Assembly (NCBI GenBank): GCA_021234155.1
Contig: JAJEKV010000026.1
Coordinates: 17,264,468 to 17,328,467 of the forward strand
DNA length: 64,000 nt
Direction of reading: 5' to 3'
Source of the DNA: Isoetes taiwanensis
Taxonomy: Eukaryota > Streptophyta > Lycopodiopsida > Isoetales > Isoetaceae
How positions within the stretch are numbered: position 1 is the stretch's first letter; the number at the start of each line of letters is the position of its first letter. The translations under genes and the position numbers were made by a program. Below, piece by piece: positions 1-64,000 of this stretch. The notes beneath the pieces were generated by a model. It saw only the letters and a list, made by a program, of their open reading frames with translations. It ran no database searches and had not been told where the DNA came from.

Positions 1-1290
1 GCCTCTGATAAAAAAGTATGATAGAACAAGTGGCTTTTTTTTTGTCAACTCTAGCAAGATGTACCACGGTAGTGAGGCGCTTGTCCTTCGGACAAGCGTG
101 AGGAAAGGTACACACATACACATATCCACTTCAAAATTTAGACCATCAATATCAATCTCCGTCCGGCTTCTTTGACCAGATTTTTTTTTCTTTTACCGTC
201 GACAAGACCCAACATGGTGGTTTATCATACAAACTACAGAGGGGCCCAATATTCCAAGGTGTTGTGCTAGAGGAGTCAATAACGTCGAAGAGCCCTCTGG
301 CGAGATCAAGGCATTCAAACTCAGGAAAACGAGCATCAAGAGGTTGGACCACCAGCTCTCATGCGGCATCTTACGAGCAATTCCACGAAATCTGAGATGT
401 ACCGGGCATTTTAATACAAATGTTGGCAATGCTAACAATGGCGACTCCTAGTTAGCACCTAGAGGAGGCGATCATTAAATTATATATGTCAAATATTATG
501 CACATCCTCGGTGCAATCCTTCCGATAGGCTATGTCTATTGGTCTTAGGTGTGCAATAAAAACCCATTCAATTCAATTCTTTTTTTTCTCCCCCCCCCCC
601 CTTTTGGTATACATTATATCGGAGGAGGAATAAAGAGCGGGTGGAACATGGGCTCAAAGAAGCCACATAGGCTCAAGCATTGCCTCTAGACTAGAACATG
701 CCACCTAGGCTCCAATAGAAGCAAATATATGCCACATAAAGTAGAGAAAAAAAATACAACACATGGCGTCACAATGACATGTTGCCACAATGACATGGAG
801 GCCGACAAGCGGTTTGCACAAGCACTCAAATCTTTGGTAAGGATTTGGATTTCAACTCGTCCAAAAGAGTCTTCAATGGTATCTTAGTTACTTCCGATTT
901 TCTCTAACCTTAAACCGATTGCCACCACCAAGTTAACCTGATCATTGCTTAATTTGATGCTATCCACTAGCTTTCATTTGTGGATCTTGCTCTACCTTTC
1001 AAGCAGATAATAATAATGGTATTTTGTAAGTCCAAATACATAGAGTGAAGCATGAGGAGCCTACAGGGCGTTGAGCGTGTAGGCGTTGCATTTCCCTTAG
1101 GGTCGAACATGCCACCTAGGTTCAAACAAGCCTCTTAGGCTCAAGCATTGTCTAGGCTCAAACATGCCCGATTATCAAACATGTACACAACAAAAATAAA
1201 AATAGTTTAAGCAGCGTCGCTATAACAAAATACGCCGCATGCGGCGTATCTGACGCGTTAAAACTCATTTCTTAGTTGGGTGAACATGAG
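1..1290. other. Unassigned AT-rich DNA, no gene recognised
   Basis: I see no conserved protein in either strand. Short open frames at 152-438 on the minus strand do not match a family I know. The stretch contains a pure C run near 588-602. Phrases about gene-poor clustered words such as 'aggctcaaacatgccacctagg' recur at about 665-720 and 1105-1165, so part of this is old duplicated repeat DNA. It ends at the GC-rich array. Confidence 0.5.
1231..1248. repeat. Perfect 18-bp CpG palindrome
   Basis: TACGCCGCATGCGGCGTA equals its own reverse complement. It follows the phrase CGTCGCTATAACAAAATACG, which recurs beside another such palindrome at 17210-17251. It lies at the left edge of the GC-rich array. 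Confidence 0.8.
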
Positions 1291-1299
1291 TGGTCTTCG

Positions 1300-4200
1300 G
1301 CGAGGGAAAATTGGTCCCCGAGGGCAATGTCGGCGTCCCGAGTCCATTTTCAGAGATGAATCGCGGTTCGGGGGCCGAGATCGCCCGTCGATCCCGGGGC
1401 CTTGGGGAGAGGAAATTCGGAGCAAGCAGCTTCTAGGGGGATTTTAGGGTCTCCTCTCGGCGTCAACACCCCCACTCCCGTCAAGTCCGCGGCGCCAAGT
1501 TTCGGCGAATCGACAAGGAGAGAGCCTCAAAAGCGTAAACCACAGTGGGTTGCGGGTTCTAGAAGGGTTTGCGTTTTGGGGGCGAGACTTGGTCTGTTGC
1601 ACTGGGACACGGCGAGAAGCCGCTGCAGAGAATACGGACAAGGGAAGCCCGGCGGGCGGAGTTTGGGCATGTCCTCCCGATGTGGCAAGTAGAAGTCGGG
1701 GCTTTTCTGATGGCAAGACATTCATAAATTCGCAATTAATGCATTGTGCGAAAATAAATTCTGATTTTTTGCCGGCTGGATTCCTAATCCATCTCGGCCT
1801 ACGACCCAATTTTGAAATTTTGGAGAAGGTCTAGGTCAAAGGGTTAGCTAAGGTCAAAGGAATGGAGTTTGTGGGATCGTTGTACTTGGGGTTGACCTTG
1901 GCTCATTTGGGCGTTATACTTGGTCTAAGATTGCATTGAGAATATAAGCATCATAACTATTAGAATGAAGATAAATGATTGAGAAAAGCATCATAACTAC
2001 TAGAATGAAGGTAAATGATTCTGAGAAAAGCAAAAGACTAGATGCGGGGGGGGGATTTGGTTGCTTGTGATGATGGTTGTGTTTTGAGTATCAAGGCATA
2101 TGGATAGAGAGAATGCCCTTGTTCAACTTTTGCTCCCTAAAGCTATTTGACATGGATGGCATAATTAACTTGTAATGAACTGAATTCGGGGCAAGCAACT
2201 TCCGGGGGGATTTTAGGGTCCCAGCTCTGGCGTCAACACCCCCACTCCATGTCAAGACACGACGCAAGGTCCCGACCAAATCTGACAAGGAGAGGGCCTC
2301 CGAAACGTAAACCCTGTGAGTTGTCAGGTTCTAGAAGGGTTTGCGTTTTGGGGGCCGAGTTTTGGTCTTCTGGCCACGGAACTTGGTCCCTAGGGCACGC
2401 GTCGGCGTTCGAGTCCATTGCCGAGCCAAATCGTGATTCAGGAGAGGGAGGTCGCCCAGTCCCAAGGCCTTAGGGAGAGAAATTCCGGGGCAAGCGGCTT
2501 AGGGGGATTTTAGAGTCCGTGCTGCGGCGTCAACACCTCCACTCCCGTCAAGTCCACGGCCTTAAGGTCGGCCAAATCGACAAGGAGAGGGCCTCAAAGC
2601 GTAAACCCCGTGAGTTGTCGGGTTCTAGAAGGGTTTTGCGTTTTGGGGGCGAGTTTTGGTCTTCGGCCGCGGAACTTGGTCCCGAGGGGCAATGTCGGCG
2701 TTCTGAGTCCATTGGCGAGCCAAATCGCGATTCAGGAGAGGGGAGGTGGCCCGGGATCCCAGGGCCCTTGGGAGAGGAAGTCCCGGGGCAAGCAGCCCGG
2801 GATTTTAGGGTCCGTGCTCGGCTCAACACCCCACTCCACGTCATGTCCGCGGCGCAAGGTCCCGCCGAATCGGGGGGGAGAGGGCCTCCAAAACGTAAAC
2901 CACGTGGGTTGCGGGTTCTAGAAGGGTTTGCGTTTTTGGGGGCGAGACTTGATCTGTTGCACTTGGGACTGGCGGAGAAGCCGCAGCCCAGAATACGGAG
3001 CAAGGGGAACCGGCGGGCGGAGTTTGGGTCCTGTCCTCCTCCCAATGTGGCAAGTAGAAGTCGGGGTGCTTTTGCAATGGCAAGACATTCATAAATTCGC
3101 AATTAATGCATTGTACCAAAATAAATTCTGATTTTTTGCCGGCTGGATTCCTAATCGATCTCCGGCATGACCCAATTTTCGAAATTTTAGGAGAAGGTCT
3201 AGGTCAAAGGGTTAGCATTAGAGGCCGGGGCGACCCGTTCTGGTGGCAACCGAAGTGCTGGCACCCTTCCCCAAGTCAAGCGAGGCCATGACCTTGCGGG
3301 GGATCCCTCACGGGAGGGGAGAGTGGGACCCCAAGAGGCGGGATCCAAAAAAAGTTCAGCTGACCCTTTCCCGGCGGCTCCCGTTTTGCTGCGCTAATGA
3401 CCACCCTCCCGGGCCGGTTCCCCTATCCGGCCGTTGGATCCTCCGTTCGGGGGCCCCTCTTGGGAAGGCCCAAAAGATTCAGATCGGTCCGGGAGAACTT
3501 GTCAAAGCGGGCGGCCCCGAGGTCGGCCTTGTAGAAACCGCGGTGTCTTGTCGTTCGGGCACCGGGGAGGCTCCGGAATGGCAAATCGACCCTGCCAAAT
3601 CGTCGGAATGGCGAAATTACCCTAGGGAGCAAGTTACAAGGTCGGTTTTGCAAAAGAAAGAAACACTCACGCCCTCCACGACAGTATCCCGCATCCACAT
3701 CCTAGGCCAATTGACTCTGAGTGTGATGGAAGTGAGCAGGTCGGGTGGTCTTCTGGCCACGGAACTTGGTCCCCCGGGGCAATGTCGACGTTATGGGTCC
3801 ATTGGCGAGCCAAATCGCGATTCGGAGAGGGAGGTCGCCCGTCCGCCCCCGGGGCCTTGGGGAGGGAATTCCGGGGCAAGCGACTTCCGGGGGATTTTAG
3901 GGTCCGTGCTCTGGCGTCAACACCCCCACTCCACGTCAAGTCGGCGCCAAGGTCCCGAATCGACAAGGAGAGGGCCTCCAAAAACGTAAACCCCGTGGGT
4001 TGCCGGGTTCTAGAAGGGTTTGCGTTTTGGGGGCGAGACTTGGTACATTGCACTGGGACCTGGCGAGAAGCCGCGGCCGAGAATGCGGAGCAGCAAGAGG
4101 GGGCGGGCGGAGTTTGGGCCTGTCCTCCTCCGATGTGGCAAGTAGAAGTCGGGGGGCTTTGCGATGGCAAGACATTCATAAATTCGCAATTAATGCATTG

Positions 4201-6012
4201 TCGAAAATAAATTCTGATTTTTTGTCATTTGGATTCCTAATCCATCTCCAAGACACACCCAATTTTCAAAATTTTAGGAGAAGGTCTAGGTCAAAGGGTT
4301 AGCATTAGAACGGTCGGGGCAGCCCCGCGGGGGCAACCGAAGTGGCACCCTTCCCCAAGTCAAATGAGGCCAGGACCTTGCGGGGATCCCTCACAAGAGG
4401 GGAGAGTGGGAGGACCCAAGAGGCGGGATCCAAAAAGTTCGAGGCAGCCCTTCTGGCGGCGCTCCCGGGGGCTGCGCTAATGACCACCCTCCCGGGCCGG
4501 TTCCCCTATCCGGCCGTTGGATCCTCCGTTCGGGGCCCCTCTTCGGGAAGGCCCAAAAGATTCCAGATCGGCCCGAGAACTTGTTAAACGGGCCCCCGAG
4601 GTCGGCCTTGTAGAAACCGGGTGATGTCTTGTCGTTGGGCACCGGGAGGCTCGAATGGCACCCATCTCCCTGCCAAATTGTGGAATGGCTAAATTACCCT
4701 AGGGAGCAAGTTACAAGGTCGGTTTTGCAAAAGAAAGAAACACTCACGCCCTCCACGGCAAGATCCCCATCCACATCCTAGGCCAATTGACTCACGAGTG
4801 TGATGGAAGTGAGCTACTTTGCTTCTTGGAGGTCGGGTGGTCTTCGCCACGGAACTTGGTCCCTGTGGCAATGTCGACGTTTCGAGTCCATTAAGAGCCA
4901 AATCGCGATTCCTGAGAGGGGAGGTCGCCTAAGCCTGGCCCCGGGGGCCTTGGGGAGAGGAAATCGGGGCAAGCGGCGGGGGGGGATTTTAGGTCCGTGG
5001 TTTCCGCTCAACACCCCACTCCATCGTCATGTCACGGCGCAAGGTCCCCGCCTCGACCGACAAGGAGAGGGCCTCCAAAACGTAAACCCCGTGGGTTGCA
5101 GGGTTCTAGAAGGGTTTGCGTTTTGGGGGCGAGACTTGGTCATTGCACTTGGGACTTGGCCGAGAAGCCGCAGCCAGAGAATACGGAACAAGGGGAACCG
5201 GCGGAGCGGAGTTTGGGTCTGTCCTCCTCCCGATGTGGCAAGTAGAAGTCGGGGGGCTTTTGCAAAGTGGCAAGACATTCATAAATTCGCAATTAATGCA
5301 TTGTACCAAAATAAATTCTGATTTTTGTCACTGGATTCCTAATCGATCTCCATCACCTGACCCAATTTTGAAATTTTAGGAGAAGGTCTAGGTCAAAGGG
5401 TTAGCATTAGAGCGGTCGGGGGCAGCCCGTTCTGGCAACCAGAGCTGGCACCCTTCCCCAAGTCAAGCGAGGCCGGGGACCTTGCAGGGATCCCTCACAA
5501 GAGGGGAGAGTCCAGGACCCAAGAGGCGGGATCCAAAAAGTTCGAGGCAGCCCCTTCTGCGCAGCTCGGGGGCTGCACGCTAATGACCACCCTCCGGAGC
5601 TCGGTTCCCCTATCCGGACCGTTGGATCCTCCATTCGGGGGCCCCTCTTGGGAAGGCCCAAAAAGATTCCAGATGGGTCAGGGAGAACTTGTCAAACCGT
5701 GGGCGCCCCGGGGGCGGCCTTGTAGAAACCCAGCGATGTCTTGTCGTTCGGGCACCTAGGGAGGCTCGGAATGGCAAATCGACCCTTCCAAATCGTCCGG
5801 AATGGCGAAATTACCCTAGGGAGCAAGTTACAAGGTTGGTTTTGCAAAAGAAAGAAACACTCACGCCCTCCACGACAGTATCCCGCATCCACATCCTAAG
5901 CCAATTGACTACGAGTGTGATGGAAGTGAGCTACTTTGGCGCTTCTTGGAGGTCGGGTGGTCTTCTGGCCACGGAACTTGGTCCCCAGGGCAATGTCGAC
6001 GTTCTGGGTCCA
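1300..6012 (+). repeat. GC-rich tandem array, unit about 1.1 kb, left part
   Basis: Anchor words recur at regular steps. The word CAAATCGCGATTC lies near 2724, 3813 and 4899, and the phrase GAGAAGGTCTAGGTCAAAGG lies near 3190, 4279 and 5382. This gives units of about 1086-1103 bp. Copies near 1300-1840 and 2170-2810 are partial, and about 1850-2160 is a diverged insert that also recurs at 16315-16430. Open frames in the array are short, differ between copies and match no family, so I read it as a noncoding complex repeat. The array is cut at 6012 by the CACTA element and resumes at 15750. Confidence 0.8.
6010..6012. repeat. Target site duplication CCA, left
   Basis: CCA directly precedes the CACTA terminus and is repeated at 15750-15752. 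Three base pairs is the length expected for CACTA elements. Confidence 0.9.
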
Positions 6013-6039
6013 CACTACCACCCCAATTCTGGGTCCACA
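6013..6039 (+). repeat. CACTA left terminal inverted repeat, 27 bp
   Basis: It pairs with 15723-15749 with two mismatches over 27 bp. It opens with CACTACCACCCCAA and ends in GGGTCCACA. Confidence 0.92.
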
Positions 6040-6800
6040 CCTAAAAACAACAGTAACAAAAAGACCACATGTCGTTGTTCCAAAAAATCTACATGTGGTT
6101 ATGTGGAGGTGTGGTTTATTAAGGAGGCGGTGTAGTTTTTTTTATGGAGCTATAGTTTTTTTTTTTTGAAGGTGTGGTCTTTTTTTGAGGTGTCGTTTTT
6201 TTAAAAGAAGTGTTGCTTATTTTTTTAAGGGGGTGTTGTTTTTAAGAAGGTGTTGTTTTTTGAGGTGTAGTTTATAACTAGGTGTAGTTTTTAAGTAGTC
6301 GTTTTTTATGGAAGTATAGTTTTTTGAAGTGTGGTTTATAAGGAGGTATAGTTTTTAAGTGGTTGTTTTTTAAGGAAGTATGATTTTCTGAAGTGGTATG
6401 CTTTTTTTAATCGAGGTGTTGTTTTTTGAGATGTCGTTTATAAGTGGGTGTAGTTTTTAAATAGCTGTTTTTTAAAGAAGTATGGTTTTTTGAAGTGTGG
6501 TTTATAAGCGGGTGTAGTTTTTAAGTGGCTGTTTTTTTAATGAAGTATGGTTTTCTTAAGTGGTGTAGTTTATAACTAGGTGTAGTGTTTAAGAAGCTAT
6601 TTTTAAGGAAATATGATTTTTTTTGGTGTGGTTTATATAACTAGGTATAGTTTTTACGTAGCTATTTTTAAAGTAAGTATGGTTTTTTGAGGTGTGGTTT
6701 TTAAGTAGGTGTAGTTTTTAAGTGGCTGTTTTTTTACAGAAGTGTGGTTTTCTAAAGTGGCGTAGTTTTTACGCAGCTATTTCTTAAGGAAGCATGGCAC
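6040..6800. repeat. CACTA left subterminal repeat region
   Basis: Degenerate units of about 65-100 bp are built from phrases such as GGTGTAGTTTTTAAGTGGCTG, GAAGTATGGTTTTTTGAAG and GTGTGGTTTATAA. In CACTA elements, subterminal arrays of this kind are the binding region for the element's own DNA-binding protein. That function is not shown here. At 6785-6870 a second set of short repeats is built on CGTCAGA and CATCAGA. Confidence 0.8.
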
Positions 6801-7589
6801 GTCAGATATATCATCAGATTTTGCGTCAGACTATTCGTCAAATATTGCATCAGACTAATCGTCAGATGGTGCTTTTCTAGGCGCTATTACAATTTTAGTT
6901 ATAACATTTGATTGAACAGTATATTTTAGATGAAATTTGATGTTTCACAAAGCTCCTCGATCTGTCTAATGATGTATTATTTAATTAAGCTTGATTTAGT
7001 TCCGGGAAGGGGGGGAGGAGGGAAATTAATTTCCATCCCTAGCTAGTATTGTCTTTTATTGACCGTCAGATGGGGGCACCTTCAGAATATCTTTGGTGGC
7101 AAGATCAAAGCACCAATATTGAGTCGACATGGGGTCAAATTGACCCCATTAAATAGGAAGCCCGCCACAACACCATGGCTTCATCAAGTATACAACACGG
7201 GGAGCATGTACATACTCTGATGGTAAGCGGGCATAACTCAAACACAACATCCCCAAAGCGGATGCCCGATTGATTTCTTCAACGGGCCTCAAATAGAACA
7301 AAGCTGACGACACAAAATAAGAGTTGGCTTTATCGGATTCAAGCGTCAAGCGCTTTTTTGAATGCCACAATTTCTCTTTCTCGTTAAAGGCGGATGGGGT
7401 TAAATTTGGTGTTTAAATGGGTTATGGGAAATACTCCAATTGTTATACATACTCTAATATGCTAATGGAAGGAAGCGCTAAAAGCGGGATCAAACTCAAA
7501 AGGTCCATGTTTTGATGAAGGCAAGCTCTCATATAGATTACGCATTTTCCTTGCAAAGTTAGCATCTTCTTTCTTGAAGCCAATCGAAC

Positions 7590-8450
7590 ACAAAAAGCAT
7601 CAAGCATGCAGGTTTGCCAAACTTCCTTTGGGAAGAAGCGGTAAAAGATTGTTGTGCTAGTGCAAAATGCTTTGCCAACCAAAAGTCACGGAAGGTGTGT
7701 GCCCGAATTCTTATGGTCGGGAAGTATGCCTAACTTTGAAAATTATAAAGCATCTGGTGCATGGGATATACTCATGTTCCCAAGGAAAATAGATTAAAAT
7801 TAGATGACAGATGCATCATAACCTATTTGGTAGAATATGATGAGCATTCGAAAAGGTTCTGAGAATGTACAATCCGAAAAGAAGGAACATCATAGTGGCG
7901 AGAGATGTGACTTTTGTAGAAGAAAAATTATCAAGAGCCAAGGTCTATAAGCAAAGTGGAGATTAAGTAAAAAATAGTAGAGCCCTGCAATACAAATGTA
8001 AATGATATGGCAGATTTGGATGACAAGGTGGATAAGAATGCACAAAGCTTGGAAACAAATCTTAAAGATGCATGCAATGATGAGGAAATTGACAATGTTG
8101 AAGACAATAACAATAATGCAGAAAATCATGAAATGGTGGAGCATGAAATGGAAAAAAAGAAAAGATAGATAGGTAGATAGATAATATTTTTAACGTCACG
8201 CCACTGGGCATCAGACTTTATGGCAGAAAAGAAAATGGCAGGAGTTCTAGGTTGCAGTTACATGAGAAGGATCCTGAAGCACTCATAATTATGCAGACAT
8301 GTGTTCCTGAAACCTTTGATGAAGCTGTGAACATCATAGAGGCAAATAGATGGAGGGATGCCATGAATGAAGAGATTAATTCCTTTAACAGGACATCTAC
8401 CTATGAATTAGTTGACTTGCCTAAGGGATGTAGGAAACAAATCTTCTTTT
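7590..8450 (+). pseudogene. Ty1/copia polyprotein relic (integrase end and start of reverse transcriptase)
   Basis: Plus-strand fragments in shifting frames match copia polyproteins. Near 7610-7660 there is an integrase-like 'LPNFLWEEAV' segment. At 7765-7930 there is THVPKENRLKLDDRC, followed one frame over by MYNPKRRNIIVARDVTF, the usual region just after the integrase core. At 8252-8450 the segment ETFDEAVNIIEANRWRDAMN with EEINSF and YELVDLPKG matches the start of the copia-type reverse transcriptase. The catalytic part of the reverse transcriptase is absent. Stops and frame changes show it is dead. It lies inside the CACTA element, so it inserted into it or was carried with it. Confidence 0.8.
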
Positions 8451-8475
8451 TGAGATGGCATTGCGAACCGTGCCA

Positions 8476-8511
8476 GGGAACGCCGCATGTTACGCGGCAT
8501 GCGGCGTTCCC
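8476..8511. repeat. CpG-rich hairpin, 14-bp arms and 8-nt loop
   Basis: GGGAACGCCGCATG at 8476-8489 is the exact complement of CATGCGGCGTTCCC at 8498-8511. It sits where the copia relic breaks off and belongs to the same CGCATGCG-centred palindrome family as 1231, 17236 and 26630. Confidence 0.75.
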
Positions 8512-8691
8512 TTTCATCTTGCGGTCCCCCTTGCGGGACGCTGGCCGACTGTATTGATTGCGAAATTTGAATCCGCAGATCTCCATCCCATGCAAATCGT
8601 TTTCTTCTCACTCCCTTCTTCTACGATTTATGGCGCCCGTGTATTTTACTTTTCCTTTTCCATGAGTCCATCCGGTAGATCGTAAGATATT

Positions 8692-8912
8692 CAAAGGGAT
8701 TCCGGCAATGAAACTTCTGGAATTTGGAGATGAATCCTTGCAGAATATGACAATGGATTTGGGTTCAGGTATTCAGTTATCGAGTGTTTCTTGCTTTGCT
8801 ACAGGTAACAACAGAGCTTAAGCATTAATCCTATTTATATTGCAGGTTACACACAGGTTTTTTGCTGGGCAACTGGGCAAGATCTCTTCTGGTGATTTTA
8901 CTGATTACATAA
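8692..8912 (+). pseudogene. Possible captured exon pair, family unknown
   Basis: A frame containing MKLLEFGDESLQNM ends at a donor-like ACAG/GTAACA near 8806. After a short T-rich gap and TTGCAG near 8855 comes a small open segment reading VTHRFFAGQLGKISSGDFTD. That segment ends at a donor-like AAG/GTAAAA near 8912. This looks like host exons picked up by the CACTA element. I cannot name the gene, and the first gap (about 45 nt) is short for a plant intron. Confidence 0.3.
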
Positions 8913-9354
8913 GGTAAAATAGCATTCATAAGTTATCCAATCAAAATGACCATGACAGTGTATGCCTGCAAACAAAATCCCTGCAATAGCTCAGTCATGG
9001 TCTCTTCGCTTAGAATTCCCTTTTGATTTCTGTCCGCTTTGAGTTCTCTTCGCTCAGAGTTCCCTTTTCGATTATGAAACAAAAAGATGAGCCAGTTCCC
9101 TTCAGTGATTCTAATTACAGAAAAATATTTTATGTAGTTCTCTGCATGTTATTTCCAATTCAAACAATCATGTAACCACTTTGGTTCTATACATATTAGT
9201 TTTCCAGTCTTTAGGATGCAAATTTCCCTTTCACTTTGCTCACTCACGCTTTCAAGGTTGTGATATAAATTCCCAATCAACACAAACTACTACATGTCTA
9301 CCATCATTATTATCTAGAAAACATATTACCCAACATAAGAATGCTGAAACAATA

Positions 9355-9590
9355 GAAATATGGTTTGAAATAAAGCCATCTTTAATGGTCGAGGCATTGG
9401 CACATGCCTCAACATAAATCAAATGTCCATATCGCACACACCCTACGTAAATTGCATCTACAGATTGAAATAAATGGAAATATGGTTTGAAATGAAGCCA
9501 TCTTTAATGGTTGAGGCATTGACGCATGCCTCAACATAAGTCAAAAGTCCATATCACACACACTATATGTAAATCCCATCTACAGATTAA
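9355..9590. repeat. Tandem duplication, unit 122 bp, two copies
   Basis: The block starting GAAATATGGTTTGAAAT at 9355 repeats from 9477 with a few differences. Both copies contain GAGGCATTG and CATGCCTCAACATAA. Confidence 0.85.
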
Positions 9591-9599
9591 GGTTGTTAC

Positions 9600-12500
9600 T
9601 GTCTTGAACACATGCAATTTTTGACCCCTACATTATTCATCATTGACTGTCTAGCATGGACGCATGGCTTATGAATTTTAAATACCCACACACACCCATT
9701 CCATTGGATTTCTGAGTTGCAATGAATTTAATATTTCAATTGACCAATACTGCAATTGCACAGAGCATTTATTTATATGTTATAAAGGTTGACAATTCAT
9801 AGGATAATAAAGTGTCTATCATTTAAAGGCCTTGAGAATTTCTAAAGTTTTGCATGATAAAAATACTAATGTAATCAAGTTCCAACCATTTTACTTGGTC
9901 ACCATGATTCCCAATGCCTAAAGGGTGACAAAAAATTATGACGTCTCCATTGTTGCATTTGGTATGTGTGCTCTCGAGTCATGTTATAATTGGGAACAAA
10001 AATACCACTCTTATGTGCATGGGATAACAAATGTGGAAATTGAGAAGCTCAGTGCAAAGGTCGAAGAAATATCTTGCACCAACACAGTTGTCAATTTGGA
10101 GCACTTCATCCAATTATTTTGGCTTCAAGATGCCTAGAAAATGCAATCTAATGTTTGGGGTGTGCTATAGAAGTTTTTTTTTTTTTGTAATCTTGATTCA
10201 CTTGATTTTGATAGCAAGAATCCTGCTTCAATCTGCTTGGATACTCCTGTTTCAAATTTGCACAAAAAGGTTCTTACATTAGGAAAAAAATTCGCAAAAG
10301 AAGTTAGGTTTTGAAGCTACACAAGTTGTATTCAGGAAGCTTCACACCATTTTGTTTTTGGTTAATTCGTTATTATCTATTTTTGGTAAGTTGTTGTTAT
10401 TAGGAATGCCTTTTATTTTCATCTCATAGGCTATAGCCAAGTTTTCTGATCCATCATCATAAGAATATGATTTTTTTTAATTGTTTTGTTTCCAAATAGA
10501 TGCATTCACGACAGAGGCTTATCCCAGGAGGTACGATATTGTGTCAACATGGCTTAGGAATCTTTGGAAGTTAACCAGTTTAATGCAAGCATCTCTTAAG
10601 CTATGCAACATGCATCCATATTCAAATATGTTTTAGGGCAAACAAGTGTTCATACGTTGAGCATTGTTGTCGTGGTCTTTATATAGACTCAAGGTACATG
10701 AAATTGTTCTTAAATTTATGTTTTTTATTGTTGTGGGTGCATTATGCAAGTTGGTTGCAATCTCTTTGTTATTAGCATGCCTTGAAAAATTAGTTTGCAT
10801 TGGCTTCATGCTGCTCACAACTGGCATGCAGTATACAATAGAGTGGCAGTATATGGTAGAGTGGTCTCAAGCTGATAATATAAACCCAAAAACAGTATGC
10901 TGTAGGATAGGTGCAAGTAGATGCAAGTAAAACCTTTCTGAGTGATCTCGATAAATGCTTTAAGCTTCTTTGTATGTTTGAGCTACCCCTAGATTGTTCT
11001 TGCAGGTGTGGAGTTAATCCATGTATTGTTCTTGCATGTCTAGGCCCAATTCAAGGCCATACCTTGAAGGTAAGAATATTTAAGAGAATTCTGAATTTGT
11101 GCAGAAACAAAATTCAAAATGTGATGTATACAGCCTCTTTAACAGAATTGATATCTTTGCTATGGATTTGCTTTGTTTTTTTTTTTTTACTAGAAAAGAC
11201 ATACAATTTTAGGTTACAATTGTGCGTGCAATCTACTGAACAATGTTTTATTATCATCTAAACCCACTTTGCATGTCGAACATCTATACATATAGGTTTT
11301 CTCTCTTCTCTGTTAAGGGGCTAGGGCTCCATATGTTTATTAAGGAACTTTTTGCTCTAAAATATCATCTGGAAATTTAATTTGGTGATCAAATGGGCAT
11401 TAAAAAAGTTGAAAAGAACTTAAGATATCAATATATCGAATGTTTAAATAAGAATTTGAGTGAGACATGAATATTTAAACGTCAAACTTGTGTGAATAAA
11501 AAAACTCAGTCTAATTGATAATTTTGCATTTAAAATGTTATTTCAACATATTGTTTTGCCCTAAGTTATGCTTTTATTAAGAAGAAGAGGCTTGTCCAAT
11601 GAGATGAGACCGAGTTGGTTATGAACTCGGTCCAATGAACCAAAGGCAGAGAAATCTTCGGCAGATCGGTGAGGCTTAACCGCCGGAATCGATGCTGATA
11701 AAGATGTACATATTAAACACACAGGAGATTACCTAGTCGTGATCAATAAGAAACACAGGTTTGTTGCTTTGTATAAGTGAAGGAATATCATTGATTTGAG
11801 AAGTCAGAGTATTTCGATCATTGTAATATTGCTAAAGTAATATTTCATTTGTTCAATGGTATAAGATTGAATACTAATATCAATGACATTGTTTATGCAT
11901 TAGTATAATTGATAATGTTGAGTAAATCCAAAGAGTGAAGTTGCATGGTGAATTTGAAGGATAAAATCTTTCCTATGGAAATTGTATGACATGTTCTATA
12001 TGAATGATGTTTAAGCAATTGTCTCAAGGAATATGAATTAATCTGTCAACAGAGTTGCATGATATATAGTGGCAAATTATCTAGATAAATGCATGTTTTA
12101 TTCGTTTTAGATCTTGTATGAAATATAATACGAGTCTGAAAGAATCATTGGGGATGCCCTGTGGAAAAATGGGGCATTATGGAATGCGGGCATGAGGTGA
12201 CACGACGCTGGCCAATACATACAACGCTCGGTTTAGAGTGAAAAAACTGTGGAGCTTTGTCATGTGTATCGCATCCAGCGACTGAGATGAGAGGCCGAGA
12301 TTGTGATCCAAGTCTTATGATCTTATTGGCCCTAATTTAATGGCCAGGATTAACAGCCCAGATTTGATCTCGGATTGTGTTTTTTTGGGCCGCTTCTATC
12401 TCCCTCCTCTCCCGCTTCATGTCTATCTCTGTCAACCTCAAATAGAGAGTAGCATCTTTCTCAGTTGAGTGGGCCACTAAATTGAACCTTGGTTGGGGTC

Positions 12501-13600
12501 TTTAAATTTGTCCTTGGTAATGACCTATAGGCTTTAGCCAAAATTGAAGATAAATTGACTTTAAATAGATAAGAAAATAATGTTGCAACAACAAAGCATT
12601 GCCATTATTTTTGTGCAAATAGGTAAAAAATACGGTGAGGAAAAAGTATAGCATCAACGGCTGGGATGAATGGGAAATAAATGGTCGAGATTGTGATCCG
12701 GTGCTTTGACGTTATTGGCCACAGCGGAGATTCAGGAGGCAAAACCCTCTTTTGTTTCATTTTGCCGCCTCCTGTTGCGCGCCTTTTAAACCGTGGTCCT
12801 TGCAAGTTCTATCAATCCGACCGTTGCTGACCGTTGGATCAAGGTAAGGTTATTTTCCATAATCATCAGAATATTCGCTTTTAAAGAATATTCCAGTGAT
12901 TATCCTGATAATCTCGCGAATATTCTTTTCAACAATAGATACTGTCGCAGATTCTGGCATAGCTCTGTTTCAAGTCTGTTCCGGCATGGCATGGCTCTGT
13001 TCCGGCATATCTGTTCTGGCATAGCTATTGCTTCATAAGTGCCATGTTTTGAACCATATTTTTCCAGAATAGAATGGGCCTTTTGCTCTGCAGGACCTGT
13101 GAAAAAAATCGGCAAAATACCCCTTAGAAAGGGCTGTTCAATCAGTCAGGGACCAAAGCCAAAGCCATGCCCAAAAAAACTATGGTTACGGCTATGGAAT
13201 CGGAGTAGAATAAGCTCGAAGTCGTTTTCAGAGGTCGGATGTGGTTGGAAAAAGGATGCAAGGCAGATTACGCTGCAGAAATGCAAAAGCCCAGCAAAGG
13301 GAGCTCCAGTTGTTTGATTTTGTAGATCTGGAGCACTTTTCCTTTGCGACCGCTTCATACCTTCCAAAATTATCTTCTTCATTTCGTTTCAGGGAAAACT
13401 CGGACCACAGGCTTGAACCCAAACATGATGCTAAGGAGTCTAAACCCACCTGGGAGTAACGCTGTTGCAACTCCATAGCTCCAGAGATGGTGATCCATTC
13501 AGTGCAGCATTTTGGAAGTAAAAAAAGAAGCCAAATACAAAGGAATTGGCAGAAACCACAAACTGGTAACAGCGACAGAACAAGCTTTCTTAAGAACTTG
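9600..13600. other. CACTA interior without recognisable gene
   Basis: AT-rich DNA with short open frames, for example 10664-10930 and 10911-11261 on the plus strand. None of them matches a family I know. A phrase containing CGAGATTGTGATCC occurs at about 12297 and again near 12692 in similar surroundings, so part of the stretch is an old duplication. I find no TnpD-type transposase motif. Confidence 0.5.
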
Positions 13601-13618
13601 CTCGGACCTCGGTTTAAG

Positions 13619-13721
13619 GGAGGTCAACCCTCCCCTCTCGGGGATTATGGCAACAACCCTCTCGGCCTCCCGGCCTCGAGGGTTATTTGCCATAATCCCC
13701 TTGAGGGGAGGGTTAACCTCC
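13619..13721. repeat. 35-bp imperfect inverted repeat forming a long hairpin
   Basis: The arms 13619-13653 and 13687-13721 differ at three of 35 positions. The 33-nt spacer holds a second small pair, AACCCTC and GAGGGTT. The outer arm ends in GGGGATTATGGCAA. It may be a foldback element or a small-RNA-producing hairpin; neither is shown by sequence alone. Confidence 0.8.
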
Positions 13722-13938
13722 TCTTCTCTCCTTCGATTTCTTTTTTCTCTCTTCCTATTCTTGATCTTCCTGATGTGGGGATAGCGCAGTGGCTATGGCC
13801 TAGTTTTTTCTAGAACAGAGCAAAGGCGGTCATGGAGAGCCCGGATTTACAGCTAAATGGACGGAGTAACAGGGAATGCCGGATTTACAGCAAAAGGTAC
13901 AGTTCTGATTGAAGTACATCCGCTTTCCATTCGGAATC

Positions 13939-14208
13939 ATGGAGCATGGATTTTTCCAAATGCCTCTACATTACCCTAAATATAGTCGACCACAGTATGA
14001 GGCCATGCCGGAATGGCAGCTTGATCGGTTGATTGAGGAATATGGCTTTGCAGGAAAAGAGGGATTTCGCAATCGGTTCTTTTATTTGGAATATCTAGGC
14101 TTCTTTGCGCCTTCTTTGCCTAGAATATGGTTGTTTGATGGAGATTTCGGCAAAATATATACTCTGCTTTTCCATATCAGGGGCACTCCAGGCTTTCCAT
14201 TCGGGTAG
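13939..14208 (+). pseudogene. Captured plant gene fragment, DUF7722-like domain
   Basis: From the ATG at 13939 the frame reads MEHGFFQMPLHYPKYSRPQY and then EAMPEWQLDRLIEEYGF. This is the signature I know from small plant proteins of the DUF7722 type: a hydrophobic 'FQ.PLHYP.Y' followed by an acidic 'Y..MPEW.LD.LL.EYGL' helix. Their function is unknown. After about 50 residues the sequence continues into low-similarity hydrophobic residues to a stop at 14208, so the true C-terminus is probably lost. It lies 1.5 kb inside the right end of the CACTA element. I infer gene capture, which CACTA elements are known to do. Confidence 0.55.
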
Positions 14209-14209
14209 C

Positions 14210-14990
14210 ATATAACCGGATTCACAAATTTCGTCTTGAGCGTCGCATCTCCATCCAGTTTTTCGGAGGCGAGGAGATATCCTTTCAGGTTTACATCTCT
14301 GCGGTTTGATTCCGCCATAGCAAAGCTTACGGTTTTGATCTTTGCAAAAAAGAAAACGGTTCGAGAGGTAAAATTCATGGCCCAAGTCATTTGAAATCCT
14401 TTCCAGGTTTACATCTTTGCATCTGTATCTCCATAGCAAAGCTTATGGTTTATTCGGGGTTTGATTTTGAAATATTATTCAACTTAGTGGGTGCCCTCGG
14501 GAGCAGCTTATTCTTAGCCATAGGCGTTTTGCGAGCAATCCCTCGCGAGCTTTCATCCATTTCCAAAACCCGAGATATAAGATCGCCCAAATCCAAGTTT
14601 AGCATGCACGCTTAAGATCGTCCATGTTTTTGAAAATACGCATTTAGGATTTGCAGAGGCTAGGTCGAGGAAGCATTGGTGAAACGCATGATGCTCTACA
14701 TTTACACGGGTCTACATTTGCGTGATTTGAGGTTACGCTTTCGGTTTATCTGTTAGCCATAATCGATCCTTGAGAAAATTTTGCTTAAAGCGACTATTAC
14801 CCCAATGAGATTTTTTTCTTTCTTTGCATTGTTTGTGGATTTTCCATGTTGAATAATGGCCTCAATATTTTCGACCATGGAAGCCTATGTACACCATTGA
14901 AATGTTATTTATCATTTCCATTCGAAATGATGTGAGCCACCAATCTGAAAGAATTTGTGGAATATTTTGTGGATCAGTGGTGAGGAATAA
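14210..14990. other. CACTA interior with a 57-bp direct duplication
   Basis: Phrases around CAGGTTTACATCTCTGCGG to GCAAAGCTTACGGTTT near 14285-14336 recur in diverged form at about 14403-14452. A short frame at 14442-14615 encodes one hydrophobic stretch, but I recognise no family. Confidence 0.5.
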
Positions 14991-15722
14991 AAATTAAACA
15001 AGACGCCAGAATTTAATACTTTGAAAAAGATGTTAAAAACCTTGTAAAACCACGCCATTTAGAATTGCGTCCTTTATTATGTTTCTAAAACCACCGCATA
15101 TATTGTTTTGAAAAAATAACACCTAAAGATCTTTACTTTTATAAAGAACTACATGTATATTGTTTAGGAAAAACGACACCTAAAGATCTTTACTTTTATA
15201 AAGACTTACATGTGATTTGTATGTAAAGCTATATATCAAAATTTCTTCTTATCAGAAAAACATTGCTGGAAAACAATAGCTATTTTAAACCACATATCAT
15301 TTTTCGTGAAAATCAATACTTGGAAACAATATAGCTAAGAAAAAAACCCAGAAAACTACGTGTAGTTTCTAGCAAAATCGGACAAAATTCTCTACGTGGT
15401 TTTTTAGTGTTGTTTTTCTGCAAAACAACAGTTAAAAGCAACATGTGGACCTTTTAAGTTTATTGAGAACGACATATCTACTTTTTAGGAAAACAACACT
15501 TGAAAACTATAGCTACTTTTAAAAAACAACATGTAGAAACACATGTTAATTTCTACGCGTAGATAATTTTGACAAAATTCTACGTGTAGATTTTTTTCGA
15601 AAAAAACTACATGTATAAAAATTTTACTAAAAACTACACGTCATTTCTAGCAAATCCGGACAAAAAACAACACGTAGTTTTTTGGTGTTGTTTTTTCGCA
15701 AAAAAGACACTGAAAAACAACA
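14990..15722. repeat. CACTA right subterminal repeat region
   Basis: AT-rich units contain ACGACACCTAAAG, AACTACATGTA, AACAACATGTGG and related phrases. The words ACATGTGG and CTACATGT also occur just inside the left end (6068-6100) on the opposite strand sense, as expected for CACTA subterminal regions. Confidence 0.75.
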
Positions 15723-15749
15723 TGTGGACCCAGTTTTGGGGTGGTAGTG
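15723..15749 (-). repeat. CACTA right terminal inverted repeat, 27 bp
   Basis: It complements 6013-6039 with two mismatches and ends in TAGTG. It is followed by the CCA target duplication at 15750-15752. Confidence 0.92.
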
Positions 15750-17190
15750 CCATTGGCAGAGCCAAATCGCGATTCCGGAGAGGGGAGGTCGCCCGTCCGT
15801 CCCCGGGGCCTTGGGGAGAGGAAATTCGGGGCAAGCAGCTTCCGGGGGGATTTTAGGGTCCGTGCTCTGGCGTCAACACCCCCACTCCACGTCAAGTCAC
15901 GGCGCAAGGTCCCGGCCGAATCTGACAAGGAGAGTGCCTCCAAAACGTAAACCATGTGGGTTGTCAGGTTCTAGAAGGGTTTGCGTTTTGGGGGCCGAGA
16001 CTTGGTCTGTTGCACTAGAGACGGAGCAAGGGGAACTGACGGAGCAGAGTTTGGGCCTGTCCTCCTCCCGATGTGGCAAATAGAAGTCGGGGGGCGCTTT
16101 TGCAGTGGCAAGACATTCATAAATTCACAATTAATGCATTGTACGAAAATAAATTCTGATTTTTTGCTGACGTGACATCTCACAATAAAATCCTAAAGTA
16201 CTAGGGCCTGGACTATGAAGTCGGTGTAGGCTGTGAAGAATCCGAGGAGGTCGGGTGGTCTTCTGGCCACGGAACTTGGTCCCTAGGGCAATGTCGACGT
16301 TCTGAGTCCATTGGCTTGTGATGATGGTTGTGTTTCAGTATCAAGGCATATGGATAGAGAGAATGCCCCTGTTCAACGGACTGCTCCCTAAAGCTATTTG
16401 ACATGGATGGCATAACTAACTTGTAATGAACTGGTTTTGTTTCTCAGAAACAATTGTACCTTGATGAAAGATTGCTTCATAGTTTCCAAGTGGAAATTTT
16501 TTTAATGTATCCGCACCGCCTTGTTGCCCCCCTGGTCAAAGACTCGCCTTTTTTCGATGCACACTCTTTTAGTTATGCATTTTATTGCATTTATGGTTCA
16601 TAAATTCGTAGTTAATGCATGGCATGGAATTAAATTATGGTTTTTGGTCAGCTGGCTTCCATGGTCATCACCCGGCATACGAGGAAAATTTCCAAAATTT
16701 TTTGGATAAGGTCCGGACCAAGCGTTGGGGTTAGAACGGTCGGGCAGCCCGTTGTTGGGCAAGCATGACCGGCACCCTTCCCAAGTCAAAAACAAGGCGA
16801 GGACTTTGAATGGCCACCTCGGTGGGGAGAGTCCCGTCCCAGAGGCGGACTCCAAAAGCGTTCTCGAGGCGACTGTCCTGGCGCACCCCCGGGGATCAGT
16901 ATGCTAATGAACACCCTCCCGAGGCTCAGTTCTCCTATATATCCGACCGTTGAATCCTCCGTTAAAGGATCCAGCTCCGAGCAGGACCAAAAAAATCCAA
17001 GATCGATCCGGGAGAACCTGTCAAACCGCGAAGCGTCCTGGGGCGACCGTCCCCAGGAACGGCGATTCGACTTCGCTCATACAATTTTCGCTGGTAGTAA
17101 TAGAATCCGGAATGTGATTGACTGCATGCATGCCTCAGGACTGTTCAAATAAGCCTAGGGACAAACTTTAATGAGCATCACATTAAAAAA
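15750..17190 (+). repeat. GC-rich tandem array, right part, then a diverged unit
   Basis: The unit interrupted at 6012 resumes here in the same orientation (GCCAAATCGCGATTCCGG near 15758) and runs to about 16180. The block 16315-16430 repeats 2062-2192 with about 95% identity. The part from 16660 to 17090 is a more diverged copy of the second half of the unit. It still has GCTAATGAACACCCTCC near 16901 and CCGACCGTTGAATCCTCCG near 16940. In that copy the word CTATATATCC replaces CCCTATCCGG, so it could carry a TATA-like promoter. Confidence 0.75.
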
Positions 17191-17204
17191 AGATGCAAAA
17201 AAAA

Positions 17205-17310
17205 TAACGTCGCTATAACAAAATACGTCGCGGGGACGTCGCATGCGACGTAAAACCGTATTTATACGGATTTGAAATAACGTCGCATGCGTCGTATGCG
17301 ACGCTCTGTA
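17205..17310. repeat. Cluster of CpG palindromes
   Basis: The word CGTCGCTATAACAAAATACG is shared with 1214-1234. It is followed by the perfect 16-bp palindrome ACGTCGCATGCGACGT at 17236-17251 and by the hairpin CCGTATTTATACGG. Another CGTCGCATGCGTCG lies at about 17281. The cluster flanks the GC-rich array on its right, as 1231 does on its left. Confidence 0.75.
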
Positions 17311-17477
17311 ATTTTTTGAACCCGCGGGCGGCCGGCTTTTCCGGAACTTCTTTTTGCCCTACTTTCTTCGAGCTTTTTGGGCGATCTGCGGCGCTACTAC
17401 CCTGATCGACCTGCAAGCAACTATTCTAAGGTTAGTATATCATATTTTTTAGATTGAATAGGTTTTTTGGATTGAAT

Positions 17478-18290
17478 GGTGCATGCCCAACCTTCCTCTT
17501 TTTTTGGTTTCCTTTCCTTCCTCTTCTTCTTTGTTCTTGATTTTTTTTCTTCCCATTCTTCCATGCCTCATTCATTCTTCCTCCTTCTTTCTTCCTCATG
17601 CTTCATTTCTTCCTCATTCTTCCTCATGCTTCATTTCTTCCTCCTTCTTCCATGCTTCATTCTTTCCTCATTCTTTCTTCCCATATTTCTTCTTTCCTCA
17701 TTTCTTTCTCATCTTTCTCATTCTTTCTTCCTCATTCTTTCTCATTTCTTTCTTCCTCATGCTTTCTCATTCTTTATTCCTCACTCTTTCTCATTCTTCC
17801 TCATTCTTTCTCATTTCTTGCTTTCTCATTTCTTTCTCATGCTTTCTCATTTCTTTCTCATTTCCTCATTCCTCATTCTTTCCCCTCCCTTCCCTCATTT
17901 CTTTCTTCTCTTCCCTTCCTTATTCTTCATTTTTTTCATTTCTTATTCTTCATTCTTTTTAATTTCATTTCTTCATTCTTCATTTGTTTCTTATTCTTCA
18001 CATTTCTTCCTCACTTTCCATTCGATCCTTTTCTTTCCCTTCCCTTATTTCTTCCTTCCATTCTATTCCCTTCCCTTCTCTTATTTCCTCTTATTTTTCT
18101 TCATTCTTTCTTGTTTCTTCTCTTATTTCTTCTCTATTCTATCCTTATTTCTTCCCTTCTATTCTCTTATTTCTTTCTCTTGTTTTATTTCTATCTCTTG
18201 TTTTCTATCCCCCCCCTTTTTTTTTTCCTTTCTTTCTTCTTGATCTTTTTCTTCTTTGTTCTTATTCTTCTAATGCTTTGTTACTTACAT
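17478..18290. repeat. Polypyrimidine tract, 0.8 kb
   Basis: The plus strand is nearly all C and T, built from TTTCTTCCTCATTCTTTCTCA-like words with an A about every ten bases. The long open frames here are a by-product of the low complexity and encode only F, S, L, P and H, so I do not call a gene. Confidence 0.9.
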
Positions 18291-18421
18291 TTTCTTGACT
18301 TTCTATTACGATTTGGACCCGGCGGGGATCTTGTACACGCGGCGTCCTTCTTTTGATAAGTAGTTGATCGTGACTTGCATTTTATTTTTATAGTTTTAAG
18401 TAGGTTAAAACAATTGATGGA

Positions 18422-18997
18422 GTGGCTTGTTCAAGGGCACGGGTCGGCTCCACCTAGAGTGGGGAGGACCATGTACGGGGTTGAAGTCCACTTTCACTAC
18501 AATCATAAATGTTTCCTAGGTTAATGAGTGGCTTGTTCAAGGGCACGGTCGGCTCCACCTAGAATGGAGAGGACCACGTAACCGGGTTCAAGTCCACTTA
18601 CAGTTACACTTTTTATTTTTTAGGTTTAAAATAAAATTGTAGTGGCTTGTTCAAGGGCACGGTCGGCTCCACCTTGCGTGGAGAGGACTAGGTGTCCGGG
18701 TCCAAGTCCACTTTTCTTCTCATTCTTAGGTAGATGTGGCTACGGCAAGGACATGGTCGGCTCCACCGCGAGTGGGGAGGACCAGGTGTTCGGGCCTTAG
18801 TTCACGTTTATTGTCAATTTTAGCTAGAGGTAGCTAGGGCAAGGACATGGTCGGCTCCACCATGAGTGGAGGGGACCAGATGTTCGGGCCCTAGTCCCAC
18901 ATTTCTTATTTTTTTTTTAGGTAGAGGTGGCTAGGGAAAGGGCATGGTCGGCTCCACCATGAGTGGGGAGGACCACGTGTTCGGGTCCTAATCATAC
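18422..18997 (+). repeat. Array of six 70-72-nt structured units
   Basis: Copies lie at 18422-18492, 18528-18599, 18642-18713, 18736-18806, 18829-18900 and 18927-18997, with T-rich spacers of 22-43 nt. Each has GGTCGGCTCCACC, a hairpin with a 5-bp stem CTCCA/TGGAG (or TGGGG) and a 7-nt loop, then GAGGACCA. The first three end in GAAGTCCACTT or CAAGTCCACTT, which can pair with the GTGGCTT start. The size, the 5-bp stem with 7-nt loop, and a GGTTCAAGTCC word in copy 2 recall a tRNA, but no good D-arm or acceptor is present. I call it a structured tandem repeat, not tRNA genes. Confidence 0.75.
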
Positions 18998-19729
18998 TCT
19001 AGCCTAATCCAGCCGATCTAATCTAGTCTATCTAGCTTATTCCATCAGTCCAAAGCCTCCTCTATTATCTAGCCAAATCTAGCTTTTGATCCGAGTAAGG
19101 GTCTATTCGCACCCATGGTCAAGTTTAGTTAATTATTTTTATCGTTAAGTTGATTCCCTTCACACCAGTGCTAGTTAAAAAAAATAGGTTAGGCTAACTT
19201 AATGTAATACTAATTCGCACTAAAAGCTTTGGTAAAAAAATAACTTAACTAATTAACTAAAGTATTTCGAACATGTCTAGTTAAGTTAGCCAAAGGCATA
19301 AAAAATTATAAGCACAATTAACTCAACTTAAAGTGACCTCTATAGTGCTAATTTCTAATTGCGTTATTTTTTAGTTAATTTTGCTAACTAATCCGAACAA
19401 GGTCTTGAAGATAAGTTTAGGTAGTGTTTTTGGTTAAAAAAGTTAACTAAATTTCGGGACTATCTGCTAACTAATAAACTAGTAATACGAATGTAAATTG
19501 ACCGTGGGTCTGAATACCCTAATCTAACCTATTTAGTTTTTCTTGTTTCTTCTTCTTCTTTTTTTCTTGCTTTTGGGGGATCGGATAAGGTATTAGTCGC
19601 CATAGTGCGTGTTATAAGTAATGATTATATGGTCTGCATACATGTTTGATATTGTCAGACTATGTTGCATTTACTTTGTGCATGCTTGGCTTTTGTATTC
19701 ATTATTTTGTTTTGTTTGTAGGCATAAAA

Positions 19730-21251
19730 ATGGCCTCAGTAAGGACAGAGATGCTTAGTGAAATTAGGCGCATCCTCATCAATCAAATATGCACACTGAC
19801 CCAGGCCGGAACGACATATGGAAACCGGATGATCAATTAACCGTTTTGTAGCATCAGTTGAGAAAGAATGTCGGTCTGAATTATGTGGGAGGTGGCCAGA
19901 GCATGAGTCTGAGTTGGAAGATATGATGAGAAAGAACTTAAAGTCTTGGGTTTGCAATCCTGAGCCAGAATTGAGGATGCTACTTAAGTATAAAGTGCCA
20001 CTTATGAGCCCCTATGCTGAGGCATACGTGGGACGATGGGCTAATTCGTGGCGAAGTGCAAAAGGTCCGACGCGAAAGATCACAAGATGGCGATGCTAGT
20101 CTCAATTCTCGAGCAGTGAAGGAGTTAGATAGTCTTATCCATGGTGGGAGCTCTATTGGTGCAGGGGCTAGATTATCATTACATGCTCATGATAAATGTG
20201 CTGCATTTATTTGACATTCCCGTGGATGCTTTGTTGGAGTTGTAAAGTGCATTGGTAGTAAACAAGACTGCCAGATATACCAAATCCAGATCTTGGGAAC
20301 CCTGTACTTTAATCAAGATGATTATTATACTGGCATTGTGTGGAGAGGCCAAGATAGAGCTGCATCATGGTTGTTGGCTGACAAGTATATCCGTTTCAAG
20401 AGCCCAAGTCCAGCATTGGCCACACCCCTTGGACTTGCCCCTGAGGTCTTTTGTGGAGATGAGCCACAGGGACCAATGGTAGTCTTGCCATTCATGAATG
20501 GAGGAACCTTTGCAGAATTACTTGACCATCTTCCGAGCCAATTCTCTTCTTATAGGAGATGGTCAAATGCAATGCATAGTGCTCCAAGAAGGGAAGTGTG
20601 GAGTGGAAAGCCAAAATGAGACTCGTGTATAAGCACGTCCTTAAATAGCTCTCGCTCTTTGCGAAGGAGTCTATGCCATCCACGCTCCAAAGTTGACACA
20701 CACAAAGCTCAATTGCAAAAGGGTCAAACTCCATTTTGATGACTCCCTTACAAATGTGTGGGTGGCTATTGGTGATTGGGACACGGCCCTCCGTTTTTTT
20801 TGCAAGGAGCGAATGCCCAAATTGAAGAGCCGTTATACACTACAAGATGGAAGCAGTCGATATCCTTGGTGGGAGAAGAGAGTTTTACATCATCATCAGA
20901 TGACCAAGCATCATGGGGGCATGAGATATCGACATTATATATTCCTTGGGCTACATTTACGAGATGCTCCTTTGATTTTGTCCAGTGCAATGCGGCTTTA
21001 TGGGGTTGTGTGTTGAGATAAACCCAACCGACCGATACTCTAGCACATTGGACATCATCCAACATATGAAGGTCCAAATGATGATGGATAGAGAGCCGGT
21101 GCACGTGGATCGCCCATCTATTGCTCGCGTCGTCGATGTGTTCAAAACAGCAGGGCTTTCTTCTGATATAGTTGTGAGAGAGAGACGACATATGAAGTGT
21201 GGTGATCCACTTGAGATGGCTAAGCTACTGTTAAATGCTTGCAAGAAGTGA
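19730..21251 (+). pseudogene. Protein-kinase-like gene, degenerate
   Basis: An intron-like TTTGTTTGTAG precedes the first ATG. Fragments in several frames follow the order of a protein kinase. The N-terminal part reads ASVEKECRSELCGRWPEHES. An N-lobe/hinge piece at 20293-20540 reads PQGPMVVLPFMNGGTFAELL. The catalytic loop near 20675-20725 reads THTKLNCKRVKLHFDD, and AIGDWDTAL stands where DFG is expected. The C-lobe at 20990-21250 reads INPTDRYSSTLDIIQHMK and ends LLNACKK before TGA. The HRD aspartate is replaced by Thr and DFG by GDW, so even an intact copy would look like a pseudokinase. Several frame changes and stops break it. I infer a decayed gene, perhaps a repeat-borne family. Confidence 0.6.
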
Positions 21252-21410
21252 TTAATATAATTTTGTCTTCCTATTTGAGGCTTGTTGCAACCAATAAATG
21301 TTTTTTATTCAAAATTACTAATGAAAAAAGTAATTTATTAATCAAAAAAATTATTATTAATGGTAAATAAATTATTAATCATAACTTGTAGATAAAGTGT
21401 CGCTACAGAC

Positions 21411-21720
21411 GTCAAACCCTAGGTTTTGTGTGCTACATCATCAAACCCTAGATTGTAAATGCCATGTGGCACAATCTAGGGTTTGATGATGTGGCACACG
21501 CAAGCTAGGGTTTGATGACATGGCACTTACTATGATGTGGCAATAGGAAGTCGCCACGCGGCGATGACACAACCTAGGGTTTGATGATGTGCCACACGCA
21601 ACGTAGGGTTTCATGATGTGGCACTAAAAATGCCACGTGGGATAATTTAGGGTTCGGTGTATGACATGATACATGGCCTGATAATATGGCAACCTAGAGT
21701 TTGATATGCACCCCATACAT
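21411..21720. repeat. Telobox-rich repeats with a 28-bp hairpin
   Basis: The word CTAGGGTTTGATGATGTGGC or its complement occurs about seven times. The arms 21429-21456 and 21471-21498 are complementary over 28 bp with one mismatch around a 14-nt loop. AAACCCTA is the plant telobox, a known promoter and Polycomb-recruiting motif; here it sits in a repeat, so any role is inference. Confidence 0.8.
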
Positions 21721-21847
21721 ATATAAGAGATACTTTTCTAATATAAATAAGAAGATAAGAATATAAATTTAGGTATTTATTCAAAGACACTTGTTCAAAG
21801 CTTTTCTCTCGCTAATTCTCGTTATGTTCAAATTAATATATATAGTC

Positions 21848-23000
21848 ATGGCGGAGGCTCAATTCTTACTTGATCTTCCTCATTGTGGCCCTCTTTTCTG
21901 CTGATGCAATATTCATGGCGTTATCGTCTCCCCTCCGCCCGGCCAAGGCGGTCAAGACTGCAGTAAGTCCGGGGCTCATTGGTGGCACATTTCGAACCAT
22001 GAAAATACTATTTTTCATCTGTATGGTTTGTAAGTATCATTCTATTATTGCAACCAATATCATTCATGGTTATCAAATGTTTCTCTCACAATTTCTTTTG
22101 ATCTAGGTGTGCTCTTTTTCGGCGATGAATAGAGGTAATCGCAATCGCATCGGAGAATAGCGAAGATCTAACGTAAGTATTTATATAGTTTTATTATACC
22201 CTTTACCCTCTAATTAGGTATGTGAGTTTATGCATGGAGTTTTAATTTGTTGTGTAGATGAAAGGGACGAGTTTAGAGAAAATAGGAGGAGGACTTCACG
22301 AGATAGGGGCAATCGTGCTGATGTTCGAAGAAGCCAACCTCCACCTGTCACTACCAACAGGTTTGGGTATTAAGATAGCTTTTATAAAAATAATAAATAA
22401 ATGAATTGTTTTTTGCATGATATTTGTGTTTCGCTTCCTCCTCCGCAGCCCCCCCTTCTTCGCAGAAACATGTCTCCCCACCGAGAGACCAAATTAAAGC
22501 ATATTTTGCCTCTTTGACACCAACGCCAGTTAGGCAAGGCCTCCCGCCCTATTCCCCAACGCATATAGTGTTGATTATCGGCCTCCACGTTCTCGCGAGA
22601 ATATCGAGATCGCTAGACGTAGTATGGACTCCCGTTCTAGGCAAGAGACGGGAACAGATTTTTCTAATGCAAGGAACTTGGAGGCAGATTTCAACAGGTA
22701 AATATATATCCACTACGTACCAAACATTTCTTTGGTTGCAGCATGTTAAAGATGCTCATTCTCTCATTACTTCCCAGGTCAAGAAGTAGTGGAGCAAATG
22801 CACTCACTACGTTCAAGATCGCGACGATCATCACAGGGTTCGGGATCCGAAGAACATCGTCAATCGCCTGACTTGGAGAGGGAAGGATCCCGACGACGTC
22901 CACATGTCACTGAAGAAGAGCGTCCATTTCGCTTTGTTTTAGACACGTAAGTCTGCGGGTGATTTGGCCCCGAATATACCCGACTATCATATTAATAATA
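21848..23000 (+). other. Possible exons of an Arg/Ser-rich gene, unidentified
   Basis: A segment starting at the ATG at 21848 (MAEAQFLL) and pieces near 22260-22365 (EFRENRRRTSRDRGNRADVR in one frame), 22590-22700 and 22780-22945 (SLRSRSRRSSQGSGSEEHRQ) are rich in R, S and E. Donor-like sites such as CAG/GTAAAT at 22699 and CAC/GTAAGT near 22947 separate them. No known domain is visible and the pieces do not form one clean gene model. Confidence 0.3.
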
Positions 23001-23640
23001 ATTTTTTGATGTAAGTTATGTGAACATATTATTTAAGATATCAACCTTAAATATTAGTACTTTGTCATCTAAATTTGTTGTTTTGTTCATTCTCTTCACT
23101 TAGAATACATTGTAAAGTGCTCAAAAGGTTCTTAATCGGGACGGGATATGTATATTGACGGTAGACATAAACACGCTTTTATATACCCACCATTTATGCC
23201 GGGACGCTCTTCCTAAGAAGGATGATGAGGGAAGTGTCTTTATACTACAACGGAGGGACGCTGGATCACAAATAATATCTCTCGTTTATGGCCTCCCCGC
23301 GGTATGGGGGAGTGGCCTGGCTTTATGACCAACGCGAAATAGAGAGCGCCAAAAATAAAATGAAACAAGTTTCCGTAGATAGAAAAAGCAAAAGGCGCTT
23401 AACCGAAGAAGCTCACTTCGATGATGGGAAGCTTCTAAAAAAAGGAGGTACATGACCTAGTCATAGTCTTGTTTTTATTATTTTGATATTGGCGTTGATC
23501 TATCGATTTATGTCAAAGGCAAAGAGTGGTCAAGGAACTGGCGGACTTTAAAAAAAAGAAGGAGGCATTGGTCAAAAGTCCCTAAACCACTTAATCTCCA
23601 CAAGGAAGATATCAAGGTATCAAGCCTCAGAATGCTTTGG
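23000..23640. other. Unassigned DNA before the second pyrimidine tract
   Basis: Short plus-strand frames (for example DAGSQIISLVYGLPAVWGSG near 23250-23310) may be remains of a gene, but I recognise no family. The rest is noncoding AT-rich DNA. Confidence 0.35.
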
Positions 23641-23654
23641 GATGCAAAGAAGAA

Positions 23655-25515
23655 AAGCCATATCCCTTTCCCTTTCCCTTTGCTCTATCCCGTGATTTCA
23701 TTTTTCTTATTTTCTACTTTTTTTCTTTTTCCTTTCTTTTTCTCGCCTTTCTCACATGTTTCCTTGTTTTCCCATCCCTTTCCTTCCCCCTTCCCTCGCT
23801 CCCGATAATTTTTTCCCTTCCCTTTTTCTCTTTTCTCCACCTTTTCCCTCTTCTCTCTTTTTCTTTGCCCTTTTCCTTCCCCCTTTCCCTTTTTTTATGC
23901 CTTCTTTTCCCCACCCTTTTTTCCATGTCTTCCTTTTTTCTCAACCTTTTACTCTTTCTCGCCCTTTTCCATGCCTATTTTCCCTTCTCTTTTCCTCCTT
24001 TTCCCACTCTTTTTTTTCCTCCCTTTTTGTGCCTTTTTCCCTTCCATTTTTCTTTTCTCCCTCCCATTTTCCATGCCCTTTTTTACCTTCCCTTTTTCCA
24101 TCTCCTCACCCTTTCCCTCTTTTCCCTTTTCCATGTTCCCTTTTTCTCTTCCCCTTTTCCATTTTCCCTCATTTCCTTTTTCCCCGTGGCCTCTCTCTTC
24201 CCCTTTTCCATTCTTTTTTTTTTTTTCTATTTCCCTCTTTTCCCATGCCCTTTTTCCCTAACTTTTTTCTTCTTTCTATTTTTCCTGCGGTTTCCTTTTT
24301 TCCCTCCTCCTTTTCCCACCCTTTTCCCTCTTCCCTGCAGGTAATTTTCCCTTCTTTCAAACCCTTCCTTTTCCTTTCTCTTTTCCTTTCCTCATGTCCT
24401 TTTTTCCCTTTCCCTCCCCTCCATCACCCCCCCTCGGCTTCCCCTTTCCCATTTCCATTTCTTTTCTTGATGCTTTGTCGATCCTTTTCCCAGGTGACAC
24501 TTTTTCCTTTTCCTTTCCTTTTCCTTTTCCCCTTTTTCCATGCCTTTTGTAATACATTTGTTTTATTCTCTTATTTTCTATACCCATTTTCCTCTTTTTC
24601 CCCACCCTTTCTCTCTTGCCCTTTTTCTTTTTTTCCCCTTTTTCTTTTTTTTCGCTTTTTCCTTTTTAATTCCCTTTTCCCATGCCTTTTTCCTTTCACC
24701 AACTGCTTCTTTTTTCTCCTTTTATTTTCCCTTTTTTTCCTTTTTTCTCTTTTCCTTTTAATCCTTTTCCCTTTTCCCCATGCCTTTTGCCCTTCACATT
24801 CTCTCTTCCACTTCCCTTTTCTTTTCCTTTTTTCCCTTTTCCTTTCCCTTTTTTCTTTTTTCCCTTTTCCTTTTACCCTTTTCCCTTTCCCCCCATGCCT
24901 TTTTTGCCCTTCACATTCTCTCTTTCCACTTCCCCTTTTCCTTTTGCCCTTTTCTTCTCCCTTTTTTTTTTCCCCCTTTTTTTCTTTTTTTACCTTTTCC
25001 TTTTTTTCCTTTTTCCTTTTCCCCATGCCTTTTACCCTTTTCCCCTTTTCCCCATGCCTTTTTTCCTTTCACCACCCTTTTATCCTTTTCCCTTTTCCTT
25101 TTACCCTTTTCTTTTTCCCCCATGCCTTTTGCCCTTCACATCTCTCTTTCCACTTCCCTTTTCCTTTTTTTCCTTTTTCTTTTCCCTTTTCCTATTTTCC
25201 TTTTCCTTTCCCCTTTTTTTCCTTTTTCCCTTTTCCTTTTACCCTTTTACCTTTTCCCCATGCCTTTTTAACCTTCACATTCTCTCTTTCCACTTCCCTT
25301 TTCTTTTTTTCCCTTTTTCTTTTTTCCCTTTTCCTTTTTGCCTTTTTCCTTTTCCCCATGCCTTTTTTCTTTTCCCCCCCCTTTCTCTTTTCCTTTTTTT
25401 TCCCTTTTTTCCCTTTTCCTTTACCCTTTTTCCCCATGCCTTTTGCCCTTCACATTCTCAGCTCTTTCCACTTCCCTTTTCCTTTTCCCCCTTTTCATTT
25501 ACTCTTTCCCCTTAA
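23655..25515. repeat. Polypyrimidine tract, 1.9 kb, with higher-order repeats
   Basis: The plus strand is almost pure CCCTTTTCC-type sequence. From about 24770 to 25480 a longer unit recurs, marked by CCCCATGCCTTTTGCCC followed by TTCACATTCTCTCTTTCCAC at roughly 24777, 24893, 25121, 25256 and 25434. Open frames of up to 611 codons are low-complexity F/P/L/S strings, and I reject them as genes. Confidence 0.9.
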
Positions 25516-25739
25516 GAGATCGAACGCGATGACCAATCACAAAGTGTTGTTAAGTCGCGTAATAAATCTAGGCCTTCGAATGCATCCGTGATGATCTCAC
25601 CATTAAATTTAGGGGCTCGATGCACTACGACACTACGGTATAACATTTTATAATATAAGAAGATAAGAACTTTTAAATGTCACTAGCTAATACTCGTTAT
25701 ATTGTCATAGGAACATCTATACGGGTTTCCCCTAACAAG

Positions 25740-26011
25740 CAAAGACGCATACAAGTAGCCACTTTAACGTGGAGCCGTTTATCCAGATCAGGCTATATCG
25801 ACTGAGGAACCGGCCCCACTTCGAGGAATGCGGGGCGCTTTTAGAAAATTATTATAATTCTATGAACTACATTAACGCCATATTCTTTTGGTTTTTATAG
25901 GAAGCAGTGGCGGATATGAATGAAGGTCTAGAGCATGACATGGGGCGCGGGGTCGACGAGGGATCTGCAAACATTGCTGGAGAGCCATCCAATCGCAACC
26001 GCGCGGGCTGA
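25740..26011 (+). other. Possible terminal exon, unidentified
   Basis: After TTTTATAG near 25900 an open frame reads EAVADMNEGLEHDMGRGVDE and ends AGEPSNRNRAG before TGA at about 26009. It is acidic with no known domain. It could belong to the same lost gene as the exons at 21.8-23.0 kb. Confidence 0.25.
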
Positions 26012-26109
26012 GGGTTCGGCGCCATCAAACTACGTGCTGGATGACTACTTAATCGGACCGATGAGATTAGCTCTAGGCTAAAAGGGTGGATACTCCTCTT
26101 ATCGAAGTC

Positions 26110-26300
26110 TTTTTTGTGATTATTTAAAAATATAAATACAATTCACTTTTTGTGATTATTTAAAAATATAAATATAAAAAATAATTTTGTGACTATTTAA
26201 AAAATATAAATATAAAAACACTTTTTGTGATTATTTAAAAATATTTTTATATTTATATTTTTTATATAAATATATTTTTTATTTATTTTTTATTTTTTTC
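26110..26300. repeat. AT-rich tandem repeat, about 48-bp unit, four copies
   Basis: The phrase TTTTGTGATTATTTAAAAAT followed by ATAAATATAAAA recurs four times, then the tract turns into plain A/T repeats. Confidence 0.8.
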
Positions 26301-26810
26301 CCTACACGCCAGATGCGACGTATCCACGCGGTTTTTTTTGCCACGCGGGCTTTTTCTACACGCCGGATTTTTCGATTTTCCCGCGGTATATTCCACGCGT
26401 TTATTCCATCGCGGTGACGCCGCGATGGTAACGATACACGCGGCTTTTACGCGATGTATATTCCGTGGTGTATATTCCACGCGGTATATTCCACGCGGTT
26501 CCCGTTCTGACGTGACGACGCCGCATGCACGATACACGCGGGTTTTTATGGGCACGACGTGGATTTTGTTGATGTTTCACGCGGTATATTCCACGCGGTA
26601 TATTCCACGCGGTATATTTCACGCGGTCACGCCGCATGCGACGATCGCGGTCACGCCCCGCACGACGCCATACGGCGACGCCGCCGACGCGTCGAGATGC
26701 GACGCGACGCCGCATGCGACGCGGTTTGCGGGCTGACGCCGCGTGACGACGCCTGCGCGATGCCGCCAACGTCGCGATAGACGCCGCACGCACGCCGCTA
26801 AATGACCTTT
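26300..26810. repeat. CpG-dense repeat block, possibly part of a 5' LTR
   Basis: In an otherwise AT-rich region this 0.5 kb is packed with CpG. The 14-mer CCACGCGGTATATT, complete or slightly varied, recurs about seven times. GACGCCGCATGCGACG-type words recur near 26520, 26630 and 26705. It ends about 55 bp before a tRNA-Met-type primer binding site, so it may belong to the retrotransposon's 5' LTR. However, I find no matching copy in the 3' LTR region, so this is only a guess. Confidence 0.7.
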
Positions 26811-26865
26811 TTCTTGTTAAAGCGGTGGAGTGCAACCGTGATAATGCAGTAGGGGACGCCACAAG

Positions 26866-26877
26866 TGGTATCAGAGC
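26866..26877 (+). other. Primer binding site (initiator Met tRNA type)
   Basis: TGGTATCAGAGC is the standard plant LTR-retrotransposon primer binding site, complementary to the 3' end of initiator methionine tRNA. The preceding ...CCACA AG would place the 5' LTR end at about 26863. Confidence 0.85.
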
Positions 26878-27068
26878 AATGTTCTTGGAGACCAAGAGCA
26901 AAGCACCGCCATGCTCCCAAGAGAGTACTAACTTGATAGGATCCTCAAACCTCGAAAAATGGGAAATTTTTTCTCATTTTTGTAGTATATGCTAAGCTAG
27001 TAAAGTTAAGTGAATTAGAACATAAAAAGACTAAAATTAGTGAGCCAAAACCTTCAAAAAGTAGGATG

Positions 27069-27134
27069 GTCTCACACGTCAAGGCCAGAGCAATAATGAA
27101 AAGTTCATTTTGAGTCGGGCTAACGCGGTGAGAC
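27069..27134. promoter_or_regulatory. Nested dyad hairpin 1
   Basis: It begins GTCTCACACGT and ends ACGCGGTGAGAC, with ATGAA/TTCAT at the centre. It is the most diverged of the four copies (others at 27282, 28949 and 29149) and lies upstream of the H3-like ORF. Confidence 0.7.
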
Positions 27135-27281
27135 ATTGAGCCAAAAACACCTTGAAAAGTGATGAATTTTTTAAAAGTAACATGGTAATTCAATTTCAAG
27201 CTAAAAACTAGCTAGATTAGTATGTTACATTCCTAAAAAACATGCTTAGAAAGTATAAAATTTAGCATCAAAATTCACCAT

Positions 27282-27345
27282 GTCTCACAATGCCGCGCCA
27301 GAGCAAAATGAAACATTCATTATTGATCCAAGCAACGTATGAGAC
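27282..27345. promoter_or_regulatory. Nested dyad hairpin 2
   Basis: It begins GTCTCACAATG, contains CCGCGCC and ATGAAACATTCAT, and ends ACGTATGAGAC. It lies 213 bp after copy 1 and 164 bp before the TATA box of the H3-like ORF. Confidence 0.7.
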
Positions 27346-27445
27346 CATGAGGTTAGAAAAGTCTAAATTAAGCCATGTAATAGGTTAATAAGTGTCTTGG
27401 CTCACCCAAAAGAGTAATTTGAAATTTGACCTAAAATTGCCCATC

Positions 27446-27454
27446 TATAAATAG
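27446..27454 (+). promoter_or_regulatory. TATA box before the H3-like ORF
   Basis: TATAAATAG lies 108 nt before the ATG at 27554, followed by a stretch containing GACCCCCATTTC. The gag-like ORF has the same box at almost the same distance, 118 nt. The pair suggests an internal promoter for each ORF. Confidence 0.65.
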
Positions 27455-27553
27455 ACCTAGGACCCCCATTTCTAACGTTCTTCCTTAGAAAAATTGCTCC
27501 CCTTGTTAAGGCGATTTTTGGGCGCCCGACGTCGGATTGACGAGCTGTCAAAC

Positions 27554-28835
27554 ATGGCCCGGACGAAACAAACTGCTAGAGTTCCTCCAGGTGATACAAC
27601 TCCCAGCTTCCTACTCCAAGAAATGCTTCAGGAGCGCCTTTTTCACCAAGGAGGCCATCCTTCATCGGGTGAAGGGACATCGTCCGAGGAGCATCCCGAC
27701 AACACCACCAACCAAGGAGGGGATGAGACAGAAGTGGAGGAGGACGCACACTCAGATGCGCGGACAGAAGTCCTCGACAATGAGGAGCCAAACGCCATGC
27801 AAAGAGGTTTTTGAAGAAATGGAGGAGGAAAGGAAGAAGAAGGAGGAACAAGATCGGGCGCCGAGGAGCATGAAGAACGAGAGAGCCGACCCTGACCCAA
27901 ATTGAAGAAGAAGAATTAGCGGCGTGGATAAAGAAGCACGGTTTAAAGAACGCCGAGAGAGGAAGAGAGAAGAGAAGAAAAGGAAGAGGGACTAAGAGGA
28001 AGCCAAAGCAAAGCAGAGGAGCTGAGAGTGAAGAAGGGAAAGTTCGTGGAGGGAGGCCAAAGAAAAACTCAAGAAGGCCCCACGCCCAAGGTCGCCATCC
28101 GTTAAGCTGCTCAGATTCAGCCCCCCACCCTCCCCTGGGATGACTCGGGAGGATGAGGACTTTAATCCCTTCAACAAAGAGGCGGGATCTTCGGCTGACC
28201 CCGCCAATGTGCAGCTCCCCGACCGAAAGCAGCCCGAAAGCAGCGGTAGGTCCCCACCATACCCGACGTGGGACAAAAACAAAGCGCCGCAGCCAGCCCG
28301 AGAGGCGTATGTGATAGACCCCGTCAAGGTCTATCAGAAGAAACTAAGGGAGCACAATGCCTTCATGGCGAAGTGGGAGGCGTACAACACATACTACCAG
28401 CAAAACAGAGTAAGAACTATCGAAGGTGGACATCCGACGAAGAACCAGACTCTAAAGCCGCCACCACAGAAGCCCAAACCTCCTAGACCACCAGGCAAAA
28501 AGAGAACCGGCAGAAAGGAGAGCGAGAGGAAAGCCGTGAGAGAGATCAGGCATTTTCAGCGTAGCTTCGGGTTCTTGATCCCCCGTGCACCGTTCGCCCA
28601 ACTAGTCCGAGAGGTAATTCAAGAATACAACACGGAGATGAGGGTGACGGATGAGATGTTGCTGGCACTGCAAGAGGCAACAGAACAAAAACTAGTGCAG
28701 CATTTTGAAGATTCGACAGCCTGCACAGTCCATGCAAAGAGAGTGACACTAATGAAGCAGAGGACATGCATCTCGCTAGCTACATCAAGGGAGAGCGACC
28801 GTAAAATTTTGGAAATAATAGAAAAATTTTGTTAA
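27554..28835 (+). CDS. Histone H3-like protein encoded in the retrotransposon (frame-shifted copy)
   Basis: The ATG at 27554 opens MARTKQTAR, identical to the start of histone H3; removal of Met would expose an H3 tail end including K4. Val then replaces K9. A Ser/Glu-rich acidic stretch follows to about 27810. In the next frame comes a charged, probably coiled segment (EEMEEERKKKEEQ), and one frame over AAWIKKHGLKNAE with basic GGRPKK. The frame 28090-28751 holds a Pro- and Lys-rich linker and then the H3 fold (28533 onward): VREIRHFQRS, PFAQLVREV, LLALQEATEQKLV, HFEDS, HAKRVTLM. The final helix, EDMHLASYIKGERP, is in the neighbouring frame and stops at 28802-28804; without the shift the frame runs on to 28835. 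About 415 codons in all, against 136 in H3. Three or four one-base frame changes disrupt this copy. The H3 homology is certain to my eye; the function is not known. Confidence 0.85.
28533..28804 (+). other. H3 histone-fold domain
   Basis: By hand alignment, roughly half of about 75 core residues match canonical H3, from the REIR helix to HAKRVT. alphaN reads REIRHFQRS, alpha1 PFAQLVREVIQEY, loop 1 NTEMRVT, alpha2 EMLLALQEATEQKLVQHFED, and loop 2 HAKRVTLM. Loop 1 has canonical H3 length. REIRHFQ and LIP in alphaN resemble plant CENH3 more than H3, whereas the short loop 1 is H3-like. K56 and K79 positions carry R and N. The last helix (AEDMHLASYIKGERP) aligns with PKDIQLARRIRGERA but is one frame away. 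Confidence 0.88.
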
Positions 28836-28948
28836 TATGAAGAGTTTTTGACAAGGTAACATGTGCAATCTTGCTTAATTGAGTTAAGTTACTGAGTTCT
28901 AGCTTTTGTTTTAGTTAAAACTGACATTTTGAACAAAATTGAGAGGAT

Positions 28949-29015
28949 GTCTCACACGTCGCGCCAGGAGCGAAAATGAAAAGTTCATTTTTGGTCTGGG
29001 CGCAACGTGTGAGAC
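28949..29015. promoter_or_regulatory. Nested dyad hairpin 3
   Basis: The outer arms GTCTCACACGT and ACGTGTGAGAC are perfect 11-bp complements. Inside lie GCGCC/GGCGC and ATGAA/TTCAT. It sits between the H3-like and gag-like ORFs. Confidence 0.85.
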
Positions 29016-29148
29016 CATGCCCCAAAACTGCCCAAAACAGCTCCAAATCGACCAAATAAGGGGTCAATTCTGCCTAACTCGATGAGTCCAGTAGAATTAG
29101 ACCCTTACATCACCCAAATTGGACAAGTTTAACCCATTTAGAGTCAAT

Positions 29149-29215
29149 GTCTCACACGTCGCGCCAGGAGCAAAAATGAAACTTTCATTATTGGTCTTGG
29201 CGCAACGTGTGAGAC
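29149..29215. promoter_or_regulatory. Nested dyad hairpin 4
   Basis: It has the same 11-bp outer arms as copy 3 and the same inner GCGCC/GGCGC pair, with ATGAAACTTTCAT at the centre. It lies 200 bp after copy 3 and about 240 bp before the second TATA box. Confidence 0.85.
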
Positions 29216-29387
29216 CTCTCAGCAAATTCTCCACCATCCTCCAGTTTGTTGCAATAGGTTCATGCTAATCTTAGCATGCTCAAACCCCAAAAGTATTCAA
29301 ATCCTCATTTGGACCTCCTAATAGGTCAGAATTGCCCAACCCCAATAAAATTCTAAGTCATCCAAAAATTAGGGTTTTTCCCTTGTC

Positions 29388-29396
29388 TATAAATAG
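29388..29396 (+). promoter_or_regulatory. TATA box before the gag-like ORF
   Basis: TATAAATAG followed by GCCCCCATTTCCC, as at 27446, lies 118 nt before the ATG at 29506. Confidence 0.65.
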
Positions 29397-29505
29397 GCCC
29401 CCATTTCCCACTTGACACCCTACAAGTCTACTCTTGACCCTTTAGGCGATCTCCCAGTTCCCATAGGCGCTCCTTCTGTTTGCTAGTCACACTTTCCCCA
29501 GAGCA

Positions 29506-30632
29506 ATGGCAACTGCTGACTTCAGGCGATGGTACAGCGCCAGTGCCCATGCAGCTGAGACCAACGTCAACAACATCTTCCAGCTTTTCCAGAAAGAGAT
29601 TGATGTCCAAGCAACCTTGCATACAACGCCAGCATATAGGCGAGTTTTAGCTGAGTTCCAAGCTAGGGTAGGTCAGTCCCTAGTACAGTTCCCCCCTTGC
29701 ACGGTCTATTTTGTTCCCCGCCCATCCCTACAAGCAGCCTTGGGTGATGTCCAGAACATTGCCAAGTATTTGATCAACAAGGCACAGAGGTTGCCAGACT
29801 ACATGGTCCCCGACAGCTTGGATGTGACCAAGTACTTTTCCTACACCGCCACGCTTGGCCATATTCCTTTCCCACCGCGGTCGAAAACCCAATAGCATCC
29901 TTAGCAAAGCTGCAATGTGATGCTTTTGCGCATTCGCCAGGAGCAAGAAGGAAGAACAGAAGAAGAGGAATCGGAAGATGAAGAATATGTGGAGCTCGAC
30001 CCAGCAGAAGAACAGCGGTTAGCGGAAGAGGAGTTAACCAACTTCGAGCGAAGCCGCCAGACCCTCAGAGTCGCTCCCCCACTTGGGCTAGGCATCACAA
30101 GCCTAGCCCCCATCATCATTGACGGTGAGGAGTACCTGCTCCTCACCGATATCCGATATCTCCCCAATGCGTGTAGAGGGAGTTCCGCTTGACGAAGTTG
30201 CCGCACCAACCAGGGCAAAGAACCGCATTTGGACGACTTCATCGCCCGTGGAGTCTCGTGACTTCCCGCTTCAGTGAGAGAAGCCGACACCCACTCTGTG
30301 GGAGTCGACTTCGACATCCAGCCTACAAAGAACATAAGGCAAATAATGGAAGCTTGAGAACTGCCATCTGAGGAGGAGTTCTACATATGCCATCCAAGAA
30401 CGGATGGGGATCCGTGTCAAGACCACGAGCATCTTGATGCCGAGTTCTTCGACACCATCTCGCACAAGAGGAGCAGGAATCGACGTCAGGCGAGTTTCAT
30501 CGACAATTAGATACTACCAAGAAATCACTGAGGTAGAGGTCGATGAATACGCTGGAAGGCATAGAGCGGGAGGCCAAGCAGGTAGAGAGTCATCAGCAAC
30601 ACACAATGACAGGTCATTGAGGTACTACCTGC
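29506..30632 (+). pseudogene. Gag-like ORF, broken
   Basis: The frame from 29506 reads MATADFRRWYSASAHAAETN and continues with a helical segment (NNIFQLFQKEIDVQ) and KYLINKAQRLPDYMVPDSLD to a stop at 29895. After two stops it resumes in the same frame at about 29920 with a strongly acidic stretch (EEEESEDEEYVELD) and VAPPLGLGITSLAPIIIDGE to 30192. Later pieces near 30220-30510 include EEEFYICHPRTDGDP in other frames. I call it gag from its position before the protease and its helical, acidic make-up. I see no CCHC zinc knuckle and no capsid motif I can name, so the assignment is by context. Confidence 0.5.
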
Positions 30633-31067
30633 TTGTCCTTGAAGGACACCTGCTTCCTTTCCTGCCACATCTTTGCTGCTATAGATACAAAACAGGCAGA
30701 GAATCAGTATAGAGTAATTTCCACAATAGGGAACGCCAAAACCAAGTCCTTCATAGTCCTAATAGACTCGGGAAGTAGCCACAACTTCGCTTCCCCAAGG
30801 ATGGTCGACATATTGAAGTTTAAACCCTTAAAGTCCATGCCAAGGCCCGTAATCTTGGCGAGCGGAGCAATAAGACAAACGGCAGGGAAGAGGATCAATT
30901 TCGACATTGACTTGCCAGAAATTAATATCTCGATGGGGAGCGTAAGTAATGGACATCGGCAAGTACGATTGATAATAGGAATGGAGTACCTTGGACCAAG
31001 AGGGGCCATCATTGACCCGTGGAAAGTGGAAGGTGACCCTCACAACGCCCGACGACAAAGTTATTGA
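30633..31067 (+). pseudogene. Retrotransposon aspartic protease domain
   Basis: The frame contains VLIDSGSSHNFAS (active-site DSG near 30765), then ILKFKPLKSMPRPVILASG and VRLIIGMEYLGP, the order seen in gypsy retropepsins. Cleavage of the Gag-Pol polyprotein is the family's role. The frame stops at 31067, and the reverse transcriptase begins in another frame near 31216, so the polyprotein is interrupted here. Confidence 0.85.
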
Positions 31068-31215
31068 GATCACGTGTAAAGAAGTTGCTCCCATCATGCA
31101 AGTTGTATGTCTATTAAGAAGCTACTCAAGTCAATCAAGAGCGAAAGCAGTAGTATAAATCTTCAAACTTGAGATTGAAGAACCCCGAAGCCTGGAGGAA
31201 AGCAAGGAAGACAAA

Positions 31216-33323
31216 GTGCTCGAAGTTGCCCAAGCAAATAGCCAACTTGATCACGGAGTTCCACGATCTCTTCCCGATGAGATCGAAAGCAACTTCCTCC
31301 TTATAGGGACTCGAAAAGTAGATAGCACTCTAACCAGAACCAAGCCAACGAAAGCAAGGCTCCGTGATAGAATGACAACGCAGAACTCGACGGAGCTAAA
31401 GAAGCAATTGCAAGAATTGCTCGACCTAGGCTTCATTAGACCTAGCTGCCTCACCATTTGGGGCACCCATCCTCTTTGTCAAGAAGAAGGATGGCAGCTT
31501 TGAGGATGTGCATAGATTACAGACAATTGAACAAGCACACCATCAAGAACAAGTACGCACTCCCCAGATCGGACGACTTGATGGATCAACTCCAAGGGGC
31601 AAAAGTCTTCTCCAAGATTGACCTAAGGTCAGGTTATCATCAGATCAGGATAAAGGAAGAAGACGTCCACAAAACGGCCTTCAGGACCAGGTATGGGCAT
31701 TACGAGTTCACAGTAATGCCATTTGGGCTATCAAATGCCCCAGCAACGTTCATGAGACTCATGAACGACATCTTCAGGGAATTCTTGGACACCTTCGTGA
31801 TAGTGTTCTTTGACGACATTCTGGTGTATAGCAAATCCATTGAAGAACATGCACAACACGTAAGAAGGGTGCTCGAGAAGTTGAGAAGGCACCAGTTGTA
31901 CGCCAAGTTGTCGAAGTGCCACTTCGCAACAGAGAAGGTGGAATACCTGGGTCATGTGATTTCAGCAGAAGGAATCTCGACGGATCCTGCCAAGATTGAA
32001 GCGGTGATTCAATGGCCGGCGCCAAAGAACGTCTATGAGGTCAGAATCCTTGGCCTAGCAGGGTACTATAGGAAGTTCGTGAAGAACTTCGCAAAGATAG
32101 CAGCCCCACTAACAGACTTGACGAAGGCGGAAAAGGTAAAGAATTGGGCAAACCATTGGCTCAAGAAAGCACAAGCAGGCTTTGAATTGTTGAAGGAAGC
32201 CTCAACAACCGCCCCCGTCTTGACCCTGCCAGACCCAGAGAAGGACAAGTTAGTGGCGACAGACGCAAGTAAGATAGCCACAGGTGCAGTGCTCATGCAA
32301 GAAGAGCGGGTAATAGCGTATGACTCTAGGAAGATGAACGACGCCGAAACGCGTTACCCGACGCACGATCAGGAATTGCTTGCAGTTGTCAGGGCGTTAA
32401 GAATTTGGAGGCACTACCTCTTAGGAAGGAATTTCCAGTTGGACACGGATCATCAGAGCCTCCAATATGTATTCATGCAAGCACACCTTAACCTGAGGCA
32501 GCGAAGGTGGATGGAGTTCCTCGAAGAGTATGACTTTGACATAGTCTACAAGCCGGGGAAGCTTAATGTGGTAGCAGATGCACTTTCAAGGCATCCGCTG
32601 ACAACTAGAGTGCATTGCAATGCAATTTCGACACTCTCCAGTGATTTCGGGAAGAAGATTAAAGAAACATTGCCAACGGATGTGGACTTCAAGGAAGTAT
32701 GGGCAAGCTTGTGCAAGGAAGGCAGAACAGACAAGGAGAGGGAAACCTTCAAAAATTTTAAGAAGGAAGGTAACCTTCTGTACCATAAGAACAAGTTGTG
32801 CGTGCCGGAATCATCAGGAGTAAGGAAGCTGATCCTCCATGACACCCACAACAGCCCAATAGCTGGCCACGCAGGATTCATGAAGACATACTTCAAAGTG
32901 CGTAGCAGCTATTATTGGCCAGGAATGAAGAAGCAGGTAGCTCTCCACATCAAGGAATGTCAGCTATGTCAGCAAACGAAGGCAGAACAGCTTCGAATTC
33001 TAGGTGCATTGGAACCATTAGCGGTGCCAAACGCTAAGTGGGTCAGCATGGACTTCATAACGGGGCTTCCAAGGACAGTAAGAGGGAAGGATGCCTTGAT
33101 GGTCATGGTCGACAAGTTGTCGAAGATGGCCCATTTTGTGCCTTGCAGGACCACGGACACAGCTATGGATACGGCAAAGCTCTTCACCAAAGAAATCTTC
33201 AGGCTCCATGGCATGCCAAGGGAAATTATCTCCACCAAGAATCGGTTCATCGTTGCCTTTGGCAGTGACCTCTTTGCAACGATTCAGACGGCTATCCATG
33301 AGCACGGCCTATCATCCCCGTGA
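31216..33323 (+). pseudogene. Gypsy reverse transcriptase, RNase H and integrase
   Basis: A short first frame (31216-31503) ends in [12 protein letters not shown]. The main frame from 31458 has [53 protein letters not shown] and the catalytic FFDDILVYS near 31806. RNase H shows [15 protein letters not shown] near 32250 and [10 protein letters not shown]. Integrase shows the HHCC zinc site ([13 protein letters not shown] ... CQLCQ near 32840-32970) and the first Asp in [10 protein letters not shown]. The second catalytic Asp, expected in 'SDRDPRF', is replaced: the copy reads ISTKNRF. The frame stops at 33323, just before the part with the catalytic Glu, which follows in another frame. The copy cannot integrate itself. 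Confidence 0.93.
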
Positions 33324-34127
33324 CGGATGGGCAAACGGAGCGCATCAACAAGTAATATTGGAGGATATGCTACTTAAACTATGTCCGAACAAGCAAGGTA
33401 TGTGGTAGGAATTTATTCACTTGGTGGAATTTGCATACAATAGCACCAAGCAGAATCATCCAAAATGTCGCCATTCATGATCAACTACGGCTACCAATGC
33501 CTAACTCCGCATTAATTTGGCACAACCCCGTGTCAAAAGTGGAAGTTTCGCAAAGAAATGTTGGGCGACATGCAGCAGCTCGTGGAAGAAGTTCGAGGGT
33601 ATCTTCGCAAAGAAGGAGTCGACAAAAGAGCATCGCCAACAAACATCTGGACAGTCGTGAGAGTTCCAAGTTGGAGATGATGTATGGCTCAAGATCAAGG
33701 TAAAGCAGCGAAGTCTCGCGATCGAAATTGTAAGAAGCTTGCTCCAAGGTGGGCTGGACCCTTCGTAATAATCCAAAGAGTAGGTAACCAATCCTACAAG
33801 CTAGACTTGCCAAGACACTTAAAGATCCACAAAGTCTTCCACGGAGTTTGTCAAGAAGCACACCCCAATCCGCATGAAGTCTCGACACTCCAACGATGTT
33901 GGAAATGACGTAAGAGCAGATAGAAATAGTTCCGTAACTAATTCTTGATAAAGCCGCTCAAGAAAACAAGGAGATCGGAGTTTCTCCAATACTTGGTCAA
34001 GTGGAAACACTTGCCGGTGGAAGACGCAGAAAAGAGATCCGACAAAGCAAGCATCTACGCTTATGGAGCAATGGGACTACAAGGTCATCTCCCAAGAAAT
34101 CGGGCTCGTGCATGTCGATTTGTGTAG
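33310..34127 (+). pseudogene. Integrase C-terminal part with chromodomain-like tail
   Basis: Fragments in different frames continue the integrase. [20 protein letters not shown] lies near 33310, a FAYNSTKQNHPK-like piece near 33430-33465, and KLAPRWAGPFVIIQRVGNQS with KIHKVFHGV near 33738-33846, the GPF/Y module. At 33960-34030 the frame reads RRSEFLQYLVKWKHLPVEDA, the 'YLVKWKGLP.E..TWE' core of a retroelement chromodomain, although the Trp that usually follows is missing. In chromoviruses this tail targets integration to methylated H3 chromatin. In this copy it is decayed. Confidence 0.8.
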
Positions 34128-34129
34128 AT

Positions 34130-34965
34130 TTATAGCTTGCATAGTTAAGTGACCTCCACGATGCAACCTATGAGGTATGGGTTGCATGCTTGTTACCGAT
34201 GATGAGATGACTATGGTGATCTCTAGGACATGGTGTAATGTCAATGTAGGCATGACCGCGGTTCCGCTTTGGAAAGTCTACTTGGTCCCACGGAAGTAGA
34301 TTTAACCTCGAGAGATAAGAGGTCATTCAGGAATGCATTGATAGGGGAAGCACCTCTAGCCAATGCCTACGGGGAGGACACTATCCTTCATGCTCCATAT
34401 ACGCGAAGGACCCTATCCTCCACGCTGGGCAACTAAAGGTGTAGGCATGAGCCATATAGGCATTATAGGGCTTATGTCTCCACGGCCACGATGGAAGAAG
34501 CATCCTCTTCCCTACGGAGATTAGCCATGCATTCATGTAGATAGTTGGGGTGGTTCCCTTATAACCAAATTTATAAATAATTAAAAAATGGTACTAACGT
34601 AGTGTTGACTCGGCAGCCAATAGAGCCCAAGGGCTAGGAGGTCGAAGATTTAAGACTTGCAACACAAATTTTGTTGTAATGTGTTGCAAGGAATGAAGAG
34701 TACCTGAGAATAATTGTATATATATTGATAAACTAAAACATTATGATAAGTAAAACTAATGGGTAATTGTTGTAATGACATACGGATTGATAAGTATTTG
34801 ATTGAATAATAGTATAATAATGTTCTAAAAAATATTACCTTTGAGGTAATCCTAATAAATGTGTAACTATGATAATTAGTATATCGTGATGCATCAAGTT
34901 GATTGCAGGTTAAGAAGATCCCAAGGTGGAGATCCACCCATGTCGCTGGACAAAGATCAATTTGT
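34130..34965 (+). other. 3' noncoding part of the retrotransposon
   Basis: No domain is visible between the integrase tail and the polypurine tract. The stretch contains GC-richer text with repeated phrases such as 'CCTCCACG' and 'GTAGGCATGA' (34240 and 34440), and an AT-rich part at 34560-34890. Confidence 0.5.
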
Positions 34966-34976
34966 TGTGGGGAGAA
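34966..34976 (+). other. Polypurine tract
   Basis: TGTGGGGAGAA directly precedes TGTGACGTTCC, a typical start of a plant gypsy LTR. It marks second-strand priming and the right border of the internal region. Confidence 0.7.
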
Positions 34977-36640
34977 TGTGACGTTCCAAAGACGATATAC
35001 CGGCCTCAAGACGATATCAGATCAAGACACACACGCCAGCATTAACCCATTCCAATTGACGGTAACGCCGACGCAGTAACCAAGCAAGGGCTCTAGGGGG
35101 CAATCTTGTAAGGGGTGCATTACACTTAGCAATGTGCACACCTTAAAATCTTTAACCCATTAAGTGCGCATCAAGAGTCATGGAAACCCTAAACCTAATC
35201 GAGAGCCTATGTAAGGTAACCAAACCCTAATTTTTCCCTTTCCGGGCCCACTTAACCTTCCGAAGCTCCAGCCAGGCTACCGAGGAGTCAAATCCAACTT
35301 ACAAGATCTGCCCAGATGCCCTAGCTCATCGATTTCTTCCGAATCGCATCCCCGCTGCAACAACGACATGGACGATTCGATCAAGAGGAGGAACCAGTGG
35401 ATCAGGTATTTAGTCGATTTAATAGTCTAAATCAGATTCCAGCCATCGAACCAATAGGTTTAGCCTATTAAATTGACCTTAGTAGCCAAGCTGCATCCCA
35501 AGATTGGCTCTAACTAAAGAACCTAACTCTATGATATAGATTAGTTCTTATTCTTTAGTTCTATGATGATGTGATGGATGGATGAATTTCGTGGACTCAT
35601 TGTATTGGGAAGGGGGTAGAGACTTAAAGCTTAGTTAGTTGATGCTTTTAGCTAGTCCCTCTTAGTGCATTACTAGATTTCGCCTGTGGTACAAGAACCA
35701 CACCGGTTGTGGGTGAAGGGGCCGACCGGCTCGTAAGGAGGTTCGTGGTCCCGACTCTTGACCGATCCCTCCGTGTGTAAAGTCTACCGGGATCAATGTA
35801 GACTAGGTCTAATGGCTTGCCACCGAAAGTGTGGGTAAGGCATGGGCTCGACACCCGTGGAGTGGTGTTCACTTTCCGGTGGGTTAAGTCGAATAAGGGC
35901 AAAGGGCCCTCTAGTCACCTTGAGTCAAGATGGAGACCCCTCGTGGGAGTGATCCCTACCCGCCCCATCTGAATCGGGAGATGCCGTGAATAGCCCCTTT
36001 GGCTATGCATCCCGGGCGGGCCAGTCCCAACACTCTTCAACCTACTCCAAAGTGCAACAAGAGGGGCGGATGGAGTGGACAACCCTATGCCATGTTCTCA
36101 TGCCGCCCAAATCCATTGTCATGATTCCGCTCGCGAATGAACTGAGACCTGCCGGGCTACCATTCCCTCGAGTCCGAGCCTTGGGTAGGAACCCACTTGT
36201 ATTGTGCTGATCTTTGTCTATGCAGATGTTGATGTGCCATCCTTCAAGGTGGATATGTGATGATTATGTGTACTGACATGTATGTTTACGCTTCCGCAGC
36301 TAGGTAGGCCCTGGGGTAAAATGACCCCTTCACTCTTCCCACTGGGACCCAGTATGGTTACAGTGATATGTGGAGGGCCCTGTATCAACATGGAGCTGGT
36401 ATGGGGGATGAACTCCTCGCTTGTATACCTGAGTGAGTGCACCGACGCATAATGACAGTAGCCATTGATGTAGAACGATTGTTGCAACTCCCCTATACAC
36501 TGGCCATTTCTTTTGCAGGCGGGATGCCCTAACCTTGCAAAGTTCCTTCTTACGGTTACAGAATTGAAGACTCCTTTGTTTGTCGCCACCATATACGGAT
36601 TGTTACCCAACCCTTGACAGTAACCTTTGTGAATTATGGC
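34977..36640 (+). other. Putative 3' LTR, right border not determined
   Basis: The sequence starts TGTGACGTTCCAAAG right after the polypurine tract. It then has LTR-like noncoding text with CCTAAACC and AAACCCTAA words near 35190-35230 and a GC-richer part to about 36200. I could not find the matching 5' LTR upstream of 26863, so the length and right end are open. The 5' copy may be lost, diverged or replaced. Confidence 0.45.
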
Positions 36641-39630
36641 AGGGACTAAAATTGGAAAGTATTGTCAAATCCAAATAACAAGCTAATTGCGTTCTTCTAC
36701 CATGCAAACCGATGTAAAATATACTAGGTTGTAATTGCATCGCTTTTGTGACTTGGCACTATTGTCAAGGGTGTAACTCATAATATGGACCATCATAGGG
36801 AGCATGCACTAAGACTTATTTAAATTTCTCAGAATATATGACTTGCTCACATCATCCAATCTCGATAAAACTATAGAAGCAGCCCAGTTTAGCTTGACTT
36901 AAAATGTTTAGCTTTTTTTTTTTTTTAAAGCTTGCACTATTCTCGCACACTCTTCAACTTTTTGCAGCTTTGCTCATAGACATCCTAGGCGGTGTTCCCC
37001 GATGATCCCAAATGGAATACAATTTTGCTAGACTATCGCTTCCCGCAGAATTATAAATTATGTGCTCGCTTCAATCACATTCCAACCCAAATCTTTTCTT
37101 ATGCATCGGTCCCCCGGCAGCTTTGATGATTGTTCGCCTTCATAATTTTGTGTATTCTCATCATCGTGCCTTTAAGATCTTTTATGTGGTTGAGATCATT
37201 GCATAAATGAGGCTAGATTTTTTTTCTTTTATTGCCTAATGATGATCCGAGGGAAGTAATTGAATATCCAACCTCGTATTGAGCTATTTGTAGTCAGTTA
37301 ATAGTACATTTTATTGTATTGGGAACAATGGGTCATTTTTTGTGCCGCCAAGATCCTCGAACGGATATTTTTTAGCATTGGAGATATTCAAGAAATAAAA
37401 TTCTTCAAATTAGCAGATAATCTCAAGAAATAAATTTCTCCAAATTAGCAGATAATAAATTGTAAATAAATACAAGGACACAATTTGAAAGGGGAGGATA
37501 CTATTACATTAGGTACAACAAGAAGCAACCTTAAGATACATATAGGTAGGCTTTTGCAATAAACTTGCATTTCCGATGTCTAGATACGATGGATACAATC
37601 AAATAGGAAGCTCATAGAAAATTGGAGCATTTTGTGAAGGGACACAAAAGGAATGAAGGTATATGGCAGTAGTTTTTAGTAGGAATGTCTTAACCGTAGC
37701 TTCATAAATCTTTCTTGGATTGGATAAGTCCCTTCTGAGGCAATTGGAGTTAGTAGACCCAGGTGTGGAGGCCCAAAAAAAGTAGCACATCTCCTACTGA
37801 AGGTAAAGTAGAAAGTGGAGTTTATTTAGCTAAGAAATTATCATTTAAAACTCACATCTCGTAGAGGCTCAACACAAATTCCCAAAATCTGCAAGGTTTT
37901 GTGAGCAAAGGCTTTTATTGACACGTATTTTAGATTCTCTTATTGTACTTGGTTATTATAACTTGTGAAAAACATAAGCATCAAACCTAACTGACTACTT
38001 TTTGATCTCATGTAGTTTCGGGATTGGTGTGCTTACCCTTCTGCAACGACTATGGCAGTGATAAAGAAAAAGACATCATTTACGATCGACGGCCAAAGAA
38101 GAGGGCACCTCGAAATGGAGCATGCCATATAAATGCATGGCTGATGTGTTGGGTCAACGCCGACCCAACAAGCTGAAATAATCGATAAAAAAAATGTGTC
38201 ATGTGGCCCTAGCATAAGAGTGTTTTGATAATTGGTAACCAGGGTTCGAAAAATATTTTAGATGTAACTAGAAAATTTGCCGTCTTCTATTCATATTTAT
38301 TGGATTTTATAAAATCGGACTGGAAACTGCAGTTCCAAAACAAAGTTGCTGGAAAATTTGCCTGAATTTATCACCCTTTAAAGGCTGAAACAAAAATACA
38401 TATGTTAACTGAAAAATAAGATCAAAGTAACTGAAGAATCTATAGAAAGGATCTCTTCGATTGGAAGCAGAGCACTAATTTGGAACATGCATACAAAGAA
38501 TGCCTGATAGGTTTGAAAGAGCATAGCAGTAGCCTCACATTCAATATTGCTGTCCCTAGGTAAAATGCAAGTCCTCCCGCAAAATTTCATTTGGCCTAAG
38601 GAAGAGCATTAATCCCCTAAAATTCTATGGCAGTGTTAGTGCCAGATCTATGAAGCCTAGAGCCACCCAGGCAACCATGACTCTTTAATGCACTGCAACT
38701 ATCCCATCGATCCGAGACATCGGATCGCCATTCTAGAATGAGACGAGCATGCATGTTTTGTATGCATGCGGGCGGCGCATGCCCGTTCTGGTTGGGAATT
38801 CGCTATTTTAGGCGCTAAGCCAGATCAACATCTCATCGGGCGCTTCCTCTTCTCTCGCCAGAAGCACCTCCTCTTTCTCTTTGAACCCACCCCCCTTCTT
38901 TGTTTATTATATTTGTCGCGGGCACGCTACAGAATCAGCCCCTCCACTCTGGGAGGTTTGTTTTGTTTCGTTTTTGTGGTGTTGGTGATGTGCAGGTACA
39001 GGTTGGCGTGCGACATCTGTTTCGACTTCTCCATTCGTGGGTTTTTTGGGAGCGATTTCTCTGCCTTGCGTTTGACTAAGCCCCTTGCCGAAGGTTTATC
39101 ACTAGGGTTTTTCCTCGAAAACCCGAAAGGGCGGGGTTTTTTAATCCCGGTGATAAGCTTTCAGCAGGTACACCAGCCGAACATCTGTTAGCATTGTATT
39201 TTGGGGTCCAAATGATAAAATTGGATTTTTCCTTTATTTTTCGTGGGTAGTTCGCATGTGTGCGGCTACCCACTATCCACCATTGTAGAAAATCTGCTGA
39301 GATGAATGAGAAGCCTAGTCTAGTCGGGCGGTTTGTTGGTTTCATGCGAGTCCCATTCTAGAATGCGACCTAGGCTATGAATTTAAGATATGCAACTGCA
39401 GATCTACTTTGCTGCCTAGCTAGGCCAGGGCATGGCATGCCCGGTATGGCCCTCTAACCTTTTCAAAAAATCCCCGCCCTCTCAATCTTTGAACAAGAAA
39501 TTTGCATGCTAGCACGAATCTTTACATGAAATTGGTCTATGTCTGAAATTTCTGTTGGAACTGCCCGCAGTAGCCCTAAACCCCAACTGGACTTTAAGAG
39601 ATTCAACCGCTCCACTTCCCACTTTTTCGA
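36640..39630. other. Unassigned DNA, no gene recognised
   Basis: AT-rich sequence with an old tandem duplication near 37389-37456 (AAATTAGCAGATAAT twice). An open frame of 141 codons at 38766-39191 has no family I recognise and overlaps a small hairpin near 39085-39170, so I do not call it a gene. Confidence 0.4.
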
Positions 39631-39907
39631 AGGCAATACCAGAGTTTCTCTGTAAAAAAGCCTTCATGTTCTTGTATAATAGTCTAAGTGGTGTTTCACT
39701 TCAAAAGAACTGATTCTGAAGGGGACACAACGATGTAATTCTCTTCATATCTACTATTGGGTGCCAGGGTATTTTGGCAACTATAAAAAATACATGAATA
39801 CTGATGTTCACAAGTTCTATCTTATTGTCATCCTGCTATCTTATTGTCATATCGGACAGAATGACAGAATAACCTCTACCCTACATGAGAAGTTCAATAA
39901 GCAACAA
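39631..39907 (+). repeat. Inverted duplication A, left copy
   Basis: It matches the reverse complement of about 56141-56417 at roughly 95% over 277 bp, with small indels. Both copies share an open end reading EFLCKKAFMFLYNSLSGVSL followed by QKN and a stop, which may be the end of an old transposon gene. Confidence 0.85.
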
Positions 39908-39909
39908 AA

Positions 39910-41330
39910 GTAGCAAATCTTCGTTGTTAGAATAAGCTGCATAACGTAAGCCACTGTTTGATGTGCCAAAAACATTCGGGTTATCTAGAGAGCTAACCCG
40001 ACAGGCTCGTCACAGAGGCTATCAAGAGTCATGGGAACACAGGCATGATGAAGCCCACAATAAAACTAGCGAACAAGATCTATAGTATATGAAATAAAAT
40101 GAAACGAAACAAAAAAATAGATCTGCCAAAAGTGGAATACCCTAGCTTGAGAAGGGCTTCTGGCTATGTCCGAACATGCAAATAGCCAGGGATTGTTTGC
40201 AGAGCAAGAAAGCCACCGTGAGAGATCTCCGAGATTGGACGGAATCGTGTCAAGCATCCAATATTTTATTTTTTAAGGTTTTAGAAATGGAGAGAAAAAT
40301 GTACGTGTCAAGCATTTAGGTTGCTCCAGCCCAAAAATATTAGACATCCATTTTTATAGAACAAAATAGACTGCTTTATATAGGTAGTGAAAATGTTGAA
40401 AATTTATGCTTATAAACCCTCAACCTAAAGTTGCATGCAAAAGCCCCTTGCCTTTCTCTTCCAATGCGAGGTGATTGGAGCATTTGATTTTTTCCACGGG
40501 GGTTTCACCTAGGCATATGGGGATACCACATCTGCGTGCAAGGGGTCCAGAAGAAAACCCCTGTATACGACTTTTTGGAGGTGGAAAACCCCTACATACG
40601 TATATAGGAAAAGGCAGTTTCCAAGCCCCTTTCCGTAGATGTACTTTCGGACTATCCTAGTTTTTACATACCCCTACCCGATCTTGTACTTGAGTTTGTG
40701 CTTGTGCACCCTACCCCTATGTACAGAATAAATAAAATTTCAAAATGTTTTTAATTGACATTTCTCGCATCTCGGTCTCGCATTTCCCTGGGGTTCTTAC
40801 ATGCATGCGACATTACAAGGGTAATTATATGCAAAGGACAATACATACATGGAATACATGCTAAGGACAATACATCATGGTAAGATCAATACCTCAAATT
40901 ATACATCTATAATATACTACACCCTAATAGATGATGGTAAGAAATGAAGTAGCACATGATCGGTCAGCCTCTATTTATTATTCTAGTCAGTCTCTGTACT
41001 TTGTACTCCAACCACGTGCATAAGCAGAGTAAGATGCCCTCATATAATATTGGGGCTTCCTATATGGTTGTAAACATGGATATTTTTAATGTGCACCTCA
41101 TTCGAATGAAGACATATTTTAAATCTATCTAGAATCTTGGTGGAGTTGAAAGCACTTTGACTATGTATATATCAAATGATGGACAAAATGAGAAAAGGGC
41201 ATTCTAAATTGAGTATTAGAGCAAAATCAACTATATTATCAACTTTGCATTAGAAGCTGCGAAAGTTTGAGGTATACAACATAGCTTTTCTAACGTTACA
41301 AAGTGGAGTTAAACCACTTAAAGCCAAATG
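39910..41330. other. Unassigned AT-rich DNA
   Basis: I see no gene or clear repeat boundary here. Short frames have no family similarity. Confidence 0.4.
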
Positions 41331-41331
41331 G

Positions 41332-42091
41332 TCATTCTATGTAAGTACATAAGGAATCTTTGAATGGAAGGACCCTCAAGTCAAGGTGTGTGGCACAAGA
41401 ATTCCGACTTCCTCGTCGCGACTCGTGAGTATGGGCTAAGATGACTTTTAAAACAACGGGCTTGTCTATCTCCGCCCGCAATACATGAGTGCTCATGTCA
41501 TTTGATGGACTCTTCATTTGACAGTTCAAATCGGCTTGTACTTTTGCAAATTTTACAGTGCCTAGGCTGAAAGGGGTAGCAGGTTTTGGCTTTAACTTTC
41601 CAGGTTCTTGGTTTCCTCTCTGCAAAGATGTGCACTCTCTATCTGAACCTGCCTTTTTATCAGTATGTACTTTATTTTGATTAAGGTCCAACTTGTTCTT
41701 ACAACTGCTTGTAATCGATCACGCCATTTTGCCTGTACTTCGCAATAGTTTGCCTTCTTGTAGGAGCCATTGTGACTGACATGCCATTTTTCCTCTAGTT
41801 TGCTGCAATTCATCTTTTTGTGAAGATCTTGGTTTACCACCACCTACTACTGATCTTTTACACAGATCCTTGGAATCTACGGTGTAACGAAATGGTAAGG
41901 CCTCTGTAGATAATATAAAGAAGAACGAATCTAAGTGGGGATAACACCATACCTTGAGCACGAAGTAAGATTTCAGGTTCTTCCAATTTCCTTGGAGCTT
42001 CTGTCAAGTTGCAAGCAGCTTCGGCTCCTTGACATTGTAATGTTTTATCTACACTCTTCTCATTATCAACCGGCATACTTCGTGAAGGCAT
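41332..42091 (-). other. Possible multi-exon gene, unidentified
   Basis: Minus-strand segments read MPSRSMPVDNEKSVDKTLQC, then CNLTEAPRKLEEPEILLRAQ up to a donor-like CAAG/GTATGG near 41952. After TCTACAG near 41908, STEALPFRYTVDSKDLCKRS follows. A last segment to 41332 includes KLKPKPATPFSLGTVKFAKV. The composition is protein-like, but there is no known domain and frames change near 41700-41840. It could be a decayed host gene. Confidence 0.25.
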
Positions 42092-42319
42092 TCTGCAAAA
42101 ACATAAAGAATTGTTTTAATAACATAAAATGTACATGTGTCTTTGGTACTACATTGACAACTTACCAACTAAGAAAAAGAAAAAAAAACAAGAGCACCTA
42201 GCTGTTGGATTAATTACTCTAGAGCACATAGCTTATGATAACATCCCAGATGACCAGGCCATGGATCAAGACCGTGCTTTGGATTCCAGGAACCGCAGGC
42301 AAGAATTCAGCTAAACTTC

Positions 42320-44770
42320 CAGACTGGTCTACAAATTTTACATTCCCAAAAGAAGCTGGGGCGCTTAATTGACCATCAATTCATTGCCTATGTTATTATC
42401 AATTACGTATTGATTTGGCAACCATACATACTGAGCTTTCTTCAGCAATGATTCTACAGAGCTTATTAGCCGAGATGCTAATAGATGATCATGTATCAGT
42501 ACCACATTATAACATCAGCACATAAGGAATTAGTATTGCAAACACCTTAGCTTTAGAACTTTACCGTGGATGATAAATCATAAAGTAGCAATAGCAGTTG
42601 CTGCCCTTTCAAATGTGCTGAAGTGTTGGTGCGGCAGCCTCACTTGCACCAGTGCTTGCTCACCCTGCGCAGCAGAGTGATAATTGCTCGAGACACACAA
42701 GTCCCTTTTCTGCATTCATTTAAATAATTCCCATCAGATGATATAAATGGCCGCAGAAAGCATCATTATATTTTGTATATAGTAGTTATAGAGAAACCAT
42801 CTAGCTATCACACTTACAATATTGACATTTATGCATAGATCAAAACAGAACGCTCAAATGAATTACCCAACAATAGGAAACTTACAGCCATGGAGTCTAA
42901 TACTAGCCTACCCAAGTTCAGTTTGCCATTTTCCTTGTTCCCCAGCTACACTAGCTTGACGACCAGCTTGCCATATCTCTAGCTAGACCAAGAAGTACAC
43001 AACAAGCAAGTGCACTGCCTCACGGGCATAACAGTAGCCTTGCTATATAAATGCTGCAAGCCCAGCACCCCCGGATCCTGGCCCAAGGAAAATCCGTGCA
43101 TCCCCAACCAATGTAGATGATGGAAATGCTAACAGCTTGCATTAGCAGCTCCCCTGTACTCAACCAGATGCGATTGATAAAGCATAAGCTCTGGGAATTC
43201 TATGGAAAAAGAACAGAGTTAGCCTATTTCAATATTCATATTTAGGAAACCCCATCCAGAAGCACCGGATTTTGTACCTCAAGCTCATCAGAATGGTCGA
43301 GTCGAGCAGGCAAAGTCGGATTTCGATAGGTAAGAATCAAATGCCTTTGCTTTTTCGGAGCAGATCAGTCACAACCAGAATAGGTTCGCTCAGAAAAAAA
43401 CGACCCCTGTCATAGCAGCACCAACAAAACCTCAACCTGCAAGCTTCTAGAATAAGAGAGGAACTGCGCCATAACATACAAAAAAAAGGCAAGTGAAGAA
43501 CCCTACAAAAATATGGCCAGAGTGCCCAGCTTGTTACGGCAGCCTCGAAATGCATAGCCCAGATGGCCTTGAAACGCAGAAGGAATGCCGAAGACCCAAA
43601 CTCGGCATTAGATAAGCCGAGAAATCCGACTGCAGAGCTCTGCGGAGTTGGAGTAGGCCCTAACGTAGATGCTACGGATCGGACCTTCCCGCCCAACTCC
43701 CCCTTCTCGACCACCTGCGGGAAGAATGGTGGTCGACCGTATGAAACACAGTCCGTATACGGACGTCTCGAGTTCAAAAAAACCCCTACCCAGTCACGCA
43801 CTTGGGTCATACGTGTACAAAATGGTGAAACCCCCGGGATTTTTTCTTGCTTCCACATGCACATTTTGGTCTATCGTGACCAATCTACACATACCATAAT
43901 TGAGATATGTTGATATATAGCACAATTAACGACATCTTTGAGAACTAGAAGACATTGGAGCGTTAACCAACTTCCTTCAAAACCAAAAAGTGGTTTTAAA
44001 TAGAATGATCTAGGCACCTATAAATCACGTTTCCTCATAAGTTTGAACATCATCGCATAGCTCACATTTCCTCATAAGTTTGAACTTCATCGCATAGGTC
44101 AGAATACAGGTGTTTGCAGGTTACAGGTTTATGTATTTAAGTTCATGTGCTAACAAGATACATATGCAATCTACATATAGTAGAAACTCCATTGAAAGAC
44201 ATATTTTCATTCTATTCTATTCATTCTAACTCACTACAACAATCTCTTACTCATTTCACCCAACCCTACACGCTATAGTTGACAACTCAATTGCTAATGC
44301 TCTACATTGGATTAAGTTCAGTCGGTTAGGGGGTTAGGCTCTACAAGAGTAGAGTTAAAGGGTTTAGATTTTTTTGGGTTTTATGGGTTTATGGTTCAAG
44401 GATTTAGCATATCATAAATTTTAGCAAATCAAGAGGATGTAGCATGCAACTCTAGATTGAACAAATAATCATGTATATGAACAATGTCAACGATCACATC
44501 AAACAAATCGATTAGACTAGATTCTATAAAACCACTCACACAAACATATCAAAATACTTCTACCATCTCTTATGCCACGTGCACACAATTTTCAATTGCA
44601 ATTGTTTTGACTATGTCTAATAAAAGCCTAAACTATCATAAACATCAATCAATCCCTAGACTGTAGACATTCCATTGTTTATTCATTTCTATCCACGCTA
44701 TGACTTCCATTATTCCTATCCATTCCATGCAGCTTCACGACTAAATTTACTCATTCCACACATCCACGAC
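42320..44770. other. Unassigned DNA upstream of a Helitron end
   Basis: Overlapping open frames on both strands at 43337-43913 have no family similarity, and I make no call. A 36-bp tandem duplication lies at about 44030-44105 (TTTCCTCATAAGTTTGAAC twice). Part of this stretch should belong to the Helitron ending at 44803, but its 5' end is not identified. Confidence 0.4.
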
Positions 44771-44774
44771 TAAT

Positions 44775-44803
44775 GCCCGGCATCGCCGGGCCCACGTTTC
44801 TAG
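44775..44803 (+). mobile_element. Helitron 3' terminus
   Basis: GCCCGGCATCGCCGGGC (7-bp stem, 3-nt loop, 44775-44791) is followed after 8 nt by CTAG at 44800-44803 and then a T. A short GC hairpin 8-12 nt before CTRR, inserted before T, is the standard Helitron 3' end. I did not find the 5' TC end or any Rep/helicase coding sequence, so the element is probably non-autonomous. Confidence 0.65.
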
Positions 44804-44804
44804 T

Positions 44805-45720
44805 TACATTTACATATAACATTAGGATGCATATTAGAATGCATATGAATGTACTTTGTAAGTTTTCACTTTATATTTGTGGATGATATTTTGCCAATTA
44901 CATTTGAACTCTAATTATATGTGCTTTCTTCTTTTTAGGTATATCTGCCTTATATTTCTTGCACTTCTTAAATTTACCTACATTGCTTTTGATTGCATCT
45001 GATTTACAGTTGTTTTACATCTATTTATAGTTAATGCTATGATTATGTATGTTTTTACATCTGGAATAGGATTGATTCTATATGTTTGAACTCAAAAGCA
45101 CCTTATAATTGCAATGACCCTTGTACCACTTTGTGCAAGACCTTCTGTACTTTCTTTGTTCAAAGTTATTGTGGCTTCTTCCAATATCAACATAATCGTT
45201 ATTATTATTAACATACTCAAACTGTACACAATAATTTGATCATATAAGACCCATAATTCAGGCATGCAATCTCATCTATATAGGAAGAAGTAATCTTCTC
45301 CGGCAAAAACTTTCAGGGCGTAAGCTCTCATGAGCGACGATAGTCGCGAGTATGGCATGCGCCCTAAAATCTTCTGCCGAAGAAGATTCTTTGAGAAAAA
45401 AAATGAGCATCAAATTTTTGTCATAAATTTGACAGCCATTCAACAGGAAATTTCTCTTTGTAAAAACACCCTGAAAAGGGCTGAAATTTTATGATCGTTT
45501 TTTTTGGCATCTTAAGTTCTGAAAAGGGCTGAAATTTTATGGTCGTTTTTTTTGGCATCTTAAGTTCTCAAACGAACATGTTTAATTATAAACGTTTTTT
45601 CCTCGATTGATATTAGGAACATTGCAAGCTAGCAAGAAATCAGGAAATAAGTCTTCCAAACTAAAAACTAAAATGAGGAAGTCATCTGCTTATGATCTAT
45701 AACTCCCCAGCAGCGTCTTT
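44805..45720. repeat. Unassigned DNA with a foldback and a 48-bp tandem repeat
   Basis: Imperfect inverted arms near 45289-45320 and 45361-45393 share CAGGGCG/CGCCCTA and GGCAAAA/TCTGCCG parts. At 45471-45566 the 48-bp unit CTGAAAAGGGCTGAAATTTT... is repeated twice with one difference. No gene is seen. Confidence 0.7.
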
Positions 45721-46840
45721 TTAGGTAGAAATAATTTGGAGAATCTGGAGAAGTAATTTGTGAAGGTGCAAAGAAGCTGAGAAAAATGGGCTGTGATCAG
45801 ACTGTATACTCAGCACAAGCTGCGGCTTCAACCGACTTATAAAATAAGTCTGCAACGCATCACCTAAAACATTATCATCAAGGGTTCTAATGTAAAATCC
45901 GGGAATGCTTTCAAAGCGGTTTGCTGTAATGTTAAATTGAGCATTGGCCATTGCTTCGTAGGGAAATGGTTTCACAAGTGAAGCAGCCAATACGACATCC
46001 TGCAAATCACTATTTTTTTGTTTATAATCTTATCTTAAAAAGTGCAGGAAAAAGGGGGAAATATTTTTTACCTCAGGCGGACTGGTATTGTAGAGAGATT
46101 GGCGTATATTGTTGAATTCAGCGCTCGTTGGTCGGTCCGATGTTCGATTTGCGTAAATTGGGGTAAATAAATTTGTGACTATTCCATTTATCAGCTAAAA
46201 TGCACAGAAAATTAGAATTAAATATTGGCAAGGAGAGCTTAATCAATTAATTACGACGCACCACTGTAAGATCTTGTGGAGGAAGTCCGTTTGGAGTGCC
46301 CAATGCAAAGAACGATATACACATGCCGGGATTTTAGTTGGAAATAGCTCTACCATATATGCCAAACTTAGTCCTCCCAAACTGCGGACCCACAAGCACT
46401 ACCAGATCAAATTGACATATCCATTACGGTTTAGCACTAGATTAGAAAAAATTAGCATAAAAGGATCCGCCGTGCCTTTTTCGAGTCCGGAATGCTTTCC
46501 ATAAAATCCACAAGAGGTCGTGTGTATTCCACAAATGATTTGATGAGATTGGGATCATAGCCATTGATTCCAGCTGATTTTAAATCCAAGCTGCTCACTC
46601 TCTGCCCACTATTTATTAACAGAGTGTGAGTTTTATACCAGCACCATGCTCCATGACTAGCTCCATGAATCAATACCAAGTGGTGTCCCCTGATTATCAA
46701 TACCAAGTTAGTTTAGATTTGCATTGAAAATATTATCAGCGTGACAGAGTAGAGTTTTACGCTGAATCGGCTCCAATTGGAAGCAGGCTTTTGTAAGCAA
46801 GAAGAATACAGAGGAGAATATATGCGGAGCGTTCTCCCAT
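45721..46840 (-). pseudogene. Methylesterase (MES/SABP2-like) alpha/beta-hydrolase with signal peptide, five exons, broken
   Basis: The family hydrolyses methyl esters of plant hormones. Exon 1 (46840-46761) encodes MGERSAYILLCILLAYKSLL, a signal-peptide-like start unusual for this mainly cytosolic family. A phase-2 intron leads to exon 2 (46689 to about 46471): HHLVLIHGASHGAWCWYKTH and DLKSAGINGYDPN. Exon 3 (about 46402-46262) has VVLVG. One frame over come SLGGLSLAYMVELFPTKIPA, which holds the nucleophile Ser but with Arg for His in GHS, and then, in a third frame, ALGTPNGLPPQDLTV. Exon 4 (46194-46072) reads LINGIVTNLF to LYNTSPPE. Exon 5 (45999-45721) reads DVVLAASLVKPFP and SDHSPFFS with the catalytic His. 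Introns are 67-72 nt with GT-AG, except intron 2, where no good sites remain. Two frame changes in exon 3 make it a likely pseudogene, unless they are assembly errors. Confidence 0.85.
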
Positions 46841-47100
46841 CTTAGAAATGGATGTGAAAAACTAGAGGCCTAGCTGTATTAGTACTTCACTTGAATGTGA
46901 AGTCCAACTTGCATTTTTATTGTTGATTCTGAAGAAATTGCGGAAACGTGATGTTGTTGATCATTCTGTTCAAAAGCCAGGCAAGAAAATGATCTTACGA
47001 CACATGTTAAATGCCTCATTTCCGGAAACTTCTTGAGAAGGAATCCCACTAATTAAGAATTACGAAACAAACCCCTAGTCTGGAGCAGGAGATTTCTGTA

Positions 47101-47218
47101 TGGGGGGATGTCCACCGGGAGCACTTTCCGGTGTGGACGGTGGGGTCCCGCGACCGGCGGCAGCCGGGAGCGGGTCACCGGCCACACCGGAAAGTGCGAC
47201 CGGTGGGCATCCCCCCAC
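47101..47218. repeat. Long GC-rich imperfect hairpin
   Basis: Arms at about 47101-47149 and 47169-47218 are complementary over roughly 50 bp with about 85% identity. Both contain GCACTTTCCGGTGTGG or its complement. Candidate foldback element or small-RNA precursor. Confidence 0.8.
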
Positions 47219-47928
47219 AACATGGAAATGGGGAGCATCCTTGTTTTTCGCAATTTTTTTTAGGCAGAGGTCTGGCGATGGCGATGGGCGGCTATGGCGC
47301 TTAGCATCCCCTTTCACTCGATGGCTATGGCCATCTTGTCTGCTTGTTATTCTTCAGTTCTGGCTTCATAAACGCAGCCTGCTCTCTATACAGCGAGCCT
47401 GGTATGCTATATCAGCTGGGTTAGTATTTAGACAAAGAAACAAGCTTAGAATGAGGCGCTGGACAACATGCTCATGGATAACGCTGGCTAGGAGGCAATA
47501 GCTTGCAACAGCTCGCGATTCTCGAGTTCTTGGCAGTTTATGCTTCAAATCCTCCTAATCCGCTTCTGTTTTTGTTGTTTCTAGCTTAAGATTTCGTCAT
47601 ATTTGTAATTATTTGGTTTCTGGAGGTTCTTGGCGACAAAGGAGAGTGAACACACATGGTTAGGCCATTTTCTTGAAGAAAAATATGGTCTGCTCTGTTT
47701 TATAGATCTTCCTCTTCATTCTTGTGAGTTATTACCTATTTTATTCATGTTTTTCTTAGCTTGGAGCGTCATTTTGATGGAGCTAAGGAGACGGTGAAGG
47801 AGAGGGAAGAAAGGGGATTTTATCAGGTAGCTTTGCCCCGCTTGCTTCTGAATGCGCTTTGTTTTCTTTCTCCTCGTTTTGCCTGTTTGGCCTCTTTTAT
47901 CTCATCGGCTGCTTCTGCCACTATTGTC

Positions 47929-48052
47929 ACGAGCGCCTTATATGTCAACCACCGTCATGTTTAAACCACATGAATTATCCTGGTTCAAACACGACAGGCA
48001 TCCATCCCCATCCGATCGATCCATATGGGATCGATGCCTCCATCCCCCCTCT
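47929..48052 (+). repeat. Inverted duplication B, left copy
   Basis: It matches the reverse complement of about 55447-55575 at more than 90% over roughly 125 bp. The shared text includes CCTTATATGTCAACCACCGT and GATCGATCCATATGGGATCG. Confidence 0.85.
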
Positions 48053-49256
48053 GCCATGGATCCCATAATAAATGCGTCCAGCTACGGCTGCTACAGACCA
48101 GCTAGTTGCCCGTACATTTTTGGTTGGAAGTCATGTTTGAGCCAACTCTCCTCCCGCTCATTTCATTTGCAAGAACGGTCATTTGGGGTTTGGAACGGAA
48201 TGGAAGATCGATAGAACCCCGGCCATTTGGGATTTATGGAGGCTGATTCGTCGAGCAGTTGCTTGCAGCAGGTAATTACTACATGAGAATAAGTAGCACA
48301 AATCGACTTGCCAAAGATTAATTTATTCATTAGAGCAAAAAAGATTCATAAACCAGTCTCGTCTATGCATGCACAATGTTCATAGGATTACTCAAAAAAA
48401 TCAGGTTAGACAGACTAGTAAGCTTGCAGATCTGATATATAACTACAATACAATAGGAACATTCAATTTTGCTCGATTTCAAAAAGATTGGATGTTCAAT
48501 GCAGATTCAGAATCCAAGATGCAATGATTCGTTCACCCAAAATGATATGGAGGCTGATCTGTCGAGCAGCTGCTTGCTGCAGGTAAGATTTATGATCCTG
48601 GTTTTGTTTTGCTGAAATTTTGCATGCAGAATGTTGAGTCTTGTTTCCAAAATTACTGTGGTTGATGCGGGATGTATTCCAGATCCAGAATTCAATCGCA
48701 TTCGAGAATCCAATCAAGGGTTCGTTCAGCCAAAATGATCTTGAATGGACAAGAAGAAAAGCAATAGGAGATCCGGCCGAATTACGCTACATTCTCACTA
48801 CACGGTTATCGATTTTTATCGAAGGAGAGATGAAGAATGTCCATTCCCCAACAAGCTTTTACAAGAAAGTCTCAGAAAAACCGGGAAGCTTGGTTCTTTG
48901 AGCAAGCCGGACATGAATAGCCATCTAAATTCCCACAATGTAAGCTTGAATTGAATACTTATGACACCATTTTTTTTTTGGCAAATGACACCGTTTGTTT
49001 TGCTGATCCATGTTCAATCTTGTAGGTACCGGTGCGATTACGGGCCTCGGGACCTTAGTGAGGATCAACATCCAATTGAAATGCCAAGCAAAGGAAAGGG
49101 GAAGCGCAAGATCAAATGGAGTAGAGTAGTTGATGTTATTGATGCACAAATGACCTAATGTTGTTGATGCAAATGAAACGGCGCCCCAAAGCCAATTGAG
49201 AATACAAATTCAAGCAAGAGAAGCAGGAAAAAAAAAAGCATTGGAAGGGGAGGACC

Positions 49257-51352
49257 ATGCTCGGATGGAAATTCAAAGACTTTGTTGTTAGAAGGAAGAG
49301 AAGATTAAGAGGTGAGACATATAAAAGAGGTTGCATGTGTCATTTTTCGCCAAGCAATTGTATATTAAACCCGAGTGGACTCAAATTATCTACTATCAAA
49401 GGAAGCATGTTAACATCCATGGAGTGTTTTGCCATGGGAATGCGCGACGAAGGTAGTCTCAAGACTAGGTACCGGCTTGCACCGTGGCTTTCAAAAAGAG
49501 AAGAAGGAATGGGTTAAGTCTTTGTTGGTGGATCTGCCATTCGGTAGGGAAGTTATGAAATTGCATGAGCATGAAGTTGTTCATAAGCTACAAATGTATG
49601 GGGAGGATAGCAAAGACAGGGATGACTTTCTCGAAATGGATGACATAGGTAACATATTTGATGAGGTTTCAAGGGGTACATGGAAACGTCATAACAATGT
49701 AACTCAAAGTGTTAGGATGTGGGTAGACCAAAATCCAGGGTCAGTGTTCTTGCATCAAGAAGGGGTGCCTTTCCATCTTGGAATCATGACACCATTTCAA
49801 ATGGAAATGCTCTTGAAGTATGGAAAGGGGAATGCAATTGCAATGGATGCCACTTTCAAGACAAATGACTTGAGGTTTAGTCTCTATACATTGATGGTGT
49901 TTGATAGTCATAGGAATGGAGTGCCGGTTGCATGGATCTTGGACGCCTAGTGCCAACGAAGATCAACATTCAAACCCGGCTCGAAAGCACTTGAAAATCC
50001 ATATTCATAAGAAAGATCCTGAATGGTCTCCCTCTTGTTTTATAGTTGATGATGCGATCTTTGAGATTGGTGCATTGGAGGTCAGATGGCCAAACATTCC
50101 CATCCAGCTATGTCTTTGGCATGTGAGACGTGCATGGTGGAAGGTTTTGATGAGACATGTGCATGACCCACAAGTTCGAAACGAGATGTTCAAGGACATG
50201 GGAGATATCATGTATAACACACATGTAGAACCCATAGAGGAGGATGGAGTGTTTAAAGATGAGTACAGAGAAGCTTGTGCTAGGGCTGGGGCTGCCCGCC
50301 TTGAGGAATTCAAATCGAAGTGGCAAAATTATGTTGAGATTGTGGCTTATGTCAATAAAGAGTGGACAAAGAATGTGTGTTCATGGATTATGGTGGCAAG
50401 GATGTATCCTCATAGTAATCAAGAGACAACTGCAGCTGTAGAGTCCTATCATGCTGCCCTAAAAAGGAGATTGGGTATTTTTAAGCACGAGCTAAGAGGA
50501 AGAAGATTGGATTGGTTGATATACATGTTAGTGAGTGATCTAGGGAACCACTTTATATATGATAGATTCGTGAAGGAAAATGGTTTCAAGCTGAATTATT
50601 ATAAAGAAATGGTTGTGGAGTGCGCAATAGTTGGAGCTAGGGCTATTCCAGATGACGCTGTTACTTGGACAAATTTTGAGGAAGGAGAGGCTCAGGTCTG
50701 GAGCCAATCAAGGCATGGAATTCCTTACTTTGTTGTTGTGAGTGACAAACAGTGGAGTTGTTGTGATTGTGCTTGGGGGACAAAGGGAAACATATGCAAA
50801 CACCAAGTTAAGGTGCTTCAAATGATGACTAATGCTCAGGAGAGAGAAATTTTGGCAGCATGTGGCACTATGATGGGGACAATGAAAGGTGGTTTAGAAA
50901 ACTTAGAATTCCATCAAGATGTTGCAAATATGAATGGTTGTGAAGAAGTCATTGAAGAAGTTGGTTGTCCCCCGGAAAGGGTGAATCTTGAGGGAGAGGT
51001 TGGCAAAGACGAAGGAAAAACCTATGCTGAAAATCAAAGTTCTCTATTGGCAAGTATAGAGGGTTCAATCAGACATGTGAAATCAACAATCGAAGAATGT
51101 CCTGGACTGTTGCATCATGTTGACTTCCTTATGAAGGAAGTTTGCAACAAGATACACTTGTTGAAAATTACATCACATCAAATGGGGATTAATGACATTC
51201 CACCACCTATGGCAGAAGGCAAGGACGATGGCACGGGCAATAGTCTCACTCGATTAAGATCTTTCATAGACCTTGGCAAGAAAAGCATTGGCACCATCCA
51301 TTATGAGAGTACCTTTGAGATTGATATGCATAAGCATCTACAAGATGAATAG
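49257..51352 (+). pseudogene. MULE (Mutator-like) transposase with SWIM zinc finger
   Basis: The order is that of a plant Mutator-like transposase. An N-terminal part near 49320-49520 reads CMCHFSPSNC in shifting frames. The first catalytic Asp lies in AIAMDATFKTNDLRFSLYTL (near 49840), followed by GVPVAWIL. One frame over, from about 49925, come CFIVDDAIFEIGA and IQLCLWHVRRAWWK (second Asp with the CxxH motif) and ETTAAVESYHAALKRRLG (Glu). The SWIM finger follows near 50755-50805: WSCCDCAWGTKGNICKHQVK, with CxC...CxH. A C-terminal helical region runs to TAG at 51350. The main break is one frame change near 49930-49945. The 483-codon second part is otherwise open, so this copy is fairly young or under past selection. 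I found no element termini with a 9-bp duplication. Confidence 0.9.
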
Positions 51353-51362
51353 TTGTTGGCTC

Positions 51363-51961
51363 AAACTATTGGAAATTGAGTCATGATTTTGAATACTAAA
51401 TTACACTTGCTTTGCCTTTCAAAGGTTAAGGTTATATTGCAAAGTTTGAGCTTGGGTTCACAAGTCACCCTTAAAGGAAAAAGACTCCAAGATTTAACTT
51501 TATTTCATTAGCTTTTCTTCTAAGGGTGAGTTGTGATAATTTTTTTTTAATTTCGTTTAAAATGTGACTCCCTATTGGGTTTTTAGTTTTAAGAGTCATT
51601 TTCTTTTTGATCTTTGATAATGATTAAATCTTTTTAATCTTTTAACCTTAACCTTAACCTTTTAACCTTAAATTTAACCTTAACGTTAACGTTAACCTTA
51701 ACCTTAATCTTTGATAATGATTAAATCTTTTTAATTTTTTAACCTTAACCTTTGAACCTTAACCTTTTAAGCTTTAATGATTAAATATTTTTAATCTTTT
51801 AACCTTAACCTTAAACTTTGAACCTTAACCTTTTAACCTTGATCTTAACCTTTGAACCTTAACCTTGATCTTTTTAATCTTTTAACCTTAATCTTAGAAC
51901 TTTGAAATGTAAAGCAAGTGTAATTTAGTATTCCCGATCATGACTCAATTTCCAATAGTTT
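51363..51961. mobile_element. 599-bp foldback element filled with AACCTT repeats
   Basis: Arms 51363-51424 and 51900-51961 are complementary at 57 of 62 positions. The right half of the interior (51640-51900) is made of AACCTT and related AACCTTTT and AACGTT words. These resemble but do not equal the plant telomere repeat CCCTAAA. It starts 11 bp after the MULE stop codon. No clear target duplication was found. Confidence 0.8.
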
Positions 51962-52203
51962 TTTTGTGAACAATGTTCTTTTCCTGGCCAAATGAATAGT
52001 GTTTTTGGGATGTTTGATTCATCCCCGAAGAAAAAATCCTGCTCTAATGCCCGATTTTTTATTCATAAGGTTGCAGACCAAACCATACAAACATAATATG
52101 CAATAGAGAATACAAAAGTTTTACTCCTGTCATCCAAGGTTTATAGAAACATAATATGCCAGTACATCATGCCAAAATAATTGAACTTCAAACTTTTTGA
52201 GTG

Positions 52204-54948
52204 CCTAGTCAGGTCTTCTCTTTGCCACAGCAGCTCTAGTCCCTATATCTTCCGCAGGAGAGGACTCTGGTAAAGGCAAGTTTCTCTTACCAGATACGAC
52301 AAGCTCATGGAGTTTTGCTAGAAGAGTCCCAAAGGTCTTCCTAAGATCGTTTGCTTCGATCACCCAAATCCAACTCGCCAACCCGTGAACATGGCAGATA
52401 TCAAAACCTTAACATGGCATATAGTAACATGTAACATGGCAATCTAAACCCGTGAACATGGCAATCAGAACATGTAAAATGGCATCCTTTCAACCTCAGA
52501 ACATGACAACCTAAACCTTAACCAAAGATACGCCTTACCTTAACCGGTCGATTGGAAGCTCTCTTCAAGACAAAATCCATGAGAAACTGTTTTGCAAACA
52601 AGACAACCCGCACTCCACAATCGATCCGTTTGATTGAGTAGGGCAATTAACCGAGTGTACTGGGGGCATTCATGATAGCTTGATTCTCATATCCCCATCT
52701 CGAAAAAAGATCTCCAAGTAAACTAGCATAAGAATAAGTGGCGTAAAACGTGTCGACAATGGTAATGGCTGAAAAAAAGGCAATTGACTTTACATTTTCA
52801 GTTGACATGACAAATAAGTTATGAATCCCTTTCAAGCCGCCAAAGTGCGTAATCACCGGGTGTAGGTTGCTCAAATGCAAAGGCATGTTTGTTGGTCAAG
52901 AACTAAAACAAATAAACTCCAATGACCACCGATAGGGAACCGCTTAGTCCGGGCAGCAATTAACATCACCAAAAATAAGCAAATTGACATAAAAAACTTC
53001 ACTCAAATTACCTCGTGTTGGCTGGAAGCCCGAGTAGTACAAGATTGAGTCAATCTTTCCGAATCCTTAGCCCTACCGTGAGGTCTAGGGGGCAGCAACT
53101 TCACCCGAGAGGTGGAACCACTTACGAAAGCAGCCCCAAGATAGCGGGATTAAACCAAGGTGAAGGGATCTCCTAGTACATGGAATAGTGTGAGACAAGA
53201 TCCCGCAAAGAAGAACAAGTTAGAAACGTAGATAAGCAAGAAAAACCTTATTAAACTAGCTAGACCACTCACATGAGATAGCAACCGATGGCCTCATCAC
53301 CCACCCATGATTTCGGAGGCATGCATCGGGTCATCCGATGCCAAGGTTTCAAATGCCAAGATGCGCCGACATTAAGGTGGAATTCACCATAGGGAGAAGA
53401 TCCTTGCTTCCACAAGGGACTCCGAAGATACAATGGCCACCTGCAGTTATATTCACATGCAATCATAGATTGCTTCTTCTTCAGGCTCCTCATATTATAC
53501 CATTGATCAAGCAGGCTGAAGAATGACCTCTCCAATGCCCAATCCAAAGGCAATGATAAGAGAGTGAGGACATTTGTATTGCTGCTATCTGCAAACATCC
53601 TCTGCTGTTCGGGTGTCTCGTCTATTGTGACAATCTTGGAGGAATCAATATTGCAGGCTGGTTCTTGCCTTGGTCGAGTAGGAGTACAATTCTCAACCTC
53701 CATAGCTTCAATTTCCTCAAATCTGCCACATGCCAGAAGAGTGTCATTGAGGCTGCTCTCCTCCTTCTCCCAATCATTCTTGGCCTCCACTTTATCAAAA
53801 AAGCCTTCAGCAGCCTCCTCATAATGCCATCCCCTGGCAATGTTGGCCTTATAACCTGCAATTTTTGCCTCCCTCTTTGACTCCCAAGCCAGCCTTCTTG
53901 ACTCCACAAAATCTGCTACAAACTTGGCTTTTTCTTCTTCCCTAAACTCACTACTTCCACAAAGATCCATAAATGCTGCATTGGCATGTTTGGTGCAAGA
54001 AATTAGATACCTTTTAAGACCATTCAAGATACCTCCACCGATTCAAGGTATTCCTTGCATAGTACATTTCTGAATTTCTCACGGGTCGCAAAGGGCCATC
54101 CGATTCTTGTGGCCTGCCTCTTAGGACCCTCAATATTCCCTTTGAAACCATGAACCTCGTTCATGTGTTTCAATAAACGGTCCTTCCTCTGATTGATGTA
54201 ATTGCAAGGCTTTTGCAAACACAAGTACCTCTTTGTTTCATAATTGTAGGTCCACTTGGGCTGCTCCACCTCTCCTGAATCTTGCTCCATACTAGCATCT
54301 TCTCCGTCATCATCGATCTCCATTTCATCTCCGACGATCATCATCCTTTTTTGACTCGCTCGTGAGCCAATTGGTCGCTTATGTTCAATTTCCTGCGGTT
54401 ATGCTAGCAAGCACAGTGGCCACTCCATCATCTGGCTGAATGTTTCTGCTGCAAGCTCCCTCACTTCCATCTGGATCAGCCATTGAGTTATTCATTGATC
54501 CCGTGCTGCTGTGTCTATCTGACAATGCTGCCTCACTCTCAACTGATGCTGCTGCCTCACTATTAACTAATTGCAAATGCCCTTCTACAGTACTAACTGA
54601 CCAAAGTTCTTGCCTGAGCAAAAATTCGGGGTCTATTTGAGAAGGCCTTTTGGGCTCGACTGTGGCCTCACTGCTTTCGGATCTGTGGGAGAGCAGCTTC
54701 TTAGTCCTTTTACGAGTCCTTCCTGCAAAGCCCAGACAAAAGAATAAACATAAATAGAAAATAAAACATAAAGACAAGCATGACATTCTGCTGACCAACA
54801 GAGCATTCTTGGCTCAAACATGACAGCAATAAAATATTTTAGTCACAAACCGACTTGCTTGGCTCAAACATGACAACAATAAATTATTATTGTGCATGCA
54901 TGCAAGCAGATCCCGAGATTTTCGCCTGAGGGCTTTACCAGGGGCCAT
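52204..54948 (-). CDS. Multi-exon gene of unknown function with a C2H2-like finger
   Basis: Exon 1 is ATGGCCCCTG (54948-54939). Its GTAAAG donor joins in phase to exon 2 after TTTGCAG (54722), giving MAPG then RTRKRTKKLLSHRSESSE and a Ser/Ala/Glu-rich segment to about 54390. The next segment (54344-54024) is acidic, then has CLQKPCNYINQRKDRLLKHM with NEVHG, a finger with C..C and H..H-like spacing. The segment 54027-53269 is charged (REEEKAKFVADFVESRRLAW). Later open pieces at 52886-52640 (SIAFFSAITIVDTFYATYSY) and 52400-52204 (RKTFGTLLAKLHELVVSGKR, stop TAG) look like further exons. Frames change near 54400 and 54030. I do not recognise the family. A zinc-finger start could mean a transposase, but I see no hAT dimerisation motif. 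Confidence 0.4.
52886..53268. other. Intron-like or noncoding stretch inside the unknown gene
   Basis: No protein similarity is visible on either strand. It lies between two open segments of the minus-strand gene and could be intron. Confidence 0.3.
54810..54884. repeat. Short direct repeat, two copies
   Basis: CTTGGCTCAAACATGACA followed by RCAATAAA occurs at about 54810 and 54859. The core TCAAACATGACA also appears near 55378 and, as TCAAACACGACA, in duplication B. Confidence 0.75.
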
Positions 54949-55446
54949 GACAATGATCTGGATTCTCTAGCTCTGGTATGGTGTGCAGGTTGCTAAACCC
55001 TAATGCAAAACCCTGACCGGCTGGGATCCATCAATCCAAATCGATTTCCACAAAGAATAATCGATGCCACAGCCTTCAACAAAGGCGTGTCACAACAAAG
55101 TTACGAAGTTTTGGCGCTTACGTGATGTCGAAGGGTTTGAATGCGACCACAGGGAGAGAACGGAATGGAAAGAGCTGAAAAACTTCAAAAAAATGCAAGA
55201 ACTGACCTCAAATTTCTGGGCGCTCTTGAAAATCGGCCTCCATCATACACCTGCTGGCTGTTCTTCATGATTATTCAAGACCATGATTTGTTTTGGCATC
55301 GATAATGCGGGATGAATGATGGCGCCACTGAAATTCCTCTGTTTCTAAAATTCAAACGGGGTTCTTCTTCTTCTTGGTTCAAACATGACAGTCAGAAAGT
55401 ACTGTCAGAAATGTCCCACATGACATGCATGGCATGACTAAAGTTG

Positions 55447-55575
55447 GCATACATGGAGGCATCGATCCCATATGGATCGATCGGATGGGGATGGATGCCT
55501 GTCGTGTTTGAACCAGGATAGTTCATATGGTTTAAACATGACGGTGGTTGACATATAAGGCGCTCGCTATTGTCA
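55447..55575 (-). repeat. Inverted duplication B, right copy
   Basis: Reverse complement of 47929-48052. The two B copies enclose the MULE gene, the AACCTT foldback and the unknown multi-exon gene. Confidence 0.85.
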
Positions 55576-55987
55576 ACAAAGGGAATAAGTTAAAGATCTT
55601 GTTTGCTATAGGAATGGCTAGTTACAGGAATAAGTTAGAGATCTTGTTTGCTACTTTGAATGGCTACAGGAAGGTGAGCATTTGCATGATCCGGCAAAAA
55701 ACTAGCCTTAACATGCCTTCGGTAAATATACGCCTTGTGTTGCATCAACATTTTGCAGATTTTTGATATGATATTCTTGGATTTGTGGGTTCAAAGCCCA
55801 CAGGAGTTTTGACCGGGAGTAACCAGTTCATTTTTGATAGTCACAGAATTGGCGTCCCTCTTTCCATTCCGGAGTTTAGAGATATGCCACGTGGCAGCCC
55901 ATAGTTCATCTTCCGATAAAAAACGCGACCCATTTTCCATGTTGTGGATATGGCGGAAGCACTTACCGCATGAATCGTCACCACACA

Positions 55988-56119
55988 AAACCAGCTCAAG
56001 CTCCACCACACCTAACCTGAGGGCCAGATTTGACTTTGGAAGATTTAACGAAGTTGCAGTGACACGACATAACTGACCGCTTGCCCTCAGGTTAGGTGTG
56101 GTGGAGCTTGAGCTGGTTT
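55988..56119. repeat. Perfect 37-bp inverted repeat with 58-bp spacer
   Basis: Arms 55988-56024 and 56083-56119 are exact complements, with AAACCAGCTCAAGCTCCACC at the outer end and CTAACCTGAGGGC at the inner end. Perfect identity suggests a young insertion or a selected hairpin. Confidence 0.92.
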
Positions 56120-56140
56120 CAGTTACCTTATTGCTTATTG

Positions 56141-56417
56141 AACTTCTCCTGTAGCTGTAGGGTAGAGGTTATTCTGTCATTCTGTCCGATATGACAATAA
56201 GATAGCAGGAATCATGACAATAAGATAGAACTTGTGAACATCAGTATTCATGTATTTTTGATAGTTGCCAAAAATACCATGGCACCCAATAGTAGATATG
56301 AAGAGAATTACATTGTTGTGTCCCCTTCAGAATCAATTCTTTTGAAGTGAAACACCACTTAGACTATTATACAAGAACATGAAGGCTTTTTTACAGAGAA
56401 ACTCTGGTATTGCTCCT
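56141..56417 (-). repeat. Inverted duplication A, right copy
   Basis: Reverse complement of 39631-39907. It lies outside duplication B, mirroring the order A-B on the left side. Confidence 0.85.
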
Positions 56418-56419
56418 GT

Positions 56420-57140
56420 GGCACGCACTTTGTTAATCTCGAAATTGCTTTTGAATGGTCTTGAAAATTGTCTATTACTTGAATAATTTAAGGAATTTAA
56501 GCCCATGTAAGCGAAGAAAGAATTGAAATGCAATTTCAACAGGGCCTTCATTGGGACATCTAAATCATCTCCATGGTAAGCCAGAATCTATCTTTGTAGT
56601 GCAAACATTACTTAGTTTGATTTCAAAAAATGCGATTTTGAGGAAAAATTTGTAACTTATTCACCTTGGTAGAATAGCAGAGATGTTGCACGTTAGGCCA
56701 TTTGTTATGGGCAACAGTCCCAATGTTATTGAATTATCTATCATTATCATATGATCCGAATAAGGTTATGAGTGTATACAAAAGGCTGAGAAAGAGAAAC
56801 GTTCGCGGTGGCCTTGGCCACCACGATAAGTTTCTTGTAATAATATAATGTTTAGCCAAATGAATATTTACTCAGCAGAATAACCTTTCAAATTCAAAAA
56901 TGTGTTGCATATATTAGTTCTTTACCAAAGTAAAAATATATTAGTCAAGGCATTCAATGTCGTGCCCATGCTTAATGCTATCCCAAAGAATACAATCTTA
57001 CTATAGATCTAAGGAAGACGGTTAAAAAAAATAAAGTGAAACACAACGCAATGCACAATTGAAGCTCACTTTTAAAGATGAGCTTTCGCTTGCAAGGTGT
57101 TCAAATAAAAAGTAAACAAAAATGACCTTTCATTATCAAT
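56420..57140. other. Unassigned AT-rich DNA
   Basis: I see no gene. It borders the LINE 3' tail on its right. Confidence 0.4.
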
Positions 57141-57143
57141 AAT

Positions 57144-57174
<31 letters not shown>

Positions 57175-57176
57175 TT
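57140..57176. repeat. (AAT)n microsatellite, LINE 3' tail
   Basis: About ten AAT units on the plus strand read (ATT)n on the minus strand. They lie about 45 bp past the last LINE codons, where some LINE clades carry a short tandem repeat instead of poly(A). Confidence 0.75.
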
Positions 57177-57214
57177 AATCTTGCCTCGGATCGACCCTTA
57201 GGGCCATGAGGCAT

Positions 57215-59165
57215 CATTTACAATGAGATGTTCTCCAATTTCAATATAAGAGCTCGATGCCTTTCAACATCTAGCATAAATTTACCCAATTGATTTGGGT
57301 CCCTTTGTAACAAATCATAAAAGGAAGTCTCAGTTATACCATGTCTCTGTCTTATGCTCCTGTATTGGCTACAAAAAAGGAATGTATGTGATTCGTCTTC
57401 CACCTGGTCTTCATCGCAGCACTTACAAATGCGCTCTTCTCTTGGAATTTGGTTCCCTACCTGTCTCCACTTTTAGTCTATGAGAGCTCATGCGATATCT
57501 AGCAATTACCCTCCTTATCCACATTGCTTTTGATTTTTGCAGATAATCCTGCTCCGTGTAAATTATCATTGGATTGATTTCAGCTCTATAAAAATCAAGA
57601 CATGTGCTATGCTTTTGGCACATCCTCTCAACAAACTTGAGCTGCACCAAATCTCGGATTCCTTCCTCAGAATCTGGCCAATCTGCTTCTGAGATCCCCC
57701 ACCTTTCCATCCATTTAACCACATCGTACATCCAACCTTTTTCTCGTGTTAGATTAGCTGCTACCTTTGGGAGCCTCACATCATCCAGTTGCCGTATTCT
57801 ACCCACATAAGACAAAGTTTGACATAATGCTTCTGCCTCTAAGGGCAACATCCCTGCCTCTGCTAACAGGATTTCATATTGTATCGATCTTTTGACCCCT
57901 AATTCCTCCTGCAAAAATAGTTTGAGCACGCTCTCCACTCTTGCCCAAAGCCTTGGAGATAAGGACGGCCCCCAAATTTGGGATCCATACAATGTCACTG
58001 TTTGTACTAAAGTCATAAACAACATTCTTTTTCATATGCCAAGACTGCAAAGATGCCTTGTGACATCGTATGAGCATGCTCTACAGTGCCGTCTTCCCTC
58101 CCCAAGTTACTGCTTTTTGACACAACGCCCAACTATAATTGGAGCACAATTCAATCCCCAGTTATTTATAGTGATCCACAATCTCAACTAGTAGATTTTT
58201 TGTATCCAAAACAAGGTCTATTTCAAATCCCAAAGACCATGCATTTGGTCTTCTTCATATTTACACTCATTTTCTTATCATCACAAAAATGCTCAAATTG
58301 TCTAAATGTTGTCAGTAAACCTTCTTGAGAATCGACAACAACACTATATCATCTGCATATAATAGTAATTGAATTATGTACCTTCCCAAAGGTGGTGCCT
58401 CGCCGCCTCGCCTCAGAGCCAATCTTCTAGCTCATCTATAAACATCCCAAATAGTGTTGGAGACAAGGGGCATCCTTGCTTGACTCCAATCGTGCTCTCA
58501 GATCTCCTCGTGCATATGAACCGATAATCCGACCAACACTTCCTCATACGCCACATAAAGACCCCTTAAAGCACTCGAACTCCAATTTTTTCCATCCTAG
58601 CTCCTAGTTCATATCTGGGAACGGTGTCAAATGCTTTGGAAAAGTCTATGTAAGCTACATATAACGCCTTCCTTGGGCCCTTAGCTTGTTCAATCAATGT
58701 CCTCATTGTCAAGATATGATCTAGTGTGCTATGCTTTCTCCTAAAACCCGCTTGGCCTTTTGCTCTTTTCCCATTAGTCTCAGCCCAGTTACTAAGCTCC
58801 CAAAAGCTTAGAGAAAACACTTCCAACCATGATTGTGCGATAGTTCTTGACATCCTGCATGCTGCCTGCCTTGTGTATCGGTACAACCCTACATGTGCGC
58901 CAATCTTTTGGGAGGCCCTCTTTAGCAGCTCTATTCATCATATCTGTAAGCTTGTACCACAATTTTTCTCCACCCCACTTCAATAATTTTGCTGTTAGCC
59001 CCTCTAAGTCTGTTGCTTTTCCATTACTCATCCTCTCAAGTTGATATTTGATCTCATTTAATTGCTATCAGAGACTGTCTTTAGAGGCACAATTTGACAT
59101 GTTTGGTGGCCTTGATTCATAAAAAAAGCTTCCATTTCAATATCATATAGCAGCTTTAAATTGAA
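57215..59165 (-). pseudogene. LINE (non-LTR retrotransposon) reverse transcriptase, 5'-truncated and broken
   Basis: On the minus strand the start has MSNGKATDLEGLTAKLLKWG and VVPIHKAGSMQDVKNYRTIM (59031-58792). FRRKHSTLDHILTMRTLIEQ and IDFSKAFDTVPR follow near 58740-58620, then VKQGCPLSPTLFGMFIDELE near 58470-58410 and the catalytic YADD at 58359-58348. The C-terminal part (58025-57423) has TVTLYGSQIWGP and a long helical domain. A Cys/His end, KCCDEDQVEDESHTFLFC, lies near 57420-57370. I see no endonuclease domain upstream, so it is 5'-truncated. Stops and frame changes near 58565, 58380 and 57410 inactivate it. Confidence 0.88.
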
Positions 59166-59169
59166 TGGT

Positions 59170-59640
59170 GGGTGCAAAATCGGTACTGGGTAGCAGAAAT
59201 CACCGTCCGGACGCCGCTTACAAGTGCTTAAAATCGGTGTGTTTTAAACACGACGTGCGTGATTGAAGTATTGACATGTAGGGTGCGCGCCCGTCAAATG
59301 ACAGGCTGAGAGAATCATGAACATGTTTGGTGCCGGAAACATGAATGCCTGTAGCCCGCCATATTCCTGGATGGCGGGCTAACCCATCTTGAATTCAAGC
59401 AAAATGGAGGGACTAATTGTTTCCAAGAATTGCCTGAACCGAAATTCAACAATTTGCCCTCACCAATTCAAAGAATACAACGTAAAATCGGGGATAGATG
59501 AAACCCAATTCCTCTCCCCGCTCAATTCTGAGCCATTGATGCAGCAAGGAAGAGAGATCGAGGCGTAGATTATATGCAAAGAAGGTAGCAATGAAGAAGA
59601 ATTCCCCTTCTAAAGATTAAGCCTTCAAAGACCTAATAAG
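59170..59640. other. Short noncoding gap
   Basis: The word AAAATCGGT occurs twice (about 59185 and 59230). Otherwise I see nothing; it may hold the promoter and first noncoding exon of the following gene. Confidence 0.35.
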
Positions 59641-59643
59641 AAA

Positions 59644-61964
59644 TTGAGACCGAGTGACCGCAGAATAAGAGAAATTTCAGGAGAAATTTATGAAGTATTC
59701 AACCAAATTAGTACAAATGTTGATGACAATGACAAAGGCCGCATCATTGACAGTCTTCTTTGGAGGGCAAGAGATTTACCAATTGCTTCTATAAAGAAAT
59801 CTAAGCAGGTTACTATGGCCGAGAAAATGGTGAAGAATTTGAAGGAAACAATGCAAGAACATAAGTTTGAGAGGAATTATGACATGCTTCAGCAAAGGAA
59901 GTCCACCCGATAATGGCAGCAAAGAAGAAAGTACAAATGGTGTCAAGCCATTGAATCAAGTAGAAGTGGCCGATTGCTCAAGATCCCCGAAAAAAACAAT
60001 TTCAAATGCTTTTCAAAGAAGGGTGCAAGCTAACAAAGGGGAAGGACCTTGGTCAATATTCAGGAGGAGGAAGCGGATGGATAGCATGTTAGATCACAAT
60101 AGAGAAGCTGTTATCAAGTTCTGGACAGAAAATACAAGAGTTTCTCCATACAAGAAAGACGGAGGAAGTATGTATCGAGAGATGTGAATAAAGATGGAAC
60201 ATCCAATTCACCTTCTTGAAGTCAGCCAAGTAAGTATTCATCCTATATTGTAGGGTTCATTATATGTAGCATTTATTTGGCATTCACACGATTTCCCCCG
60301 GCAGCTTGCAATTCTACCTCGTGTTTAGAGAGGAGAATCCTCATATCAAAATTGCATTGCAGACTTTTGAGAGGTTGAAACCTAGTTTTGTAAGGAGGAT
60401 GCGTGAGAGGCATACATGCTGTTGCATTTACCACTTGAAATTTGAATACATCATGCAAGGATTGAACAACCTGAGAAAATCGGGTGGAGTTCATGACAAT
60501 TGCAACCGCCATCGGAGATTTGTGGCCCTGGCCCGTAATGTGCAGCCAAGGAGCATACAATCAAGTGTACCGCTGATTTATGGAGACAAGTGGTCTGCAA
60601 AGAAAGGTGATGATGAGGAGTGGTTTGATCATAACCGCTTGATGTTGGCGTAAAAAATGTGGGTTGGATAGAATTAGAAAATGTCCACAGGTGAAATGGA
60701 TGGCACGGGTTCAAGATTAGTTACTTGGAAGACATTTGAAAAGCAACATGTGGACCAGGACAGAGAATTGTGGATCCAAGAAAGGCTTTGAGGTACAAAC
60801 CCTGCCTTGAGATTAGTACGTATGACGTAAGTCCCAAAGAATTTCAAGAGGAAGTGAAGAAGGTAATATCAGATTTTGTTCCACACAATTACATAGCACA
60901 TTGGCAGCCAATCGCTTTAAACAAAGGTGTGTCATCATTTTAAGATACAATTGTATCAAGTATTGACTTTGCAGTAAAAATTACAAAGATCAAGATCCGT
61001 AACGAGCCCCCACCAATGACCGCATACGCACTCAAGTTTCTATACTTGTTCACATAACATATAGGCATGACAAAAGTGCTGATATTCCTCGTTCGTCGCG
61101 CATTTAAGAAGACCGGCCCAAAGAAGAGAAAAAGAACGTAAGGTTGGAGCAGATCGTGAATAGACTCAACAACGGTAGGGAAGATCATAAAAGAGACTCA
61201 CTTTTACATTTCGATGATAAAGTGCATGACTCATTATTTGTGGAACATCGCCACAAAAGCATGTTGCATGGCTTAAGGAACGTGAAATAGAGTATGAGAA
61301 GCATTGGTTTTGGAGTGATGGTCGCCATCACAATTCAAGTCGAAAACCTTTTTTTCTTAGGCGTGTACTTCACAATCAATGACAAGGAAATAGTGTGGAA
61401 CTACTTTGCCAATCGCCATGGTAAAGGTGAACATGATGGTGCGTGTGTTGTTATCAAAAGGTCGCTAAGTAAGGAACAACTCAAACCCAATGGTGTGCAA
61501 CCGAGGCATGCTAAAGATATTGTAAAATTTCTCAGGTACATATTTCAAATAGCCTACCAAACCGATGAAACGATGAGATCAAAAGATATTTTTGGGAAAT
61601 TGAACCTCTTTGTTGTGGCAAACATGGAAGAATATGAAATTGAAACACTCAAAGGCACAAAGAAGATTCATCAGACGTGACTGCCGCCAGGACTAGACCA
61701 AACAAAGCTTGCTCATAGATGCCCGCCATGTTTCTCGCCGCTTTACATGGATCATAATTGGGACTCCCCGCATCAATACTGTGTAGATTAGGAAAGTGGG
61801 AGGTAACCGACTTAAAACCAGGAGTTGAGAAGAAAAAGGAGACTCTTGAACAAGCCAATGAATGGATCAGTAATTTGGTAGAGGTAGGTGACAATTTTGC
61901 GTTGAATGCCGAGGTAGACAATTCAGAGGGTGTGGACTTCTACATCCTCAAGTGCACGTAACCC
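59644..61964 (+). pseudogene. Gene of an unplaced plant family with 'CCCIYH' and 'HGKGEHDGA' motifs
   Basis: Ordered plus-strand blocks look like one large protein. 59644-59912 is helical (IREISGEIYEVFNQISTNVD). 59990-60187 has AFQRRVQANKGEGPWSIFRR and REAVIKFWTENTRVSPYKKD. 60306-60653 has IKIALQTFERLKPSFVRRMR and RHTCCCIYHLKFEYIMQGLN, and a Cys in HDNCNRH. 61294-61680 has GVYFTINDKEIVWNYFANRH then GKGEHDGACVVIKRSLSKEQ. I know this order (a 'KPxFVRR...TCCCxYH' block, then 'HGKGEHDGAGAxVKR') from uncharacterised, often multi-copy plant proteins that I suspect are transposon-derived, but I cannot name the superfamily. GT-AG-like gaps and frame changes separate the blocks, so introns and decay cannot be told apart. 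Confidence 0.55.
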
Positions 61965-62715
61965 AAATGCACACTTGAAGATTCATACAAAGATGGATGG
62001 GGGCAAAAATTTGGAGTGCATGAGGTTATCTTAAGTGGATTGTATTATCAATTCTTGGGTAATTTCAAGTATATGTTGCTCACTAAACAACCCAAGCCTC
62101 CGGCACGTACCATGTGGTAAGATATCCTAAAATTGATATGGAAAAGTAGAAGGCAATGCATATGTATGTAATTTCACAGAGACCCATGAAAAAATTATGG
62201 CCGGCCTCCCAATAACAATGTAATTGTTTGACACTTAACTAAATTGATGTTATTCTTTTCAAGTGATTTGTTGTTCCAAAGACCTAAGCATGTAAGCACA
62301 TATTTTTATATATATTAACAATAGTGAGGATGCACAAGGGTGGTGTGCATGGACACGCACTCAAAATGAAGATTGAATTGTTGTTTATAAGAATGTAGAT
62401 TTGTGACATTGGAATAAGGTTCAATTATTTATTTTGGTACCATCACTATCCCAACATTCTTGGCAAAAATATATATTGTCAAAGGCGTTTTTCCTCGATG
62501 TGACATGTGTCAATTCGAGTAGTCATACCGAAAATATTGCAGCCTGGGTTATTTAATTAATTGTTCGGCGTGTGAGGTTTATCGCAGCGGCGACGCCTGG
62601 CATGGACTTAGCAAGTTGAAACCCACAAGCTCACGCCCGCCTACAAGCTCTCCGCCACCATCCGCCGCCAATTCCTCCTCAGACTCCGCCCAATCCGCAT
62701 TCCTCCCAATCCTCC
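61965..62715. other. Unassigned DNA
   Basis: AT-rich, no gene seen. The last 150 bp become C-rich (CCGCCACCATCCGCCGCC), as in a plant 5' leader. Confidence 0.4.
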
Positions 62716-62719
62716 CAAG

Positions 62720-63105
62720 ATGAAGCGAGCACATAGCGAGGAGCCGGAGGTCACCTCAAGCGGGCTTACTAAAAGCGTGAAGAGGTGTTCCCTCCACTCT
62801 TCCCTCTGCCACGGGTGTTTGCCGCCTCCCACTCTGCTGCCTTTTCTCCCGCCCCACTCTATCGCCTCCCGGTTTGAGGAGAGGCTGATTCGATTCCTCA
62901 TCTTCGATTCCTATGAGGAATCAGCAAAATGAGGAATCGGAAATGAATTGCTAGGAGAATATGTCACCGATAGGATGAGGGAGGAGGAGGAGGAGAGGAT
63001 GGATAGGCTTAAGAAGAAGAAGAGGAAGAGGAAGAGGAAGAGGAGGAAGAGGAAGAGGAAGACGAGGAAGCCGACTTGGAGGAGCTCAGGGCTTTCCTTA
63101 AAGGT
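62720..63105 (+). other. Possible first exon(s), unidentified
   Basis: The ATG at 62720 after a pyrimidine- and C-rich leader opens MKRAHSEEPEVTSSGLTKSV to a stop at 62932. Next comes a purine-only stretch near 63010-63065 that reads either a Lys/Arg string or, in another frame, a Glu string followed by DEEADLEELRAFLKG. That ends at a donor-like AAAG/GTACAT. No family is recognised. Confidence 0.3.
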
Positions 63106-63228
63106 ACATGCAAATTTTCATTTGTTTTCTGTTTTCATTTTTTCGCTTGTTTAATCTTCGTTTTGTTTAATTTTTTCGTTTGTTTCATTTGTTGCGGATG
63201 GAGAATGAATGCAGGAGCGAGATGAAGA

Positions 63229-63322
63229 TGAAGAAGACACCCCTTGAAGAAGACACCCCCTTGAAGAAGACACCCCCTTGATGAAGAAGACAACCCCTTT
63301 GAAGAAGACACCCCCTTTGAAG
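63229..63322 (+). repeat. 17-bp minisatellite, about five copies
   Basis: The unit GAAGAAGACACCCCCTT repeats with small changes. It can be read as a short repeat peptide, but no gene context supports that. Confidence 0.85.
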
Positions 63323-63329
63323 AATACAC

Positions 63330-64000
63330 TGGCCTCAGGGCCAAAATTTTGTAAAGATTTTGTAAAAATTTTGTACATTGGCCTAATGGTCTTTTTTTAT
63401 AAAAAATCTTGTTTATCATCAAACTTTGTTGTAACTTTGTTTCTTGTTTCATTGAGATCTCTTCTTCTTCATCTATGAAATGTTATTTTTGTCTATCTAT
63501 CAAATTTATGAAGTTCAATTCTCTGTGCGGTCCATTCAGATTTCGCTTGAATGTAACGTTGCTCTAGCTCTTTCATTAGTTTCAAACACTAAGCATTTTA
63601 ATCACTTTTCAGCAGCGCGGTGAGTAAGCACGGAACACACGAGCACTTATGCAATAAACGGCTATCTTTAAACAGGTTATATGGCTTAACAATAAGCACC
63701 GCGACCTTACCCCGCATGACAAGAAGCACATGATGACATTAAGCAACTACATAAAAGTATCCATCACCGCAAGACAATAAGCAAAGATTCGCCATTAAGA
63801 CTCAAACCATAGCACTTGCTGGCAATTTTTTTTTTAAGCACTTGATAAGTTTTAAGCATCCCTTTTCGGTCAAGATTGAAGTATATATAAACAATATAGC
63901 AAAAACTTATAGACAAGTCCGCATTGAACTACATAAACAATATAGCAAAAACATTCTTAAATTAAGATAAAGATGGTACATGAAAAGTGTAGGATTCCTT
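63330..64000. other. Unassigned AT-rich DNA to the window end
   Basis: No gene is seen. Phrases such as ACATAAACAATATAGCAAAAAC recur at about 63885 and 63932. Confidence 0.4.

What the first reader, a model, noticed from the sequence alone, without database searches (positions are those of the whole stretch)
27554..28835. A histone H3 encoded inside an LTR retrotransposon
Seen: between a tRNA-Met primer binding site (26866) and the gag/pol region, on the same strand, an extra ORF has an H3-identical N-terminus and a complete H3 fold (REIRHFQ, PFAQLVRE, LALQEAT, HAKRVTLM). Known: gypsy elements encode Gag and Pol, sometimes an env-like or other extra ORF; I know of no standard plant gypsy lineage with a histone. 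Inference: the element captured and strongly modified a host H3 gene, perhaps to package its DNA, to alter chromatin at its own copies, or to choose integration sites.
Basis: partly seen in the sequence, partly recalled or inferred. Interest (0 to 1): 0.97.

Follow-up and report, generated by a model that had tools for sequence, protein, structure and literature searches.

The report
Histone H3 gene inside a retrotransposon
A family of jumping genes in what appears to be a quillwort genome carries, as a regular part kept by natural selection, its own much-altered copy of a core chromatin protein (histone H3), so the element may be building or manipulating chromatin for its own benefit.

Summary
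The window copy is a decayed Ty3/gypsy chromovirus with an H3-fold ORF (Pfam Histone 2.6e-20) between the tRNA-Met primer site and pol. A search of the window's own genome gave 145 matches, the window included (144 of 10,604 candidates scored). Assembly statistics match Isoetes taiwanensis. In 10 of 10 copies read with flanks the H3 ORF follows a TATA-like motif; 9 of 10 have a second accessory ORF downstream and 8 of 10 protease or RT. One copy lies between two LTRs with a 4-of-5-base flank repeat. Seven of 56 copies keep one open frame of 412-467 aa. The H3 fold evolves at dN/dS about 0.07, the first eight residues, ARTKQTAR, at about 0.04 (44 of 56 copies). K4 is kept in 44 of 44; K9 is replaced in 40 of 44. 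A second family carries a more canonical H3. I recall no described retrotransposon with a selected histone gene; my paper searches listed none. Function is inferred: most likely an H3 variant or tail mimic that can carry the K4 mark but usually not the K9 silencing mark.

The parts
26802..26863 (+). remnant of the 5' LTR end (ends ...CACA)
   Evidence: matches the 3' end of family 5' LTR regions at 80-87% in 6 of 11 queries; family LTR ends GGGGACGTCACA directly before the PBS
26866..26877 (+). primer binding site TGGTATCAGAGC (initiator tRNA-Met type; tRNA identity recalled)
   Evidence: sequence; TGGTATCAGAG present in 8 of 10 copies
27060..27353 (+). two imperfect palindromes (27060-27137, 27278-27353) upstream of ORF1
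   Evidence: folded (-26.2 and -16.3 kcal/mol); 2 to 4 hairpins of this kind found upstream of ORF1 and ORF2 in each of 10 copies, one of them (C1081) hardly more stable than shuffles
27445..27454 (+). CTATAAATAG, TATA-box-like, 108 nt before the ORF1 ATG
   Evidence: TATAAATAG at the corresponding place in 10 of 10 copies
27554..27811 (+). ORF1 start: MARTKQTAR, H3-identical N-terminus, and first part of the long tail (frame closed at 27812)
   Evidence: found at 6 of 9 residues or better in 44 of 56 copies, dN/dS 0.036 over codons 2-9 of those 44
28032..28757 (+). ORF1, rest of tail and most of the H3 histone fold (fold about 28533-28757)
   Evidence: Pfam Histone 2.6e-20, PDB H3 chains, nucleosome entries in Foldseek
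28758..28804 (+). last helix of the H3 fold, AEDMHLASYIKGERP-stop, in another frame in this copy
   Evidence: the corresponding end (for example QDMHLASYIKGERP) is in frame in many other copies
28940..29220 (+). two strong palindromes (28940-29019, 29143-29220) upstream of ORF2
   Evidence: -45.1 and -45.6 kcal/mol; the region resembles 27063-27346 at 65%
29387..29396 (+). second CTATAAATAG, before ORF2
   Evidence: present in 9 of 10 copies
29506..30630 (+). ORF2 (MATADFRRW...), second accessory ORF of unknown function, broken here
   Evidence: no Pfam match, no convincing PDB match
30630..30663 (+). junction where ORF2 end and gag are deleted in this copy
   Evidence: blastn against copy C1018a: 6619 joins 8421
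30663..31064 (+). aspartic protease
   Evidence: Pfam matches below the curated cut-offs; RVP_2 2e-9 in copy C941
31446..33320 (+). RT, RNase H, integrase ORF (625 aa)
   Evidence: Pfam RVT_1 7.7e-39, RT_RNaseH 7.1e-34, Integrase_H2C2 1.7e-18
33324..34028 (+). degraded integrase C-terminus and chromodomain-like end
   Evidence: tblastn with P0113; Chromo PF00385 1.1e-9 in copy C941
34966..34976 (+). polypurine tract
   Evidence: sequence; same motif before the 3' LTR in C941 and C1018b
34977..36444 (+). 3' LTR (TGTGACGTTCC...)
   Evidence: matched by 10 of 11 family LTR-region queries at 75-87%

Best explanation
Shown: a family of Ty3/gypsy chromoviruses in this genome carries a captured, strongly modified histone H3 gene (ORF1) as a recurring accessory gene, behind a TATA-like motif, between the primer site and ORF2-gag-pol, and selection keeps both the H3 fold and the first eight residues ARTKQTAR. 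Inferred: the protein (412-467 aa in the open copies: ARTKQTAR, about 300 or more variable residues, H3 fold) enters nucleosomes with host H4, or at least displays an H3-like N-terminus in chromatin. Because it keeps lysine 4, the site of the activating mark and its readers, but has mostly lost lysine 9, the site of the H3K9me2 silencing mark on which plants rely to shut transposons down, it most likely works as an anti-silencing histone at the element's own copies or in host chromatin.
For: Identity: Pfam Histone 2.6e-20 in the window and 1.2e-24 in copy C941; PDB H3 chains; the best Foldseek hits are nucleosome entries. Recurrence: 145 matches in the genome, the window included, 144 of 10,604 candidates scored. 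Place in the element: of 10 copies, 10 have TATAAATAG then H3, 8 the exact PBS, 9 ORF2 downstream, 8 protease or RT downstream on the same strand. C1018b lies between two LTRs with GCTTC/ACTTC flanks. Selection: H3 fold dN/dS 0.067 (1073 usable of 1540 pairs) against 0.25-0.27 for the tail and 1.2-2.5 for off-frame controls; ARTKQTAR codons dN/dS 0.036 while synonymous codons vary (44 of 56 copies). K4 44 of 44; position 9 is V in 38, K in 4, S in 1, I in 1 of 44. In 41 of 56 copies with an uninterrupted fold, C110, H113, K115, R116, D123, R72 and R83 are kept in 39-41 of 41 and R69 in 37 (structural roles recalled).
Against: No expression, protein or chromatin data. Features that could hinder normal nucleosome entry: the RPGT segment before helix 1 is lost, R63 is P in 41 of 41, and the helix-2 chaperone site reads EMLL in 40 of 41 instead of SAV(L/A) (role of the site from PMC9145170 section 9). 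K9 is kept in 4 of 44 copies, and 12 of 56 copies had no recognisable nonapeptide. Both copies with two recognised LTRs have a damaged ORF1 start. No MARTKQTAR was seen in the 900 bases translated upstream of the one family B copy read. No H4 was seen in the element.
Confidence: 0.45

Rival explanations
1. Soluble tail mimic: the ORF1 protein is not built into nucleosomes but presents ARTKQTAR to titrate or recruit host H3K4 readers, writers or demethylases, with the H3 fold serving to bind H4 or chaperones.
For: The nonapeptide is the most constrained part measured (dN/dS 0.036, in the 44 copies that have it). The long divergent tail, the loss of RPGT and the altered chaperone motif EMLL in 40 of 41 copies speak against ordinary deposition.
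Against: The whole fold, including residues of the H3-H3' interface and DNA contacts, is kept under dN/dS 0.067, more than a mere tail display would seem to need.
Confidence: 0.2
2. Packaging or nuclear handling of the element's own nucleic acid: the H3-like protein binds the cDNA in the particle or pre-integration complex.
For: The gene sits in the element next to gag-pol and is selected with it.
Against: It has an H3-specific N-terminus that is not needed for DNA compaction, and no partner histone was seen. Gag with a capsid domain and a weak zinc-knuckle match is present in the two other copies scanned for it.
Confidence: 0.12
3. Integration targeting: variant nucleosomes or the tail mark places where the element's chromodomain integrase inserts, or stop it inserting into its own marked chromatin.
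For: Pol ends in a chromodomain (Chromo 1.1e-9 in C941), and chromodomains of chromoviruses are known to read H3 tails (recalled). In one place two family A elements lie in tandem (C941) and in another a family B element lies close to a family A copy (C1057).
Against: K9, the usual chromodomain ligand (recalled), is missing in 40 of 44 copies. No insertion-site survey was possible.
Confidence: 0.15
4. Chance insertion or hitch-hiking of an H3 pseudogene, amplified with the element but without function.
For: The window copy itself is broken, and 49 of 56 copies do not have one unbroken MARTK-to-end frame. H3 capture by hAT transposons in Pseudocercospora fijiensis gave copies that were inactivated (PMC6710886 abstract).
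Against: dN/dS 0.067 in the fold and 0.036 in the N-terminus against 1.2-2.5 off frame. Open 412-467 aa frames in 7 copies in a family whose mean fold dS is 0.78. A second family carries an H3 as well.
Confidence: 0.02

Closest known systems
Ty3/gypsy chromoviruses of plants
   Same: tRNA-iMet type PBS, gag-PR-RT-RH-INT order, chromodomain end, LTR ends TG...CA
   Different: two extra ORFs before gag, one of them a histone H3, each behind hairpins and a TATA-like motif; pol identity to the 120 listed proteins tops out at 59%, and about 55% for hits covering over 90% of the query
Giant gypsy elements of Phalaenopsis orchids with an AlkB RNA demethylase (PMC9289625; abstract and one results section read)
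   Same: a host-type factor fixed as an additional ORF in a gypsy lineage, argued to counter host control
   Different: different protein. In that paper's screen of 121 angiosperm genomes the section I read names no histone among the extra domains
Histone H3 captured by hAT DNA transposons in Dothideomycete fungi (PMC6710886; abstract and passages seen)
   Same: histone H3 amplified by a mobile element, to hundreds of copies in P. fijiensis and tens in Pyrenophora tritici-repentis
   Different: DNA transposon. In P. fijiensis most copies are truncated and all but the original are inactivated by RIP; in P. tritici-repentis many copies are called potentially active. No long new tail is mentioned in the passages I saw
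Viral single histones: bracovirus H4, Manila clam xenomavirus H3, phycodnavirus H3 (review PMC9145170; passages and section 9 read)
   Same: one core histone in a parasitic genome, often with an extended N-terminal tail; bracovirus H4 enters host nucleosomes and acts through its tail
   Different: DNA viruses. The word retrotransposon does not occur in that review's main text. The H3 tail extensions given there are 35, 53 and 68 residues, not about 300
Plant CENH3
   Same: REIRHFQ, LIP and RVTLMK motifs; among the best sequence hits of the domain, up to 58%; some protist H3-like proteins reach 57%
   Different: loop 1 aligns gap-free to canonical H3 and with a gap to plant CENH3; the C-terminus is IKGERP-like as in canonical IRGERA; the tree does not settle the origin

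Membership tests
Ty3/gypsy chromovirus | PR-RT-RNaseH-INT gene order | tested here: met
   order in copies
Ty3/gypsy chromovirus | chromodomain at the integrase end | tested here: met
   PF00385 1.1e-9 in C941; degraded in the window
Ty3/gypsy chromovirus | two LTRs with TG...CA ends, PBS, PPT and target-site duplication | tested here: met
   C1018b LTRs 1152-2704 and 12632-14209, 88.7% identical over 1482 bp, flanks GCTTC/ACTTC with 4 of 5 bases alike. Two LTRs recognised in 2 of 10 fetched copies; the window's own 5' LTR is truncated
Ty3/gypsy chromovirus | gag capsid domain | tested here: met
   Retrotrans_gag 1.8e-17 in C941 and 3.8e-14 in C1057; deleted in the window copy
Histone H3 | H3-type histone fold | tested here: met
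Histone H3 | H3 N-terminal sequence ARTKQTAR | tested here: met
   34 of 56 copies exact, 44 of 56 at 6 of 9 residues or better
Histone H3 | short tail (about 37 residues) with K9 | tested here: not met
   tail about 325 residues in the reference copy; K9 in 4 of 44
Histone H3 | assembly into nucleosomes | not testable with these tools
   needs protein work
CENH3 | longer loop 1 and CENH3-type C-terminus | tested here: not met
   alignment (gap-free to canonical H3, gapped to plant CENH3), C-termini
CENH3 | phylogenetic placement with plant CENH3 | tested here: inconclusive
   support 64/4; family A with family B, or with B and canonical H3, not rejected (p-AU 0.098 and 0.129)
Transduplicated host pseudogene | no selection on the captured coding sequence | tested here: not met
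   dN/dS 0.067 and 0.036

The most novel reading that the evidence does not exclude
A retrotransposon lineage makes its own chromatin: it has long kept a private histone H3 whose tail can carry the activating K4 mark but, in most copies, not the K9 silencing mark, so that the element (or the host chromatin around it) is wrapped in nucleosomes resistant to silencing. A similar arrangement exists in at least two element families, with perhaps thousands of H3 genes in one plant genome (about 10,600 and 9,000 first-look candidates, of which only some 145 and 135 were scored).
Probability: 0.33. Interest if true: 0.97.

Novelty: new variant of a known kind. Interest (0 to 1): 0.93.

Why it matters
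Core histones are among the most conserved host proteins, and plants silence transposons chiefly through histone and DNA marks. A retrotransposon that keeps a private H3 under strong selection, with K4 constant and K9 mostly lost, gives a direct way to ask whether transposons can counter silencing at the level of the nucleosome itself. It also warns that histone gene counts in such genomes, and antibodies against the H3 N-terminus, may be confounded by element-encoded copies, and it offers a natural library of H3 variants diverged from canonical H3 yet under selection.

Tried and rejected
Chance or pseudogene insertion: rejected by recurrence and selection. Neutral-decay simulation on the window copy alone was only mildly informative: 255 of 2000 runs from canonical H3 (281 of 2000 from a CENH3) showed no stop, and 20 of 2000 had as conservative replacements; it was superseded by the copy comparison. 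Origin from CENH3: motifs and best hits suggest it, but those searches favour proteins sharing exact words, loop length and C-terminus suggest canonical H3, and the trees are inconclusive (long branches). In one search I translated the family B row in the wrong frame; one search corrects it. ORF2: no Pfam or convincing PDB match, the model is useless (pLDDT 33), and its similarity to the ORF in the same place in family B is not significant (29.7% over 37 aa, E 0.29). Viral contigs: 26 stretches matched a pattern, none encodes a relative. No Rfam or tRNA match in the window. LTR search inside the window failed because the 5' LTR is truncated. The H3 model has a wrong last helix, because the window's frame breaks there. 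Co-occurrence of H3 with all RT copies could not be counted: the RT search did not complete.

Full report
What was claimed and what is there. The primer site TGGTATCAGAGC is at 26866. MARTKQTAR starts at 27554. ORF 28032-28835 scores as Pfam Histone at 2.6e-20 over residues 141-243 and matches H3 chains of the PDB at about 1e-20. A model of this stretch matches nucleosome entries (mean pLDDT 78.7, best E 2.5e-4, last helix wrong because of the local frame break). The C-terminus of the fold continues in another frame to a stop at 28802-28804. In this copy the gene is therefore broken in several places.

The copy in the window. It is a decayed element. Only about 62 bp of the 5' LTR end remain before the PBS, and the 3' LTR begins at 34977. 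Protease, RT, RNase H and integrase are recognisable. The integrase end and chromodomain are degraded. Compared with copy C1018a, about 1.8 kb containing the end of ORF2 and gag is missing at 30630-30663.

The host. The window lies in an assembly of 1,658,258,908 bases in 1110 contigs. The Isoetes taiwanensis paper reports 1658.30 Mb in 204 scaffolds plus 909 contigs (PMC8566536, passages seen). I infer this quillwort; no tool named the organism. That assembly is Nanopore-based and short-read polished (same passages), so some frameshifts in single copies may be assembly errors. The word histone does not occur in the main text of that paper or of the I. sinensis genome paper PMC10541799 (term counts).

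Recurrence. Searching the genome with the window ORF gave 145 matches, the window included and two of them pieces of one locus; 144 of 10,604 first-look candidates were scored. Besides the window itself identities run from 62 to 95%. Counts are lower bounds. I fetched 10 copies, chosen for long open frames, with 18 kb each. Of these 10: H3 core in 10, TATAAATAG before it in 10, a second TATAAATAG before ORF2 in 9, the exact PBS motif in 8, an ORF2 hit in 9, protease or RT downstream on the same strand in 8, two recognisable LTRs in 2, exact MARTKQT in 7. In C1018b the LTRs lie at 1152-2704 and 12632-14209 (88.7% over 1482 bp), flanked by GCTTC and ACTTC. In C941 the LTR parts are 98.3% identical over 1071 bp and a second element follows, which suggests a young insertion. 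Against a simple picture: both these copies have a damaged ORF1 start, a stop inside the nonapeptide in C1018b and no MART start in C941, though their H3 folds lie in open frames of 447 and 486 aa and the second element at C941 (L026) has the exact nonapeptide. Gag, protease, RT, RNase H, integrase and chromodomain were found in order in C941.

The protein. Among 56 copies (the window's own included), 7 keep one open frame from MARTK past the fold, 412-467 aa. The reference row has 416 residues, with the fold starting near residue 327. So the protein is ARTKQTAR, then a long variable charged tail, then an H3 fold ending like canonical H3 (for example QDMHLASYIKGERP).

Selection. Copies were projected onto one reading frame and compared pairwise (Nei-Gojobori). 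H3 fold: mean dN 0.052, mean dS 0.782, ratio 0.067, 1073 of 1540 pairs usable (the rest saturated, too short or with too low dS). Tail: 0.27 and 0.25. Off-frame controls: 1.84 and 2.47 in the fold, 1.26 and 1.18 in the tail. pN/pS in the fold is 0.117 (resampling range 0.103-0.128), and 0.132 in the 23 lower-ranked copies. The copies are among the best-scoring ones, which biases towards conserved proteins; the lower-ranked subset suggests the bias is small. In the four copies with both genes, RT dN/dS ranged from 0.084 to 0.679 and H3 from 0.022 to 0.187; H3 was lower in 5 of 6 pairs and higher in 1. RT and H3 synonymous distances disagree between the same copies (for example 0.08 against 0.46), which suggests mosaic elements.

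The N-terminus. The nonapeptide was not in the search query. It is recognisable (6 of 9 or more) in 44 of 56 copies and exact in 34. K4 is kept in 44 of 44. Residue 9 is V in 38, K in 4, S in 1, I in 1. Codons 2-9 have dN/dS 0.036 with several synonymous codons in use. The 12 copies without a match were not counted there, which lowers dN somewhat.

The fold. Of 56 copies, 41 gave an uninterrupted fold; the other 15 were dropped. In the 41, C110 is C in 41, H113 in 40, K115 and R116 in 41, D123 in 39, R72 and R83 in 40, R69 in 37. R63 is P in 41, K79 is N in 41, the RPGT segment is gone, and the helix-2 motif at 87-90 is EMLL in 40. The review of viral histones treats that motif as the chaperone recognition site (PMC9145170 section 9). 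The fold is thus kept for H3-type contacts (residue roles recalled), but with a changed deposition site.

A second family. Canonical H3 as query finds 15 loci at 96-98% over all 136 residues (taken as host genes), then nothing until a large group at 71-86%, most rows starting at about residue 20-36, and about 50 of 135 rows (counted by eye) lying in open frames of 400 aa or more (150 of 9022 candidates scored). One such H3 lies in L020 downstream of a family A copy: 72% to canonical, 49% to family A, followed by another ORF, a gag-like ORF (by eye) and a protease 51% identical to the window's. So the arrangement recurs at deep divergence in at least one family B element. One capture with slower change in family B, or two captures, cannot be decided.

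How it may work. Shown: the gene is a selected part of the elements. Inferred: it acts in chromatin. The constant ARTKQTAR with K4 but mostly no K9 points to a protein that can be read and marked as active H3 but usually cannot take the K9 silencing mark; plants silence transposons largely through H3K9me2 and DNA methylation (established knowledge, recalled). I give the anti-silencing reading about 0.45 in its broad form, against a soluble mimic (0.2), integration targeting (0.15) and cDNA handling (0.12). Bracovirus H4, a single viral histone with an extended tail that enters host nucleosomes and acts through that tail (PMC9145170 passages), is the nearest working model.

Known and new. Chromoviruses and accessory genes in gypsy elements are known; orchid elements carry an AlkB demethylase (PMC9289625 abstract and one section). 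H3 has been captured by hAT transposons in fungi, in P. fijiensis ending in inactivated copies, in P. tritici-repentis leaving many potentially active ones (PMC6710886 abstract and passages). My paper searches bearing on histones in retrotransposons listed no paper whose title or abstract start describes a histone-encoding retrotransposon. The library holds only open-licence papers, so absence from print is not shown.

Limits. No transcripts, proteins or chromatin data; no census of all pol copies; host named by inference; structural roles of single residues recalled.

Noticed in passing
29506-30630 and L013, L019, L025, L027: ORF2, a second accessory ORF of about 500 aa (MATADFRRW...) with an acidic stretch, similar between copies, no Pfam or convincing PDB match; the structure model was useless.
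   Followed up: partly
27060-27353 and 28940-29220: Pairs of about 70 bp palindromes plus CTATAAATAG before both ORF1 and ORF2, a duplicated promoter-like module that recurs in the fetched copies; RNA hairpins down to -45 kcal/mol in the window.
   Followed up: partly
L009-L028: RT and H3 synonymous distances disagree between the same copies, suggesting recombination among elements.
   Followed up: partly
L020:3271-7922: A second element family with a more canonical H3 before an ORF, a gag-like ORF and a protease.
   Followed up: partly
49414-51352: MULE-type transposase with a weak SWIM zinc-finger match, split into two overlapping frames.
   Followed up: partly
1400-6000 and 15800-16310: Diverged direct repeats, many spaced about 1.1 kb apart, with further copies about 10.8 kb away.
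   Followed up: no
23600-25590: Long pyrimidine-rich low-complexity stretch open in several frames.
   Followed up: no
26325-26740: Repeated CACGCGG(TATATTC) motifs next to the truncated 5' LTR.
   Followed up: no
57423-58031 (-): ORF that looked to me like the end of a LINE reverse transcriptase; no Pfam match.
   Followed up: partly
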